A stretch of DNA of 64,000 nt. Source: Cristatella mucedo (Eukaryota > Bryozoa > Phylactolaemata > Cristatellidae). The notes beneath the pieces were generated by a model, which saw nothing but the letters and a program-made list of their open reading frames with translations, had not been told where the DNA came from and made no database searches. Each line of letters begins with the position of its first letter. Position 1 is the stretch's first letter. The position numbers and the translations under genes are program-made. Below, piece by piece: positions 1 to 64,000 of the stretch. The stretch spans positions 1,982,001 to 2,046,000 of the forward strand of contig WPIO01000014.1 of the NCBI GenBank assembly GCA_009760855.2, given 5' to 3'.

Positions 1-601
1 AGGACTTTATTTAGGTCTCGGAGCTTCGACTACAATACTTCGAGCCTCCAATTTATTTAGCTCATGTTGCAGCCTCCTTCGTGCAGGTTATCCTCTTCAA
101 AATCTGTCTAAACATGGAGGAAGGCTCAGCACATCTTACGGTATGTCCTTACTGGTCAGCATTACAAACAGAAGTAGTGCTATGCTTCCACAGTGTGTGC
201 ACTAGCAGACTGATCACTATGGCAGTACTGACAAAAAAACGTAATACATGCATGTCACAATAACACAGCCCTGTGCACGGCATCACATGGCAGGCAGACA
301 CATGTTTCCATAGATCTAGCTGCAATCGTGCCATAACTAGTATAATTAGAATGCCATTTACCCAAAATGCAACGTTTTGTGGATGGACTGAAACTGCTGT
401 CCCTACGATCTGTCCCCGTGAAGGGGTTACATTAATATACCCAGGCTATGAAAGATTACCAGTGAATAGCTCGATCAGATGAGTAAAGGCATAAATGCAC
501 AGGTGATATAATAAACATCAAAGATATTTTTGTGATCAGCCTTTCATTTCTACACTGAGCACATCGTCAGACTTATGATCCAAAATAGTGTGGGCAGAAG
601 C

Positions 602-639
<38 letters not shown>

Positions 640-663
640 ACAAGACCAAACAAAAATACTTAC
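1..663. other. Left edge: intron of Lifeguard gene, no further exon found
   Basis: This stretch lies downstream of the last visible Lifeguard exon (minus strand). I looked on the minus strand for the next exon, which should continue after the first membrane helix, and found none, so the rest of the gene is probably beyond the left edge. The only clear structure is an (AG)n microsatellite at 605-638. Confidence 0.5.
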
Positions 664-728
664 TGCAAGACAAAGAAAGCAATAAACCCTGATGTAATCA
701 AAAGCTGAACCATGAGAATGAAGTACAC
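664..728 (-). CDS. Lifeguard exon 3 (first membrane helix)
   Basis: 65 bp, minus strand. It begins after a TTTTTCTAG acceptor and ends before a GTAAGT donor. It encodes 21 residues (VYFILMVQLLITSGF and onward) plus two bases. The hydrophobic run directly continues the FIRK end of exon 2 in phase 0, as in TMBIM proteins. Confidence 0.82.
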
Positions 729-3700
729 CTAGAAAAAGAAGAGTTGATCAAATATAAACCACTGCCTGGCATTTGCAGTACAACAGCCAAACATGCAAAA
801 CACAGCCAATGCAAGGAACAGGCTCATTTGCAAAGCAACAGAAGAGCCTTAACGGCTATTAATAATGCTTGCAGTGGGCATTCAAGGATTTCCTGCCGAA
901 TGACAAAAAAGTGAGCTAGGCCGTGCAGTGCAATCACCTTAGCCCTGGGTTAAGACCAACCAGTTCCTTCTGAAAAAATGGACAATAAAGTGCTTACGAT
1001 GACATTAAGGAAGACGATGCAAACAGCCACAAAGAAGAAACAAGAGATGTTAGCATTCCTCCTTTAAGGAACTGATATTGTTTACACCATGGAAATAGCT
1101 TCTCAAAGCAAACAAAAAAGAGTCAATCGACCATCGGTTTCAATTATCACAACCCCCCCCCCAATGAGCAAGGCATTTTACATGGGGCGGTAGGCTAAAC
1201 CTGGACAACGATTGGTTTTGCTCACGGTCAAGGCATTCTAGTCGAAATCTACCTGCCAGGACAGGATTGGAAGTCCCTCTCCGAGCTTGTTATTTTAATT
1301 GCTAACCCAACCTACTATTCGAACCTATGCAACTTTCAACCAGTTTCCTTTCTGTCATCCATATCCAAGGGAGTTGAACAAGTGGCACACCAGTCAGTGC
1401 GCAAAAAATTGGAGCAGCCCTAACATGTGATTTACAGGGCTGAGTATGAAATCCAGGTCAATGTGCCTCCGATGGCGGTTGCAGCAGCTGTTCAAATACT
1501 ATTGAGACAATGAATACCTTGTATCATATACCTTAATTTGCAATACATAGTGCCATTTACTAAGTATCCTCAACTTCCTATGTATGAAGCCATTGCTATG
1601 AGGAAGCCATATTTTTATAAAAAAAATTATGCATGCTGCCAAAGGTAGGAAAACATTTAAAATGAACTTTCTTGGGTGTTCATCAGATTTTTTAATAGTA
1701 GTGGGTCCCAAAGAATAGTTTTTAGTAGCATAACCAGAACACGACTAAGTAACATTCACCGAATCCCCTCTAGTAAAATGCATCTCGATGACCGTGTCAG
1801 GCACTTTTTAATCAGAAATGGTTAAGGTTTGAGACATTTTCTTATGGTTTGACCGGATTGGTCGAACATGGCTCGAGATTGCAAAAAATCACTGATGCAA
1901 CCAACGTGAGCCAGAAACCACCCAAATATGTTTCTTGGTAAAAGAAATAAATAAAACTGCAAACTTTATAAAAACTACAGAAGTCTTGGCAAACATCAGA
2001 CACCAAAACTATGGTGAGCTGTAAGTTTTTATAAAAATATCCCTTTAAATTTCAATCGAGAACAATAGGATACATAACAGTGCAAAATCATTCTTAAGTC
2101 CTTATTCATTAGAAAGTGCTATTGGGCGGTTTTATCTTCAGTAACTTCTTTCATTGGTTCTAAACATGCTATACAGTGGTACGGGTACACTATAACTTGC
2201 TTCAAACCCTTGATTATTACTTTAAACATGGCCGACACAATCACTCGAGTAAAGGGAATATTTGGTGCATCCAGAAAATCGTGCAGTGCTCTGAGCATGA
2301 TACATATACAATACCTTTCAAAAAATACAGGCTTGGTATTAATTATCAGTATTACTAAAAATGTGCATCACGTGTTTTGTGCAATTTGTTTTTTTTGGCT
2401 ATGAGTTCGTTAAGCTCTGAAATATTTGTGATCATATCTTCATTTCCAGGGTTCGAAGACTTTTTTTTATCTAGCACTGCATGCATACATAAATAAATAA
2501 ATATGACAGTTCACTGCCTGTGGACTCACTTCGCTTAGTCATCGTAGAAGTAGTCATAGCAAAGTCAGAGAAGGCAACGCTGTGCTCTCATGCTGCATGA
2601 CCGAAGCACGCCCTCTTGTCGCATGACGGAAGGACTTTCTCGCTTTAATTAGTAGAGACTGATGATGATGTATGAGAGCTCACTGCCTGTGGACTCACTT
2701 CGCTGAGTCTACACAATATTGTACACAGATGTACGGGTCTATTACAAGCAGCTCACGGAAGTACTGGTCACCATCTTGCCGTACGATTGATGCTTTAATT
2801 AATACGCCGACCCTTCATGCATATTCCCTGTATGCATAACCTGTTTGTATGCATACAATTTGTCAAGCTGACCACTTTTTACCAATCTTAGTGTAGAGAC
2901 TCATCGAATGCATGTAAGCCTAATTTTTCGAACTTGTGCTTAGATCGAGTTTGCATGATGCTCATGGATGACAATGCAAAAACGGTATCTTCCAAAAACC
3001 ATTGCAAAAGTACTTAGCATGCATATTTGTGTGCTATAACAATTCACTTTGTATTGAAAGTTGTTTCAATTTATTATCTGCTTGATAGAGTACATACATG
3101 TACTTAAACCGGCCCACAGCATTTGCATCTGTTTTAAAAGATCGTTTGCATCGGGTAGACTGATTTGGACTGCTTCTCAGTTGCTGATCTAAGTCGTCCC
3201 TTAGATGCCCTAAGTGTTTAAATCTGGTGAGACTGGGCCAATGAATGGTGGTAACAGATGAATCATAAAATCAATAACACTTTGAGTCATTATTCAGCTG
3301 ATACAAAAATTTACCTTCTAAAAGATTCTGGAAGACAGAATTCCCGTATTCTTAAGTAGTCAAGGTACAATTCTGGTCCTTAATGTCAGATATGAGATGC
3401 AGCTACCCAATGCTGAGATTGGAAAAGGAGTCCCAAACCACGATTCTGCTACTGCTATCTATAATAGTAAGTCAGATGTAGTCTTCACAGAACTCCTTTT
3501 TAGAACTCATTTACAGCTTTTTCTTCGGTTGAGGTAGAGGCACCATTTTTTACTGCCTACGAGCTGAAAATTTCTTCTGGCATTCCAGTAGGCCAAGCAT
3601 CAACCTTTAAGTAGCCAGTGGGGGGATGACACTTTTATTTCAGTCTTGACAGCTTTATGCCATTTTCCGGAGCAATGGAGTCTCCGCCCAGTCACAAAAA

Positions 3701-4244
3701 GATTAACACTAGATAAAGCCGACGATCGTTTTGCTTACCAACCACCGCCTCCTCATCAAGGTGCCTTCAGTTAGGTTCCATTGTCCAGTTCCGGTTCCAT
3801 TGTCCAGTTCCGGTTCCATTCTCTAGTTCCGGTGAGAGCGGCATCACACTAGGCTTCTCAGAAGAGATTGCAGGTCTCGTGAGCGAAAGTTTATTGGGTT
3901 GCGACTTCGTGTTTAGGAGCCCAAGAGTGCATCAGTGTGACAGAAACCCTCGCGGGTTACTTAGCCAGGTTAATTTTTTCGCCGACATCTATGGCGCATA
4001 CCCCTCCTTGGACACGCTGCCAAGTTACATCCACCACAGACTTCACTCATCACAAGAGATGAATGATCTTCCTGTTGCTAATTCCTTGTTTTCGAAGAGC
4101 TAGCAACATGCCCTTATCGGACTTGCCACGATCCCTCATCTACACAATTGTACAGCAGAACTACAGCAAACATCGGGGGAGGGAGAGGGGGGAGACGGCC
4201 GGATTCGGAATTTACGAAGGGTGGGCACATCGTGAGAGTCACCT

Positions 4245-4285
<41 letters not shown>

Positions 4286-7200
4286 CATGGGAATGTTCAC
4301 CTGTATGTTTTCTACTGCCATATTAATAACGTGCTTCGAAATAATTGCTTTCTGAGCTTAAATAGCTGGTACTCCTAGAGCATTGCTAGCCGTTAGCCAA
4401 ATAATGTAGAGATAATTTATATTGCAATATGCTTATTACTACCTGGGTGGCTAGGTACTCCTGGCTGCTGTGGAATCGGAAATACGCCTGTTCCGGGTGC
4501 GTAAATACCAATAAACATAAGCTTATATACATTACACATACAGCATGCATATGCATGCTGGTTCGCATAGCCACGAGTCTCCTTTGTTAAAGATGCTCCT
4601 ACGGCTCCAGGTTCATCGATGGATTAATATTCTTAGCTGACCCACAAGACCAGACATGGCTGGGTCCTTCATACCTAGGTGAACTGCCGAACCAGTTTCA
4701 GCCTCCTCGTGCCCTCAGGCCTACTAAGTACAATAAATTAGCAGTTCCATAGCACTTTGGCTTCAGTTTGCGAAGCTGCTGACCGCTAATGTAGCCTACA
4801 GAACGGCAGCTGTTTACGTTCTTAACAGAGGTCAGATGGCAGCCACCTTTCAGAATGCCTGCTTAGCATACAGTAAGCAGGCATTCTGAAAGGTGGCTGC
4901 CATCAAGTACATACAAGTCAAAGAATGTGCTCACCGACACATAAGAAAGTAAGCACACAAAAAACACGAGACCAAAGACACGAGACCAGAAGAATATAGC
5001 CATAACTTACCTTTCTGATAAATCCGTGGCGGATGACTTTGTCTGAGAATGCATTAGTATTGAAGGCAGGTGCCCCAGCTTCACCTGTGCTGATGTTTAC
5101 TGCACCGGCATCTGAAAAAGTTCCGAGAGAGAGGAGCTGCTCAAACAGAGCAGCTCAGAGGATGGCAGGCTCCCGTTGTGCTTCGGTTAACAATGAAGAT
5201 TCCAAGATGCTCAGTCCTTGACTGAAATGCAGACAGACGACTGCACTGAAGGGCCAGATATTTTTTACAAATCTTACATACCTAATACAGCCCATGGATA
5301 GCCTTACAATTGATCGCTACCGACCTACTGCAGCAGCAAAAAAAATATATGTTTTGGTGACTTAGTAAAAGAAAAACGTATGCCACAAATTGGACAGTCA
5401 CCGGAAAACAAATTGGACAGTCACCGGAAAACTGTGTAAATGACAGATATGGTATTGCAATTATAATTTCAGGAATAAAGTGGCTGGGTTGTCCTTGTGA
5501 TCTACTGATGAGCTGGCCCACTTAAGAATACAGGCAGAACCAAATATCTGTCATTTCAAAAATTGCTCACTAATGAATAAAAAGGTAAGCCTGGTAACTC
5601 TGGTGGTTGGTCGCGACCATATCCACGAGGCAGATGATATCAGCACTCTCACCAACAAAGACCTTCAAGGAGGTGGGAGCACAGAAGCATTTATACGAAC
5701 AAAATCACCATGAACTAGCAAAGGAGCAAGATATGTGCTGGAGACCAATCGGCAAAGCTACAAAGTTTGACTGAAAAATGTGCTACAGACTGTTTTCAGA
5801 ATTATGAATCACTCCGGCTGCCTTATTAACTAAAAAACACAAGCTGATTGTACAGCCTCTTTTGTATAGCAACAGAAGCGCCTTTACGGCTATCACCACT
5901 ACTCGAAGTGGCAATAAAGGATCGCCTACCAAAGGATTTCAACCCACGACTTCGGGATCAAGGTCTGCCATGCAATGGGTTTGCTATGAGCCACGTGTAC
6001 CATGTAGTTCATTCACTACACGTTTTTTGCCGTCCCGTGGGCACAGTCACTTTGCTCATGATTACGTATGTATTCACATTTGAAATCAAAAGCCTGCCGG
6101 CAGCATGGATCACTCAATTTACGATGAAAAGAGCAAGCATGAGGGCATTCCTCGGATTGAATACCGTCGTGAGTCAGGCAGCAGTTCGGCCTGCACGCTA
6201 ATTATCAACTTTATACTTTTAGTACTAGCCAAACTAACAGGCTCGACAAGTTCTATCTTGCGGGCATCGCTAGCGTTGGCAATTGCCAAATTTTGTCACA
6301 AAAAACACTAGGAGCTTGGTATATCTAATATTTTCCGGGAGCAGGCAGCGAGAATAAGCTAGCACCGACTTCCGAATCACCGATAACGCTGGTTAACAAA
6401 TGTTTCCAAAAGTCTCGTTACTGAAATAAAATTAGTCACTTGTAATCCATTGTTAGGTGCTCAACATGAATATGACAAGAAATGCCAATAGTACTAGGCC
6501 TACTGTTTATACCTGTGGAAAATGAAGTCATAGACTACTTCTTACATTTCTTCACCTGCCTCTTGTACAGCCGTTCGGGAGCATCGTCTCTGGGGAGTGT
6601 TCAGCAGTCAGCCAGCATTGTACTGGGCCATTTTCCGGTATCTTTGTTCCATTGTTGCGATATCTTGATGATAACGTTCGCCACATTCATCACTAATCAC
6701 ACCACAGTTGCCAGGGAAGAAATCCAAATGGAAATGAAGGAAATGGATCTTTAGAGACCTATTGCAGGCAAGTTTCTGACACTGCATCAGCATGTCTTCT
6801 ACTAGCTCCTTGTGGTTTTCTACCCTAACATTCCCGAGAAAGCTTTTAGACACTAGGCGAAAAGCATTCCATTCTTGCTTTGCATCACCCTGCAGCAAGT
6901 TATTGAACGGGTCATCTGTGAAGAGCTCTCGATTCTGATAACTCACAAAAATCCCTCTTTAATATTTGTTTCACTGAGTCGAGGGAATGTTTTAATGCAG
7001 GTATCGGAAAGCCGGCTAAGTCCAGTCCATGGTTTTCACGAAGTGCTTCATCAAACCTAGTTTGATGTGAAGGGGTGGTCGCAGGATTTTGCAAGCCTCG
7101 ACAAGAGATGGGTGCTGAATATTCTTCTCTCCAAATGCTACATTTTGTCAACGAGTCCATTCCTTCAGAAAGTAGTGCAATTCACTTGCTCGGCTATCCC

Positions 7201-9977
7201 ACTTACATAAGAAACGCATGTATTTTGTATATCCATGCTTCAGTCCCATTAAAAGGGCAACTACCTTCAAAACACCAAAATGGTGCCAGAAGTAAACAGA
7301 AGGGCTGCCCTTGAGGATTGACTGGCTCGAAACTGTGTCTGGAGTGCATACATTTATTAAAATCCGTTTTAAAATAAGATTGCACAACTCCTTTGAGCGG
7401 CTTTGATAAGAAAGGCAGCCACGTGACTGGCTGGGAATTATTTAAACTCTCCTGGTCTTGTATTAAATTTTCATAGAATAACCTGACTATGTCAAAATGG
7501 GCTAGGCCAGCAAATTATTATCATCTGGGGAAATCTGAGTGTCCTGTTCCAAAGCGACCTTTCATTAATAATAATATTATTATTAATAATACACTTGATA
7601 AAGTGCCCTGAATGAACTCAATCACTTTCTAGATGCTTTAAATTTGCTGCAAAGTCAACACGATCGAGTAGTTAGCATCATGCTTGATAAACAACACGAA
7701 TAACATGGTTAGGGGTGACATGCACAGGGTTAGCATGCAAGTGTGGTCGTGGCAGCATGCAACTGTATCAGCATACAGAAGCACATAAAGGACGAATCGC
7801 AGGGACCCACTACTTACTTACTTACTAGTTATGGGCAAACCCAGTGTGATTCACAAATTGGAAAGGCTGCGGCTCAAAATTGGCTCTGCCAGCATATCTC
7901 CTGTTGAATCAGCTCGAAATCTAGGTGTCATGTTCCAAGGTGACCTCTCGTTAGACGACCACATCAGCTCCACAGTCAAATCTGCCTACTTTCAGCTACA
8001 TAACATTGCTGAAATTCGGGCTTGTTTAGATAAGGATACGACGTCCAAGTTGGTCCATGCATTCGTGACATCCCGTCTCGACTTCTGCAACTCACTGCTT
8101 ACTGGCCTACCGGCATGTGCGATCAGGCGATTGCAGCTGGTGCAAAACTCCAGCTCAGGGCGCTTTTCTTTTGTTAATGCATAATTCACTGAAGTGGTGT
8201 AATGTATCTCTATCGGCAACTCCACAAAGTCGCAAGGACTAAATGGGCGATCTGCTGGACTTCCCTATCGGGCATTCAAAGCCTAATCGACTTTCGGTAC
8301 TAGTGTGGTAGCTAACAGACTTCATCTCGTATAAAAAAAGAGCGTGAGAAGCATGGCTGTGTCGAAGGCAGTCGAGGTAGCGAGTAGTATGGAGAGTAGT
8401 ATGGATGTAGCAGCATAAGACGGCTGGAAAGGATTTGCCACAGTCGCTAGCACGAGAGCAAATGTCTGGCACAAGAACTGTGGCAGTAAGTTCACAGTCT
8501 AGGACCTGCAGGGGAAGTGCTTCTGTTGCCAACGGTCTTCAAGCAAAAGAATGGGAACGCTAATTTATTGCCGATGGAGGACGTAAGATAACGAGGAGGG
8601 TAAAACTGGTGAAGCAGTTCAGCTAGGTATGAAGGAGCCAAGCCATTGTGGGCCGTGTGGGTCAGCATAAGAACTTTACTCTGTATTCGTCAATCGACCA
8701 CGAGCCATCTCAGCACCCTCAGCAAAGGATATACACAGCTAAACCCAAGTGATCTCTTGACTAACTTTTATGCCAAACTCTTCACATAACATTGCAAAAA
8801 TTTGGTCCTGCTTAGACAGGGATCCCAATACAAGTTGGTCCATGCATTTGTGACATACTATTTGGATTTATCTGCACCTCACTACTCACAGGTCTTATGG
8901 CTTTTGCCATTAGGCGCTTATACGTGTTGAAAAACTCTGCGGCCAGACTCTTGTCTCTCATGAACGGCAGTTACCACTTCTAACCGCCCTGCACTGGATC
9001 CCCATCAGCAGCCTATCGACTTCGAGGTTTTGTTACTCATCTCTAGGTCCCTTCATTCTCTTGCTCCGGCCTACCAATCCAAACTACTACTCGATCAGGC
9101 TAGGCATCGTACCAACTGCTCTTATGTATCTAATCGTTTCGATGAGCCTCGAACCAATCTCAAATCTTTTGGAGACCGTGCCTTTAGTTAGTATGCTCCC
9201 AAAACCAAAACTCCATCTCGAATGACGTCACGGCCTTCCCTGATTTGACACTTTTTAATAGTTAAAAACAAACCTTTTCATCACAGCCTTTGCTGACTCA
9301 GTGCGAAATGCATTTTGTGTGCTCATTTACGATGACAATGTGCATATTATCACTAAACATATTGACGTGCTTCTTTTATAGCTTGAGAAAAGTGACTTGT
9401 GTTCTCCAAAAGTGCTATATAAATCAGGAAATGTTCAGTAAACGTACTGTACATCGCGAATGTATAAAAATGTACTGTAATTAACCTACGGCATAACTAG
9501 GTGATTCTAACCGCTGACTACGCTATAAGATTTCAAAGAGAATACGGTCATGCCTATCAACCGCCAAGGAACCGTTAATCATTGGCTGGCGAGGACGCGC
9601 TTACAGGTTAGACTTTACAAATAACCTCAAAACTGGCCAGAACCGAAACAAATAACGGTTTTGAACAGGCGGCGCTTGCATACAAATGGCGCAGAGGCAA
9701 GACGTTGACTGTATGCAACCGACCCAGTTTACTGGCACTCACCGTCAGCGAGTTGCTGATTGTTGGTAGCCTGCGGCTCCTGCAAATACGTAGCCGGCGG
9801 AAGCGGCTGCGCGTATGCGACGTTCGGGTAAGGAGCACCTGCAGCTCCCGGGTACGGTGCTGGTGCACCAACATAAGCTGCCGGATAGGGATATCCGCCG
9901 CCGCCGCCGTCGTAATTAGCTCTAGCCTTTTCGTCTGTGACTTCACTGTACGACGGCGGTGGTGCCGGCGCCGCCAT
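664..9977 (-). CDS. Lifeguard/TMBIM (GRINA-like) membrane protein, 5' part of gene
   Basis: Partial gene; coding exons at 9977-9743, 5111-5011 and 728-664 (complement). The joined reading gives about 133 residues. They start with a Pro/Tyr/Gly-rich cytosolic N-terminus with a PPSY motif at residues 7-10, then a segment ending FSDKVIRHGFIRK (residues 100-112), then a hydrophobic helix starting VYFILMVQLL. This order is the hallmark of the Lifeguard branch of the TMBIM/Bax-inhibitor-1 family: a proline-rich tail, then the (W/F)xDKxxRxxFIRKVY signature, then seven membrane helices. Family members sit in Golgi, ER or plasma membrane and influence calcium handling and cell death. Splice phases agree (1, then 0), and all junctions are GT..AG. 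The remaining six helices are not in the window. The start was taken at the ATG at 9977 because the PPxY tail follows directly; an in-frame upstream ATG at 10034 is possible. Family assignment is secure; the paralogue is not. Confidence 0.82.
815..958 (-). repeat. SINE family D (tRNA-like), reversed, degraded
   Basis: Read on the minus strand it shows the family D body: a tRNA-like head, then GCCGTTAAGGCTCTTCTGTTGC, split here as GCCGTTAAGG and CTCTTCTGTTGC, then a GAGCCTG tail region. The same body occurs at 5841-5993, 30325-30482, 32150-32305, 32955-33105 and 54690-54870. Confidence 0.5.
2510..2709. repeat. Direct repeat pair of about 30 bp
   Basis: The segment TCACTGCCTGTGGACTCACT and its continuation to AGTC occur at 2510-2540 and again at 2678-2709, about 140 bp apart. 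Origin unknown; it could be a degraded tandem unit. Confidence 0.6.
3774..3830. repeat. Three tandem copies of a 19-bp unit
   Basis: The unit GGTTCCATTGTCCAGTTCC occurs at 3774-3792, 3793-3811 and 3812-3830. The third copy differs at a few bases. Confidence 0.9.
4248..4282. repeat. (CT)n microsatellite
   Basis: Uninterrupted CT dinucleotides, about 17 units. Open frames reading Ser-Leu or Arg-Glu across it are repeat artefacts. Confidence 0.95.
4605..4750 (+). mobile_element. LINE family B fragment (RT C-terminal region)
   Basis: It matches the C-terminal coding part of the LINE at 45798-48669 (the region around CAGTTTCAGCCTCCTCGTGC). It is truncated at both ends and degraded. It lies in Lifeguard intron 2. 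Confidence 0.65.
4835..4904. repeat. Perfect 31-bp inverted repeat with 8-nt spacer
   Basis: The left arm 4835-4865 (starting GATGGCAGCCACC) is exactly complementary to the right arm 4874-4904 (ending GGTGGCTGCCATC). The spacer is GCATACAG. Transcribed on either strand it would fold into a long hairpin. It sits about 106 bp from Lifeguard exon 2, inside intron 2. Confidence 0.97.
5011..5111 (-). CDS. Lifeguard exon 2 (FIRK signature exon)
   Basis: 101 bp, minus strand, between a TTTTTCAG acceptor and a GTAAGT donor. The first two bases complete a split Asp codon from exon 1. It encodes 33 further residues ending FSDKVIRHGFIRK, the conserved Lifeguard motif just before the first membrane helix. 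Confidence 0.85.
5385..5430. repeat. 23-bp tandem duplication
   Basis: The unit ACAAATTGGACAGTCACCGG plus AAA occurs at 5385-5407 and again, identical, at 5408-5430. Confidence 0.95.
5841..5993 (-). repeat. SINE family D, reversed
   Basis: The minus strand reads a tRNA-like head with a box-B-like segment, then GGCGCTTCTGTTGCTATACA and a GGCTGTACAATCAGCTT tail. These are the same blocks as in the copies at 32150 and 32955. Confidence 0.65.
6608..7387 (-). pseudogene. Broken mobile-element-type protein gene (HFLHxHLDFFP family)
   Basis: Read from 7387 down to 6608, the minus strand gives successive pieces of one protein in different frames. First comes a GYTKYMRFLCKWDSRASELHY segment, split here as GYTKYMRFLC and KWDSRASELHY. 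Next is LRPPLHIKLGLMKHFVKTMD (about 7000-7090), then DDPFNNLL, then IHFLHFHLDFFP followed by SDECGERYHQDIA. I recognise these motifs as a multicopy, uncharacterised invertebrate protein family that behaves like a mobile-element product; the exact superfamily is uncertain. At least two frame changes show the copy is dead. It sits in intron 1 of the Lifeguard gene, on the same strand. Confidence 0.62.
7564..8152. mobile_element. LINE family A copy with inverted 5' part (twin-priming structure)
   Basis: Two parts point away from each other. 7564-7811 is the family A 3' UTR and hairpin tail on the minus strand, with its (ATT)n tail at the left. 7822-8152 is a family A coding segment on the plus strand (MGKPSVIHKLERL through VTSRLDFCNSLL). 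The region between these in an intact element is missing. This is the expected product of twin priming during LINE insertion. The best uninverted comparison copy is 38562-39505. Confidence 0.8.
8199..8700 (-). mobile_element. LINE family B 3' part, reversed
   Basis: The minus strand carries the family B C-terminal coding remnant and 3' UTR, ending near TGTAATGTATCTC at the left edge (ATTAC-type tail). The same sequence is seen at 34360-34806 (minus) and 48000-48669 (plus). It is degraded by stops and small gaps. Confidence 0.8.
8780..9285 (+). mobile_element. Old LINE family A-like coding fragment
   Basis: It can be aligned by eye with 38740-39235: the TCCAAGTTGGTCCATGCATT-like start, then CTGCACTGGATCCC, GACTTCGAGGTTTTG, and TTTGGAGACCGTGCCTTTAG. 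There are many substitutions and in-frame stops, and no 3' tail. Confidence 0.65.
9743..9977 (-). CDS. Lifeguard exon 1 (Pro/Tyr-rich N-terminus)
   Basis: 235 bp, minus strand, from the ATG at 9977 to a GTGAGT donor (read as ACTCAC at 9737-9742 on the plus strand). It encodes 78 residues plus one base: MAAPAPPPSYSEVTDEK, a Gly run, then repeated PYP/APYPG units. PPSY is a PPxY motif, known to bind WW domains such as those of Nedd4-type ubiquitin ligases; that role is inferred. The plus-strand frame over the same bases is a shadow. Confidence 0.85.
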
Positions 9978-10440
9978 TCTACAACAACAGCCGCCGTGTA
10001 TTGTAGTTATTCGTCGGCGATGCAGTAAAGGCACTCAGCAACCATTCTCGACACCAGTCCGCTCTGCGACGCAGAGCAAGAGATTTCAACGGCGGATGAA
10101 GTAACGATGTGTCGACTCCTTCTGCGGCCCCATCAACGGTCAATCTATTGCACGAAGAAAACCAAACGACATAGGAAGATGTCTCAGATCTTGAAGTCAA
10201 TCCACAATTTTCAATACCTTCAGGGGCGCAGCTGTTTCCGCCACAAATACGACGGCGGCGACTACCGGTCGGTCGGACGCGCAGGAATCAAACGGGAAGC
10301 TAGATTAACATGCCGTCGCCAGGCTATATACCATCTGACGTAGTTAGTGGTCACGTGAGTGGAATTCCGCAAGATCCGGCGTCGTGGGGGGGTGGTTCAG
10401 AAGGAGGATTTCCGCAGTCACGTCGGCTCTTCGCGGCTTT
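9978..10440 (-). promoter_or_regulatory. Putative Lifeguard 5' UTR/promoter, CpG-rich
   Basis: The sequence just upstream of the Lifeguard start is noticeably richer in CG dinucleotides than the surrounding AT-rich DNA. No TATA box is evident near the start. A CpG-type promoter is inferred from position and composition only. Confidence 0.35.
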
Positions 10441-10549
10441 CAAAACCGAGTGACTGAACTATAAATGGAACCGGAAAAGAAAAATATTAGAGAATATCTG
10501 CATATATTTCATTTTCAAAAAAACTACTCAAAGCAGAGTTAATCGCTTG

Positions 10550-10835
10550 CAACTGGTTCAAAGCTCAGCAGCTCGGTAGTCAACGGCATATGTGCCACGT
10601 TGCCCCACTTATATCTGAGCTTTACAATCTGTTCAGTGCAATCAAGCATTGAATCGACTTAAAAATCCTCTGTCTGGCCTACATGCCGCTTCACTTGCTT
10701 GTAACTGCCTATTGATCCGACCTCCTTGGTTTTCGGCCTCGAGTCCGCACGCCATTCCTCGCGATAAATTGAAATCCTCAGGTGATCGAGCCTTCAGTTC
10801 GTGTGCACTCAAATCCGGAGCTCGCATTCAAATTT
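10550..10835 (+). mobile_element. Degraded LINE family A-like coding remnant
   Basis: The plus-strand translation near 10750-10815 contains IPRDKLKSSGDRAFSS, resembling the IPRTNLKSFGDRAFSSYAP block of family A. The upstream part is very diverged. Confidence 0.45.
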
Positions 10836-11059
10836 TGATTAAACCTCCATCGAATTTTCTTAACTTAAGTCTCAGCTAAATACGCATCTGTTTCTCTCAG
10901 CTTTTTCTGCGCCACCAGACAACTTGTCTTTTGGTTCTTATGTGCTTTGAGAGATTACTGGTGCGTGATCAACATATAAAAATAAAATTATTCATGTGTA
11001 TATTACCCTAAGGGAATTTGATCTCTATTCAGGCGGATCTATTTATCCCAGCATTTAGT

Positions 11060-11311
11060 GAGTCCATCCAACCAGTGGGTCCATCTGATTCAACCTTTGT
11101 TTGCTTATGCGTGCTGCCACTTCGCATGCTGCCACTAACCATATTTGCATGCATGACCCTGTGCATATCACCCCTAACCATGTTATGCTTGTCGTCACTG
11201 AGCATGCCACCTCTAACCATTCGATCATGCTTCTTTTGCAGAAAATGTAAAGCGCCTAGAAAGAGATTGGATTCTCTGAGAGTGCCTTATCAAGTTTATT
11301 ATTATTATTCC
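11060..11311 (+). mobile_element. LINE family A 3' end
   Basis: It contains the family A 3' UTR block (GCATGCTGCCACTAACCA, CATGACCCTGTGCAT), the AGCGCC hairpin near 11251, and a (ATT)n tail. Severely 5' truncated. Confidence 0.8.
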
Positions 11312-12002
11312 TGAATTGTATGCATTAGGAGCCGGATGTGTTTTAGTCAAAGTTAGAACTAATCGTACGGACATATTTAGCGATAGTGAACTAGTTTTAC
11401 TTTGAGCTTCAAAGTGAGCTGTGCGCTACGTCTGGTGCAGTATTGATTCGTTCCTGTGCGGCTGTCGGGTAGACTGCTTTGTGTTAACGACCTAGACCAA
11501 TTATGTAGATGCTCATTGCTGCTACCGTGCTCTGCGACCGTCGACATACCTGCGCGTGTGTCAGTGAAGCAACTCCAACTCGTTAGCCGTGCTTCTAGGG
11601 CGCCAGGCTAAATCAGTATTCATCAAGCATCCGCGCAAGGACTAGTGGTACCATTAAGTGGATAAATGTGCTGCTTGTGGCCTGGGGGGCTTTAATTCAG
11701 GCACCACTGCAGCACATTTGGGATGAATGCGTCTTCGACGGACAGCTTTTGGTCAGTCTCCAGAGCGTGCCTTGAGGCATTATAGGATGCTAAAAAGGCA
11801 TTTCATGCCATGCCCTGTCAGTGGTGCGACAGTTCCACATCGATCTTTAGGGGCCAATCTTCGATCAAGGAATTTCTAATTGTTCTGTAACTTTTTAAAT
11901 CAGCTCTGTAAGCGGCTAAATAATGACAAAGAGCGGGGACTGACTGGACTATTACAAACGCAGCGTAGCAGCTTCCCCGTCTGGACAGGGTTAGGCAGAT
12001 AA
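11312..12002. other. Unassigned non-coding stretch
   Basis: No open frame or repeat that I recognise. Composition is ordinary. Confidence 0.4.
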
Positions 12003-12073
12003 AAGGCGTGGCCAGAAAGAGATTGGGTTCTCTGAGGGCGCTATATCAAATGTATTAGCATTATTATTATTAT
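12003..12073 (+). repeat. Solo LINE/SINE hairpin tail
   Basis: Only the terminal segment is present: GAAAGAGATTGGGTTCTCTG, GGGCGCT, then (ATT)n. The 5' half of the outer stem is degraded (GTGGCC). Confidence 0.7.
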
Positions 12074-12310
12074 GCTTGTCCTCGCTGATGTTCTGCTAGT
12101 ACCGGTGAAGCCCTGAACCTTTGCCCTACAGCTAGCGACTTGAACGTGCAGTACCACTTCACGAAGGCACGCCAGCAACGTCTGGACGCGGTAGCAACAA
12201 AAAACCCATAAGACTTACAATTTCTAATTAATATCCGTAGCTTAGAGAGATCCGTTCGAAACGGTGGAAGGACACAACCAGCCATAGTGCACAACAACTC
12301 ACACATGGTG

Positions 12311-12333
12311 CCCCCCCCCCCCCCCCCCCCCCC
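12311..12333. repeat. Poly-C tract (23 bp)
   Basis: Uninterrupted C run. Similar C tracts lie at 20410-20420, 23030-23040 and 26762-26785. Run lengths may be inaccurate in the assembly. Confidence 0.9.
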
Positions 12334-13581
12334 GCGGAGCTCCGCCGAACTACCGACCAGCGAAAAGCCTCGGGCGAAACGCCCAACTGGATCACCACCT
12401 AGAGTTTAACTCCTGCCTGGCACAACGGCTAGAGTGTGAGACGCAGTGCTGCCATGAAGTTATTCACTAGTAAATGGCGGAGAAAATTAGGATGCTTAAC
12501 AAAGCAGCCGACGAACAGGTCTCGGACCGAAGCAAATACGGACAAAGGAATAGGCGGCAAACATGCTTAATATAGGTATAGTAGTCCTAGACGATTCCTA
12601 TTGGCTGACCAAGCTATCGTGCATACAAATCCTAATGTCATTGGCTTCTCTTCGGAAACACCTCCGATAAGCCGTCGCTGATACAGCCTTGGCCGAGATG
12701 AGTTGGCCCAGGTACAGATGGCATCTAGCCGATCAGTCGCGATCTGCTGCGACTCCAAAAATATAACCGGTGTCCTGAGTCAGCCAGTGCTGCATTGCAG
12801 GTCAAGATGAAGTCGCCCAGCAGGCAGGCTGTAAAGCGGATTCAGCAAACAGGGAGCACAACTGGATGCCTAATAAATAACATATCTTCTGTACTGCTTA
12901 ACCATGTATTAGGATATAACCGGCTCATTGTCTTTATAATTCATGAACAGCGAATAGTATATTAGCAGTCATGTCTGGCTGTGCTAACACGCCGTCGTTT
13001 CAGTAGCAAGTCATCTAAAGATGCCACCGTTCAGCACGGTCATACGTCGTTGCTCTGCCGGGGGATCGCCGCAGTGAGGCTAAATAAACAGTATCTTGCG
13101 CCTATAGCCCTCCCCCCAAAGAAAGCCAGGCTGACCTGCTAGGTGGCCACCACTATTCCAGGGAGAGGTCACCGGCCACAGGAATTTCTTTAATACAGCT
13201 ATTCAATATCAATATTCAATAAACAATCAATGCATGGGCATCCACTCTTCCTCGTCTCCACACTGTACTGCGAGTTCGAACTCAAGCTCTCTACGCTCAC
13301 TTCGATACGAGTACTTTTCGAGAATGTGTTCGTGCCTGTCAAATTCAACATCTACTTAAAGCTAGTATGCTTTTTCATATGAACAATAAACTTCAGCAAT
13401 ATAAGTCTACTTGGATGAAGACCAAAGCAAAGGGACAGGCGAGCGTGAAATGAAGACCGAAAAGGAGAGAGAGGTGACACAAATAGGGATTGCATGCTAA
13501 AGTTTTAAAGTCTTAGCAGGCATTAGCGATACGGAACACTCGGCGAGTTAATCAAGCTGGGCATTAGCGAAGTGGAAAGAT
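12334..13581. other. Unassigned non-coding stretch
   Basis: No recognisable gene or repeat between the poly-C tract and the AC/TA microsatellites. Short open frames here have no recognisable motif. Confidence 0.4.
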
Positions 13582-13624
13582 ACACACACACACACACACA
13601 CACACACGCACGCTCGCTCGCGAG

Positions 13625-13659
<35 letters not shown>
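13582..13659. repeat. Compound (AC)n/(TA)n microsatellite
   Basis: (AC)n at 13582-13607, a short CGCTCG stretch, more AC, then (TA)n to 13659. Confidence 0.9.
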
Positions 13660-14006
<347 letters not shown>

Positions 14007-14016
14007 CGTACATGTA

Positions 14017-15671
14017 CAGTCACCCCTAGCCACTTCGCACATCGACTTTCACGGCTTCCCTCTTTCGCGGTTTTTCAAATACAAATATATTCATTAAAAA
14101 ATTGATCGAGATAATGAAAACGATACAGCACGTGGTCGATTTGTGGAGCCAATTATACAACCCCGTATTACAATTAAAAGTCAAATTCTTGTACGTATTG
14201 ACTGTAGGCTTATGAATTCGAGCACCCCGCAAATCCGTTACCGACAGGTGCAGCCGATCGATCATTTCTTGTGTGTCGGTAATAACTTTTTCCAAGAAAT
14301 CGGATATGGTGAAGCCAAGCCAATCAGAGAGTGTTGTTCACTGATTGGCTAATCTATTTTCTTCCTATCATGGTCGCAGATTTTCTGAAGAACATCCATG
14401 CCGCGTTGAAGGACATGAAGACGGAGACCGTGAAGGTCAGCTGGAAGAAGTTGAGGCCTGATATTATCCTCGACTTCAGAGGAATCACTGCAGAGAATAT
14501 AAGATACTCGGCAAGCGGATAAGTGGATAACCGGATAAGGCAATTAATCTAGCCCGGTTGCTGGGAAAAGGTTTCGCGGATGTATGACCCGCGATGACGC
14601 GAATGAGCTACTGGAGACGCATTCGGATCCCTTGGCTGACAAGGATCTGATAGAGATGACCAAGTCTGCGAGCAAGGAGGAGGAGCGGCCCGAGATTCCT
14701 GGAAGTCAGAAGAGGCGTCCTTACACTTGAGCGTCTGTTGCAACCGCCGGCTACTCAATCGCTTGCCAGTTACGAGGCCAGCCCCTCGAGGTTAGACACG
14801 CTCGAACTCGCATCCGTTTTATTGTGGCAGACAAAGGAAACCTCTCTTCTGCTGCTTGGGCTAGGCGAATGCACCCTTCTCTGCCTGCCGTTCGACCTGA
14901 TCGGACTTCCTCTCGCTGTTTCTGTCTCTCTACTACGGTGGCTGAATAAATAGTCATAACTTGATTATGTATTAACAACCATCAACGATCACACTAGCCA
15001 ACAAGTCTTTAACTAAGTATAGGACATGATTGGTGAATAGGGCCCACAAATAATACGAGCATTGCGGTTCCGGAATGCACTCGATGGAGCGACGGAACCC
15101 TACAATAACCTCCTCACGCGTATGAGAAGACAGAGCCAGCAACTGCCTGTCACGATGTTCTTCAGCCACACATCCAGATACCCATTACCTACGCCTCGTA
15201 CTCCTTCATCAGAAGGAGACGACCGTGCACCTGCTGAAGATCATGTACCAGCTAAAGACTCTCCGACTGAAGTCGTGCCTTCAGATGAGCAGTAACCTTT
15301 CTCGTCGTGATGTGCTGTACATCTCGTCATCTTCATCGCTTTATCATCTAACTAGTTGCACTATTTGCATAGATTAGTGATTGTGTGTAAGAACGTTAAT
15401 TAAATGTACAATCATTATAACATTATATTTGTAACGTCTAATATGTCTTATTTTTTCTTATTTTGCCTAATATAGTGGGTAATATGAAATGTGATTGTGA
15501 CTAAAGAAGGGGTGTTATGTCATGTCTACAGGGCTCTAATAATTTTAGAAGCCACATTTAGAGGGTTGTGAACAGGTTTTCTATGCATGAATAAATCATC
15601 ATACTTCGCGGAAATTCATCCATCGCGGTAGAATCTGGAACTGATTAACCGCGATAAACGAGGAATGACTG
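14017..15671 (+). mobile_element. Internally deleted Tigger/pogo DNA transposon
   Basis: Terminal inverted repeats begin CAGTCACCCCTAGCC at 14017 and, on the other strand at 15671, CAGTCATTCCTCGTTTATCG. A TA lies on each side (14015-14016 and 15672-15673), the pogo target duplication. The 1.65-kb body keeps only C-terminal transposase pieces on the plus strand: LKNIHAALKDMKTETVKVSW with WKKLRPDIILDF (about 14371-14510), then DANELLETHSDPL, and LTRMRRQSQQLPVTMFFSHT (about 15110-15170). The DNA-binding N-terminus and most of the DDE nuclease are absent, so it cannot move on its own. Confidence 0.85.
14371..15180 (+). pseudogene. Tigger transposase C-terminal remnant
   Basis: This segment encodes the C-terminal part of a JRK/Tigger-type transposase: the WKKL..D motif region, the ELLE.H acidic region, and the final QxxxxxFF segment. 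In-frame stops and frame changes separate the pieces. No intact DDE triad is visible. Confidence 0.7.
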
Positions 15672-15715
15672 TATATATACGCGTGTACATATACATATAT
15701 TTGTATACGTTTATG

Positions 15716-15737
15716 TGTATATATATATATACGCACG

Positions 15738-15772
<35 letters not shown>
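15716..15772. repeat. (TA)n microsatellite
   Basis: TA dinucleotides with short GC interruptions, directly right of the Tigger element. Confidence 0.85.
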
Positions 15773-15776
<4 letters not shown>

Positions 15777-16986
15777 GCGTACATAGTATACTGGGGTAGA
15801 TATAGCAACACTGGTGGTCGCTCTTTTGCTTTACTTACATTACATGCGACAGATAGAAAGAAAATTGTAATTGCCTTTTCACCAGAAGGTCGCAAAACTT
15901 CCGCCATGTTTTCCAGCGTTCTTTTAGCGGTCGAATGCTAGTTTCCAGTGACGACGGCACAGTTTATCTGGTCGCTGATTATCCTTAAGGAGCTGTGCAG
16001 CGTCAGGTCATCATGCTTGCAAACATTTGACAACCGATACAATTCCCGTATACATCAATGCAAAGACGCCGAAGCGGCATTGGAGGCCGAAACGCTAGTA
16101 GAAGCTTCATTGCCTCTCTCACATAGGTTTTTAAAGCGGTACAGAGCTATTGAACTCCGGCTAGCTTCATTGGTCAGATTAGGATAGAGCCAGAAATTAG
16201 CAAGAGGTTTGCGAATTATTAATCTGATTGACATAATATACCAAAAAAGCGATCTCGAGTGATAGTGATAGATCCATGGAGTTGCTTGCTATAATTGATG
16301 CTTGGCACATGTGGCCCCTCTGTGGGTTTGAAATATACCGCTCTGCGTTAAGGAGGCGGACGTTTTATTAAGCTGTGGGTCGTCTAGATTGCTGTCATGC
16401 TCTGTAATCGTCGGTGCGATACCTTCGCGAGTCCTTGCCCCTTGTAAGACCGGCTAAGTGCATGGGGGAGGGGCGCTCAGGCTCGGTCGCACTGCACATG
16501 ACTGACGAAGCTATCCGGTCCACACGACTTGAACCGCTCGGGTTGACTGCCTCGCCCCCCTGTATACTTTGGCAGCTGCTCGCTTCGGCTACTCGCCGCA
16601 CACGTCAGCTGATAAGAGAATGGTCATATGACGTTCGGCATTACTTTCTCTACTGCTTCTTGCCTATCTGTCAGCCTGATCTGACGTTATCGTACCTTTT
16701 TCTTCTCCGAGCTGCCGACTCAACCATTACTGAGCACATCCACTGTGTACATGCTGCTTATGCGAGTCTTGGCCATTACGCCACATCTCATCAGCTCGAA
16801 ATTCTTGACCGTCGAAATACACATACTCGAAACACCTTCGTAAGGGACTTCATCCGAGTCACGCTACACAATTTTTGAGCTTGGCCATCGGAGACCGCTT
16901 ACGAAATACCCCCAATAAGCAGGCTTATGAGCAGAACGATACTTATTAATGTAAACCAATTTCTGTATGACTTAAGACATGGCCAG

Positions 16987-16991
<5 letters not shown>
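15773..16991. other. Unassigned stretch with an unsupported open frame
   Basis: There is a plus-strand open frame at 16414-16878 (first ATG 16459) with no recognisable domain and no supporting splice sites. No repeat recognised. Confidence 0.35.
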
Positions 16992-17296
<305 letters not shown>

Positions 17297-18000
17297 CTTG
17301 ACTTGAACTTGCCTCTCTCTGAGGACGGTCTGCCGGGTAAATAATAAATGATAAGTCGCTGCACAGTTAGTCAAGCAAATGGTTAGAGGACATGAAATTC
17401 ACTCGAGCGTGCGATCAGATTGAAGTTTCTAAATTATTTGCCCAATCCACGTTTTAATAATTACGAGATGCATGACTCAAAATAGCGGACCGGATCCAAA
17501 GGCATCTAGACAGACGCTAAAAACGCACATTTCCCTGCATTATTTGCCCGGTTTGTGTAAATTATCCTTTGTATCCTTAAGCGTGCTTGTGCTGTGCATG
17601 CCATCACTAACCAAATTAAAATACTTCCGTCACAGCAAATCTTCAGTGCCTCGACAACATTTCCTTTTATCTGTAGGCACTATAAAAATGTCTTACTATT
17701 TTTATTCGTTTAAGGAGGTCGACATTTTTCGTCGACCACTAACTGACCTCATCTTTCTATCTTCTCTCTGTCCCTGTGCGTCACTCGCGAAACGAAAGGG
17801 CAGAAATTAATTACATCCTATCGAATGCCGATACTGCCACGTGCAGGACCGCAGGCAGACAGAGAGTCGCCTCAGGTGTCAATGCTTCCTTAGCAAGGCC
17901 ATGCTGAGGCATAAGAAGATCAAACAATCAAGGCAGGTGACCAGGGTGATGTTAAACAGCAGCTACCGACGGCTGATAACTGAAAATGAACTGTAGGCAC
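17297..18000. other. Mostly unassigned, possible LINE A relic at 17505-17620
   Basis: 17505-17620 loosely resembles the end of the family A coding region and the start of its 3' UTR (AAAACGCACATTT, then GTGCATGCCATCACTAACCA). Nothing else is recognised. Confidence 0.35.
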
Positions 18001-18215
18001 TAGAGCAAGTCCAAGATGGCGTCCGCGGACCAAGCGGAGCCGGCGATGGATAGCGACACGGAGATGCAGGTGGCGATTGCGACATCTCGGCTCGATCCTA
18101 TTAAAAACTCGGCTTAATAAGACGCGATAAGACGGTGCCGCCAGCGTGAGAAGCTCGGCAGTTTACTCAATCACGACGCCGACTCGGAAGCTTAATTTGG
18201 CGAGTCGGAAGACGT

Positions 18216-18565
18216 CTGTAGGCCAACAGCTCAAATGACACTGGCAAAGGCGCCAAGGCGCTTCGAGCTCAGCTGGGAGATTTGAGCTCGCTGAGTCGGA
18301 TCAAGTGCGAGTTCGCGCGTTACTGTGAGCGGCTCGCCTGCCAGGCGCAGTCGTACGCTGTGGACCTGCTCGACCAGACGCGCGGCTCCGGGGAACTGGA
18401 GACGCTACTCAACCGCAACATTGAGTAGCCGCGGGCGAGCGCCGCGGTGCCGAGCTCGAACGACTCCCCCGGCGAAGAAGACGATGTGGCGGCGGCGGAG
18501 GAGGCCGCTCGGACAGAATGACTCCGAGCAGGCTGCGGCTCGCCATCAAATACAAGCAGAAAAAT
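18216..18565 (+). pseudogene. TRPC-type ion channel exon, disrupted
   Basis: The plus strand reads GAKALRAQLGDLSSLSRIKC onward to YAVDLLDQTR and LETLLNRNIE, then a TAG stop. After one frame change it reads RLRLAIKYKQKN before a GTGAGT. In TRPC/TRP cation channels the stretch after the ankyrin repeats runs ALxLxxxLxxLxxxExEFxxxY, then AxxLLDxCR, a variable acidic loop, and RLKLAIKYxxKxFVAHPNCQ. The fragment follows this order closely, including an exon end right before the expected FVAHPNCQ. The kept splice donor argues against a processed copy. Stop plus frameshift suggest a pseudogene, or sequence error. I found no neighbouring TRPC exons in the window. Confidence 0.6.
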
Positions 18566-20689
18566 GTGAGTATCGAGCCGCTCAAGAGTGCACGAAGCTG
18601 TAAGCCGAAAATTGTACGATGACGGACGCGCGCTTTTAAAGGACAGGACAGTGCAATGCCACCTTACTGCGACTTTTGAGCTTGCCTATGGACTTTGAAC
18701 TAGAGTGGGCTTATGAAATAACAACGATAAGCAGGCATTTGAACAGCCCGTTTAGCATTAGCGCTAGCGCGAACAGCAATAATTGATTGATGTAGCCCAA
18801 CTTTTTCACGACTTCTGACTTGGCCAACTTACAGGGAGAGAGCGTGATCATAGTTGGTCTCTCTTGGAGACGTCCAGCTTGTCGGAGAGTCGTTGCTCTT
18901 AGCGTAAGCTGTTACGAGCTCACAAATAAGAGTCTGACTGAACTGGCCTGTCGTACTAGCTGTAAATATCCAGGCAATATTTCACGCATTCGCGAGTTCA
19001 GTCTTTTTATATTTGAAACTTTCCGAATTTAGGACAACCGGTCCTTACCGCAAGGTGAGTTGAGAGCTACAGGCCTGCACACATTGCACGGGCTGTGCCG
19101 CTATGGAAACACGGGGGGGGGAGAGTTACGCTGCCATAGCACTACGTCCGCCGACTCCCGAGGGGCTAGAGTGCGTTCGTAACACTACGATGCTGTTTCC
19201 AGTATGCCTTAACTGAGTGGCTCATCCGCCAACAGGCACCAAACTAAGCCTACCTTCACCTTGGACTTCGCAAAGCTTCGACCTTGGTTGCTCCTTCAAG
19301 GTCAATGCTGCCCGCGTTCTCTGCACTGTGAGCCGCGCCTCCCTTTCGCTGATGGTATTACATCGGAGAAATGACTGTGTTTAGTTGATGTAGGTAGTTA
19401 GAAGCCCTGGCTAAATTCCGTCAAAACGACTGATTTAGGTAACTTATTGTAGTAAGATATAGGCATTTTGTGTACTCAAGTAGCGGTAGATACAGGAGTT
19501 GCGATTAGAGAAGATGCCGGGCTAATGCTGTTATAGACCTGGGAATCAGTGGCGCCATCTAACGATCAGCCGGGCAGGCTCCAATATCCAGGCTTCCTGT
19601 TTATCGCGGCTTCTCAGCCTATTCAGTTTCTTTTGACCTCGAGGAGGACTCACGTGGTGCGCTGTAGGTTTCGCCAGCTCAATCGGCGATCGAAAATTGG
19701 AGCCATCGAGCCTGAGGTAGGTTGTGATCAGTTCAAAATAGACTCTGATCCAGTCCTCGTGCTTTTGGGCGTGAGAGGTCTTCTGGTATCTGGCCGTGCA
19801 GCTGCTAATGGCTGCTTCTAATAAGTAGTCGTCGCTTGACTTATTTGGGCTGCCGCTGGCATAATGCCTGCATGGATGTGATTAGCCTATTAGCAGTCTA
19901 GAATTGTAGAAACGAGCGTTCGACGGGAACAATCGCTCTAGTCATCGAAGTGCATGCATAACTATGTCACCTCCCTTTTGAGGGAGCCCTGTGGGTTGGT
20001 TTTGGCTGCTGCAGGTGTTAAAGTAAAGCTCGCGTAGCTGCCAGCCTACACGTGGCCTTATGCTAGGTCCTGAGGCCTCGTCTGAATAAATCCACGTGTG
20101 ACAGTCCGAGTCCCTATTTTAACTCTCGATAGCCCTGTCAGTCTTCTAGACAACCTAGTCGATCGATGATGGTTTTGCTAGCTCCTTGATTGGTCATTAA
20201 AGTGTATAACTATCTGCCGGGGCTTCCTTCCAATTGAAGATTCGGCTTGTGAATGCAGCATCAACTTTAAGGGTTAGGAAAAGTTGCACGTGATTTATTT
20301 TTTATGATTCTCAGTTTTCCATTGGCAGCAGCAAGGGCATGATGTGTGGGGGTCAACAAATGTGGTGGGAGTCAACTGCGATATTTCTATGGGCTAGAAG
20401 TGTTAAGCATAATTCCTACCCCCCCCCCCCCGACAGCATTGCTAGCTAGACATTCATGCTGCAGAGAATTTGCACGAGCATATATATGTTTTTATAACGG
20501 ATGGATACATGTACACGTGCATTTGTTGATAGTTCTCGAGGGAAGATGATATAGGCAGCCAGTCCCATTGAGATTCACTACTGTATATTCGAGATGGTCG
20601 TTGTTATAGTACATTCGTCGCAAGCAATTGGTACACCTGTGTATGATGATTGACACGGAGCCATACTAGAATCTTTATCAAGCACAGAT
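18566..20689. other. Unassigned non-coding stretch
   Basis: No exon with a recognisable motif. Short homopolymers occur at 19111 (G) and 20410 (C). An open frame at 19549-19821 has no recognisable domain. Confidence 0.4.
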
Positions 20690-20974
20690 CCTTTCTTACG
20701 CAACGACAACTACTCTCCTATTGCCGACTATGGCACATCTTTTTCAGCGGTCCTGAGCTGCTACTTCTATGCTACTCACTACCTCAACTGCTCTCCTGAC
20801 TCTGCTATGCTTCCCACTTTCTCTTTGTTGCGTGAGACGAAGTCTGTTGGCTACCGAATGCGTTCCGAAAGCCGCTTAGGCTGTGAGTGCGCTATATAAA
20901 ACTCTCCTGCGTAACACCCACATGGTCTTTATGACTTTGTGGAGTTACAGATGGAGATAGATTACATTACATTT
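20690..20974 (+). mobile_element. LINE family B 3' end
   Basis: It matches the last 285 bp of family B and ends ATAGATTACATTACATT. It is well preserved compared with other copies. Confidence 0.87.
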
Positions 20975-22448
20975 TGGTATCTCTGTGCATCGACTCCATT
21001 GATGCAGGCATGTTAAATTCAGTGTCAATGCACAGTCAATCATTTAATATTGCCGTCTTTGTTTGCAATCTTTCTCAATCTTCCTTTGCAAGCTGCCTCG
21101 TGATTGCAGCTTAATCTCTTTAATCTTTAGATTTAAGAAATGCGATTGCCAGCAGGCCTTGACCTCTCCATCCAGCAAGACTATGTGAGAGCTGCTCTAA
21201 TGTTTTGACTTAAGCAGCATAGCAAATACTGTTTCCGTCGCATAGCGGATTAGTGTTTTTCCTATTAGTGTTTCGTATGGCACATGTGGAACCTGTAGAT
21301 GTGCTGTGGCGATTGGATGCTACTTTATGCTACCCTACTCTGTACAGTTTTGGGACTGACAGAGAAGGGACACCTCTGACCAATAGGCAGCGTTCACAGA
21401 GGGGCAGGACGTGTGGCTGCATTATCTATGTCATTTGTATAGCATAGTGCCTACTGAACGGTGGCTCAGTTGAACACCCCCCCATACCAGTGGAGAGTGG
21501 AGCAATTGGAGTGAGACCGACTTGTTGATTGACCATTCCGAGTGCTCTGACTTGCTGATTGACCATTCCTATTGCTCTGCTCACTGTTGCAGGCAAGGTC
21601 ATGGTTGTCTGCCCTATGTAGGCCTTGGCTTCACCAAGCATGGGCTGGCACAGTGAGCATACGCAGACTCTTATGCTGCCGGCGTTTCTGTCATACCGTT
21701 TTTCCGGGTGATTGACACTGTGGGGTCTGGTCCTGGGAGGGTCCAGTCCCGGGACGGCTGCACTCCTTTCTGACTGCATGTGTTTCCAGCAGATCTGTGC
21801 CCTGGCTTTGCTGGCATCGATCTCTGCTAGTCAGTCAGATTTTGGAGCAAGCAACAGTCAATGTTTAGAATAGCGCCGGCTTTTGCTTGTTCGAAAAATG
21901 GCCTTGAGAATCGGTTGGCAGGCTGCTACATGTACAGATATGCTTGCTTGACCTCAAATACTTATGTCTGTGTGTGCCTGTGTTCTAGTGTGTATGTGCA
22001 TCTGCACACATGCACTTGTGTGTTAGCATGTGCAAAATGTGCAATGTGCTTGTCATATGTCTGGTGCATGCTTGTAATTGGTGCTTGAAGCGCACACAGT
22101 GCGATGACTATGCGCACATAGGCATTCGCGCATATGCACAGGCGTGTACATACAGTGTGGATTCTGCGTATGGGCACACATGCGCATGCCTTATTCCAGC
22201 TCTTATAAGCTACGCTGTCCTAACGAGCCCAGTTCATGAGACGAGGTAGGGCCGAGTTCACATTTTTCGGCAAGCGTGGCACTTCGAACCAGTTTATCCT
22301 GTCAGTTTTCCATCGTCCCTTTCTTTAAGCGTTCTTGTTAATTTTCATTGACTCCCACTTGTGTTTTGCTTCGGCCACATGCAGAACCTGCTGCCGCCCC
22401 CACTGCAGTTTGCTGCAGAGCGTGCACCTTTGCCTGCCATATACAGAC
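20975..22448. other. Upstream region of AKR copy 1
   Basis: It contains a 30-bp tandem pair at 21521-21550 and 21551-21580 (CTTGYTGATTGACCATTCC). The stretch around 21960-22160 is rich in TGTG and CACA. Possible 5' UTR or promoter of the reductase; no specific element can be named. Confidence 0.35.
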
Positions 22449-22624
22449 ATGTCGGACGCCGGTGATCACTGGAGAATCGACTCGCACGTGCTGCTCAATG
22501 ATGGCATCAGAATGCCGCGCTTTGGACTCGGCGTGTACCTAACCGAGGGAGAGGACTGCACCGAGGCCGTGCATCACGCTCTAAAATGCGGCTACCGAAT
22601 GATTGACACTGCACAATTCTACGA
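22449..22624 (+). CDS. AKR copy 1 exon 1
   Basis: It encodes residues 1-58 plus two bases: MSDAGDHWRID through MIDTAQFY, including catalytic Asp53 and Tyr58. Donor GTGAGT. The ATG aligns with MAGPGDW of copy 2, supporting the start. Confidence 0.93.
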
Positions 22625-24276
22625 GTGAGTAACCCATCAGATCTCGTCTTCCCCCCCCCCACAGGCCCTTGTTAGTCACGTGACAACCAGCTTGCGTTGC
22701 CGAGCTGCAAGTGCACGATGTGGACGGCTCGCCACGAGTCTCTCCAGCAAAGGGGCGCCAGCTTGCTTAGGGTCGCTGTAGCTAGTTGATAATGCGACTG
22801 CCAGAAAGTGCTGCCGTGCCTCGGCAGCTCGTCTTCAGCAAGTGGCCACCAAATGTCCTCCAAGACTATAGAGTTCAGACACTCGGTCCCGTGGTGCACA
22901 AACATGGCAATTTTTTGTAGAGTGGCACAGACCAGCTGCCGCTGCTGTTGGAGACAAATGGGATTTTCGGCAGCACAGCTGCCCAACTTTCTCGCGGCTT
23001 TGTCTGGGCTCTCGAGGCTGCACTGTACCCCCCCCCCCCCATCGATGAGATAGAGCAACAGCTCCAGGTCTCCTCACTCTTTTCCTTGAAAGTTGCCGAT
23101 CCGTTCTTTTGCTTAGAGGTCAATGGCTTGCTGTGATTCTACTTCGCCAGCGATAAACAGAGAGGCTCTCTACGAGCACTGTGTGCTGCTAAAGCCACTT
23201 AAACTGTGAAGGTGCCTGACGAGGCGTCACCCATCAGTGCATTTGATGTGGCAGCTATCGATGGGTAGCTAACCTCGTAGGATCTTTCAGAAGGCTCGGC
23301 CTGTATGGCAGGAGTCCCAGAAAGAGGCTCGCAAACACTCGGGAACCGATTTCACATGGGTGAAAGCTGCAGCAAGCAACTAAAGCAGCTAGGCGTAGTG
23401 GCGGTGGTCAAGGCGAAGTGGCCAAGTGCGGCCGCATGCGCTCGCTTTATCCCTATGCATCATGGCTGACTGCATGTGTGCCCATATCTGGCTATGTGTT
23501 TGTTCATGAGTGCTGTCATGGCTTCCCACTCCTGCCAGATGTACACAAGTCTGCGCTTGCATAGTGCATGCACTGCTAATGTGTGATCAGAATGGTAATA
23601 ATAGTAATGAATCATTTGTATAGTGGCTCGAGCAAACTAAATCTATGTGCAGGCTCCTCTCACTTCCCAACTTTGTGCAACATGCGCAGCACCTGATCGT
23701 GAAGAATCAAGAAGGCATCGGAACTCTTAATAAAGCGTGCAGTGCTTCTGCGGTTTTAGGAATGAGAAGTATGTGGGAGACGGTGTGAAGAAGTTTCTGG
23801 ACGAGACAGGAAGTAGTCGCGGGGAAGTGTTCGTGGTGACGAAGCTTTGGGACGACAATCACGGTGCCTCTGCCTGCAGGCAAGCATTTACAGAAGAGCT
23901 GAGGAAGTAAGCCATGCTCATACTGGCGCAGACGTGCTGCCGATGCTTTGCCATCATTTGGATGCAATATGTACCATGTGCAGAACCATGCAGGCAGTGT
24001 TTGGGCTACGCCTGTCTTAAAAGGCTGCAATGTCATCTCTTTTGTTTGTGCATCGCTCTCCTTCCATGTCATGTCGTTTCCGTGTAAGTGCCTTGCTCTG
24101 CTGATTCTAGTCTCCAAGCCCATTTAGCAAATTTTCTGCCACTCAGCAGCCGCCAGACTGTTGTACCAATTCTACCCAATTCCACGGTGGCCGTGCTGAG
24201 CACCTGCTTGGCAGCGGGCAGCTCTCCTGGCCTGGCATGGTTTTCCCGAGTGGGACTAGTGCTTTGCCTCTTATCG

Positions 24277-24358
<82 letters not shown>

Positions 24359-27300
24359 CCTGTCTCTCTCTCTCTCTATCTCCCTGTCTCTCTGTCTCTC
24401 TCTGATTTTCTTTTATTCTTTGTTCTGCACTTTTTTTCTGTCACTCAGTTTTCGGCATGTAGCTTGAGCTTTTTTTTTTTTAATGGTTCTACTCTCATCG
24501 ACTGGTTATGAAAAGAGCATTTCGTTTCGTCACGGTTGTTGCTAGTGTGTGCTGATGCCGTGTAACCTTTGCCTGCGGTAACCTTTGCTCCCACCACCCG
24601 AACCACAGGAAGAGCAGCAAGGATCCTCTGGATCTACAGGTCTAAACTGACAAGAGCTCTCTCAGCTCATGGCAAGTAATCGTACCAGCACTGCTTGGGG
24701 ATTCAGATCCCTGGCTACTACTCCATTTCGATCCTAACAGAGATACTCTGGGATTCCGAGAAATTCACTACGGGCTTCACATGCTTGTACACTTGCATGG
24801 CTTGCAGATCGAGCCTCTGCACATGTCTATTTAGTCCAGAGCACCGTAAAACTCAAAATTAAGAACCATTGTAAAGAGCAGCAGCATCTGTGGCTTGTAG
24901 GTGAGTTGGTGTGATAGCCAAGATATTGCAGATTTGGTCTGCATCCTGTTGGAAGTGGAAGTATTTTCTGCTCAACCGGCCTTGTGTCGCCTAGGCTTTC
25001 AATCTAAAACTCACTCACAAGCTCCCAAAATTAACTACAGAAGGAAGGTTGCTCACACGAATAATAGTCACATTGCTTAACCTGGCCTGCAAATTCTTGT
25101 GTGTCTAATCTAGGTCTGCCCAAACCGGCAGCTACCTCCTTCCTCCTATTGGGGGGGGGTGGGGGTTAGGTGGTGTGGGTGGAGGGAGGTGAAGGCATTT
25201 TGACGAAATGCTGGCTATGAGCATAGGATCACTCCCGACTTGCCTCACGACATCCCCTGACTTGACCGCATTTAAAAAGAACTTAAAAATGCACTTATTT
25301 ATGACAGCATGTAGTGGGTCCCTGTGATTCGTCCTTTATGTGCTTATGAGTGCTGACACTGTGCATGAGGCCACTAGCCACACTTGCATGCTGACCCTGT
25401 GAATGTCACCCCTAACCATGTTATTCATGTTGTTTATCAAGCATTATATCACTTGCCAGATCGTGCTTCCTTCGCTGCAAATGTAAAGCGCCTAGAAAGA
25501 GATTGAGTTCTTTGAGGGTGCTTTATCAAGTGTATTACTATTATTATTAACTGCTCGTGTAGCTGTTCACTGTCAGATGCTTGCGAATTCCGACTGTTGA
25601 AGATTGCATATTGGCTATGTCGACCTTTACCTGATGCACAGCCCATACGGTGGTATGGTCGTCGAAACCTACAAGGAAATGCTGAAGCTGAAGGATGAGG
25701 GCCTGATCAGGTACTGACCTACTTGCACGGCTGCCTTCCATGCTGCCACTGCTGCTGTTGCTGCTGCTGCTGCTGCTCCTGCTCCCACTACTGCTGCTGT
25801 GCACTGGCATTTAATCGTGGCTCTGGGAGCACGAGCCCAATTGTCTTTACTTATGTGGTTTTGCAAAGCAGTAGCTGCTCCACATTCTCATTTAATCAGA
25901 TTTGGATGAGGTTTAGTTGGGGTTCAATTGAAAACCTTGCCTTCCTGCTTTAGGTGGTTATATTTATTGCCAGTGCCAATGTATGTGCCGGTTATTATAC
26001 AGCAATTGCAAGCTATGGATACTTCACTGGATTGCAAAGGCATTATTTGCACAAGTTTGAATTGTGTCATCGATTGCTTGCTAGCTAAGATGTCAGCAGG
26101 ATCTGGTAGTCTGGATGGAGATTGCCCTATCACCTATTTAGAGGAGTTGGATAAGACTGCTATCTATTAGGTATTTGTTGATGCTGCACTATTTTAGAGA
26201 CATGCTATAGTGCTCTTTGCACGTGTCTTCTTTGCTTTTTACCAAATGCTAGGAGCCTCATCTTTGATGTTTATTTTACTGCACTTCAGGTCACTTGCAT
26301 ATGGACGATGTCATTTATTTTTGTGTGTGACGACTCTTTCAGGTCGGTTGGTGTGTCTAACTTTGGTGTGCAGCATCTGGAAGGGTTGGTTGCCGCCGGA
26401 CTGCCGCCACCCAGCGTCAACCAGATCGAGCTGCACCCGTGGCAGTGGCAGCCCAAGCAGGCCATCGTCAAGTACTGCCTGGACAAGGGCATCGCTGTTA
26501 TGGGCTACGCTCCACTGACCAAAGGCGAAAGGCTGGATGCTCCCGAAATCGTTCGACTTGCTGAGAAGTATGGCTGTGGCCCCCATAGAATAGGCTGCAA
26601 AGGGGGGGGGGCTTCTTGCATGCCACCACCGTCTTTGTCCCACGTGAGAGCTTGGCTATGGTATGCAAGGCTCTCATCCAGCCTACTTCATACGCTGTCG
26701 TTGTCCTTAACCTTTAGTCTGGGTTGGGATTGCCTGTCTATGAAAAATGTCTAGAATACGTCCCCCCCCCCCCCCCCCCCCCCCCGCTATAATGCTGGAT
26801 AGTGCGGACCTGTCTCACCTGGCACTATAGAAGGTGACATTGTTAGGGGAGGATGCTTACCTAAATCAGCAATGGCCTGCTCAGAGCAGGAACTAACAGG
26901 TGCTCAGCTAGAGCACAAGAGGTAAGAGCATCAGCATAGCATTAGCAAATGAGCCAGAGCATGTAGTGAATGCATGTGCATACTCAAGTATGAGGTGTGT
27001 GCTGTGCATGTATGGGCAACGAAGCAGGTGCATGCAGCATATCATCCTATTAAGTTATGATTAACCAATGTGAAATTGTCTTTAATATACCAGGGTTCAA
27101 TGGGAGTAAGCCATTAACGACTAATGCTCTTAGAGTTAATAATGATTATGTTAAATAATTGTAATAATGTATTTTGAATTGCAGGTATATCAATATATTG
27201 CAATAATTTGCTTACTTTCCAGCATACGTAAAAGAGATTTAGTTCTCTATGCAGACATTTTATTATTGCTACTATTGTATGTGGACGTTTGAGTGTGACT

Positions 27301-30300
27301 TTTTTGAGCCGAGTTCAGCGCGGCATGCCAGCTGTGACATGCTCTATTGAATTGAATAGGCATGGGAAGACCAACGCTCAGATCCTTCTCAGATACAGCC
27401 TGCAGATGAACTTCATCACAATACCTAAGTCGTCTAAAATAAAGAGAATCGAAGAAAATGCAGCCGTGTTCGACTGGTGCCTCGATGATGAGGACATGGT
27501 ATTGCTGGTAAGCCGCTCTGCTGCTGTGCATACGCATTGCTAGAGTGCTTGTGTTTGTGCACGTGTGCTTGCTTTTGTAGCTAGCCGCAGGCTGCATACT
27601 GAGCAGACTGCAACTCTCGATTTGCTATTTTCTTGTTTCAGACCAATGCTTTTCGGTTTTGTTTGAGTTTGATAACTTGATTCAATACCTTTTGCTGTAC
27701 ATGTCATCAAACGTCTTTGAATTGTTTTGTCTGCAGGCATGAACATATATAGTAAAATGTATCCAATCAAAATTAGAAATGAGCTCCTGCAGTGTTATAC
27801 AAGTAGTACTGAACTTGGATTTGAAACTTCAAATGGTTCCTTTAAGTATTGGCCGGGTTATGGAGTTTACAATGCACAAAGGTAGACTGTAAATACTGTT
27901 AAAGCTGTTAAAAGTCACTTGCATGTACCTCGAAGAGCTGCAAGCTTGTACTTCAGTGTATCAAGTTTAAACTAGTTTCAACACGTCATATATGATGCAA
28001 ATATCGACAAAATAGTTATTGGGGATTTGTTGCTTCTGATTTACTTCCGGAATTAGGCATGGTTTGCCTAATCGCTTTTTAATGCTTTCATTTTACACGG
28101 AAATCCTCAACACTTCAAATCCAATTTCTAGTGTTTTTCTGTTGAAAGATACCCTAAACAATTATTCTATTGATTTACCATTCGTCTCAGTACTTTCTTG
28201 ACACTCACCCATAACACGATTGGTCGTCTATGGGACGAAGTTGTAAGTTGGCTGAGAGCTCTAGACACTAGCATCAGATCGCCGGCTGGAAATGAAATAA
28301 ATTGCATGTGGTTTGGCATGCTATACCGTATGATGTAACTCTTTAACTCGCCGAGTCTGTGCTAGCATGAAAAGTGGAAGTGACTGCTAATCAGGGAGCG
28401 AGCTACATCCTACTAGTATTAGTGGTTTTTACCACCTGTGCTGTGGTTGGCATCCTAACTAAATTGTGTTTTGCTGTGGGGATGTATGCAGATAATTGGT
28501 AGGTACCAGTAAATTTAAAACTGCATTAAGTGTGTATATATATTGTAATATAATTATCAATGTATAGCTTGGAGAATTTTCCTCTTTGGTATATATAAAT
28601 CGTTTTTAAATGAAGTTTTTCCGAAATCACAATTACCATAGTTGATCTACTTTGCTACAATGCTGTCTTCTACTGTACCTTCACCGGGAACATCTATTAA
28701 ACTGTACCTGCTACGAGCCACCCAACAGGGGATTTCACAAATCGACTCTGAGCTGTACCTCAAAATTTGAGCATCTTCTTTGGCTTAAAGACTGTTGGTG
28801 ACAGAAGCATCTACTCTGCTGGTCTCAGACTGTGGAACCTTTTCTCGCCGACCTGCACTGGTTACCAGTCAAGCAACGGATTGACTTCAAGGTTTTGTCG
28901 CTCACTTTTAGGTCTCTTCATTCTATGGCTCCAGCCTATCTTTCAGAGATACTACCCCATCAGGCAAAGCATCGTACCACTCGCTTTTCGGAATCCAACA
29001 GTCTAGAAATACCTCGTACAAACCTTAAATCCTTTGGAGACCGTGCATTTAGCTCGTATGCTCCCACAGCCTGGAACTCCCTCCCGACCTGCATCAGAAC
29101 ATCCCGTGACCTGACCACATTTAAAAGAAACTTAAAAACATACCTATTTAGGACAGCATTTAGTGGGTCCTTGTGATTCGTCCTCGATGTGCTTATGCGT
29201 GCTGACACTGTTCATGCTGCCACTAACCACATTTGCATGCTGACCCAGTGCATGTAACCCCTAACCATGTTATTCATTTTGTTTGTTTTTCAAGCATGAT
29301 TTTACTTACTATTCTATTGCGTATCACTTTGCAGCAAATGTAAAGCGCCTAGAAAGAGATTAAGTTCTCTGAGGGCGCTTTATCAAGTGCAATATTATTA
29401 TTATTACTTCCACAATTCGTATACAATGCCATCTCCCCCTACCGACTGTGGCACATGCTTTCCAGCCTCCCTATGCTACATCTAGACGTCTCATTTTCTC
29501 TATTGCCCACCCGACTCAGGTACACTTCTCATTTCCTTTTTGTTGCATGAGATAGAGTCGATTGGCTACCGTATGGCAACCACAGGCGCCTAGGCTTTGG
29601 CTGTGCTATATGAATCATGCAGCATAACACGCTCTTAGTCCTTGAGGCTTGGTAGAGTTACAGGCAGAGCTACATGATATTACATTGAGTCAATCGGTCC
29701 TTCAAAGGTATTTTCTCCCAGCCATCTGGATGCAATTAACCCTTATGAATCCATCTAATGTATGTGTAGTGAGTGTACCACGGTGAAAACCTCAGTCTAG
29801 CTCATGTTAACCTGAAGAATATCAGTTCTTGAGGCCGATCTGTGTTGCTGGATGTGTATGGTTTTGACTTAAAGTGAATTGATGTGCACTGCAATACAAG
29901 GGCCCTTACTAGACAATACCTGCCATGAAGCTGCTTAACGAGACAACTTTAATTAGTTACTCCTACTGCTAAAATACAAAATTAAAATAATGATGAGCAT
30001 TAATAATTATTAATTTATTCTCAAACAGAACTATCGAAGGTTGTGGAATTGTGAGCTGAGTTTTTTTTTTGCATTGAGCAGGGAACGATGCTGCGACCTT
30101 TAAGTTACCATCCTTCTACTCTATCGATTCGGCTTTCCGGGCTATCAGTCTGTGGTACTTCACAAAGGCTTGAAGGCTTGGCTCTAAAAATGTTGCTCGT
30201 GCACCTGAGCCAAATTGCAGTGTACTGCCTGAATGCACATGTATTCTTTAATTGAATGTGAGTGCCAAGTTATGTCTCCTGTAATCGGAGATCAGAGATT

Positions 30301-31272
30301 GTATCTGCTGCTAGACTAAAATAAAGTAAAGATCAGTTGATTTCACAGCCTCATTTATATAGAAGCAGAAACCTTGTGGCTCTTACCCTGCATACAGTAG
30401 GCAATAGAGGATCTGCTTCGGGACTTGAACTCATGACCTAGGTCGTGAGTGCGAGCTTCTTACCCTTAGCCCAAGACCCAGGATTAACTCTAGTCCAGGC
30501 CTCTAGGATAACTTCCATGAGGAGTCTGCTGCAGTTGCTTGGCACCCCTGAATGGCAGAGTGTGTCTGGCCTTTAGGGATTGCACTTAAAGCAGTAAGTC
30601 TAAAGCATTCAACTATGACTGGTGCCGGAACCTCATATTGGTGTAGGAGAGGCTGATTTAGTTTTACGTTGCAAATTAGCTGAATAATTAATATTAATTG
30701 CATGCATAGTTGTGTAAATGTGCTTTGTGCATTTTCCTGGGAAGGTGATTCATATCTTTAACATGGTTTTTCTAGTGATCCATATCTAAAAAGGTTGAGT
30801 TGTATCTGTTAAGACATGCTAAACTATTTATGCTTGATCTCTTGATTGAATTTTCACGGATGTATATCCATATATTGGACAGCTTTTAAACAATATTTTT
30901 CGACTACTTCATGGTAAAATATATACCCATATATATATACCAGGCTGTTCCCTCAGCCTAGCTTGTCATTGATGACATTGATTTATACGTAGTAAGCAGT
31001 ATCCATTCGCCTTTGTTAAGGTGTATCGTACCACTTGCAGTTTTTTATTAATATTTTACACGGATTGATAATTACTAATGTAGGAATATTTTCATCAACA
31101 GTATCGACCTTGGTTGTGCCAGCCTCCTTAGATGTTCATCATTGTGCTCATAGAATGTGAAACCATGCCAATTCCTCAGATACCTCGTATCTATGTGTAC
31201 TTGCTCTTTCAGAACTTGCTTCCTGCATGGTCGTGTGACTGGGATCCGACGATTTCACCCTGGACCGGATGA
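22449..31272 (+). CDS. Aldo-keto reductase (AKR copy 1), six exons
   Basis: Exons 22449-22624, 23760-23906, 25603-25710, 26343-26567, 27360-27507 and 31213-31272 join to 287 residues. The fold is a TIM barrel that reduces aldehydes or ketones with NADPH in the cytosol. The catalytic tetrad is in place with the family's usual spacing: Asp53 (MIDTAQFY), Tyr58, Lys87 (VVTKLW) and His120 (LMHSP). GVSNFG and NQIELHPW (exon 4) and the cofactor motif IPKSS at 240-244 are also present. Length matches the short AKR subfamilies (about 275-290 aa), not the 320-aa mammalian AKR1 type. HSP replaces the commoner HWP. All introns are GT..AG with consistent phases. The start ATG follows no in-frame alternative that aligns with the paralogue. 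A polyA signal lies at 31477. Its substrate is unknown. Confidence 0.93.
22625..23759 (+). other. AKR copy 1 intron 1
   Basis: Besides a poly-C tract (about 23030), the minus strand from about 23075 to 22672 is free of stops for roughly 130 codons (see findings). No repeat family recognised. Confidence 0.5.
23760..23906 (+). CDS. AKR copy 1 exon 2
   Basis: 147 bp. It completes the Glu codon, then reads NEKYVGDGVKKF through VVTKLWDDNHG to ELRK. It carries catalytic Lys87. Acceptor TTTTAG, donor GTAAGC. Confidence 0.93.
24276..24403. repeat. (CT)n microsatellite in AKR copy 1 intron 2
   Basis: About 128 bp of CT with CCCTGT and TATC interruptions. Confidence 0.95.
25220..25547 (+). mobile_element. 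LINE family A 3' end in AKR copy 1 intron 2
   Basis: It has the coding tail (CCTGACTTGACCGCATTTAA), the 3' UTR, the hairpin AGCGCC..GGGTGCT and an (ATT)n tail. It ends only 55 bp before exon 3, close to where the branch point and polypyrimidine tract would be. Confidence 0.85.
25603..25710 (+). CDS. AKR copy 1 exon 3
   Basis: 108 bp encoding [17 protein letters not shown] through KLKDEGLIR. It carries catalytic His120. Acceptor TTGAAG is a weak polypyrimidine context, but the phase and length match copy 2 exactly. Confidence 0.9.
25741..25802. repeat. Imperfect (CTG)n tract in intron 3 of AKR copy 1
   Basis: About 20 mostly CTG triplets with CCT, CCA and CTA interruptions. Confidence 0.85.
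26343..26567 (+). CDS. AKR copy 1 exon 4
   Basis: 225 bp encoding [38 protein letters not shown] and ending LAEK. Roughly 80% identical at protein level to copy 2 exon 4 by eye. Donor GTATGG. Confidence 0.92.
26568..27359 (+). other. AKR copy 1 intron 4
   Basis: Intron of 792 bp with a G run (26599) and a 24-bp poly-C tract (26762-26785). AT-rich in its second half. Confidence 0.6.
27360..27507 (+). CDS. AKR copy 1 exon 5
   Basis: 148 bp encoding [39 protein letters not shown] and the DDEDMVLL end. IPKSS is the NADPH phosphate-binding motif. Confidence 0.92.
28770..29690 (+). mobile_element. LINE family B interrupted by a nested LINE family A copy
   Basis: 28770-28842 is family B (AAAGACTGTTGGTGACAGAA to CAGACTGTGGAACC). 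28843-29407 is a 5'-truncated family A with hairpin tail. Family B resumes at 29411 exactly where it stopped (CTTCCACAATTCG) and runs to its ATTACATT end near 29690. So family A inserted into an older B copy. Confidence 0.85.
28843..29407 (+). mobile_element. LINE family A, 5' truncated, nested
   Basis: It starts in the coding region (CTCGCCGACCTGCACTGG) and reads APAYLSEILPHQ, NLKSFGDRAFSSYAP and the C-terminal FKRNLKTYLFR. It ends with the 3' UTR, AGCGCC..GGCGCT hairpin and (ATT)n. Confidence 0.88.
30325..30482 (-). repeat. SINE family D, reversed
   Basis: The minus strand shows a tRNA-like head with box-B-like GGTCATGAGTTCAAGTCCC, then CTTCTATATAAATGAGGCTG and a tail ending CAACTGATCTTTACTTT. 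It is one of the clearer family D copies. Confidence 0.7.
31213..31272 (+). CDS. AKR copy 1 exon 6 (C-terminus)
   Basis: 60 bp including TGA, encoding NLLPAWSCDWDPTISPWTG. It follows a CTCTTTCAG acceptor. The copy 2 counterpart [19 protein letters not shown] confirms this far-away exon. Confidence 0.92.
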   Translation, partial: NLLPAWSCDWDPTISPWTG

Positions 31273-31476
31273 TGCTCGTTTACTTGGACGGTTCCATTCA
31301 GCCGGTATTGTGCATCGCTTTTGCTAGTTCGTTATTCAATCAGGCGGAATAGTAGACTGATCTGTATCTGGCTATCTGCTGCTTGCTGTTGCTATCGCAA
31401 TTTATGCAAAGAGGCAGCCCAATGCTTGCTCCCTCGTATACTATCGGCTATTGCAAAGCTGCTGTCTGTGCCGTCA

Positions 31477-31482
31477 AATAAA
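31477..31482 (+). terminator. Polyadenylation signal of AKR copy 1
   Basis: AATAAA about 205 bp after the stop codon, the first on this strand after the gene. Confidence 0.6.
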
Positions 31483-32149
31483 CTGTCGTAACTGCTACTG
31501 TTTGCTTGCTTCAATGTTGGGCTGTTTCACCGGGTGTTTAATCCCTTCTTTTCGTGCCATCCTGCGACCACAGCAAGCTTTAATCGGATGCGTTTGCATG
31601 GCCGTGAGTAGACCGTGCAGTTGTTTGGTGAACCGGTGTTGCACAAACTCTTGATTGGCTGCGGCTGATTGGCTTCAGTATGAATCAGGGCTACGAAACG
31701 AACGTATAGAGTGAGCACAAGAAAGTCGAAGGGAGGCCGCCACGTTGCCCTCGCTTCGTGGTGGTAGTGGGAGCCAGAGTCAGACTGGTTAAAGCGTCCG
31801 ACAAGGGTAGGGTAGGGTAGAAACACTGCGATTGAAGATAACCTCTGGCTATCCTTTTCGAGGAAAGCCCCACAGCGATATCTTGGCAAGCCACTTACCA
31901 GAGCTTTGACCCGAGGCGATTAGCGGTGGGTCAAAGCGAGATGGCTATTTCACATTTATCGCACGAACATCAAGCCACACACTAACGTGTCGAATGAGTG
32001 GAACTAATGTATCAACGCCAAATAAGAACCATCGCCAATAGTAAACAATAAGTATTTTTGGCAAAATCCCAAGTATGTTATTCAGCCGCCGGCAAGATGG
32101 CACGGCTTCGTAACATGCATTGAGCTGGTGATGCCGTGGTGAGCCGTGA
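31483..32149. other. Unassigned intergenic stretch
   Basis: No recognisable exon or repeat; open frames on both strands lack known motifs. Confidence 0.4.
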
Positions 32150-32305
32150 TGACACACTAGCTAAGGCGGTTGCTTTCACGACCTTGGTCTCGAGGTCGTG
32201 GGTTCGATTCCTGCGGTGGGCGATCCTTTATCGCCACTGCAAGCGGTGGTGATAGTCGTAAAGGCTCTTCTGTCGCTGTACAAAAAGGGGCTGTTTAATC
32301 AGCTA
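32150..32305 (+). repeat. SINE family D (tRNA-headed)
   Basis: The head has box A-like TAGCTAAGGCGGTTGC and box B GGTTCGATTCC, the RNA polymerase III promoter blocks of a tRNA. A body with AAGGCTCTTCTGTCGCTGTA and a GGGCTGTTTAATCAGCT tail follows. No plausible tRNA cloverleaf closes, so this is a SINE, not a tRNA gene. Confidence 0.75.
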
Positions 32306-32357
32306 GAATTTATTTATTTGAGCTAGCTCTGCCCGGTATCAGGTCGTTACCATCGCC

Positions 32358-32498
32358 GAGCTGGTTTGGTCTAGCGGTTAAGGTGCTCGCCCCGACCAAG
32401 GTCTGACTGAGGTCGTGGGCTGGAGCCCCGAGGCATATGTGAAGCGCCTGAATAGAGATTAAGTTCTCTTGGGGCGCTATATAAATGAATTATATATT
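32358..32498 (+). repeat. SINE family C (tRNA-headed, LINE A-type tail)
   Basis: The head is TGGTTTGGTCTAGCGGTTAA (box A-like) with GGTCGTGGGCTGGAGCCCC (box B-like). The tail at 32442-32478 is AAGCGCC..AGAGATTAAGTTCTCT..GGGCGCT, then an AT-rich end. The tail has the same outer stem, inner stem and TTAAGT loop as LINE family A. Confidence 0.82.
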
Positions 32499-32954
32499 GC
32501 ATTTGCAAGTACTTAGTGGTGCGGTCTATTATCCAGTTAATTTTTTATATAAGACTTAGGTATTTTAGAGTGCATGGTTAAATTTTTGTTTGATTAAGAC
32601 CTAAAATAATTGAAATCACTAATCATTTGTTAGTGCAGCTGCCAGACGATTGGGGTCCACCTGCTTGTCACGATCTGTCATCTCGAGTTAATGCTGTCTT
32701 TGTAGTGCTGGTTTACGATGAGGTAACTCCATTCAATTCGAGATACCTTAATCCAACCCCGAAGGCTTGCAAATGGGTAGTTTTGCCGTTCACCTGTCAT
32801 CTGAAGAAAGCAATTTAGTGCCAAGTTGGAGACCTGAGAGCTGCCTTCGGGAAAACCAGAACTTGACAATCTCCTCTACATTAGTTGGAATTTCAGTTGC
32901 TGATGTCGCAGTCGGAACCCATTGAGGCAATCCCTGAATGAGCCTAAATTGGAA

Positions 32955-33105
32955 GTACTTAGGGATAAGGTGCTCGAACCTAATGACCAAGGTCGCGGGT
33001 TCGAGTTCTGCAGCATGCAATTCTGTATTGCCGACTGCAAGCTGCAGCTACGGCTCTTCTGCGGCTATATAGGGGGGCTGTGGAATCAGCTGACCTTTAC
33101 GATAG
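32955..33105 (+). repeat. SINE family D
   Basis: Box B-like GGTCGCGGGTTCGAGTTC, then CGGCTCTTCTGCGGCTATAT and GGGCTGTGGAATCAGCTGAC. Confidence 0.7.
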
Positions 33106-34278
33106 TGTATGCGGGGTGTGTGAGTGGTGTGCTAGCGCCAAAATTTACTGTGTACGTTAATTTCACTCTCCATAAAACGAAGTGAGGGAGAACAGGCGCC
33201 GTGGCTGCTTAAGTCTCGCTGACTGGTGGCATGCAAAGACGGTTGGACGGTCGGAGGTAATAATGAGATTAGCAGGAAGTAGACCGACACCGAGCTGCCA
33301 TGCAGGAGGAAGCAAACTGGATAGCAAGAAGTGCAAGATAGCAGCGGCAGCAGCGTGCTGCGACTGCTGCTGCTGCTGCTGCTATCCTTCCTATCGCGGC
33401 AGATCTGCCGTCCAACAATATCCAACATATTGAGAGGTAATGTTAGTGCGAGAAAGGCAGGTCTAATACAAATAGAGGGTGAGCTTCCCTGCTATCTTTA
33501 CTGGCAGATTAGCTCTTACACCTAAGTTACCGGCGGCTAGAAAACAAACTGTCGCGGTACGTAATCATTACATACTTGAAGTGAGCAGCCGCAAGTAGGC
33601 AGTTACATAGGTACACTCGTGCGCGTCCCAAATTTTGGTATTCAAAAAACAGAGCTTATGCAATGGATGGTTGAACTTGCATTGAATTTTCAATTCTTTC
33701 AATGGCGTAAAACTGCTAGGAATTGGGCGAGTACATTTATCATTTATTCGGAATCAAGTATGTCGTTCCTAAAAATGCGTTACATACGATTCCAGTGTCG
33801 GAGAGTCTTCAGGAAAGCGCTCGTTGTCGTATGCCCTTGGCCAGCCATTGGGAACTCAGCCTGGTTTCCAAATATAGTTTCCAGCCGCTAAAGTTTGTGT
33901 TCCAGATCGCTTGTTGTTCAGGCATCCTAGGAACATAGCCAGGAAGTAACGAAATTGTAAAAAAGGTATTGGACGGGCTGTTCACTGGAGAGCTCTCCTG
34001 GCAATCTGAGACGATTACTCAAAGTACAAAATTATTAGTGGAGCTTATTAACTTAATTTCAACGAAACAGCGAGACAGCATAACTGCAACAGTTGGTTCT
34101 GTCGATTGATCATCACCCGAAGCTAAGTTAAATAATTTGGATGCCGTTTTACGCGGCCGGAAAAAGTAAAAAGAAATGTATCTAAGTAATAGTAGAGCAC
34201 ATCATTCTACTATGTGAGTCCCTCGCGAGGAGCGAGCATTAGTTATACCAAGTTAGGTTGGTCTCGCAGGTGCCCACT
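33106..34278. other. Unassigned intergenic stretch
   Basis: A short CTG run sits at 33361-33384. Open frames on both strands have no recognised motif. No repeat family found. Confidence 0.4.
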
Positions 34279-34301
34279 TGTGTGTGTGTCTCTGTGTGTG
34301 T

Positions 34302-34352
<51 letters not shown>

Positions 34353-34369
34353 TGTGTCTGTGTCTGTGT
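34279..34369. repeat. (TG)n microsatellite
   Basis: About 90 bp of TG with TCTG variants. It abuts the 3' end of a reversed LINE B, so on that element's strand it is a (CA)n tail. Confidence 0.95.
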
Positions 34370-34806
34370 ATCTCCGTCTGTAACTCCACAAAGTCATAAA
34401 GACTATGTGGGTGTTACGCAGGAGAGTTTTGTATAGCGCACTCACAGCCTAAGCGGCTTTCGGTACGCATTCGGTAGCCAACAGACCGTCTCACGCAACA
34501 AAGAGAAAGTGGGAAGCATAGCAGAGTCAGGAGAGCAGTTGAGGTAGTGAGTAGCATAGAAGTAGCAGCTCAGGACCGCTGAAAAAGATGTGCCATAGTC
34601 AGCAGTAGGAGAGTAGTTGTCATTGCGTAAGAATTGTGGAAGCGAGTTCCACAGTCTAGGACCTGCAGAGCTAAAGCTTCTGTCGCCAACGTTCTTTAAG
34701 CTGAGGAATGAGACAGCTAATTTTTTGTCCACACGGGACCTCAGGGCACGAACAGGCTGAAACTGATGTAGCAGTTCAGCTAGGTACGGAGGAGCCAAGC
34801 CGTTGT
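34370..34806 (-). mobile_element. LINE family B 3' part, reversed
   Basis: The minus strand reads APPYLAELLHQFQPVRALRS, LAVSFLSLKNVGDRSFSSAG and the usual 3' UTR ending GGAGATACAC. It matches 48190-48660. Confidence 0.87.
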
Positions 34807-35199
34807 GTCCTCCCTTCGCGAATTAGTTCCATCAGATAATGAGTTACATCCTGCCAAAATTGCTTAAGCGCTTTGCTAGGACAACTAGCTTGAATGCCAC
34901 GCTTTAAAAGGCCGCCATCTCTTTTCGGGTTTCTATCAATCTGCATAAGTAGCAAATTATTCTAAGGAGTGCTTCCGACTTTACGTTAATCTCGCTCTAA
35001 ATTCTGAAATAAGACCGACCAAAGGTGAGGATGGACCGCACCGGGTATCGAACAGGCAGTATTATGGAGGTACTGAATTCTCATGACGGAGAAGCCTAGC
35101 TGCCGAGTTTTTGCATCAACTGTCAGCTTCCTATTGCACAGAAGCAAAGACCTACGAGTAGGGAGTCACACGAGCAAAGAGGAATGTCACAAATGCACC
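34807..35199. other. Unassigned stretch between two reversed LINE fragments
   Basis: No recognisable feature. Confidence 0.4.
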
Positions 35200-35872
35200 G
35201 ATCAGCTTGGCTTTGGTATCAACAAGTATAACATGGTTAGAGGTGGCATGCACAAGGTCAGCATGCAAAGATGTTTAGCGGCATCATGCACAGTGTCAGT
35301 AGGCATAAGCACGCAAAGAACAAATCGCAAGGACTCACTAAATGATTTCATAAATATGTGTGTTTTTAACTTATTTTTAAATGTCGTCAAGTCAGGGGAT
35401 CTCATGGCGTCAGTTGCAAGTGAGTTCCAGGCTTTGGGAGCATACGAGGTAAAGGCGCAGTCTCGCAAGGTTTTAAGGTTCGTACGTACGTATAGGTGAA
35501 CGAGTTGATTCAGAAAAGCAGGCGGTACTATGCCTAGCATGGTGGGGGAGTAGTTCTGATAGGTAGGCTGGGGCCAGAGAATGAAGGAACCTAAAAGTGA
35601 GTGACAGAACCTTGAAGTCGATGCGATGCTTGATTGGAAGCCAGTGTAGGTCGGCAAGAAGGGGTGTGATGTGGCAACTTCGACGCTTACGGCAGACAAG
35701 CCTAGCTGCAGAGTTTTGCACCAACTGTAAAAGCCTGATTGCACACGCCGGTAGACCAGCGAGCAGTGGGGGTACAGAAGTTGAGACGAGATGTCACAAA
35801 TACATGGACCAATTTAGATATAGTATCCCGTCTAGGCCAGAAAGAATTTTAGCCACGTTATGTAGCTGAACA
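35200..35872 (-). mobile_element. LINE family A C-terminal part, reversed
   Basis: The minus strand encodes VQNSAARLVCRKRRSCHITP, LADLHWLPIKHRIDFKVLSL and the C-terminal block, then part of the 3' UTR. The hairpin tail is missing. Several stops and frame changes. Confidence 0.85.
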
Positions 35873-35875
35873 TAG

Positions 35876-36039
35876 TGCCACCCCGATTTGGCCCAGTGAT
35901 TAAGGTGTACACTTAACCGAGGTCAAGGTGAATGTATATGACGACCGAGGTCGTGGACTCGAGCTCCGCGAAATACGTGAAGCGCCTGACCTGAGATTAG
36001 GTTCTCTTAGATCGCTATAATATGAACTATTATTATTAT
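35876..36039 (+). repeat. SINE family C
   Basis: Head CCCCGATTTGGCCCAGTGAT, box B-like GGTCGTGGACTCGAGCTCC, tail AAGCGCCTGACCTGAGATTA with GTTCTCTTAGATCGCT and (ATT)n. The right arm of the outer stem is mutated. Confidence 0.8.
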
Positions 36040-36044
36040 CCTTA

Positions 36045-36560
36045 CCTAAGCAGACCCGAATGTTTGCAATGATAAGTATCTGAAAGTAGCCAGACTTGAG
36101 TGTGTGAAGCTGATGACATTATCAAATGAAAGGTCACTTTGGAAGAGGGCACTCTGATTATATGCAGATGCCATAAGATATAATCTGGCTGTAATCAATT
36201 TGAGGGTTCACTTGTGAGTAATATCAAGTTGTCCCATATCTAGAGAGTCCATTTTGGTCATTCGATTTTTGAAAATGCGCCACCGTGAAAGTGCGAATGT
36301 CAGCAACACACCGTTTAAAGGAGTTGAGCCAGTTATACGTCTTGGAAGGCCTGGTGAGGAAGGGATCTGAGCACAGGTACAGAAGCCGTCTGTGTCATCT
36401 GCATTGAAATAACAGCCTGGATCGTGCTTGGCGATTATATCGGCAAGAGGCGAGTGCGAATTGTGAAAAGAAGCAGGCTGCGAAACGATCCCAGGTGCAC
36501 CCCATACTCTAGAAGTTTACTGGATGACCATTGGCCTTCGATATCTGCCGGCCTTCGACT
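36045..36560 (-). mobile_element. LINE reverse-transcriptase fragment, reversed
   Basis: The minus strand translates to a YGVHLGSFRSLLLF-like block (from [12 protein letters not shown]) and a CYFNADDTDGFC block (from YADDTQ), then matches the family A connection up to about 36045. Degraded by frameshifts. Confidence 0.65.
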
Positions 36561-36801
36561 GTCTGCTGCTGTCTTCTTTTGAGAAAGGACGTAAACTTGC
36601 TGTGTACTGTCAGTGATTGTCGGAAAATCTTGATAGCACTCGAGGAGGACCTCGTGGTCAATATAATGAAATTCTGCTAACGTCCGGTTAAGAATACCTT
36701 TTTTAAATCGCCTCTATAAGCTGTGTTTATAGCAGCCGCGACAAGAATACTCTACGGTTGGGCAGCAAGCAGTGGGCGGAGCCATGATTTTCATCTACGA
36801 G

Positions 36802-36812
36802 CGGGGGGGGGG

Positions 36813-36845
<33 letters not shown>
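36802..36845. repeat. (GGC)n tract after a G run
   Basis: A G run at 36802-36814, then about ten GGC triplets. The following 300 bp is GC- and CpG-rich. No ORF continues through it in a convincing way. Confidence 0.9.
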
Positions 36846-37690
36846 AAGACCTGGACCCCAGTTTGTTGTAGGGTGTAGAACGTGCACGTCGCTAGCTTAA
36901 AGATAAGGTTTAGGCGTCGCCAGTTTTGTCGTGCGTCGCCTGAGACTAGCATACGTTACGAGCGCCGTATTTGCAGCCCAGTTCTCTCTGGGCGCCGAAG
37001 CCACACGCCGCGTTTACGACGACTTTTAAGCAGTCGGTGAGACGGCTGCACTTGCACCGCGGGGAGCGCCGCCTGAGCTTCTGCACTAGGCAACCGCGTG
37101 GCGGAAATTAATGATGAACACGCTGGTCACGATTATGCCAATGCGATGGAGTCTAATAACAGCTGCACGCCAACAGCTAAGTGGCTTGTTGACTTTTATC
37201 TATATTGAGCTCGTAGCGCTTTATTTAATAAACTCTTAAGGCAGCTGCGTAAAAATCAGTGCGTGGCGAGTACAGTTGACATTTGGGAAAGGTCTGGTTA
37301 CTAGAGTACTCCAAGCAGTGGCGGTGGCGTGTTCGACAGCTAACGCCGGCTCTGGAAGCGATTTTTACGATACTTACAGTGTCCACAGCGATATCTTTGC
37401 GTCGGAGGAAGAATGAACCTTGCGCACGATCTCCTAGAAGGCGGAACGCACAGCCTCTGATGCTCAAGTCTTGTAAACTCACCCACTTCGACAGAGAAAG
37501 CATTCAAGTGGACCCACTGGCCTACCAATGTAGGAAGCAGCCGGCGAGGAGGAGGCGATAGTCTACCGGGAGCTATACTACCTAGCATACATACATACCG
37601 GGAGCTATACTACCTACATAGCTAGACTACCGACTGATATCGCGACTTGACGACGCTGAAAAAGAAGCTGAAAACCACTGGTTCCCCAGT
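36846..37690. other. CpG-rich unassigned region
   Basis: Richer in CG than the surroundings, possibly a promoter-like CpG island for a gene not seen here. Opposed open frames at about 37225-37588 have no recognised motif. Confidence 0.35.
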
Positions 37691-37699
37691 CTTTTCACC

Positions 37700-37858
37700 G
37701 TCCATGCGAACCATTCTTTGCGTGCTTATGCGTGCTGAAATTGTGAGAGTCATCACTAACCGATAGACGCGATTCCTTGCCACCATATGTACAGTGCCTA
37801 GAAAGTGATTATAAGTGTTATCTGAGAGCGCCATAGAAACGTCTTGTTATCATTATCA
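37700..37858 (+). mobile_element. LINE family A 3' UTR relic
   Basis: GCGTGCTTATGCGTGCTGA, then GTGCCTAGAAAGTGATTA and GAGAGCGCC, followed by an AT-rich end. Strongly degraded. Confidence 0.6.
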
Positions 37859-38561
37859 CTCTAGCACTCAGCTGGTTAGTAATTCTAAGGCGCCACGTAT
37901 CCCAAAAATCCACCCTTCTTCCTAGTAAGGGATGGGGATGGACCGATGGCGCCTAGCGGGGCGGTTCTTATCGCCCGCGACCGCTGCACCTAGGTCATCG
38001 GCGTACGTCATTTTAGTCAAAATAGGAAAGTAGCCGGAGCTAGGTAGGCGGACGGTGCCGGGTGAGCGATTTAACCAACCAGGCATCGCGAGATAGTAAC
38101 CAATCGCATTGCCGCTCCACCACCAGGCTTTTGTAAGAGAAATAGATTGTGCGGAGCCGCCGGCGACAGCCGGCACGTGCTGGTCCTCGGGTCAGTCCCC
38201 ACCTGAAATTGGTCTGCAGTGTATCACCTGACCGGTGGAATAAGGTACGTTTAAAAGAAAAGCGTAGTCGCTTCTTCGCCATGCAGATGCCTTGTCGATT
38301 CCGGGTCGTGTATTGGCTCGCGCTGTGCGAGCGAGCCCGGTTTGAAAGCTTCGCTAGTTTACTCGTGGACACTCCTGTCCGGATTGCTATATGCGTCTGT
38401 GTTTTCTTGTTGGTGTGGGCCGCCAGATCCTCCATAGGAAATCGCATCTCGCTGGCTGTATGAAATAGGTCTCCTGTTCGAATTTGCGCTAGGCCATATT
38501 ATGAGCCAATCGTGGCGGTTACAGCTGCAGGCGCCGGCTTGTCGAGTATATCGGAGGGTAC
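37859..38561. other. Unassigned stretch
   Basis: Overlapping frames of more than 100 codons lie on both strands at 38040-38463, with no known motif on either. The minus-strand one is basic and Ser/Arg-rich. Confidence 0.35.
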
Positions 38562-39505
38562 CTTACTAGTTATGGGCAAACCGAGTGTGATTCAGAGATT
38601 GGAAAGGCTCTCTCAAAATTGGCTCTGCCAGCATATCTCCTGTCGAATCAGCTCGAAATCTAGGTGCCATATTCCAAAGCGACCTCTCGCTAGACGATCA
38701 TATCAGCTCCACAGTCAAATCTGCCTATTTTCAGCTTCATAACATTGCTAAAATTCGGGCTTGTTTAGATAAGGATACCACGTCCAAGTTGGTCCATGCA
38801 TTCGTGACATCCCGTCTCGACTTTTGCAACTCACTGCCTACTGGCCTACCAGCATGTGCGATCAGGCGATTGCAGCTGGTGCAAAACTCCGCAGCTAGGC
38901 TTGTCTGTCGTGAGCGTCGCAGTTGCCACATTACTCCACTTCTCGCCGACCTGCACTGGCTACCAGTCAAGCAACGGATTGACTTCAAGGTTTTGTCGCT
39001 CACTTTGAGGTCCCTTCATTCTATGGCTCCAGCCTATCTCTCAGATGTACTCCCCCACCAGGCCAAGCATCGTACCACCCGCTTTTCGGAATCCAACAGT
39101 CTAGAAATACCTCGTACAAACCTTAAATCCTTTGGAGACCGTGCATTTAGTTCGTATGCTCCCAAAGCCTGGAACTCCCTCCCGACCTGCGTCAGAACAT
39201 CCCCTGACCTGACCACATTTAAAAGGAACTTAAAACACACCTATTTAGGACAGCATTTAGTGGGTCCCTGTGATTCGTCCTTCACGTGCTTATGTGTGCT
39301 GACACTGTGCATGCTGCCACTAACCACATTTGCATGCTGACCCTGTGCATGTCACCCCTAACAATATTATTCATTTTGTTTGTTTTTCAAGCTTGATTTT
39401 ACTTACCATTCAATTGCATTTCCCTTTGCAGCAAATGTAAAGCGCCTAGAAAGAGATTAAGTTCTCTGAGGGCGCTTTAGCAAGTGCATTATTATTATTA
39501 TTATG
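38562..39505 (+). mobile_element. LINE family A, best 3' copy
   Basis: It starts in the RT C-terminal region (MGKPSVIQRLERL) and reads through VTSRLDFCNSLPTGLPACAI, LADLHWLPVKQRIDFKVLSL and NLKSFGDRAFSSYAPKAWNS with few breaks. Then comes the 3' UTR, the terminal stem-loop (39439-39478) and (ATT)n. It is 5' truncated. Long open segment 38789-39340. Confidence 0.9.
39439..39478 (+). promoter_or_regulatory. LINE family A terminal stem-loop
   Basis: Outer stem AAAGCGCC (39439-39446) with GGCGCTTT (39471-39478). Inner stem AGAGA (39452-39456) with TCTCT (39463-39467). Loop TTAAGT. Its position just before the tail is where L2/CR1-type reverse transcriptases are thought to recognise their RNA; that function is inferred. 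Confidence 0.75.
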
Positions 39506-41619
39506 GTAACCGCTGCCTCGCTAGATGCTAGCGCTCGACTACTGTATCTTACTACATGCACTATGTACTTTCCCACATTGGCAGGACGGCTACCTAGCCT
39601 TGATATTGCAGTAATTGATGCAGCGTGTTTAAGTTGAACTGTCATCTGTTGTAATACAATACCGACAGATTGTTCCTCACCGAGTATACTACGATTGCCA
39701 GAACTACTGCACAGGTCGACCTGAAGTGACCTACGTATTATTTTCTTGAGCGGTATCCTTGCTAGCCTCTAACTTTGGCCGATCGTTAGTGGTGGTACCC
39801 TCTTATCCTCCTCCTCCTTCGTCAGCCCAGCACTTTTTGTTTGTTTGTTTGTCCTAAATGTATCCGTTTGTGGGCTCGGCAGCCGAAACGCCGAAGTAAA
39901 GAGCCGTGTCATCGTAGTGTCAGTCTGATAAGATTGACATGCGAGCTGCAGTGCCGAGTGCCATCCAGAGGCTTTGAGCTGCATCAGCCCAAGCTCAACT
40001 AAACAGACTTGCCACCTCAGAATAAGTTTGCTTGGCATGGCCTCATTCCGCCGGTAACTGCATTCTTGTTTTGAATGCCAACATTGCGACCGATTCTATT
40101 CATAAGTATTAGCATTGACCATGCAGTTGTTATCTCCATTGCCCATGACTCTCGCTATAGAAATGGTAATGCAAAACAATAGTGAACAGTTCATTTGCAC
40201 GTAGGTCCAGAGCAAGAATCGAGCTAATGGCTGCGATATTCGAGAACAAACAAGCATTTCTATTCAACAACTTGCAGCTGCATTTACTGGAGGATAGGAC
40301 AGAAGCAGCTGGCCACTGAAGTAACGACGACTTGAAATAATTTTGTTTTGCTTGGAACCATTTGTGATAAGAATATAGAGATTGTGTCTGTGCATATTCA
40401 CAGTATGAAGTCAGTGCGTAGGTACTGTCGGCCACTGCCGATCATGCACCCTAATGGAAACGGCCCCAGAAGTAGGTGAACATTCATCGTCATGCATTGA
40501 CAAGGCGATGACAATGGTTCGACGAAATGTTGTTGGCTACTGAAAGGACAAGCTGCGGTAGTTCATTACAAATGAAAACTTCGCAGGCTCATTGCACAGC
40601 AAGGACATAGCCTTGCTAACCTGTTGTCTATTGAGGATATTTCGGAGGCACTCTTTAAGTTTCTGCGCTGTTAGCCTTCCGATTATGGCACTGGTGTCAA
40701 TCTTTCCGGCAACATATAATAGCCATGAGGACGAGCCCTTGTTCAAAGGGCCCAGATTTCGTGATATTTGACACTAGGACAGCCAGGTAGATCGATGTGA
40801 ACTAGATGCAACTCCATCTATGTATCAGATGTAAAACACCTCACTTTAGAGTAGCTTCTTGTTAGGATTATTGAAGCCAGTCGCTGAATAAAACACGATG
40901 ATGAAATCGGTAGAAGTATCTGACAGAATCTGTCATGATCGGTGTAATATGCGACATTTACCGACAGCATTTTCCGGATCAGGCTTGTAGTGAGCAAAAC
41001 GCTGGAAGAATGGTGGGGTGATGGTGGCGTGGTGATCTGGTCCAATGTGAACCACACTATCGTGCAATTGGCCAGGTAATTTGTATCCCTGCTGTATTTG
41101 CTTGCGAAAGTGCCATACTAGGAACTAATTTCTGTCTTACGAGGCTAGGGGTTTGACACTAAATGGTTCTAGCTTTCGCTGTGCACTCAAGACCGGCTGA
41201 CTGAGCTTTTCTGCAATTTTTTGCAATGCATAAGGTTGTTTTTCCCTTGCCATTTCTATTTGACCATCAATAGTTCTACATTGGGAGAATATGACATCTT
41301 GTGAACGTAAGGACACACTAGGTAATTGATCATAATTATGCCACTGAAAAGGCTCCTTTTAGCACACGGTGGTTTGCTTGCACTTCATGCGGTATGCCAG
41401 GCATATACGGTAGTGTTTGGATCCTCTTGAACTAGCTCTTGCTAGCTCGGAATTCGATAGGTTTACCTGCCTTTCTGCGCACCACACATTCGAACTAGTT
41501 GGAGAGACCGTTTAGGGTTATTACATGTTTTCGAAGGTGTGATAAACTAGCTTCAAAGCATCGGTTTCAATTATTTCTTATCTAGCAGTATCCCGTGTTC
41601 TTAACTCTGTCTATTCTTT
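39506..41619. other. Unassigned intergenic stretch
   Basis: No exon, repeat family or long open frame recognised over 2.1 kb. Confidence 0.4.
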
Positions 41620-41781
41620 GCTGCGCTGGCTTGGCCCAGTGGTTAAGGTGCGTGCCTTTAACGAACGAGGTCAGGGTGAATACATTTGATGACCGAGGTC
41701 GTGGGCTCGAGCCCCATGGCATATGTGAAGTGTCTGAATAGAGATCAAGTTCTCTTAGGGCCCTATACAAATGAATTGTGT
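41620..41781 (+). repeat. SINE family C just upstream of AKR copy 2
   Basis: Box A-like TTGGCCCAGTGGTTAAGGTG, box B-like GGTCGTGGGCTCGAGCCCC (41697-41715), tail TCTGAATAGAGATCAAGTTC, GGGCCCT and ACAAATGAATTG. It ends about 31 bp before the AKR start codon. Confidence 0.82.
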
Positions 41782-41812
41782 ATTTCTTTTGGTACTTCCG
41801 TTAAGGAGGGGA

Positions 41813-41985
41813 ATGGCTGGTCCAGGTGACTGGAGTCTCAATTCCAACATAACCCTCAACGATGGAGTCGCGATGCCTTTCTTTGGACTGGGTGTATATC
41901 TTGCCTCAGGCGAGGATTGCTCTGAAGCCGTGTACCATGCACTACAGTGCGGATACCGACTTATCGACACGGCCGAGTTTTATGG
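41813..41985 (+). CDS. AKR copy 2 exon 1
   Basis: It encodes [12 protein letters not shown] through LIDTAEFY plus two bases of a Gly codon. Carries catalytic Asp52 and Tyr57. Donor GTGAGT. One codon shorter than the copy 1 exon. Confidence 0.92.
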
Positions 41986-44900
41986 GTGAGTGCCCACGTG
42001 ATGTTAGCGTGGATTGTATATGTCCGAGATGTGCTTCGCTTTAGTCTGGAATGCTGATTGCGCTGGGGGTGGCAATTTGCTAGAGCTTTACTGCCTCCTT
42101 GTTATGTAGGATATGCATTTTTCATTTTGAATTCTGCTGTGCACGTGTTTCCAAATCTCCTTAACTATTATTTGTTTTAGAATACTGGTTCAAAGATAAT
42201 ACCTGTTGGTTTTTGCAGGCTTGATAATGTGCACATCACTAATCCTTGGGTACTAATTCTCTTGCTGCAAAATGTAAAGTCCTGGTTAGAGATACATTTC
42301 TATTAAGGTGCTATATAAACTACCTATTATTATTAATAGTGTAATTATTATTCTTATCTGCAGTAAGAGAGTGCCTTGCTAGAATCGTTCCACAAATCAA
42401 GAGTAGATCTTTCTGTGTTTATCTAACAGAGGAACCGCTCATGCACTTTGTGCTCACATCGAAGCTCCTTCTACGGTGCTCTGCTTCATCATCGCTTCCA
42501 GCTTTGTACTGGGACAGTGCTTGGTCATTTAAGTAATTGTTTTTCACGATGGTTTATCAAATTTTTTACATATTGCAGAAAGCTTGCTTTTTCTTTAATA
42601 ACTGTTTTCATAGCATAAGGATCTGACATGCATTGTCTCAGTTCTGCCATCATATAATGACTGTGAGATAGTGAGCCTTCTCGGAGAGTACCGAGGCAGT
42701 TGCAGCTTACTACTGTTCTTCTGGTTGCATCGTCAGCTGTATTTTGCATTAAAAATTGCCTGCAGCCTGTTTTGTAACTGTGATAGACCTTTGGACTTGG
42801 GAGGACTTTATAAACGTGATGTAACTGCTGTGATTTTTCCTCTGCCAGTAGTTATCCTAGTCAATGCTCTTTTCTCATCCATCACCCACAATGCATATTG
42901 CTGCTGTGACTGCTTAAGACCGAGAAGTTGTGTATTAATAAAATTAAATAATTAAATAAAATTAAATAAAAATAATTATAAATTCAAGCATAGACAAAGC
43001 AATCGCACTCGAAAAAATATGGTTACCTTAGGCGTTGATGGGGCAGCTAAAATTGAGGTTATTAATTTTTGCTATGGGTCAAGGTCTCGCATAGAGCTTT
43101 TTATTTTACAGCTCAACTATCACACCAACGTTAGAAGCACTTTACCGTTATGTAGAAGGCCCCTACAAGTTTTTCTATGTGCTGCTGCTGGTTCCAGTCT
43201 ACTAGTTTTGATCTGAATATGCATGTCTTTTCTTGTTTAGATTTCCTCAGTGCCTTGTCGAATTTTGCCACGGTAATTTTCCATTTATCTGTGAATTTAC
43301 ATTTGCATCGTTTCTTGTTTTCATTTTCTACTGCTCCCTACCTGTTGCTGAGCAGGTCATGTAGACTATTAGAGACTGTTTTGCCAATGCATTTGATATG
43401 AAATGCTGAAATTGCTGCTGCATATGGAACTAACGTTCACTCCAAGACATTATGCCTGTAGTCTGGCATCTGGCCTGTACTTTCCTTTCATGTCACCTGT
43501 TTCAGAAGCAGAATGTGCTAAAAGGCAACTTATTCAGTTCATATTGGCCTGGCATTTAAACAAATACTGCTGTTTGAAAAAAGTAATATGGGGATTTTCT
43601 CCTCGATCATTTGTGCAAATGTTATAGATTATAAATTTCAAGTAGATTTTTGTAGTTGGGGGCATTACCACATCTTTCAATAGTAGCTTTACGTGATTTT
43701 CAATCTATATAAATGGTTATGTTAGTATGTAAGCCCGTGAGTGAGTGAGTGCTTAAACACAACTCACTGATGCCATGCTTACGTTGTACTCATTGTGACA
43801 TTTTTAGTACTATTACGATGGTTCATCGGCTGCCATGTCAACGTATCAAGAGAGATTAACAACTAATTTGCATATGTAGCTACACCATCTAGACATAGTT
43901 GAAATTGAACATCGTATGCATTGAATTATGACATAGGAGGAGCTGGCGTTTGATTGCTTTTGCTTACCTACACATGCTAACGCTGTCGAGATTATGTCTT
44001 GGTGGAATGTGGAACAAATGAAAATGAAGAGCAAGAGCATCTGTAAAGTGCCTAGAAACAGATTACATTATCCGAGGGTGCTATGCAAATGTATTATTGT
44101 TATTATAAACAAGAGCAAGACCAGAACAGTCAGTCCTAGCATAGGTCTGCCGGTCGATGAGTCATTAAGGCTGAGCCCTCGTGAAGCTGCATGCCTAAAT
44201 GCATGGTATTTTTTCTATTTGAATTTACCCAGAAGTTTTCGCGGATGCATGTCGGTCGATTGATTCATTATTGTGCTGGATTTTGTGTAAAAAGAAAGGT
44301 TTCTTGTAGCTGAAAAGGTAAAGTAACAAGGGTAGCAAACCGCGGCAGCCAACAGTGTACGATTGTATGTGCCGGCCTTCTTATTTTGGGGGTAGTGTTT
44401 GACCTTTTGTACGTTTTTTGCAGTAACGAAGTGTATGTAGGCAAGGGTGTAAATAAATTTTTGAAAGAGTCAGGCAAACGCCGAGAGGATATATTTGTGG
44501 TGACGAAACTGTGGTTTGATCATCACGGCGCAGCTGCATGCAGAAAAACATTTTTGGAGCAGCTTGAGAAGTAAGTTGAGATCACTTCTGTTCTAATTTG
44601 ACTGCTGGTTCTGATGTTGCTGGTTCTGATGTTGCTTATCTGATGTTGCTTATCTGATGTTGCTTATCTGATGTTGCTTATCTGATGTTGCTGGTTCTGA
44701 TGTTGCTTATCTGATGTTGCTTATCTGATGTTGCTGGTTCTGATGTTGCTGGTTCTGATGTTGCTGGTTCTGATGTTGCTTATCGTGTCACTTTAGGGCA
44801 AGCAGGTTGAGTTGTAGGTGACAGGTGCAGATGCAGCTTTCGAGCTTTGTGTGCTGTATTCGTTTTGGTCCTTGAATTCTTATTTACTGTTCGTTACTTT

Positions 44901-47900
44901 CAGCCATAGCTTATTCTACATCGTGCACATAATTTAAACCCAGCTACGTGTTTTGCAACCTAAAACAGCTCTGCTCTATGACAGGACCGCTCCATAATTT
45001 TAGGCTAGACATTGGCTATGTCGATCTGTATTTAATACATAGCCCAACTGGTGGCAAGAACATTGAAACCTACAAGGAAATGCTTAAGCTTAAGGACGAA
45101 GGTAAAATCAGGTGAGACATTTGCTTTGTATGGCTTGTTTTCGTCAAGATACTATCGGAGTTGTTTGCAAATGATTGCTTAGGCATTCCATTACTTATTT
45201 ATTAATCTGCTGATGCGAAAGTTGGCACCACGATTTCTGAGTAGGTTGTCATTGCTTTCAATGCTGTTAATGTCTTTCAGGAGAGTTTTCAATTTAAGCT
45301 CTTTCTATTATTATTTAAATTTTTAAAAGTAGCTTTTTTGTTTCTGGTTATTGCTCACAATTGTTATTGGATGAGGCTATTCACCATCGTTGCTTTTAGG
45401 ATTGCTATACTACAGTGTGATGCTTACAAACATTCACTGAGCAAAGGCCCTGATATTGTTTAGGGAAGGCCAGCAGTACAGCTAAGTTTTTTGTTAATGG
45501 GTTTTGCATCCTATCCGTTTAATTGTTGCCAGCCTGAAAGAGTGACAGTCTACTCTTGACTTGAGTGTGTCACCTGTTGCCATGAGCAGTAAGCATGATT
45601 CGGCTGGTTGTCACATCATCATAGTTTAACCGTAGAGTAAGCTATTCTTTGACGTAAGGGCAGCATTAGTTCCCATTAGAACCCAGTATAGTATACATAA
45701 GACTTTGTGCCAACATTTAAAGATAAGAACGACAAGGTCCTTGTTAGGTCCGGAAACTCTTACTGTTTTATTGTCTGCTCAGGAAACTTAGCTCACCTGT
45801 TCCTGTAGGCTTTTGCCCTGCTTCCACGTGTGACAAAATACTTTATAGACTTGATCCAGAGCCATAGATATCGTATGCACTGCCCAACTAGTCGTACTTG
45901 TGCTCAATGCCTTTCGCTGTTGTGATATACCGACCTCCTTCTGGCTGTCTAAACTTGTTTTTAGAGGAATTTTTTTCGAGTGCCTTGCTAAAATATTTGT
46001 GTGTGACAAGCCGTTAGTGATTGCTGGAGACTTCAATATTCACACTGACAAGCCCATTAACAGCCAGGTCTGCTCATTTCTTGAGTGTCTGGAGAATTTT
46101 GGTTTGATCCAACACTTTAATCATACCACCGATGTCGGTGGCCATATTCTAGATCTCGTGATCAGTAAGGATGTCTTCCCCAGTGACCCTGTGGTTAGCC
46201 TGCTGACCCTCTCAGATCATTATTCGGCCTCGTTTACTGTTCCTGCTCCCTTGTACGTGCAGGGTAATATCGAACTTGTCCAGCGACGTAACTTAAAAAG
46301 CATTGACATAGACATAATTTTGAAATCTATTTGTGATGCAGGTCTTCTTGATCTGCACCCAGACTCGACCGACTGCCTCGATACCCTCACTGATGCAGTG
46401 AACATGACGATTAGGAGTGCTCTTGACAAGCATGCTCCCGGTTATTCTATCCTTATACAGAGTCGTGGAGACTCCTTTCAATTTACAAAAACACTTCAAA
46501 AGATGCGCTGTTTTAAGTTCAGGCTTGACCGTCGTTTTAAGAGATCGGGGTCTGATGCAGATCTAATCAATTTCAAAGAATTCCTTCGAGTTTACACCCC
46601 GAAGCATAAAAAAGCCAGGGCTTCTTTTTTTACTCGAAAACTGAATTCCTGCCAGTCGGACCCGAAACAGATTTATAAGTATGTAAACAATTTACTGACC
46701 AATGCTGAGAGGTCTGACTCCCCAGATATAAATGGCTCAGCTAAAAAGTTTTCAACCTTCTTTACTGAAAAAATTGTGCACCTTCGTCCCTCCATAAAGC
46801 CTCCTCTGAGTAAAGCAATTGTAGAATCGAAACCTGTGACCTTCCTTAAAAGGTTTTCCGAGGTTTCTGCATGCGATATGGCTACTTAATAAGGTCTAGT
46901 AAAAAGAGCTCGTCTCCTGAAGACCTTATACTATCATCTCTATGGTCTTCACCGGCAGACCAACTTAGCCCTGCCATATCCGAAATTGTTAATGCTTCTT
47001 TGGAAAAAGGGTGTCGTACCCAAGTCCTGCAAATCAGCGATGATACTTAAAAAGCCTGGATTAGATACAGAGGTCCTGCAAACTATCGCCCAGTTTCTCT
47101 TCTTCCGTTTTTGTTCAGATTCTTGAAAAATGGTCGCTAAGCAGCTGGTTGCACAAATTGAAAGAATGAAAATGTCAGAAACATTTCAATCGGGGTTCAA
47201 GAGCCAGCACTCCACTGAAACTGCTCTCCGTGTTAACAATGACATTCTATATGGCAACGACGATGGGAATGTCACTGCTCTAGCTTTGCTAGATCTATCA
47301 GCTGCCTTTCGACACCATCGATCACGATGTCCAACTTGAACGATTGAGGGCAACGATCGGTCTTGCAGACGAGGCACTGGTATGGTTTAAATCGTACTTG
47401 TCTAATCGTGTTCAATCCTTGTCGTAGGGGGATCATTTCTCACACACGAGACTGGTCACCTGGGGAGTTCCTCAAGGGTCCGTACTCGGTCCCTTGCTGT
47501 TCTCCATTTACACTCAACCTCTGGGAAAAGTGATTAAGGCCCATGGAATAGGATATCACTTTTATGCTGACGATACTCAGCTGTATTTGTTATTCAAACC
47601 GTCGGAATCTGCTGCAGCAACAGATAGATTGAATGCTTGCCTTGCCGGCATACGATCCTGGATCTCGGAAAGTTTCTTGAAACGAAAAAAAACTAAAGAA
47701 CTAAACGATAAAACCGAACTGCTGCTCATAGGACACCTTAAACGTGTGGCTGAATTAAAAAGACTATGCTCTTCTACTGGGTGATGCCGTTGTGCAACCA
47801 TCACTTGGTGCTCAAGATTTAGGTGTCGTTTTCGAAAGCTGACTAAATTTTAAAAGTTTCATTCGGAAGACTGCTTCTACAGCTAGCCATCACGCCCGAT

Positions 47901-50900
47901 CCCTATCTAAGATTAGTAGCTGTCTTCCACAGTGGCTTGCGAAAAAATTTAACTAGCTCCTTAGTTCTGTCTCGGCTTGATTATTGTAATTCCCGTTTGG
48001 CTAGGCTACCAAAAACAGCAACTAGGCCACTGCAGCTGGCTATGAATATGGCTGCAAGGCTAGTTTTCAAGTCCCAGAGGTTTGAGCACGTGTCTCCTTT
48101 GCTGAAAGAGCTAGGATGGATGCCGGTTGAGCAACGGATACAGAGCAAAGTTCTTATGCTAACCCACAAGGCCTGCCACGGCTTGGCTTCTTCGTACCTA
48201 GCTGAACTGCTGCCTCAGTTTCAGCCTCCTCGTGCCCTCAGGTCGTGTATGGACAATACGCTAGCTGTTCCATTCCTCTGCTTAAAGACCGTTGGCAACA
48301 GAACCTTTAGCTTGGCAGGTCCTAGACTGTGGAACTCGCTTCCACAATTCTTACGCAACGATAACTACTCTCCTGGCTCATTATTTTCAGCGTTCCTGAG
48401 CTGCTACTTCCATGCCACTTACTACCTCAACTGATCTCCTGACCCTGCTATGCTTCTTTGCTATTGTTATATTCTTTCTTGACTAAGCTCTGCTATGCAC
48501 TTTCTCTTTGTTACATGAGATGAAGTCTCTTGGTTACCGAATGCTTACCGAAAGCTGCTTAGGCTGTGATCTGTACAGCTGTACTTGTGTGCTATACAAA
48601 ACTCTCCTGCATAACACCCACATAGTCTTTTAGCTTTGTGGAGTTACAGACGCGATACATTACATTACATTAGCTCACCAAACGTATCATTTGGTGGCAG
48701 TTTCTTTAGCCACATCAGGGCTCATGTCATAATGATGGCGAGTGGCTATCACTTGTTGCTTGTGATGCTTTTTGCGATTTCATATTCCCAGTGTGTGCAA
48801 TTTTGCAGGTCGGTCGGTGTGTCGAACTTCGGTGTGCAGCATCTGGAAGGGCTGGCAGCTGCGGAGCTGCCGCCACCCAGTGCAAACCAGATCGAGCTAC
48901 ACCCGTGGCAGTGGCAGCACAAGCAGGCCATCGTCAAGTACTGCCTGGAGAATGGTATCGCTGTCATGGGTTACTCTCCACTGACGAAGGGCAAGAAATT
49001 GGGCGATCCTCAGATCACTGCACTAGCAAAAAAGTAGGTTTGCGTCAAGTTTCTTCTCATGCCTGCCTGTTCAGCCTAGTGACCCCTGTAATCACCTCAC
49101 CTGCCTTTTACTGTGCTTTGCTATCAGCTCTCTTTGAACGTGACCAGCTGTCACTGCATTTGCAATGCCGGCAGGTCACTTTTGATAAAATTATCACATT
49201 TGCCAGAATAAGGATGTAAATAAGAGACCGTTCCTGGCATTGACTCAATATGTATACGTTGAAGAAATCTACTAAGATCTTTTTTTTAATGGATCGTTTT
49301 TCTGACCCAACCACTAAGCATAATCTAAGCCTATGCAGCAGCCAACAATTGTTGTCCCGAAATTATGGGGGCCTCTGATATTGAATTCTACTCATATTGG
49401 TTGGCAGCAGCAGTGTTGCTCCTTTACCCTCCATATTCGTGATACGTGACTAAAGGGATGATGCAGTGGCAAGCAGTGTCCCGACGCCAAGTATATCATT
49501 CGTATGTGCTTGTGCTTTCTACCTTGCCGTGAATGCGCATCTGTCGTATTGTGCAGATATGGGAAAACCAACGGGCAGATTCTGATCAGATACAGTGTTC
49601 AAATGAATTTCATCACGATCCCCAAGTCATCGAATCTGCAGAGAATTGAGGAGAATGCTGCCGTTTTCGATTGGAGTCTCAGCGATGAGGACATGAAATT
49701 GCTTGTGAGTACTTCTGCCATATTATTCAGGCTGCATATAAGTTAGCTGACCTTATAAAGTGTATTTAACCATTAATGTTTCATTGTTTCTCTTGCAGGG
49801 AGTTGTAAAGCACCTGGATAGAGATTAAGTTCTCTTAGGATGCTATCCAAACGACCTTTTTATTACTACTGCTACTACTACTACTACTACTAATAATAAT
49901 AATAATAATACACTTGATAAAGTGCCCTCAGAGAACTCAGACCTCTTTCTAGGCGCTTTACATTTGCTGCAAAGGAGTATTACTAGTATTATTATTTATA
50001 GATTATGTTCTCACCCTTGATTGGACGTCTGGTGCCTTTATCTAAAGTGCAGCAGACTGTCTGATCTGATAATGCATTGACACGCCTGTAAGTTCACCGC
50101 TGTGAAACTGAAACAGTATTGAGATACCACTCTGCCCCTCTCTACTTATTTGCTAGCGAGTAGTAGTGCATCTTTCGTTTTTTCGGCAGCTACTATTCTA
50201 CGCTTGTTGACGTATGAATCGAGGTGTTTGCCTCTAGAGATGTAGCATATTGCTTCCTTTCCAGCATAAGCAAAGTGCCTAGAAAGAGGTTTAGTTCTCT
50301 TAGGGTGCTATACAAATGTTTTACTATTATCACTATGTATCTGGTTACTCGCACTCTTTAATGACCCGTGTTTTCTTAAAGCTGTGCTGTGGTACGAAGC
50401 ATTTATGTAGCTCTTCGTCGATTGTAGGAAGTGGCAGAAAATGCGATGTGCTGGCTATTTGTTGTTACAAAGGCATGTATTTGCTGTTTTGATAGAAAAG
50501 ATTTGATGGGATGGTCCCGCAAGGGAGCTTTATTTTTTTTAGCCCGTGGCTCTTTGTTTTGGCTGCTTAGTCGAGAGACGCAGACACATAGTGTTACTAT
50601 CAAGTGGCTGTAGCAACCCCTAAATCCTTCGCCACAAATAGTGCTCACTTACCCTATGCTAGTGCCTTCAGACGTGTGACCGATATCGGTGATGCTGTCG
50701 CCTTGAGGCACCATCAGTGAGTCGTAGATGGTGCACCGATTCACACTGGCATGCGGCTGGTAGCAGAGTACGACAGCAATCAAGAGCGCCCATACCTTAA
50801 TAGCAAGTCAAAATCGTTAGCCTTGAGCAAAGTATTCTATATTGAATAATAATAATAATAATAAATAGCTTCACTCCGGATCGCTTTTTACATGGTCAAA

Positions 50901-51079
50901 GCAATAGATTATGGCATATTCAGTTTCTAATTATGAGAATTCAGGAACCACTGATTGTCTCAAGCACTGCTATAATCTGATGGAGTAACCATCAAATGTT
51001 TAAATAGACTGAGCTTTCTTGTTTTAGCTGCTGCAGAGCTTTTTTCTGGCTGATTATTCTAGAGGTGAAGAGCACAGAC

Positions 51080-51157
<78 letters not shown>

Positions 51158-51317
51158 CAAAAGCCAAAATTCAATCGTATGCTGGTCAATGCATTGCTAT
51201 CCTTGTTTTTTTTCACACCCATGTTATGTTAATACTGGCATGCATTTCTCTTTGTAGAACACTTTCCCTACGTGGTCTTGTACTTGGGATCCGACCGTAT
51301 CAGCATGGACAGGTTAA
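41813..51317 (+). CDS. Aldo-keto reductase (AKR copy 2), six exons
   Basis: Exons 41813-41985, 44424-44570, 45004-45111, 48809-49033, 49557-49704 and 51258-51317 join to 286 residues. NADPH-dependent carbonyl reductase of the AKR TIM-barrel family, presumably cytosolic. The tetrad is intact: Asp52 (LIDTAEFY), Tyr57, Lys86 (VVTKLW) and His119 (LIHSP). [14 protein letters not shown] and IPKSS are present. It is a tandem paralogue of the gene at 22449, 10.5 kb downstream of that gene's stop, on the same strand. Exons 2-6 have exactly the same lengths (147, 108, 225, 148, 60) and phases. An in-frame ATG at 41771 would add 14 residues derived partly from the SINE tail; 41813 is preferred because it aligns with copy 1. 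PolyA signal at 51516. Intron 3 is enlarged by a LINE. Confidence 0.93.
42265..42340 (+). repeat. Solo LINE/SINE tail, degraded
   Basis: TGCAAAATGTAAAGTCCTGG, TTAGAGATACATTTCTATTA, AGGTGCTATATAAAC, then (ATT)n. Confidence 0.65.
44040..44107 (+). repeat. Solo LINE/SINE tail
   Basis: GTAAAGTGCCTAGAAACAG, CGAGGGTGCTATGCAAATG, then (ATT)n. The outer stem AGTGCC/GGTGCT can still pair in RNA using G-U pairs. Confidence 0.72.
44424..44570 (+). CDS. AKR copy 2 exon 2
   Basis: 147 bp. It completes a Gly codon and reads [12 protein letters not shown] through [11 protein letters not shown] to QLEK. Carries Lys86. Acceptor TTTTTTGCAG, donor GTAAGT. Confidence 0.93.
44612..44784. repeat. Minisatellite of two unit types (15 and 14 bp)
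   Basis: Unit A is TGATGTTGCTGGTTC and unit B is TGATGTTGCTTATC. The order is A B B B B A B B A A A B. It lies in AKR copy 2 intron 2, 42 bp after the exon 2 donor. Confidence 0.95.
45004..45111 (+). CDS. AKR copy 2 exon 3
   Basis: 108 bp encoding [17 protein letters not shown] through KLKDEGKIR; carries His119. Donor GTGAGA. Confidence 0.93.
45788..45797 (+). repeat. Target-site duplication, left copy
   Basis: TTAGCTCACC, repeated exactly at 48670-48679 on the other side of the LINE. Confidence 0.85.
45798..48669 (+). mobile_element. LINE family B (L2/CR1-like), 5' truncated, in AKR copy 2 intron 3
   Basis: A 2,872-bp non-LTR retrotransposon flanked by a 10-bp duplication. It begins inside the APE-like endonuclease ([33 protein letters not shown]) and continues into a reverse transcriptase with NYRPVSLLP (about 47080), [28 protein letters not shown] and the catalytic YADD (47563-47574). 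It ends with a 3' UTR and ATTAC tail. It is read in several frames with stops (for example after 46889), so the copy is dead but among the more complete ones here. ORF1 and the start of the endonuclease are missing. Confidence 0.92.
45900..48434 (+). pseudogene. Endonuclease/reverse transcriptase remnant of LINE family B
   Basis: The longest open piece is 45900-46889: endonuclease C-terminal half, then the linker with KHAPG-like [10 protein letters not shown]. Further pieces are 47130-47339 (RT fingers), 47494-47784 (palm with YADD) and 47937-48434 (thumb/C-terminal region with [10 protein letters not shown] and [20 protein letters not shown]). Frame changes separate them. Confidence 0.88.
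48670..48679 (+). repeat. Target-site duplication, right copy
   Basis: TTAGCTCACC directly after the ATTACATTACA tail; identical to 45788-45797. Confidence 0.85.
48809..49033 (+). CDS. AKR copy 2 exon 4
   Basis: 225 bp encoding [38 protein letters not shown] and ending LAKK. Acceptor TTTTGCAG, donor GTAGGT. Confidence 0.93.
49557..49704 (+). CDS. AKR copy 2 exon 5
   Basis: 148 bp encoding [39 protein letters not shown] and the SDEDMKLL end. Donor GTGAGT. Confidence 0.93.
49800..49985. repeat. Two hairpin tails facing each other
   Basis: 49806-49855 is a plus-strand tail (GTAAAGCACCTGGATAGAG.. GGATGCT). Then ATTACTACT and CTACTA/ATA repeats. 49912-49968 is a minus-strand family A tail (its AGCGCC stem reads GGCGCTTTAC at 49957). 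The 3' ends meet in the triplet repeats. In AKR copy 2 intron 5. Confidence 0.8.
50268..50330 (+). repeat. Solo LINE/SINE tail
   Basis: AAAGTGCCTAGAAAGAGGTT, AGTTCTCTTAGGGTGCTATA, AAATG. The outer stem is kept with G-U pairs. In AKR copy 2 intron 5. Confidence 0.75.
51081..51155. repeat. (GA)n microsatellite in AKR copy 2 intron 5
   Basis: About 37 uninterrupted GA units, about 100 bp before exon 6. Confidence 0.96.
51258..51317 (+). CDS. AKR copy 2 exon 6 (C-terminus)
   Basis: 60 bp including TAA, encoding [19 protein letters not shown] after a CTCTTTGTAG acceptor. Parallel to the last exon of copy 1. Confidence 0.92.
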   Translation, partial: NTFPTWSCTWDPTVSAWTG

Positions 51318-51515
51318 CAGCGCTCTACCAACCAGTTGAATGGAAAGTGTTGCAGTCTGCAACTGCTAATGCATTCTTAAGCAAGATCTTGCAGCAAAAG
51401 GTGCATTTTGTGTCGATTGAAAGCAGTTTATTGGTGGGATAGAAGGTACATACTGGTTGAGAGTATTTGCCTCAATGTTACACAAGAATTTTGCATAATA
51501 ATGAACCATTGTGAT

Positions 51516-51521
51516 AATAAA
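51516..51521 (+). terminator. Polyadenylation signal of AKR copy 2
   Basis: AATAAA about 200 bp after the stop, a spacing very similar to copy 1. Confidence 0.6.
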
Positions 51522-53744
51522 GATAATCTGACTCAGACTATTGGTATGGGGCTGCCTAAGATTTAACCCATCAAGCACTTTTACGTCGTAGTGGTGCTTA
51601 CCGACTACTGACTTACCTTCCTTTGTCATTTGAAACTGGTCGATCTGGCCGATAAGTTCTTATCTCGACCCTGTTAGGCACGTGAAAGCCGAGCCTTATG
51701 TACATCTGCAGATGTTTCCGAGAAAACTCAATGCAAACGCAAGGTATACGTGTCTTTCAAGTCCTAAATAGTGGGTTCTCGTTCCTATGAAATTTTTGTT
51801 CATGTGAAATCGGAATTAATACGTCCGAGTGACTGCAAGACCCTAGTTTTCTCGAAGTAAATACGGAGTCTAAGGCAAAATAGAGAGACTGACAATCCGA
51901 TTCCAGCAGTCTCGTGGTAACTGTTCAGTAGAGCTAATCAATTAATAGCTTGTGCCTCATGGATGACAGCTGAATTCATCCGGTGAGCATGGTAGTAGGA
52001 CATGATATTATCGAGTAGTATCCATAGAAGTGTAAGAGTACAGTTGCCTTAAACGAACATTTTAGTTAATGTTATTGCCGAGTAAGAGCATAGTAGATAA
52101 CTATATTTGATTGACAGGTTGCTTGTGCCCAGCAGATGCATCTTGCTACGTGTTTGGAAATGTATCAAGACAAGATCAAAAAGTGTCTGCATGAAAGCGT
52201 CTGTTAAGATGGGTGAACCCTACAAAGCGTAAATGGGGATGCCTGTGATGGATCGAGAAATCCCTGAGGGAAACTCATCGAGAACGCTGAAAGAGAAGTT
52301 GTGAAGGTAAGGTGAACAATCGACGGTGGCTAATAGGAATTTCGTGTAAAGCACCATCGTATAAATTATATAATTCCGGTATGTTTGCAGGCTGATACAG
52401 GGAGTGAAGAGAGCCGTGGAGTTTGTTTGTTATTCCAGCAATTTGTTTAGCAGAAATCGACTGACTACTCAAGCAACTTTTACTTCTATATTGTGGGCCC
52501 TTCCAAACGTCAACTGGTGTCTTCCATGATGTGTCGACACATTCCTTCATCCGTCGAGCAAGTACCACACTGCTCTGAGCTCACCATCCCTATCTGCTGA
52601 TAGAGGGATCAACTATCTTCAGGGGAGATGAGCAATTAATGCAAGACAGCAATGAAGATACTGCAAATCCAGATTCCAATTCCACAGATGTGGTTGAGGA
52701 GAGAAACTGTACTTTTCCAACGATAAAGATATAATTGATCTTATCAGAGACCCTGGTCTTACGAAGACCACTGCTGAGGCTCTAACACCTCAATGCTCAG
52801 TGAATGGCGTATGGACGATGAAATTGTGAAAATAACAGATACGAGACGGTGTCACCAACTTTTTTCCATTACCCAGTAGCTACATTTTAATAGTTCATTT
52901 GCCGTTCCTATTGGGGGAAAATGGGAAACCCAAGGCTCGAATTTGCTCATTTTCTCACCAGAAATGGGTTATGTTCAGATCAATCTTTCCTGGTCATAAA
53001 GTGCAAGGTTGTAGGTAAATGGACGTTTTCTAAGCTTCTGAGGCATTAGCAATTCGGAGACTACACGTGCTCGCCAGGTAAAAAAGATCAAGTTATTTAG
53101 TTTATTATTATAATTACTATTTCAGCCAATACTCTCACTTCCGGATGCAAACGTTAACATCTGATTACATAGCTACGAACGTTCCGTATTGGCCCCTAAG
53201 CTGAAATTGTTTATGACGATAACAGCACACAAAATGGATGCTAGTCCTTACAGAGGTTGACTGAAACTGATGACGCTAGCGCCTCGAAACTTGGCTAAGG
53301 AGTACTGGGTGCTGCACCCATACAGACTTGTTTGCTGAATGTTGCAGAGCTAGGTAGCATTCAAGAGTACCCATATAATGTCCCGGCCATGAAGGCAGTT
53401 CCTTCTCTTCCGTTGCACGAGAGTGGCAAATGGGTACAGCCTTAGCCATAGTAGACACTCTTGTCGAAGCCCAAAGGACAATTAAAAATTAGTTTGATAT
53501 CAGCCTATAATTTCTGAACTATACATAACGACGTCCCCGGTTCATGCAATGATCATAATAAGTATGTCGTTTGCATTGCGCCCAAAGAAATCCAAATCTC
53601 ACCAGGTGCATTACAACTCACTGCGAGAAAAGTAATAACGGAGTATTGACGAACTGTACTGTATTATGCTTGTCTAAGCATGGTACCGTCTATGAATTGT
53701 GCTTAAACCAGGAAGCAAAAGCACGCAAGAAGACACGCGAGGCA
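51522..53744. other. Unassigned intergenic stretch
   Basis: No gene or repeat recognised over 2.2 kb. Open frames are short and without motif. Confidence 0.4.
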
Positions 53745-54125
53745 ACTAGTTAGTAAAGGCCTCCCCCCGTTGGGTTCGATGAATTTTCATACTTAAAATA
53801 ATTTGTGCAAATGCAATGGGAGATATTCTGGCAGAGCCGATTTTGAGCGTTAGCTTTTCCAATTTACGAATCACACTTGGTTTACCCATAGCTAGTAAGT
53901 TGGTTTTATCATCATTCAATTTAAGAAAGTTTGCTGCCATCCATGTGCGGATGTCATCATTACGTGCAACGGAGTTGAGAGAATTTCACGTGCTGAAGGG
54001 CTGGGAGAGATCAAAGCAAAGGTAAAACTGAGTGTCATCTGAGTAGAAGTAAAAGCCTTGTACTTGGCGATCACAACAGTTAAGAGAGTAAAATGTTCGA
54101 AAAGAGGTGGACCGTGCACAGAACC
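53745..54125 (-). mobile_element. LINE family A reverse-transcriptase fragment, reversed
   Basis: The minus strand reads YFYSDDTQFYLCFDL (the YADD-type catalytic block), then NFLKLNDDKTNLLAMGKPSV and KIGSARISPI. This shows the part just upstream of the 38562 copy. Confidence 0.8.
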
Positions 54126-54689
54126 CGAGGTACCCAGTACTTCAGAGATGATCTCTGTTCAGTCATATCAATACTCTGCAAAACAAGCAGAGGGAATTTA
54201 TCAAGTCTGCATTCATGAGAAGGTCGTTATACACCCGAAGCAATACTAACTATGTGGAGTGTATAGCTCTAAAGCCAGACTGGGACTTACTTTTAAAGTT
54301 TGAAGTTCTAATAAAAGTGGTCAGATGGTCTGCCACGACTCGTTACAGTGTCTTTGATAGGAACGGTCAACATATAGTATTCATTCACCATGACGTTGGA
54401 TTGAATCGATCGTCTTAGCCACTGGACCAAACCAGCGAGACTAACGGAACATTGATGTGGCGAAGAATTTCGTAATATGCAGGCTATGACTCAGAATAGC
54501 CTTATCGATGATAAGATAGGAATAGCAAGAGAATGGCTTACATTGTTTTATCGTGTGCGTATTAAACTCAGTGTCGAAGCATACTATCAATGGTTGGTAA
54601 TATGGCTATTATATGAGCACATAAAAACGCCTTTTGCAACAAGCTAGCCGTGCTTTTAAAATACCAGCGGACTCAAATCAGTTGAGGTA

Positions 54690-54870
54690 GCTTTAGTCAC
54701 CCCTGGGTGTTTACCCAGGGGTGAGTTCTCACTCTTCACTACCAGGGTCGTGGCTTTGAGTGCTGCAGCAGATAATCTTTGACTGAGTACTGTCGGCCGG
54801 GTAATAGCCGCCAAGGCGCTTCTGCCGCCATATACAGGAGGCTATTGGATCAACTGATCTTTATTACATT
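54690..54870 (+). repeat. SINE family D with a perfect hairpin at its head
   Basis: A 12-bp perfect inverted repeat, TCACCCCTGGGT (54697-54708) and ACCCAGGGGTGA (54713-54724), with loop GTTT. The family D body follows (GGCGCTTCTGCCGCCATATA, GGCTATTGGATCAACTGATC). Confidence 0.65.
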
Positions 54871-55544
54871 CACTATTGGCTTTGAATAAGTGAACCGACC
54901 CTGAAAATTTTTTTCAGTGTATTTTGCCAGACAGTGGCTATCAAAGTTTCTTTTGAGGCCAGAACACAAACGTTTCTGCTTTTTACATCACGACATGGCA
55001 ACTCTATATATAACAATATCAATTATAGTTGCATCATTCCACATTTATGCAATAGCGGCGAAACCGGTGTTGCTGCAAAGCAGGCCTAATTTAAGGCATT
55101 AAGAGATGCTGTATATTTACGAGCAGACCATCTGATTTAAGATGAAGTTCATCACAGTCATTCTCTCGCAGGCAATCTCTCAAGGAAACCCACTGATGAA
55201 AGATCTAATCGATCAATTTATACGACTGCCGCGACCGAAGAAGTAAATTCACTAGCGGAGATCAGTTATTAAACCAATGTACAAAGATTAGCTCCGGAAC
55301 ATACTCTTTCAGTAATACCTTAATTATTAGCATGATGGGCGGACGCACGCGCGTACGAGAAATAAACTATCCCGTCCATTTTGATACTGTTGGATGCCAA
55401 GATCAGGACCAGTCAGAAAGTTAGAAAGCAGCCACCTGGCATCCGGTGAACCCTTGAAGTATGCGTAGGATTCATCATAGATCAGTATTAGGTCTTTTGT
55501 TAACAATGTATTCATTTGTATAACTTTTTTGGCTAATGTCGTCA
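54871..55544. other. Unassigned stretch
   Basis: No recognisable feature. Confidence 0.4.
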
Positions 55545-55870
55545 CCAAGCACTCACTGGGGCTTCATTTCTATGCAGACGACATACAGCTGCATATGTGC
55601 TTTTATCCCTCTCTGCCTTCCAGCACCTTCAAATCTTGCAACTTCTCACATCTTGCTTTGCCAACATTCTAAATTGGCTGACAGCTAACTTGCATAAACT
55701 GAATTATAGGAAAACCAACCCAATATTGATCAGCAAACCTAACCTCATCAGAAACTGAAAAGCCTCACCCGCAAAATTGGATTGGCAAGCAGATTCCCCT
55801 ATAGCATCCACGAAGAATTAGGGTGCACAGTTCTACCACGACCTTTCGCAGAATCACTAAACTGCACTGG
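55545..55870 (+). mobile_element. LINE reverse-transcriptase fragment
   Basis: It reads HSLGLHFYADDIQLHMCF (YADD catalytic block) and continues through a degraded connection (NWLTANLHKLNYRKTNPILI). Similar in layout to the family A fragment at 53745-54125 but more diverged. Confidence 0.72.
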
Positions 55871-55960
55871 GGCAGCTCTCACGCTAGCCGCGATAGCTAG
55901 GCTAGCCGCCCTTGCCTTAGTGGGTCTGACTAACGCACCTAGAGCAACCGTAGCGGGCGG

Positions 55961-56059
55961 ACTGGCCAAGGACTAGCCAAGGACTGGCCAAGGTCTGGCC
56001 AAGGACTGGCCAAGGACTAGCCAAGGACTAGCCAAGGACTAGCCAAGGACTGGCCAAGA
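55961..56059. repeat. 11-bp minisatellite, nine units
   Basis: Units ACTGGCCAAGG and ACTAGCCAAGG alternate irregularly, nine in all, with one TCTGGCCAAGG. It sits at the end of the LINE fragment region. Confidence 0.95.
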
Positions 56060-56139
56060 AGAATTAGGCCGATGACGGACACCGAGAGCTAGGGTCCGAC
56101 AAAAACAACAGCAGCTACGCTCAAGGTCAAGAGGGTCGG

Positions 56140-56140
<1 letters not shown>

Positions 56141-56193
<53 letters not shown>
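56141..56193. repeat. (GA)n microsatellite
   Basis: Uninterrupted GA run of about 53 bp. Confidence 0.95.
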
Positions 56194-56194
<1 letters not shown>

Positions 56195-56715
56195 GCGTCG
56201 ATGCGAGACTACGCTTCGAGAGCACGAGAGACGAACCTACGGCGACGAACAGCTAAGTGCAACTTAGACTGCGCAGTTGTGTTCTGCCGGCTAATCAGTT
56301 AGCTGCTCATATCTTGCGACGGCGCGTAACCACTACTAACAGGCCCACAATAAACAGCTGCTTTCGACACCCAGTTGTGGCAGCCTGCGTTTTAACCGCA
56401 CCGCATCACTGCATCACACAGTCCACCGGTAGAGAGCCGGGGGACGAGCTTCTGCGCTGTTACAAAATAAAAGCTAATGTTAAGTCGGCCGTTTTTCATC
56501 AACGCGAATTTTCAAAATTTTGGGCATGCTAAGATGAAGAAACGACGGCAATTCGGGCTTGCACCGTCACACTCTCGTTTAGTAACTTGACCATCCTCGT
56601 TTGTGTTACACTCTCCCCGAAGGTCTTTATGCCTGGCCGATAAGACCCTTCTGTAAATGTATTGACAGCTCGTTTTTCGTGAGCTTCAAAGTTGCCACAT
56701 TGCACTGCTGGCTTA
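56194..56715. other. Unassigned stretch
   Basis: Open frame on the plus strand 56257-56532 without recognised motif. Confidence 0.35.
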
Positions 56716-57430
56716 TAATAATAATAATAATGCACTTGATAAAGCGCCCCCAGAGAACTTAAACTCTTTCTAGGCGCTTTACATTTGCTGCAAAGGGAAA
56801 TACAATTGAATGATAAGCAAAATCATGCTTGAAAAACAAACAAAATGAATAACATGGTTAGGGGGTGACATGCACAGGGTCAGCATGCAAATGTGGTTAG
56901 TGGCAGCATGCACAGTGTCAGCACGCATAAGCACATGAAGGACGAATCACAGGGACCCACCAAATGCTGTCCTAAATAGGTGTGTTTGGCTTCCCATCAA
57001 GCAGCGCACCGACTTCAAGGTCCCATCACTCAATATCAGGTCCCTTCATTATGTAGTGCGGCTTACCTATCTGCAGTGCTTTTTCACTCAGTGCCTCTTC
57101 TGAAAGCACCGAAACCTCCGAGTCTGGTCGTCGTTTGGTTGATTCTCTGATTAATTTTAAATCTCTTAGAGAGCTCACATGCTTCTTATATATAAAAAGT
57201 GTAATTCACTTGTATAGCGCCCTAAGAGAACTTAATCTCTATTCAGGCGCGTCACCTGTGTCTCATACATCTAAAGCCTGGAAATTACTTCCGACTGCCC
57301 ACATGGCAGCGTCCGACTTGATGACATTTGAAACAATATTAAAACCCACCTGCTGCTCAAATCGTTAGCTTCGTCGTCCTGGATGTGCTTATGCATGCTA
57401 TTGCAACTGATCAACTCGCATGCTTTTAAT
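56716..57430. mobile_element. LINE family A in two opposed parts
   Basis: 56716-56988 is the 3' UTR and hairpin tail on the minus strand. 56990-57430 is an A-like coding region on the plus strand (ATCAAGCAGCGCACCGACTT, AAGCCTGGAAATTACTTCCG). A solo tail on the minus strand (57198-57252) is inserted in the second part. The arrangement resembles the twin-primed copy at 7564, but the second part is more diverged, so two separate insertions are equally possible. Confidence 0.7.
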
Positions 57431-57439
57431 ACAGGCAAG

Positions 57440-57566
57440 GTGATGTGATGTTATGTGATGTAATGTATCTCCATCTGTAACTCCACAAAGTCATAAAGAC
57501 CATGTGGGTGTTACGCAGGAGAGTTTGGTATAGCGCACTCACAACCTAGGCGGCTTTCGGTACGCA
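57440..57566 (-). mobile_element. LINE family B 3' end, reversed
   Basis: ATGTATCTCCATCTGTAACT and CAGGAGAGTTTGGTATAGCG match the last 120 bp of family B read backwards. Confidence 0.82.
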
Positions 57567-57568
57567 TA

Positions 57569-57925
57569 TGTGCATTTATATAGCTTCCTCGTTGAGCTTG
57601 ATATATTTCTAGGCACTTTACATATACTGTAAAAAATTGCGGCCCAATGGTTAGAGGTCACATGCATGGTGTCAGCGTGCACAATACTGTTGAGCTAACA
57701 TGCACAGTGTCAGCGTGCATAATATGGTTAGTGGGGACAGCCACATGTCAGCCACACAGTGTCAGCCCACATAAGCATGCAAAGAAAAAATCACAAGGAC
57801 CGAACGAATGGTATGAGGAATAGGTGCGTGTTTAGCTTCTTTACCATGGAGTTAGGAGATGTCGAGACTTCAGTCGTGAGTGAGCTCCAGGCTTCGGGAA
57901 CATGCGAACTGAAGGCATGTTTAGT
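57569..57925 (-). mobile_element. LINE family A 3' part, reversed, degraded
   Basis: The minus strand reads the 3' UTR with several GCATGCTGAC-like blocks and the C-terminal coding tail. The hairpin tail is degraded (TCTAGGCACTTTAC at 57609). Confidence 0.68.
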
Positions 57926-58363
57926 CAAGGTCTAAATTCCTTATTTTGATTTTGCATTAAAATACGCTGTTGCTCAAGTGATCCCGCGGAATCTCGCGCA
58001 AATTTCCGCCGCCATTCTCGTGCAATCTTCTGCAATCGACGAAAGCTACAGCAGTGCCCCTGGCGGTGGATTGCGGTATTGGCCCGAGGGGATGACTCAG
58101 TTCTTCTAGTTACCAGTCCTAACTGAGGACGGCATTTCGTTCTTATCTGCGGGAAAATTGATTAGATTGCGTGAGATCCCATCTTATCGCGTAGACTTTA
58201 TATCATAAGTACGCACCGTGCGAGGCACTCGCTGGCCGGCAAATTGAACCGGCCTGAGTTCAAGGACATGACCCCGCTTAAGGACTGTTTTATGTAGTGG
58301 CCATATTGGCAGTATTCGTGAACCGCCGTGTTGAGGAGAGTAAGGTCGCTAACCGCTGGCGGT

Positions 58364-58516
58364 ATGAATCCGCAAGGCAACTCCGAGCTCACTTGGAAGA
58401 TGCTGCCCGAGTTCCAGCAGCAGCAGCAGCAACTACCGCAGTTGATTGCTTATCCACCACAGCAACAGGCTCTGTATATCGTTGCTGGCGGCCAGCCTCA
58501 GCTGAGTGCTGTTCAG
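58364..58516 (+). CDS. Dispanin exon 1 (Gln/Pro-rich N-terminus)
   Basis: It encodes MNPQGNSELTWKMLPEF, six Gln, LPQLIAYPPQQQALY and on to QLSAVQ (51 codons). The donor chosen is GTCAGG at 58517. An alternative donor GTAAAT lies later, near 58588. The start ATG lacks an in-frame upstream rival that looks coding. Confidence 0.6.
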
Positions 58517-60247
58517 GTCAGGATTCCTCGCATTACTTTCGGGTTGCACGCGAGGGCCGAGGCAGGCTTTGAGGTTCGCCGGCCTGGTAAATCTTAGATT
58601 TATCAGCGTGCTCGACGCTTCCCTGACGGATGGAGCGCAGCCGATCAGTAGGCGTGCCGCCCCGGTTTGGCCCCAGGGTTGAGTTGCTAGCCTTCGGTGG
58701 CCGAGGTAAAGAGGTCATGGTGCTTACCTCTGATGACCGAGGTCATGGCTCGAGCTCTGCGGCGCATGTGCAGCGCCTGGATAGAGATTCAATTCTCTTA
58801 GGGCGCTATGCAAACGAATTATTATTATTATACCGGTTTTACCCTGTTAGTGGCTGCTTGGCTGCATCCGACAGCTACAGCTCAGCTGCAGTGCAGTATA
58901 GCTGCTACACTTCCCGTGCAGTTCGCCACAGAGCGGAAGCGAAACGGTGCTTGGGGCATATGCATATCTTTAGGTATGTATTTCCGTCTGTAACTCCACA
59001 AAGTCCCCAGGACTAAGTGGGTGTTGCACTGGAGAGTATTCTCTAGCACTCGAAAGCCCAAGCTGCTTTCGGCGCCTGTACGATAGCCACCAGACTCCAT
59101 CTCACGCAACAAAGAGGAAGCCAGAAGCGTAGGTCAAGTAGAAGCTCAGGTCCGGTGTGGACAGTAAATTAGCTGTTCCATTCCTCCGCTTAAAGACTGG
59201 CATCGGAAGCTTTAGCTCTGAAGGTCCTAGACTGTGGGACTCGCTTCCAAAATTCTTACGCAACGACAGTTACTCTTCTGCTGCCGACTACGACTCATCC
59301 TTTTCAGCAGTCCTGAGCTGCTACCTCCGTGCTACTCACTACCTCAACTGCTCTCCTGACTCTGCTATGCTTCCCACTTTCTCTTTGTTGCATGGGACGA
59401 AGTCTGTTGGCTACCGAATGCGTACCGAAAGCCGCTTAGGCTGTGAGTGCGCTATACAAAACTCTCCTGCGTACCACCCACATGGTCCTTATGGCTTTGT
59501 GGAGTTACAGACGGAGATACAAACATACATACGTAGTGAAGGGCCGAGCATCTTCCCCCTTTATGACCCAGAGGTGACATGGGGTCAGACCACAGGAGCT
59601 ATAAAGATGCCTTGCAGACAGTGCAGCACCCTGATTAAGCATGGCAGCACCGTGATGAAGTGCTGCCTTGTGTTGACCGTATGAGCAGAGAGCCAGTGTG
59701 GCTGCAAAGCATGCACCTGCTGGCCCGGCTTGGCTGTGGCTGCAACGGCCTCGGCTGATGGATGGAAGCTTGCCGCTGGCTGGCGGTGCCCATCCGTAGG
59801 CTGCTGCTGCTCGTGTTCCCTCAGCTCTGGGCAAGGGCTTGCCAACCAATCAGAGCAGCGGCCAGCGTTTCTTCGGGAGAGTGGTTAAGGGGTCTGTGTT
59901 GCTCTGCATGGCGCCTTCGAACACCGAGGCACGTTATACAGTGAGTGCTGCTGCTGCAGAGGCCGCTGCAGGGTGTCTTGTATGCGCCGATTCCGCCAAC
60001 CACCTACCTGGCTTGGTCGATCGTGAACCTGGTGCTGTGCTGCTTTCCTATTGGGATCGCCTCGACGGTGTACTCCGTAATGGCATCCAACCACTTGGCG
60101 CTGGGACGCTATGAGGAGTCGTGCAGGCAAGCGAGAGTTGCTCGTATTTTAAACATTGTCGCCACTACAGTTGGGAGCGTTCTCTGGACTGGAGGTTTGC
60201 TTTTCTTGATTGTATTTTTTGTCGTCCTGGTGCCGAAGATTAAATGA
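58364..60247 (+). CDS. Dispanin/CD225-domain small membrane protein, two exons
   Basis: Exon 1 58364-58516 and exon 2 59972-60247 join in phase 0 to about 142 residues. The N-terminus is Gln/Pro-rich (Q18-Q23 run). The C-terminal part is a CD225 domain. The first hydrophobic segment reads TYLAWSIVNLVLCCFPIGIA. A short loop holds YEESCRQARVARILNI, and a second helix runs to the stop. The CCxPxGIAxxxYS pattern and the loop Tyr/Ala/Arg spacing are typical of dispanins, the family including IFITM, PRRT and SynDIG/TMEM91 proteins, which sit in membranes and affect fusion or trafficking. Which branch this belongs to is not clear. The exon 2 boundary could also be 59960 (adding RPLQ), and an extra exon between them cannot be excluded. 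Repeats fill the intron. PolyA signal at 60574. Confidence 0.82.
58653..58832 (+). repeat. SINE family C
   Basis: GTGCCGCCCCGGTTTGGCCC head, box B-like GGTCATGGCTCGAGCTC, tail CAGCGCCTGGATAGAGATTC, AATTCTCTTAGGGCGCTATG, (ATT)n. The outer and inner stems are intact. Confidence 0.82.
58972..59535. mobile_element. Two LINE family B pieces in opposite orientation
   Basis: 58972-59145 is the family B 3' end reversed. 59150-59535 is a longer family B 3' part forward (LAVPFLRLKTGIGSF to the 3' UTR, tail ACATACATACG). The 3' ends point outward. Confidence 0.82.
59972..60247 (+). CDS. Dispanin exon 2 (CD225 domain)
   Basis: It encodes GVLYAPIPPTTYLAWSIVN through VVLVPKIK and a TGA, 91 residues, with the two hydrophobic segments and the conserved loop. 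The acceptor is CCGCTGCAG; another CTGCTGCAG 12 bp earlier keeps the same frame. Confidence 0.85.
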   Translation, partial: GVLYAPIPPTTYLAWSIVNLVLCCFPIGIASTVYSVMASNHLALGRYEESCRQARVARILNIVATTVGSVLWTGGLLFLIVFFVVLVPKIK

Positions 60248-60330
60248 GGTGCTTGGCTGGCAACACGACTTACTCACTGCTCAGCGGGGCTCTCAGCTTT
60301 TCCTAATCTTGTTATTTAATGCCCAACCGG

Positions 60331-60334
<4 letters not shown>

Positions 60335-60373
<39 letters not shown>

Positions 60374-60379
60374 CTCTCT
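60335..60379. repeat. (CT)n microsatellite in dispanin 3' UTR
   Basis: CT dinucleotides with one CCT interruption, between the stop codon and the polyA signal. Confidence 0.92.
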
Positions 60380-60573
60380 GTGATACTGCTGCTTTTCGCT
60401 TCGCGTCAGATCACTGGCTGAGCACACATTCTGTAGCGTTGCCCGTGTAAGCCACATCACTGCCTTGCTCATTCGTGTGCAGTCAGCGATGACTGCAGTG
60501 CTGCACATTGGGTGCTCTTGCGTTGCAAGTGAGCCATGCTTGTATACCGTGTCGGCTGCTCACAGCTTGAGGG

Positions 60574-60579
60574 AATAAA
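60574..60579 (+). terminator. Polyadenylation signal of the dispanin gene
   Basis: AATAAA about 330 bp after the stop, followed by a T/GT-rich stretch (TGTACTGTTTCTTATTG). Confidence 0.65.
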
Positions 60580-60654
60580 GTGTACTGTTTCTTATTGTTT
60601 GTGTTCATTGTTTAGTTAGCATCTCTCCCGTTTTTCATTCTTTCTAAGCATGCA

Positions 60655-61228
60655 TTCGACTTCAAGGTTTTGTCGCTCACTTTTAGGTCACTTCATTCTT
60701 TGGCTCTAGCCTATCTGTCAGATCTACTCCCCCACCATGCCAAGTATCGTACCACCTGCTTTTCGGAATCCAACAGTTTACCAATACCTCGTGCAAGCCT
60801 CAAATCCTTTAGAGACCGTGCATTTAGTTCGTATGCTCCCAAAGCCTGGAACTCACTCCCGACCTTCGGCACAGCATCCCCTGACTTGACCACATTTAAA
60901 AAGAACTTAAAACATAGAATAACTATATTATAACTATTTAGGAACTATTTAACTATTTAACATAACTATTTAGGACAGCATTTAGTGGGTCCCTGTGATT
61001 CGTCTTTCATGTGCTTATGCGTGCTGACACTGTGCATGCTGCCACTAACCACGTTTGCATGCTGACCCTGTGCATGTCAACCCTAACCATGTTATTCATT
61101 TTGTTTGTTTATCAAGCATGATATTACTCACCATTCAATTGCATTTCCCTTTGCAGCAAATGTGAAGCGCCTAGGGAGAGATTGAGTTATCTGAGGGTGC
61201 TTTATCAAGTGCATTATTATTATTATGT
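60655..61228 (+). mobile_element. LINE family A 3' part
   Basis: The coding block RSLHSLALAYLSDLLPHHAK (near 60690) is followed by NSLPIPRASLKSFRDRAFSS, then a small ACTATTTA expansion (60920-60970), the 3' UTR, the AGCGCC hairpin (stem partner GGGTGCT) and (ATT)n. Confidence 0.87.
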
Positions 61229-61689
61229 GCATGCTATTTATGCATTTGTCTTTTCAGCAGTATCGATGAGCTTGTAAGCTGCGTACATGCGTATGCAGGC
61301 CGCTAAAGACTAGTCCTAACAGTAAACTCCTGTGCTGAACTTAGTGGTTTCTTAGGTCATGGAAACGAGGGATCTGAACGGTTCGATCTATTTTGCCGGG
61401 CCCCAGTCCAGCCCACCTGTGTCATGGTCGCTTGCGTCCTGCAGCTGGCCCTGCACACCCCGTGAAAACACAAACTCATATTGCTGAACGTAAGTAAGCT
61501 GTGTGATCACCTGTGCCGGAGAGAAGTACAGCATTCATCTACAATCATTCACCAGATCTGGAAAGTAATGTGAATGTGTAAGTATGAGAAAGCAAGCTAT
61601 GCCTTCCAATTGGAAATGGTTAGGCTTCTATGCATTTTTGCCTGCCTTCGGGTAGTCCACGCTAAATATAGGCTGTAGAAGTATTGGAA
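61229..61689. other. Unassigned stretch
   Basis: No recognisable feature. Confidence 0.4.
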
Positions 61690-61870
61690 TAATACTAATA
61701 ATTATAATAATAAAATATTTGTATAGCAAGGTAAGAGAACACAATCTGTGCCTTAGCACTTTACTTATGCTGTAAAGGAAGCATGTCAATTGCTCAGTCT
61801 TAACTTGCACAGCACGCGTTAGCATGCACTGGAAAAATCTCACGGACCCAGTAAATGCTGTAAGGATCAG
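61690..61870 (-). mobile_element. LINE family A 3' end, reversed, very degraded
   Basis: The minus strand shows a TAATAATAA tail, a hairpin relic (GGTAAGAGAACACAATCTGT) and AGCATGTCAATTG-like 3' UTR sequence, ending near GACCCAGTAAATGCTG. Confidence 0.5.
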
Positions 61871-63033
61871 TTGTGTTAAGCATTACTACTGCTGTGTATA
61901 GTCGGCAAAAATTAAAGCCTAGGTTGTGCTTGGTGTGGGTCCAAAATGTATCCATTGGGCATTCCATACTTCGAATGCTCACTGGATAATCATTTTCATT
62001 GACATCTACTCTCGAATTCTCTCACTTTGGTAAGACCTCAATCGTTGCAAAACAGCACCCGCGATGCCTAGGCGAGGCGTCTGACGCTCAAAAAGAATCT
62101 AGCGATCAGTGGCATCTGAAGCTGCTACGTGGTCCAGCAGAACCAGCACAGCGACTCGACATAATTCAGAATTCCTGAGAAAGTCGTTAAATGGGTGAAG
62201 GGTTAGGGTTTAGGTAGTGCCGCAAGAACCAAAGGTTGGTAATTTAGTTTCGCGAGTCAATCGCTCGACAGGACTATTTTAGTGCCTCTAATAAACGCAG
62301 CAATTAGCTGCCACAGCTCATCCAGAAAGCCAGTCTTTATCATTCATAGCCGCTGAAAATGAAGGCTTAGTCAAAAAGCAAAACGGTTTACGCTGAAAAT
62401 GAGACGATGGGGAAAAGGCTTCTTATGAACAGAGCGCGAAAGACGAATTCACTATTTTTTCAAGGGGCTTGAGTCTGACCTCGAGTAGGCGTCGCTGAAA
62501 GCGTAAGGCTTACGTGGCATTGCCATTTCCATGTCCTTAACTGACTCAAATCTTTGAGCATACGCGCTTAGTTCCAACTACGCCCAACTGAGCCTTGCGA
62601 AGGCGGCTAGGTAGTTTTGGTCCCTCTCCGCTGGCAAGAGCAATCGCGAAGCCGCGCTCCAATCCTCAAATTACCCAGCCCCTTAGAGGCAGGCCCCTAG
62701 CCAGTGGCTACCGCTACCTGGAGCCAGTGGCTTTTCGGGCTGCCTTCGGAGCTCCGACCTTCCTTGTTACTGTACTGCAGGGCTGTCGTCATCTTCTCTA
62801 GATAGAGCTGGAGAGGCAGGGGTGGTGTACGTTCGACATGTACCCACGGTCAGCTTTTAGAGGGGAGTGAAACGTCCTAGATCGACCAGACTAGGAGCCC
62901 CAAAATAATTCACGAGGTTCCGGAATTACAAGGATCACGAGGAGCAGATAATGTCAAAATCCATTTCCGGACTGCATAAAAGCTGCTTTAGTCATGTAAT
63001 AGTCTCTCAACTTGGCTCGAGACGCTGAGCCAG
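61871..63033. other. Unassigned stretch
   Basis: No known motif. 62580-62800 is GC-richer with an open frame of 68 codons and no recognised domain. Confidence 0.35.
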
Positions 63034-63148
63034 TCAGTTGAGCTCGTGGCGTAGCGCCGGGTGGAAGTCGCGCCGAGGCTGTTCGCCGACCGGCAGCTCG
63101 GCGGTGCTCTGGGCGCTGCATGAGAGCTGCAGTACACCGCTGCTTGTG
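63034..63148 (-). CDS. Possible terminal exon of an unknown gene
   Basis: On the minus strand a CGCTCTCTTTCAG acceptor precedes a 38-codon open segment ending VGEQPRRDFHPALRHELN and a TGA. Composition looks coding (GC-rich third positions). I do not recognise the protein, and upstream exons would lie to the right of 63150 or outside the window. Confidence 0.22.
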
Positions 63149-64000
63149 CTGAAAGAGAGCGTGTAAACATGCGCATCTATCGAATAGAATTCTCTGCGTT
63201 ATGGATATGGACTTGTTATCTTGAGGTATGTGGGATCTTCGTTGCTGACGCGTTTCGTCGAAGTAGGCCTACCTGCTAGTATCGGTGCTATACCAACGAG
63301 TCACTAGCCTCGCTTCAGGACCCAGGGATTCGCCGGTATTTGCTACATTTCGTTAGGCACTAGCATAATTACAAGCGCTGCGTTCGCAGCCTAAAGACGC
63401 TAGTGCATAAATGAAGTTAGATGCGCTAGAAGCCACTATACCATTTGTTACGGGAGCTTTTGTCGACAAACTTCAGGTCTTCGGAAGGCTTCTGTCCGAA
63501 GCCTCAGAGTTTGAAATTGGAACAACAGCAGGTAAATAGATTTCGCTGGCCATCGTGTCTTAGGTTCGAAAACTCAGGCGCTCCGGAAATGGTGCACAAC
63601 TATTTTGAGAGGTTGAAATTCACCCCCCCCCCCGCTGAGCACATTTCCCCCGCAGCTTCAAGGTGTTACTCTGGAGTGAGGCAATCCATTTTATTTTGAA
63701 ATAGGATTAAAAAACCTGACTGGTAGCGCGCCTTGGAAACGCTCTACAAAAGGTGGTGGGTGTTTTTTAATGGGCCTATTTAGGCTTTTCTTTAAGGTGG
63801 TTCCCCTTCGGTGGTGATCATCGGTTCGCTGAAAATGAAGCACACAGATAATCCTAGAGGGGCTGAAAAGCATTTCCGGGTGGTGCGACTTTGGCATGCG
63901 GACACAGTCTCTCTATCTAGAACTGGCTACTAAGCCGATTGGGGAGTTAAGGAAGCGTTCCGAGAGGCACCACTTCTGATTCAGTCTCGTGAGAGGGCAT
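63149..64000. other. Right edge, unassigned
   Basis: A short C run sits at 63622. No supported gene or repeat. Confidence 0.4.

Follow-up and report, generated by a model that had tools for sequence, protein, structure and literature searches.

Background

The pairing of a SINE with a LINE through a common tail is a well-known kind of association, and Table 1 of PMC3747384 already lists its stringent form for numerous animals. Two pairs listed there belong to the CR1/L2 group, SINE2-8_SP with L2-1_SP/CR1-3_SP in sea urchin and Nve-Nin-DC-SINE-1 with L2-22_NV in sea anemone. Both SINEs are entered in that table with a tRNA promoter and a LINE-derived tail, the composition proposed for the one described here. 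In the eel, the 3′ stem-loop at the end of UnaL2 is common to UnaSINE (PMC3747384 and PMC4176376), and zebrafish L2 LINEs require a 3′ stem-loop whose loop sets specificity (PMC4176376). The tail is bound by the part of the LINE protein that lies between its endonuclease and RT domains (PMC4176376). The same two sources describe ZfL2-1 and ZfL2-2 as having 3′ stem-loops in differing tail versions within the zebrafish genome.

The window, i.e. the whole stretch of 64,000 nucleotides analysed, contains a SINE and several LINE ends with a common tail of this kind. By sequence, its SINE/LINE pair has the anatomy of the stringent type, with a common 3′ stem-loop end and similarity confined to the 3′ end. 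The tail repeat differs, being (ATT)n in the window elements and TGTAA in UnaL2. Set beside UnaL2 and ZfL2, the window hairpin has a 6-bp outer and a 5-bp inner stem.

A hairpin tail common to the SINE and several LINE ends

The initial annotation reported that the SINE and LINE A both terminate in AGCGCC..AGAGA-loop-TCTCT..GGCGCT, and this was borne out. The pattern AGCGCCTNNNNAGAGATTAAGTTCTCT, with up to three mismatches, gave 13 matches against 0 in each of 100 shuffles. A profile made from 11 seed tails identified 24 tails in the 64-kb window, seeds included, all with E ≤ 1.2e-4 (best match in the reversed control sequence, E 2.8). These comprise four tails on full SINE copies, eight of LINE A type and 12 other variants; the main elements are as follows.

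SINE copies and SINE-type tails
32358..32502, forward strand: SINE copy, tail block 32431-32502, SINE profile match
35876..36039, forward strand: SINE copy, tail block 35969-36039, (ATT)n at the end
41620..41788, forward strand: SINE copy, tail block 41717-41788, the one SINE copy in which both the A and the B box fit the strict pattern
58653..58831, forward strand: SINE copy, tail block 58760-58831, (ATT)n at the end
57192..57263, reverse strand: SINE-type tail without tRNA head, adjoining the opposite-strand LINE fragment 57270-57399 (forward)
10978..11037, reverse strand: headless SINE-type tail, arranged head-to-head with a LINE A copy

LINE A
38562..39505, forward strand: best copy, with C-terminal coding part, 3′ UTR and hairpin tail 39429-39501
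28842..29408, forward strand: copy, tail 29332-29404
60646..61227, forward strand: copy, tail 61154-61226
25220..25551, forward strand: copy, tail 25475-25547
56718..57050, reverse strand: copy, tail 56718-56790
11038..11311, forward strand: copy, tail 11239-11311, 5′ limit set by eye (profile match 10972-11298)
7577..8161, reverse strand: copy whose 5′ part is inverted (model 725-977 on the reverse and model 2-339 on the forward strand)
49896..49977, reverse strand: LINE A-type tail-only copy (tail profile, diagnostic columns)

Other tail variants
49785..49868, forward strand: D-type tail, by diagnostic columns (8/11) nearer to the SINE than any other tail not of SINE type
53555..53898, reverse strand: D-type tail 53555-53622, preceded on the same strand by a LINE A-like coding fragment (53645-53898)
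42257..42336, forward strand: D-type tail (tail tree, diagnostic columns)
50251..50333, forward strand: A2-type (intermediate) tail (tail tree, diagnostic columns)
61701..61783, reverse strand: A2-type tail; a match to LINE A-like 3′ UTR lies upstream of it (61810-61886)
44037..44110, forward strand: A-like tail-only insert lying between two copies of a 10-nt repeat, AAGAGCAAGA, possibly a target-site duplication

The claim that the loop is the same held in part: TTAAGT is exact in three of the eight LINE A-type and one of the four SINE tails, but the others differ by at least one base. One of the three D tails has the exact loop. Eight of the 24 tails were folded, each against 200 shuffles, and six of them (LINE A 39429, 29332 and 25475; SINE 32431 and 58760; D 49797) gave z from -2.4 to -5.9, with 0-3 of 200 shuffles equally good. 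Folds of tails 50262 (z -1.2, 22/200 shuffles) and 44035 (z -0.7, 50/200) were unremarkable, and RNAalifold predicted no pairs across all 24 tails. Covariation in the tails is weak; the percentage paired was matched by 3/500 shuffles and the covariation score by 22/500, cells changed on both sides by 58/500 and further pair types by 228/500.

Among the window copies, a check proposed in the initial annotation limited the identity between SINE and LINE A to three parts: the hairpin, the roughly 12 nt preceding it, and the tail. When five LINE A and four SINE copies were compared in ungapped bins, identity upstream of the tail block was 0.52 at -5..-1 and 0.07-0.37 farther out.

The SINE and its head

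The four SINE copies lie at the positions named in the initial annotation and are mutually alignable, and a profile built from them recovers all four at full length, with E-values of 8e-51 to 1e-60 that follow from its construction on these copies. It found no fifth full-length copy in the 64-kb window, where its partial matches are mostly tails; there is also one head-only match (54364-54447, reverse strand, E 3.7e-7) and one short central match (32966-33016, E 2.7e-5). K2P distances between SINE pairs are 0.19-0.39. A clean (ATT)n tail, previously attributed to the family, is present in the copies at 35876 and 58653, but the other two have a degenerate AT-rich end.

Pol III-type boxes had likewise been ascribed to all copies, but were recognised in one. 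The strict A+B box pattern occurs in one of the four (41632) against 0 in 100 simulated sequences, and 41632 alone matches the looser pattern. The Rfam tRNA model matched one of the four copies at 14.4 bits, below the gathering threshold of 29 (E 2), and ARAGORN detected zero tRNAs across the 64-kb window. A tRNA origin of the head is thus weakly suggested, by one copy in four.

LINE A and other LINEs

LINE A at 38562-39505 proved to be a genuine repeat encoding a LINE-like C-terminus. Pairs among the five best-preserved of the eight LINE A-type copies have K2P distances of 0.07-0.24, a range that overlaps that of the SINE pairs. The copy at 7577..8161 is twin-priming-like in its arrangement, and the SINE-type tail 57192..57263 with its opposite-strand LINE fragment is possibly a twin-priming product. 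None of the 22 ORFs of at least 130 aa in the 64-kb window is a full-length LINE ORF, and a Pfam scan of two LINE fragments returned nothing above cut-off. By tail type and C-terminal motifs LINE A is a candidate member of the L2/CR1 clade. A search with part of its protein gave no relative in genome and viral contig collections, from which its own genome is possibly absent.

LINE B was considered as a SINE partner and rejected, the six 3′ ends inspected carrying a GTTACAGA-type end without the AGCGCC hairpin. Its GTGCGCTATA-type sequence gave very weak tail-profile matches (E 0.95-4.4).

Which LINE tail is closest to the SINE

The SINE and LINE A consensus sequences differ at 11 tail columns. 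LINE A tails have the SINE state at 0-1 of these diagnostic columns, A-like tails at 4-5 and D tails, a type known from three decayed copies, at 6-8. Since 4-8 of the 11 SINE states are present in A-like and D tails, most of them are not inventions of the SINE. The tail tree, with 59 usable columns, two of its 20 inner branches starred and groups named after the sequences had been seen, has a branch (96/97) dividing LINE A, A2 and A-like tails (14 rows) from SINE, SINE-type, D and 23595 (reverse strand) tails; LINE A sits on its own branch (95/96). Constraining the six SINE and SINE-type rows with the eight LINE A rows gave a borderline p-AU of 0.042, and constraining them with D gave 0.351. 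In 24% of bootstrap trees, the tails of the four SINE copies and the two of SINE type fall into a single group.

The candidates are not told apart by overall identity. Their consensus sequences agree with that of the SINE at 48/59 positions (0.81) for LINE A, 45/55 (0.82) for D and, highest, 48/57 (0.84) for A-like, and the corresponding mean copy-to-copy identities are 0.674, 0.658 and 0.628. A closer 3′ match than LINE A, which the initial annotation had named as a finding that would count against its pairing, is suggested within the window for the D type by diagnostic columns, but overall identity is undiscriminating. Diagnostic columns and tail tree speak against LINE A as the partner. Although LINE A stands out most among the LINEs here, it probably does not match the SINE best and seems to be a relative of the likely partner.

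We consider it reasonably likely that the SINE is composite, with a tail from a D-like or ancestral LINE rather than LINE A, and that it is copied in trans by a LINE. Its tRNA-like 5′ part would direct pol III transcription, and its 3′ hairpin and (ATT)n tail would have been acquired from a LINE. The hairpin would serve as a docking site at which the LINE reverse transcriptase picks its template for target-primed reverse transcription, and through such docking the LINE would copy the SINE in trans. The hairpin appears to be common to a group of allied LINE 3′ ends of this genome, among them LINE A, A2 and D, the SINE version presumably descending from a D-like or ancestral member and LINE A forming a separate branch. 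Both anatomy and literature fit the original proposal of a captured LINE 3′ end moved in trans, but its choice of LINE A as the specific partner is weakened.

LINE A itself could still be partner and tail donor, the 11 column differences having arisen in the SINE after capture. The best LINE A and SINE copies have identical paired bases, mean copy identity is no lower than for D, no tail other than the SINE-type ones fits the SINE consensus better than LINE A copies 29332 and 39429 (48/59; D 49797, 47/58), and LINE A has the best-preserved LINE copies with the hairpin tail in the window. However, the SINE states already present in A-like and D tails, the 96/97 branch with the p-AU of 0.042, and the mostly lower divergence of the measured LINE A copies than of the SINE copies make this unlikely, though not negligible.

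Tail-only copies and the direction of capture

The 5′ end of the A-like insert 44037-44110 (74 nt) coincides with the first base paired in its predicted fold, and the 10-nt direct repeat lies on either side of the insert; seven other tails also appear tail-only. The folded tail alone, a hairpin some 70 nt long that starts from its own base, might be a mobile unit, copied and inserted without LINE or SINE body, which we regard as doubtful. The 10-nt repeat was found in one of 13 elements (single-test chance 0.002), and a wider test found a duplication at one of the 24 tails and at 130 of 20,000 random intervals; about 0.16 would be expected among 24 tails, so that this single case is not significant alone.

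A somewhat more doubtful reading makes the tail-only and D copies remnants of at least one further non-autonomous family, with the donor LINE of the SINE absent from the window. For eight of the 24 tails, profile-match tables show no SINE or LINE A match on the strand of the tail farther upstream than about 15 nt, and LINE coding sequence lies near just one of the three D tails. That tail (53555, reverse strand), however, has a same-strand LINE A-like fragment upstream (E 2.9e-11), and LINE A-like 3′ UTR pieces lie upstream of tails 61701 (reverse strand) and 37781.

Capture of the tail by the LINEs from the SINE, raised in the initial annotation as a possible refutation, would fit the on average greater divergence of the SINE copies relative to the measured LINE A copies, but is very improbable given that the tail is present in several LINE variants and that identity just upstream of the tail is 0.76 (-5..-1) and 0.48 (-10..-6) between LINE A and A2, 0.53 and 0.49 for D, and, lower, 0.52 and 0.19 for the SINE.

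Searches elsewhere and implications

The exact hairpin pattern had 0 matches in viral and genome contig collections, in which its own genome is possibly absent. A looser outer-stem pattern had 39 matches in viral contigs, which we read as chance because none has the exact inner AGAGA/TCTCT stem and one has it within two mismatches. In the literature, tail strings occurred in two papers, in one of them as a salamander microsatellite primer.

The window contributes a SINE/LINE tail set with several kindred LINE ends lying together that carry slightly different versions of the tail. With several versions in one window, it can be asked which tail changes alter partner choice. The set also carries a caution, that a hairpin in common is not enough to name the LINE partner of a SINE.

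A hairpin tail common to a SINE and LINE A

The window (64 kb, 45% GC; eukaryotic, to judge by its LINEs and exon-like pieces) is rich in repeats, and a profile built from 11 seed tails detected 24 copies, seeds included, of a 3′ tail with an AGCGCC..GGCGCT-type hairpin (E ≤ 1.2e-4), whereas the best match in the reversed window reached only E 2.8. This bears out the hairpin that, in the initial annotation, ends both a SINE with a tRNA-like head and LINE family A (best copy 38562-39505, +). The best-preserved tails have a predicted outer stem AGCGCC/GGCGCT, an inner stem AGAGA/TCTCT and a 6-nt loop, and in LINE A the outer stem is extended downward by TGTAAA/TTTA.CA and GCA/TGC. Eight of the 24 tails were folded, with z -2.4 to -5.9 in six; the other two, 50262 and 44035, gave unremarkable folds. 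Identity of the loop, also proposed earlier, holds for part of the copies: TTAAGT is exact in 3/8 LINE A-type, 1/4 SINE, 1/2 SINE-type and 1/3 D tails (types listed below), but not in the remainder.

Across all 24 tails, paired positions make up 77.4% of cells, compared with 33-50% in slid versions and 75.6% with shuffled letters (77.4% matched by 3/500 shuffles). The covariation score was equalled in 22/500 shuffles, the value for cells changed on both sides in 58/500 and that for further pair types in 228/500, and RNAalifold returned no structure for the tail alignment; the test is weak for these tails because the copies are decaying.

A profile made from the four SINE copies previously named (32358, 35876, 41620 and 58653, +) recovered all of them full length but no further complete copy in the window; partial matches elsewhere include a head-only one at 54364-54447 (-). 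The part 5′ of the tail is the tRNA-like part, and it is only partly tRNA-like by test: the strict A and B box pattern occurs in one of the four copies and in none of 100 simulated sequences, and one copy matches the Rfam tRNA model, under the gathering threshold. The pol III-type boxes ascribed to the SINE 5′ end thus stand in one copy but not, in strict form, in the other three.

In ungapped bins 5′ of the tail block (four SINE and five LINE A copies), mean SINE to LINE A identity was 0.52 at -5..-1 and 0.07-0.37 farther upstream, whereas LINE A copies compared with one another gave 0.56-0.92. The initial annotation had raised whether identity is restricted to hairpin and tail, and these values place it there.

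Origin of the SINE tail

SINE and LINE A consensuses differ at 11 diagnostic columns, at which the tail types carry the SINE state as follows.

Tail types in the window and SINE states at the 11 columns
LINE A-type, 8 tails counting tail-only 49896 (-): 0-1 in each
A2 and other A-like, 6 tails: 4-5
D, 3 tails, 49785-49868 (+), 53555 (-), 42257-42336 (+): 8 in the first, 6 and 7 in the other two
23595 (-), 1 tail: 6
SINE, 4 tails, from the named copies
SINE-type, 2 tails without head, 57192 (-) and 10978 (-)

In a maximum-likelihood tree of the tails (59 columns; 2/20 branches starred), one starred branch holds LINE A alone (95/96) and the other separates LINE A, A2 and A-like from SINE, SINE-type, D and 23595 (-) (96/97). 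Constraining the six SINE/SINE-type tails with LINE A lowered the log-likelihood by 13.4 (p-AU 0.042), compared with 0.43 with D (p 0.351) and 0.95 alone (p 0.318). Columns and tree speak against LINE A, the partner proposed earlier, and would favour a D-like or ancestral donor, but overall identity to the SINE does not separate the candidates: LINE A, D and A-like score 48/59, 45/55 and 48/57 by consensus, 0.674, 0.658 and 0.628 by mean copy, and 33/39, 33/36 and 32/38 over hairpin columns 13-56, and the best single copies are equal (LINE A 48/59, D 47/58). The case for a donor other than LINE A is evidence rather than proof, since overall identity is undecided and the groups were defined after viewing the sequences.

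D is LINE-related in at least one of its three copies: 53555 (-) lies 3′ of a LINE A model match (E 2.9e-11), and still farther upstream a LINE-like stretch contains a YSDD motif, which we take to be the reverse transcriptase active site, all on one strand. Pairwise K2P is 0.19-0.39 among the four SINE copies and 0.07-0.24 among the five best preserved of eight LINE A-type copies, as though most SINE copies had been inserted ahead of the LINE A burst visible here; the comparison is only suggestive because the ranges overlap and the chosen copies favour young LINE A.

Tail-only copies and neighbouring repeats

For eight of the 24 tails, the same-strand sequence beyond ~15 nt upstream has no SINE or LINE A profile match; these may be extreme 5′ truncations or LINE 3′ UTRs unrecognisable from the window.

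Tail-only copies
10978 (-), 11995, 23595 (-), 44035, 49797, 49896 (-), 50262, 57192 (-)

The insert at 44037-44110 has AAGAGCAAGA at either flank, and its start coincides with the first paired base of the predicted fold; this fold does not exceed what shuffles give (z -0.7), and with ~0.16 such flanking repeats expected among 24 tails, a single one is unexceptional.

At 49785-50333, three tails lie within 550 bp, D (+), LINE A (-) and A2 (+), the first two joined tail to tail within an ATT/CTA microsatellite. Within 49559-49870, the D-type tail lies ~90 nt past an exon end, with TTTCTCTTGCAG as a potential 3′ splice site followed by a 13-residue protein stretch, and an exon derived from a LINE tail is possible. 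The preceding exon resembles an aldo-keto reductase, as do the at least two duplicated genes to which the exon-like pieces belong (26337-26526, 27362-27512, 41855-41991, 48803-48992, 49559-49709).

Other repeats
45855-48678: LINE B
59145-59532, 20693-20973, 13578-14020, 34279-34807 (-), 57445-57567 (-): LINE B 3′ pieces
32180-32319, 5828-5965 (-), 30310-30462 (-), 32990-33091, 54746-54865, 817-903 (-): second SINE-like family

LINE B is related to LINE A (C-terminus ~45% identical), and one of its ORFs is endonuclease-like (Pfam PF14529, E 1.9e-4, below cut-off). Its 3′ end differs, being GTTACAGA-type with ACATT-like or CA repeats after it, and has no AGCGCC hairpin. The second SINE-like family has a tRNA-like B-box region (by eye) and a body unlike that of the SINE, its best copy ending in a small GCTG/CAGC stem and AATTTATTTATTT.

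Proposed mechanism and known pairs

In LINE A copy 7577-8161 the 5′ part is inverted, as is characteristic of twin priming in target-primed reverse transcription. The SINE-type tail 57192 (-) adjoins a LINE fragment of opposite strand in a similar arrangement. The chances are roughly even that twin priming occurred there too, in which case a LINE bearing a SINE-type tail would end at this point.

SINE/LINE pairing by a common tail is well known. Many examples are tabulated in PMC3747384 (Table 1), among them those of sea urchin, amphioxus and sea anemone, whose tails are of CR1, L2, Crack or Rex1 type. For zebrafish L2 LINEs, PMC4176376 describes a 3′ stem-loop that is bound by the ORF2 protein with specificity set by its loop, and whose deletion or swap abolishes retrotransposition. 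By analogy with zebrafish L2, a LINE protein would bind the hairpin of the SINE RNA and nick the DNA, and cDNA would be primed within the (ATT)n tail.
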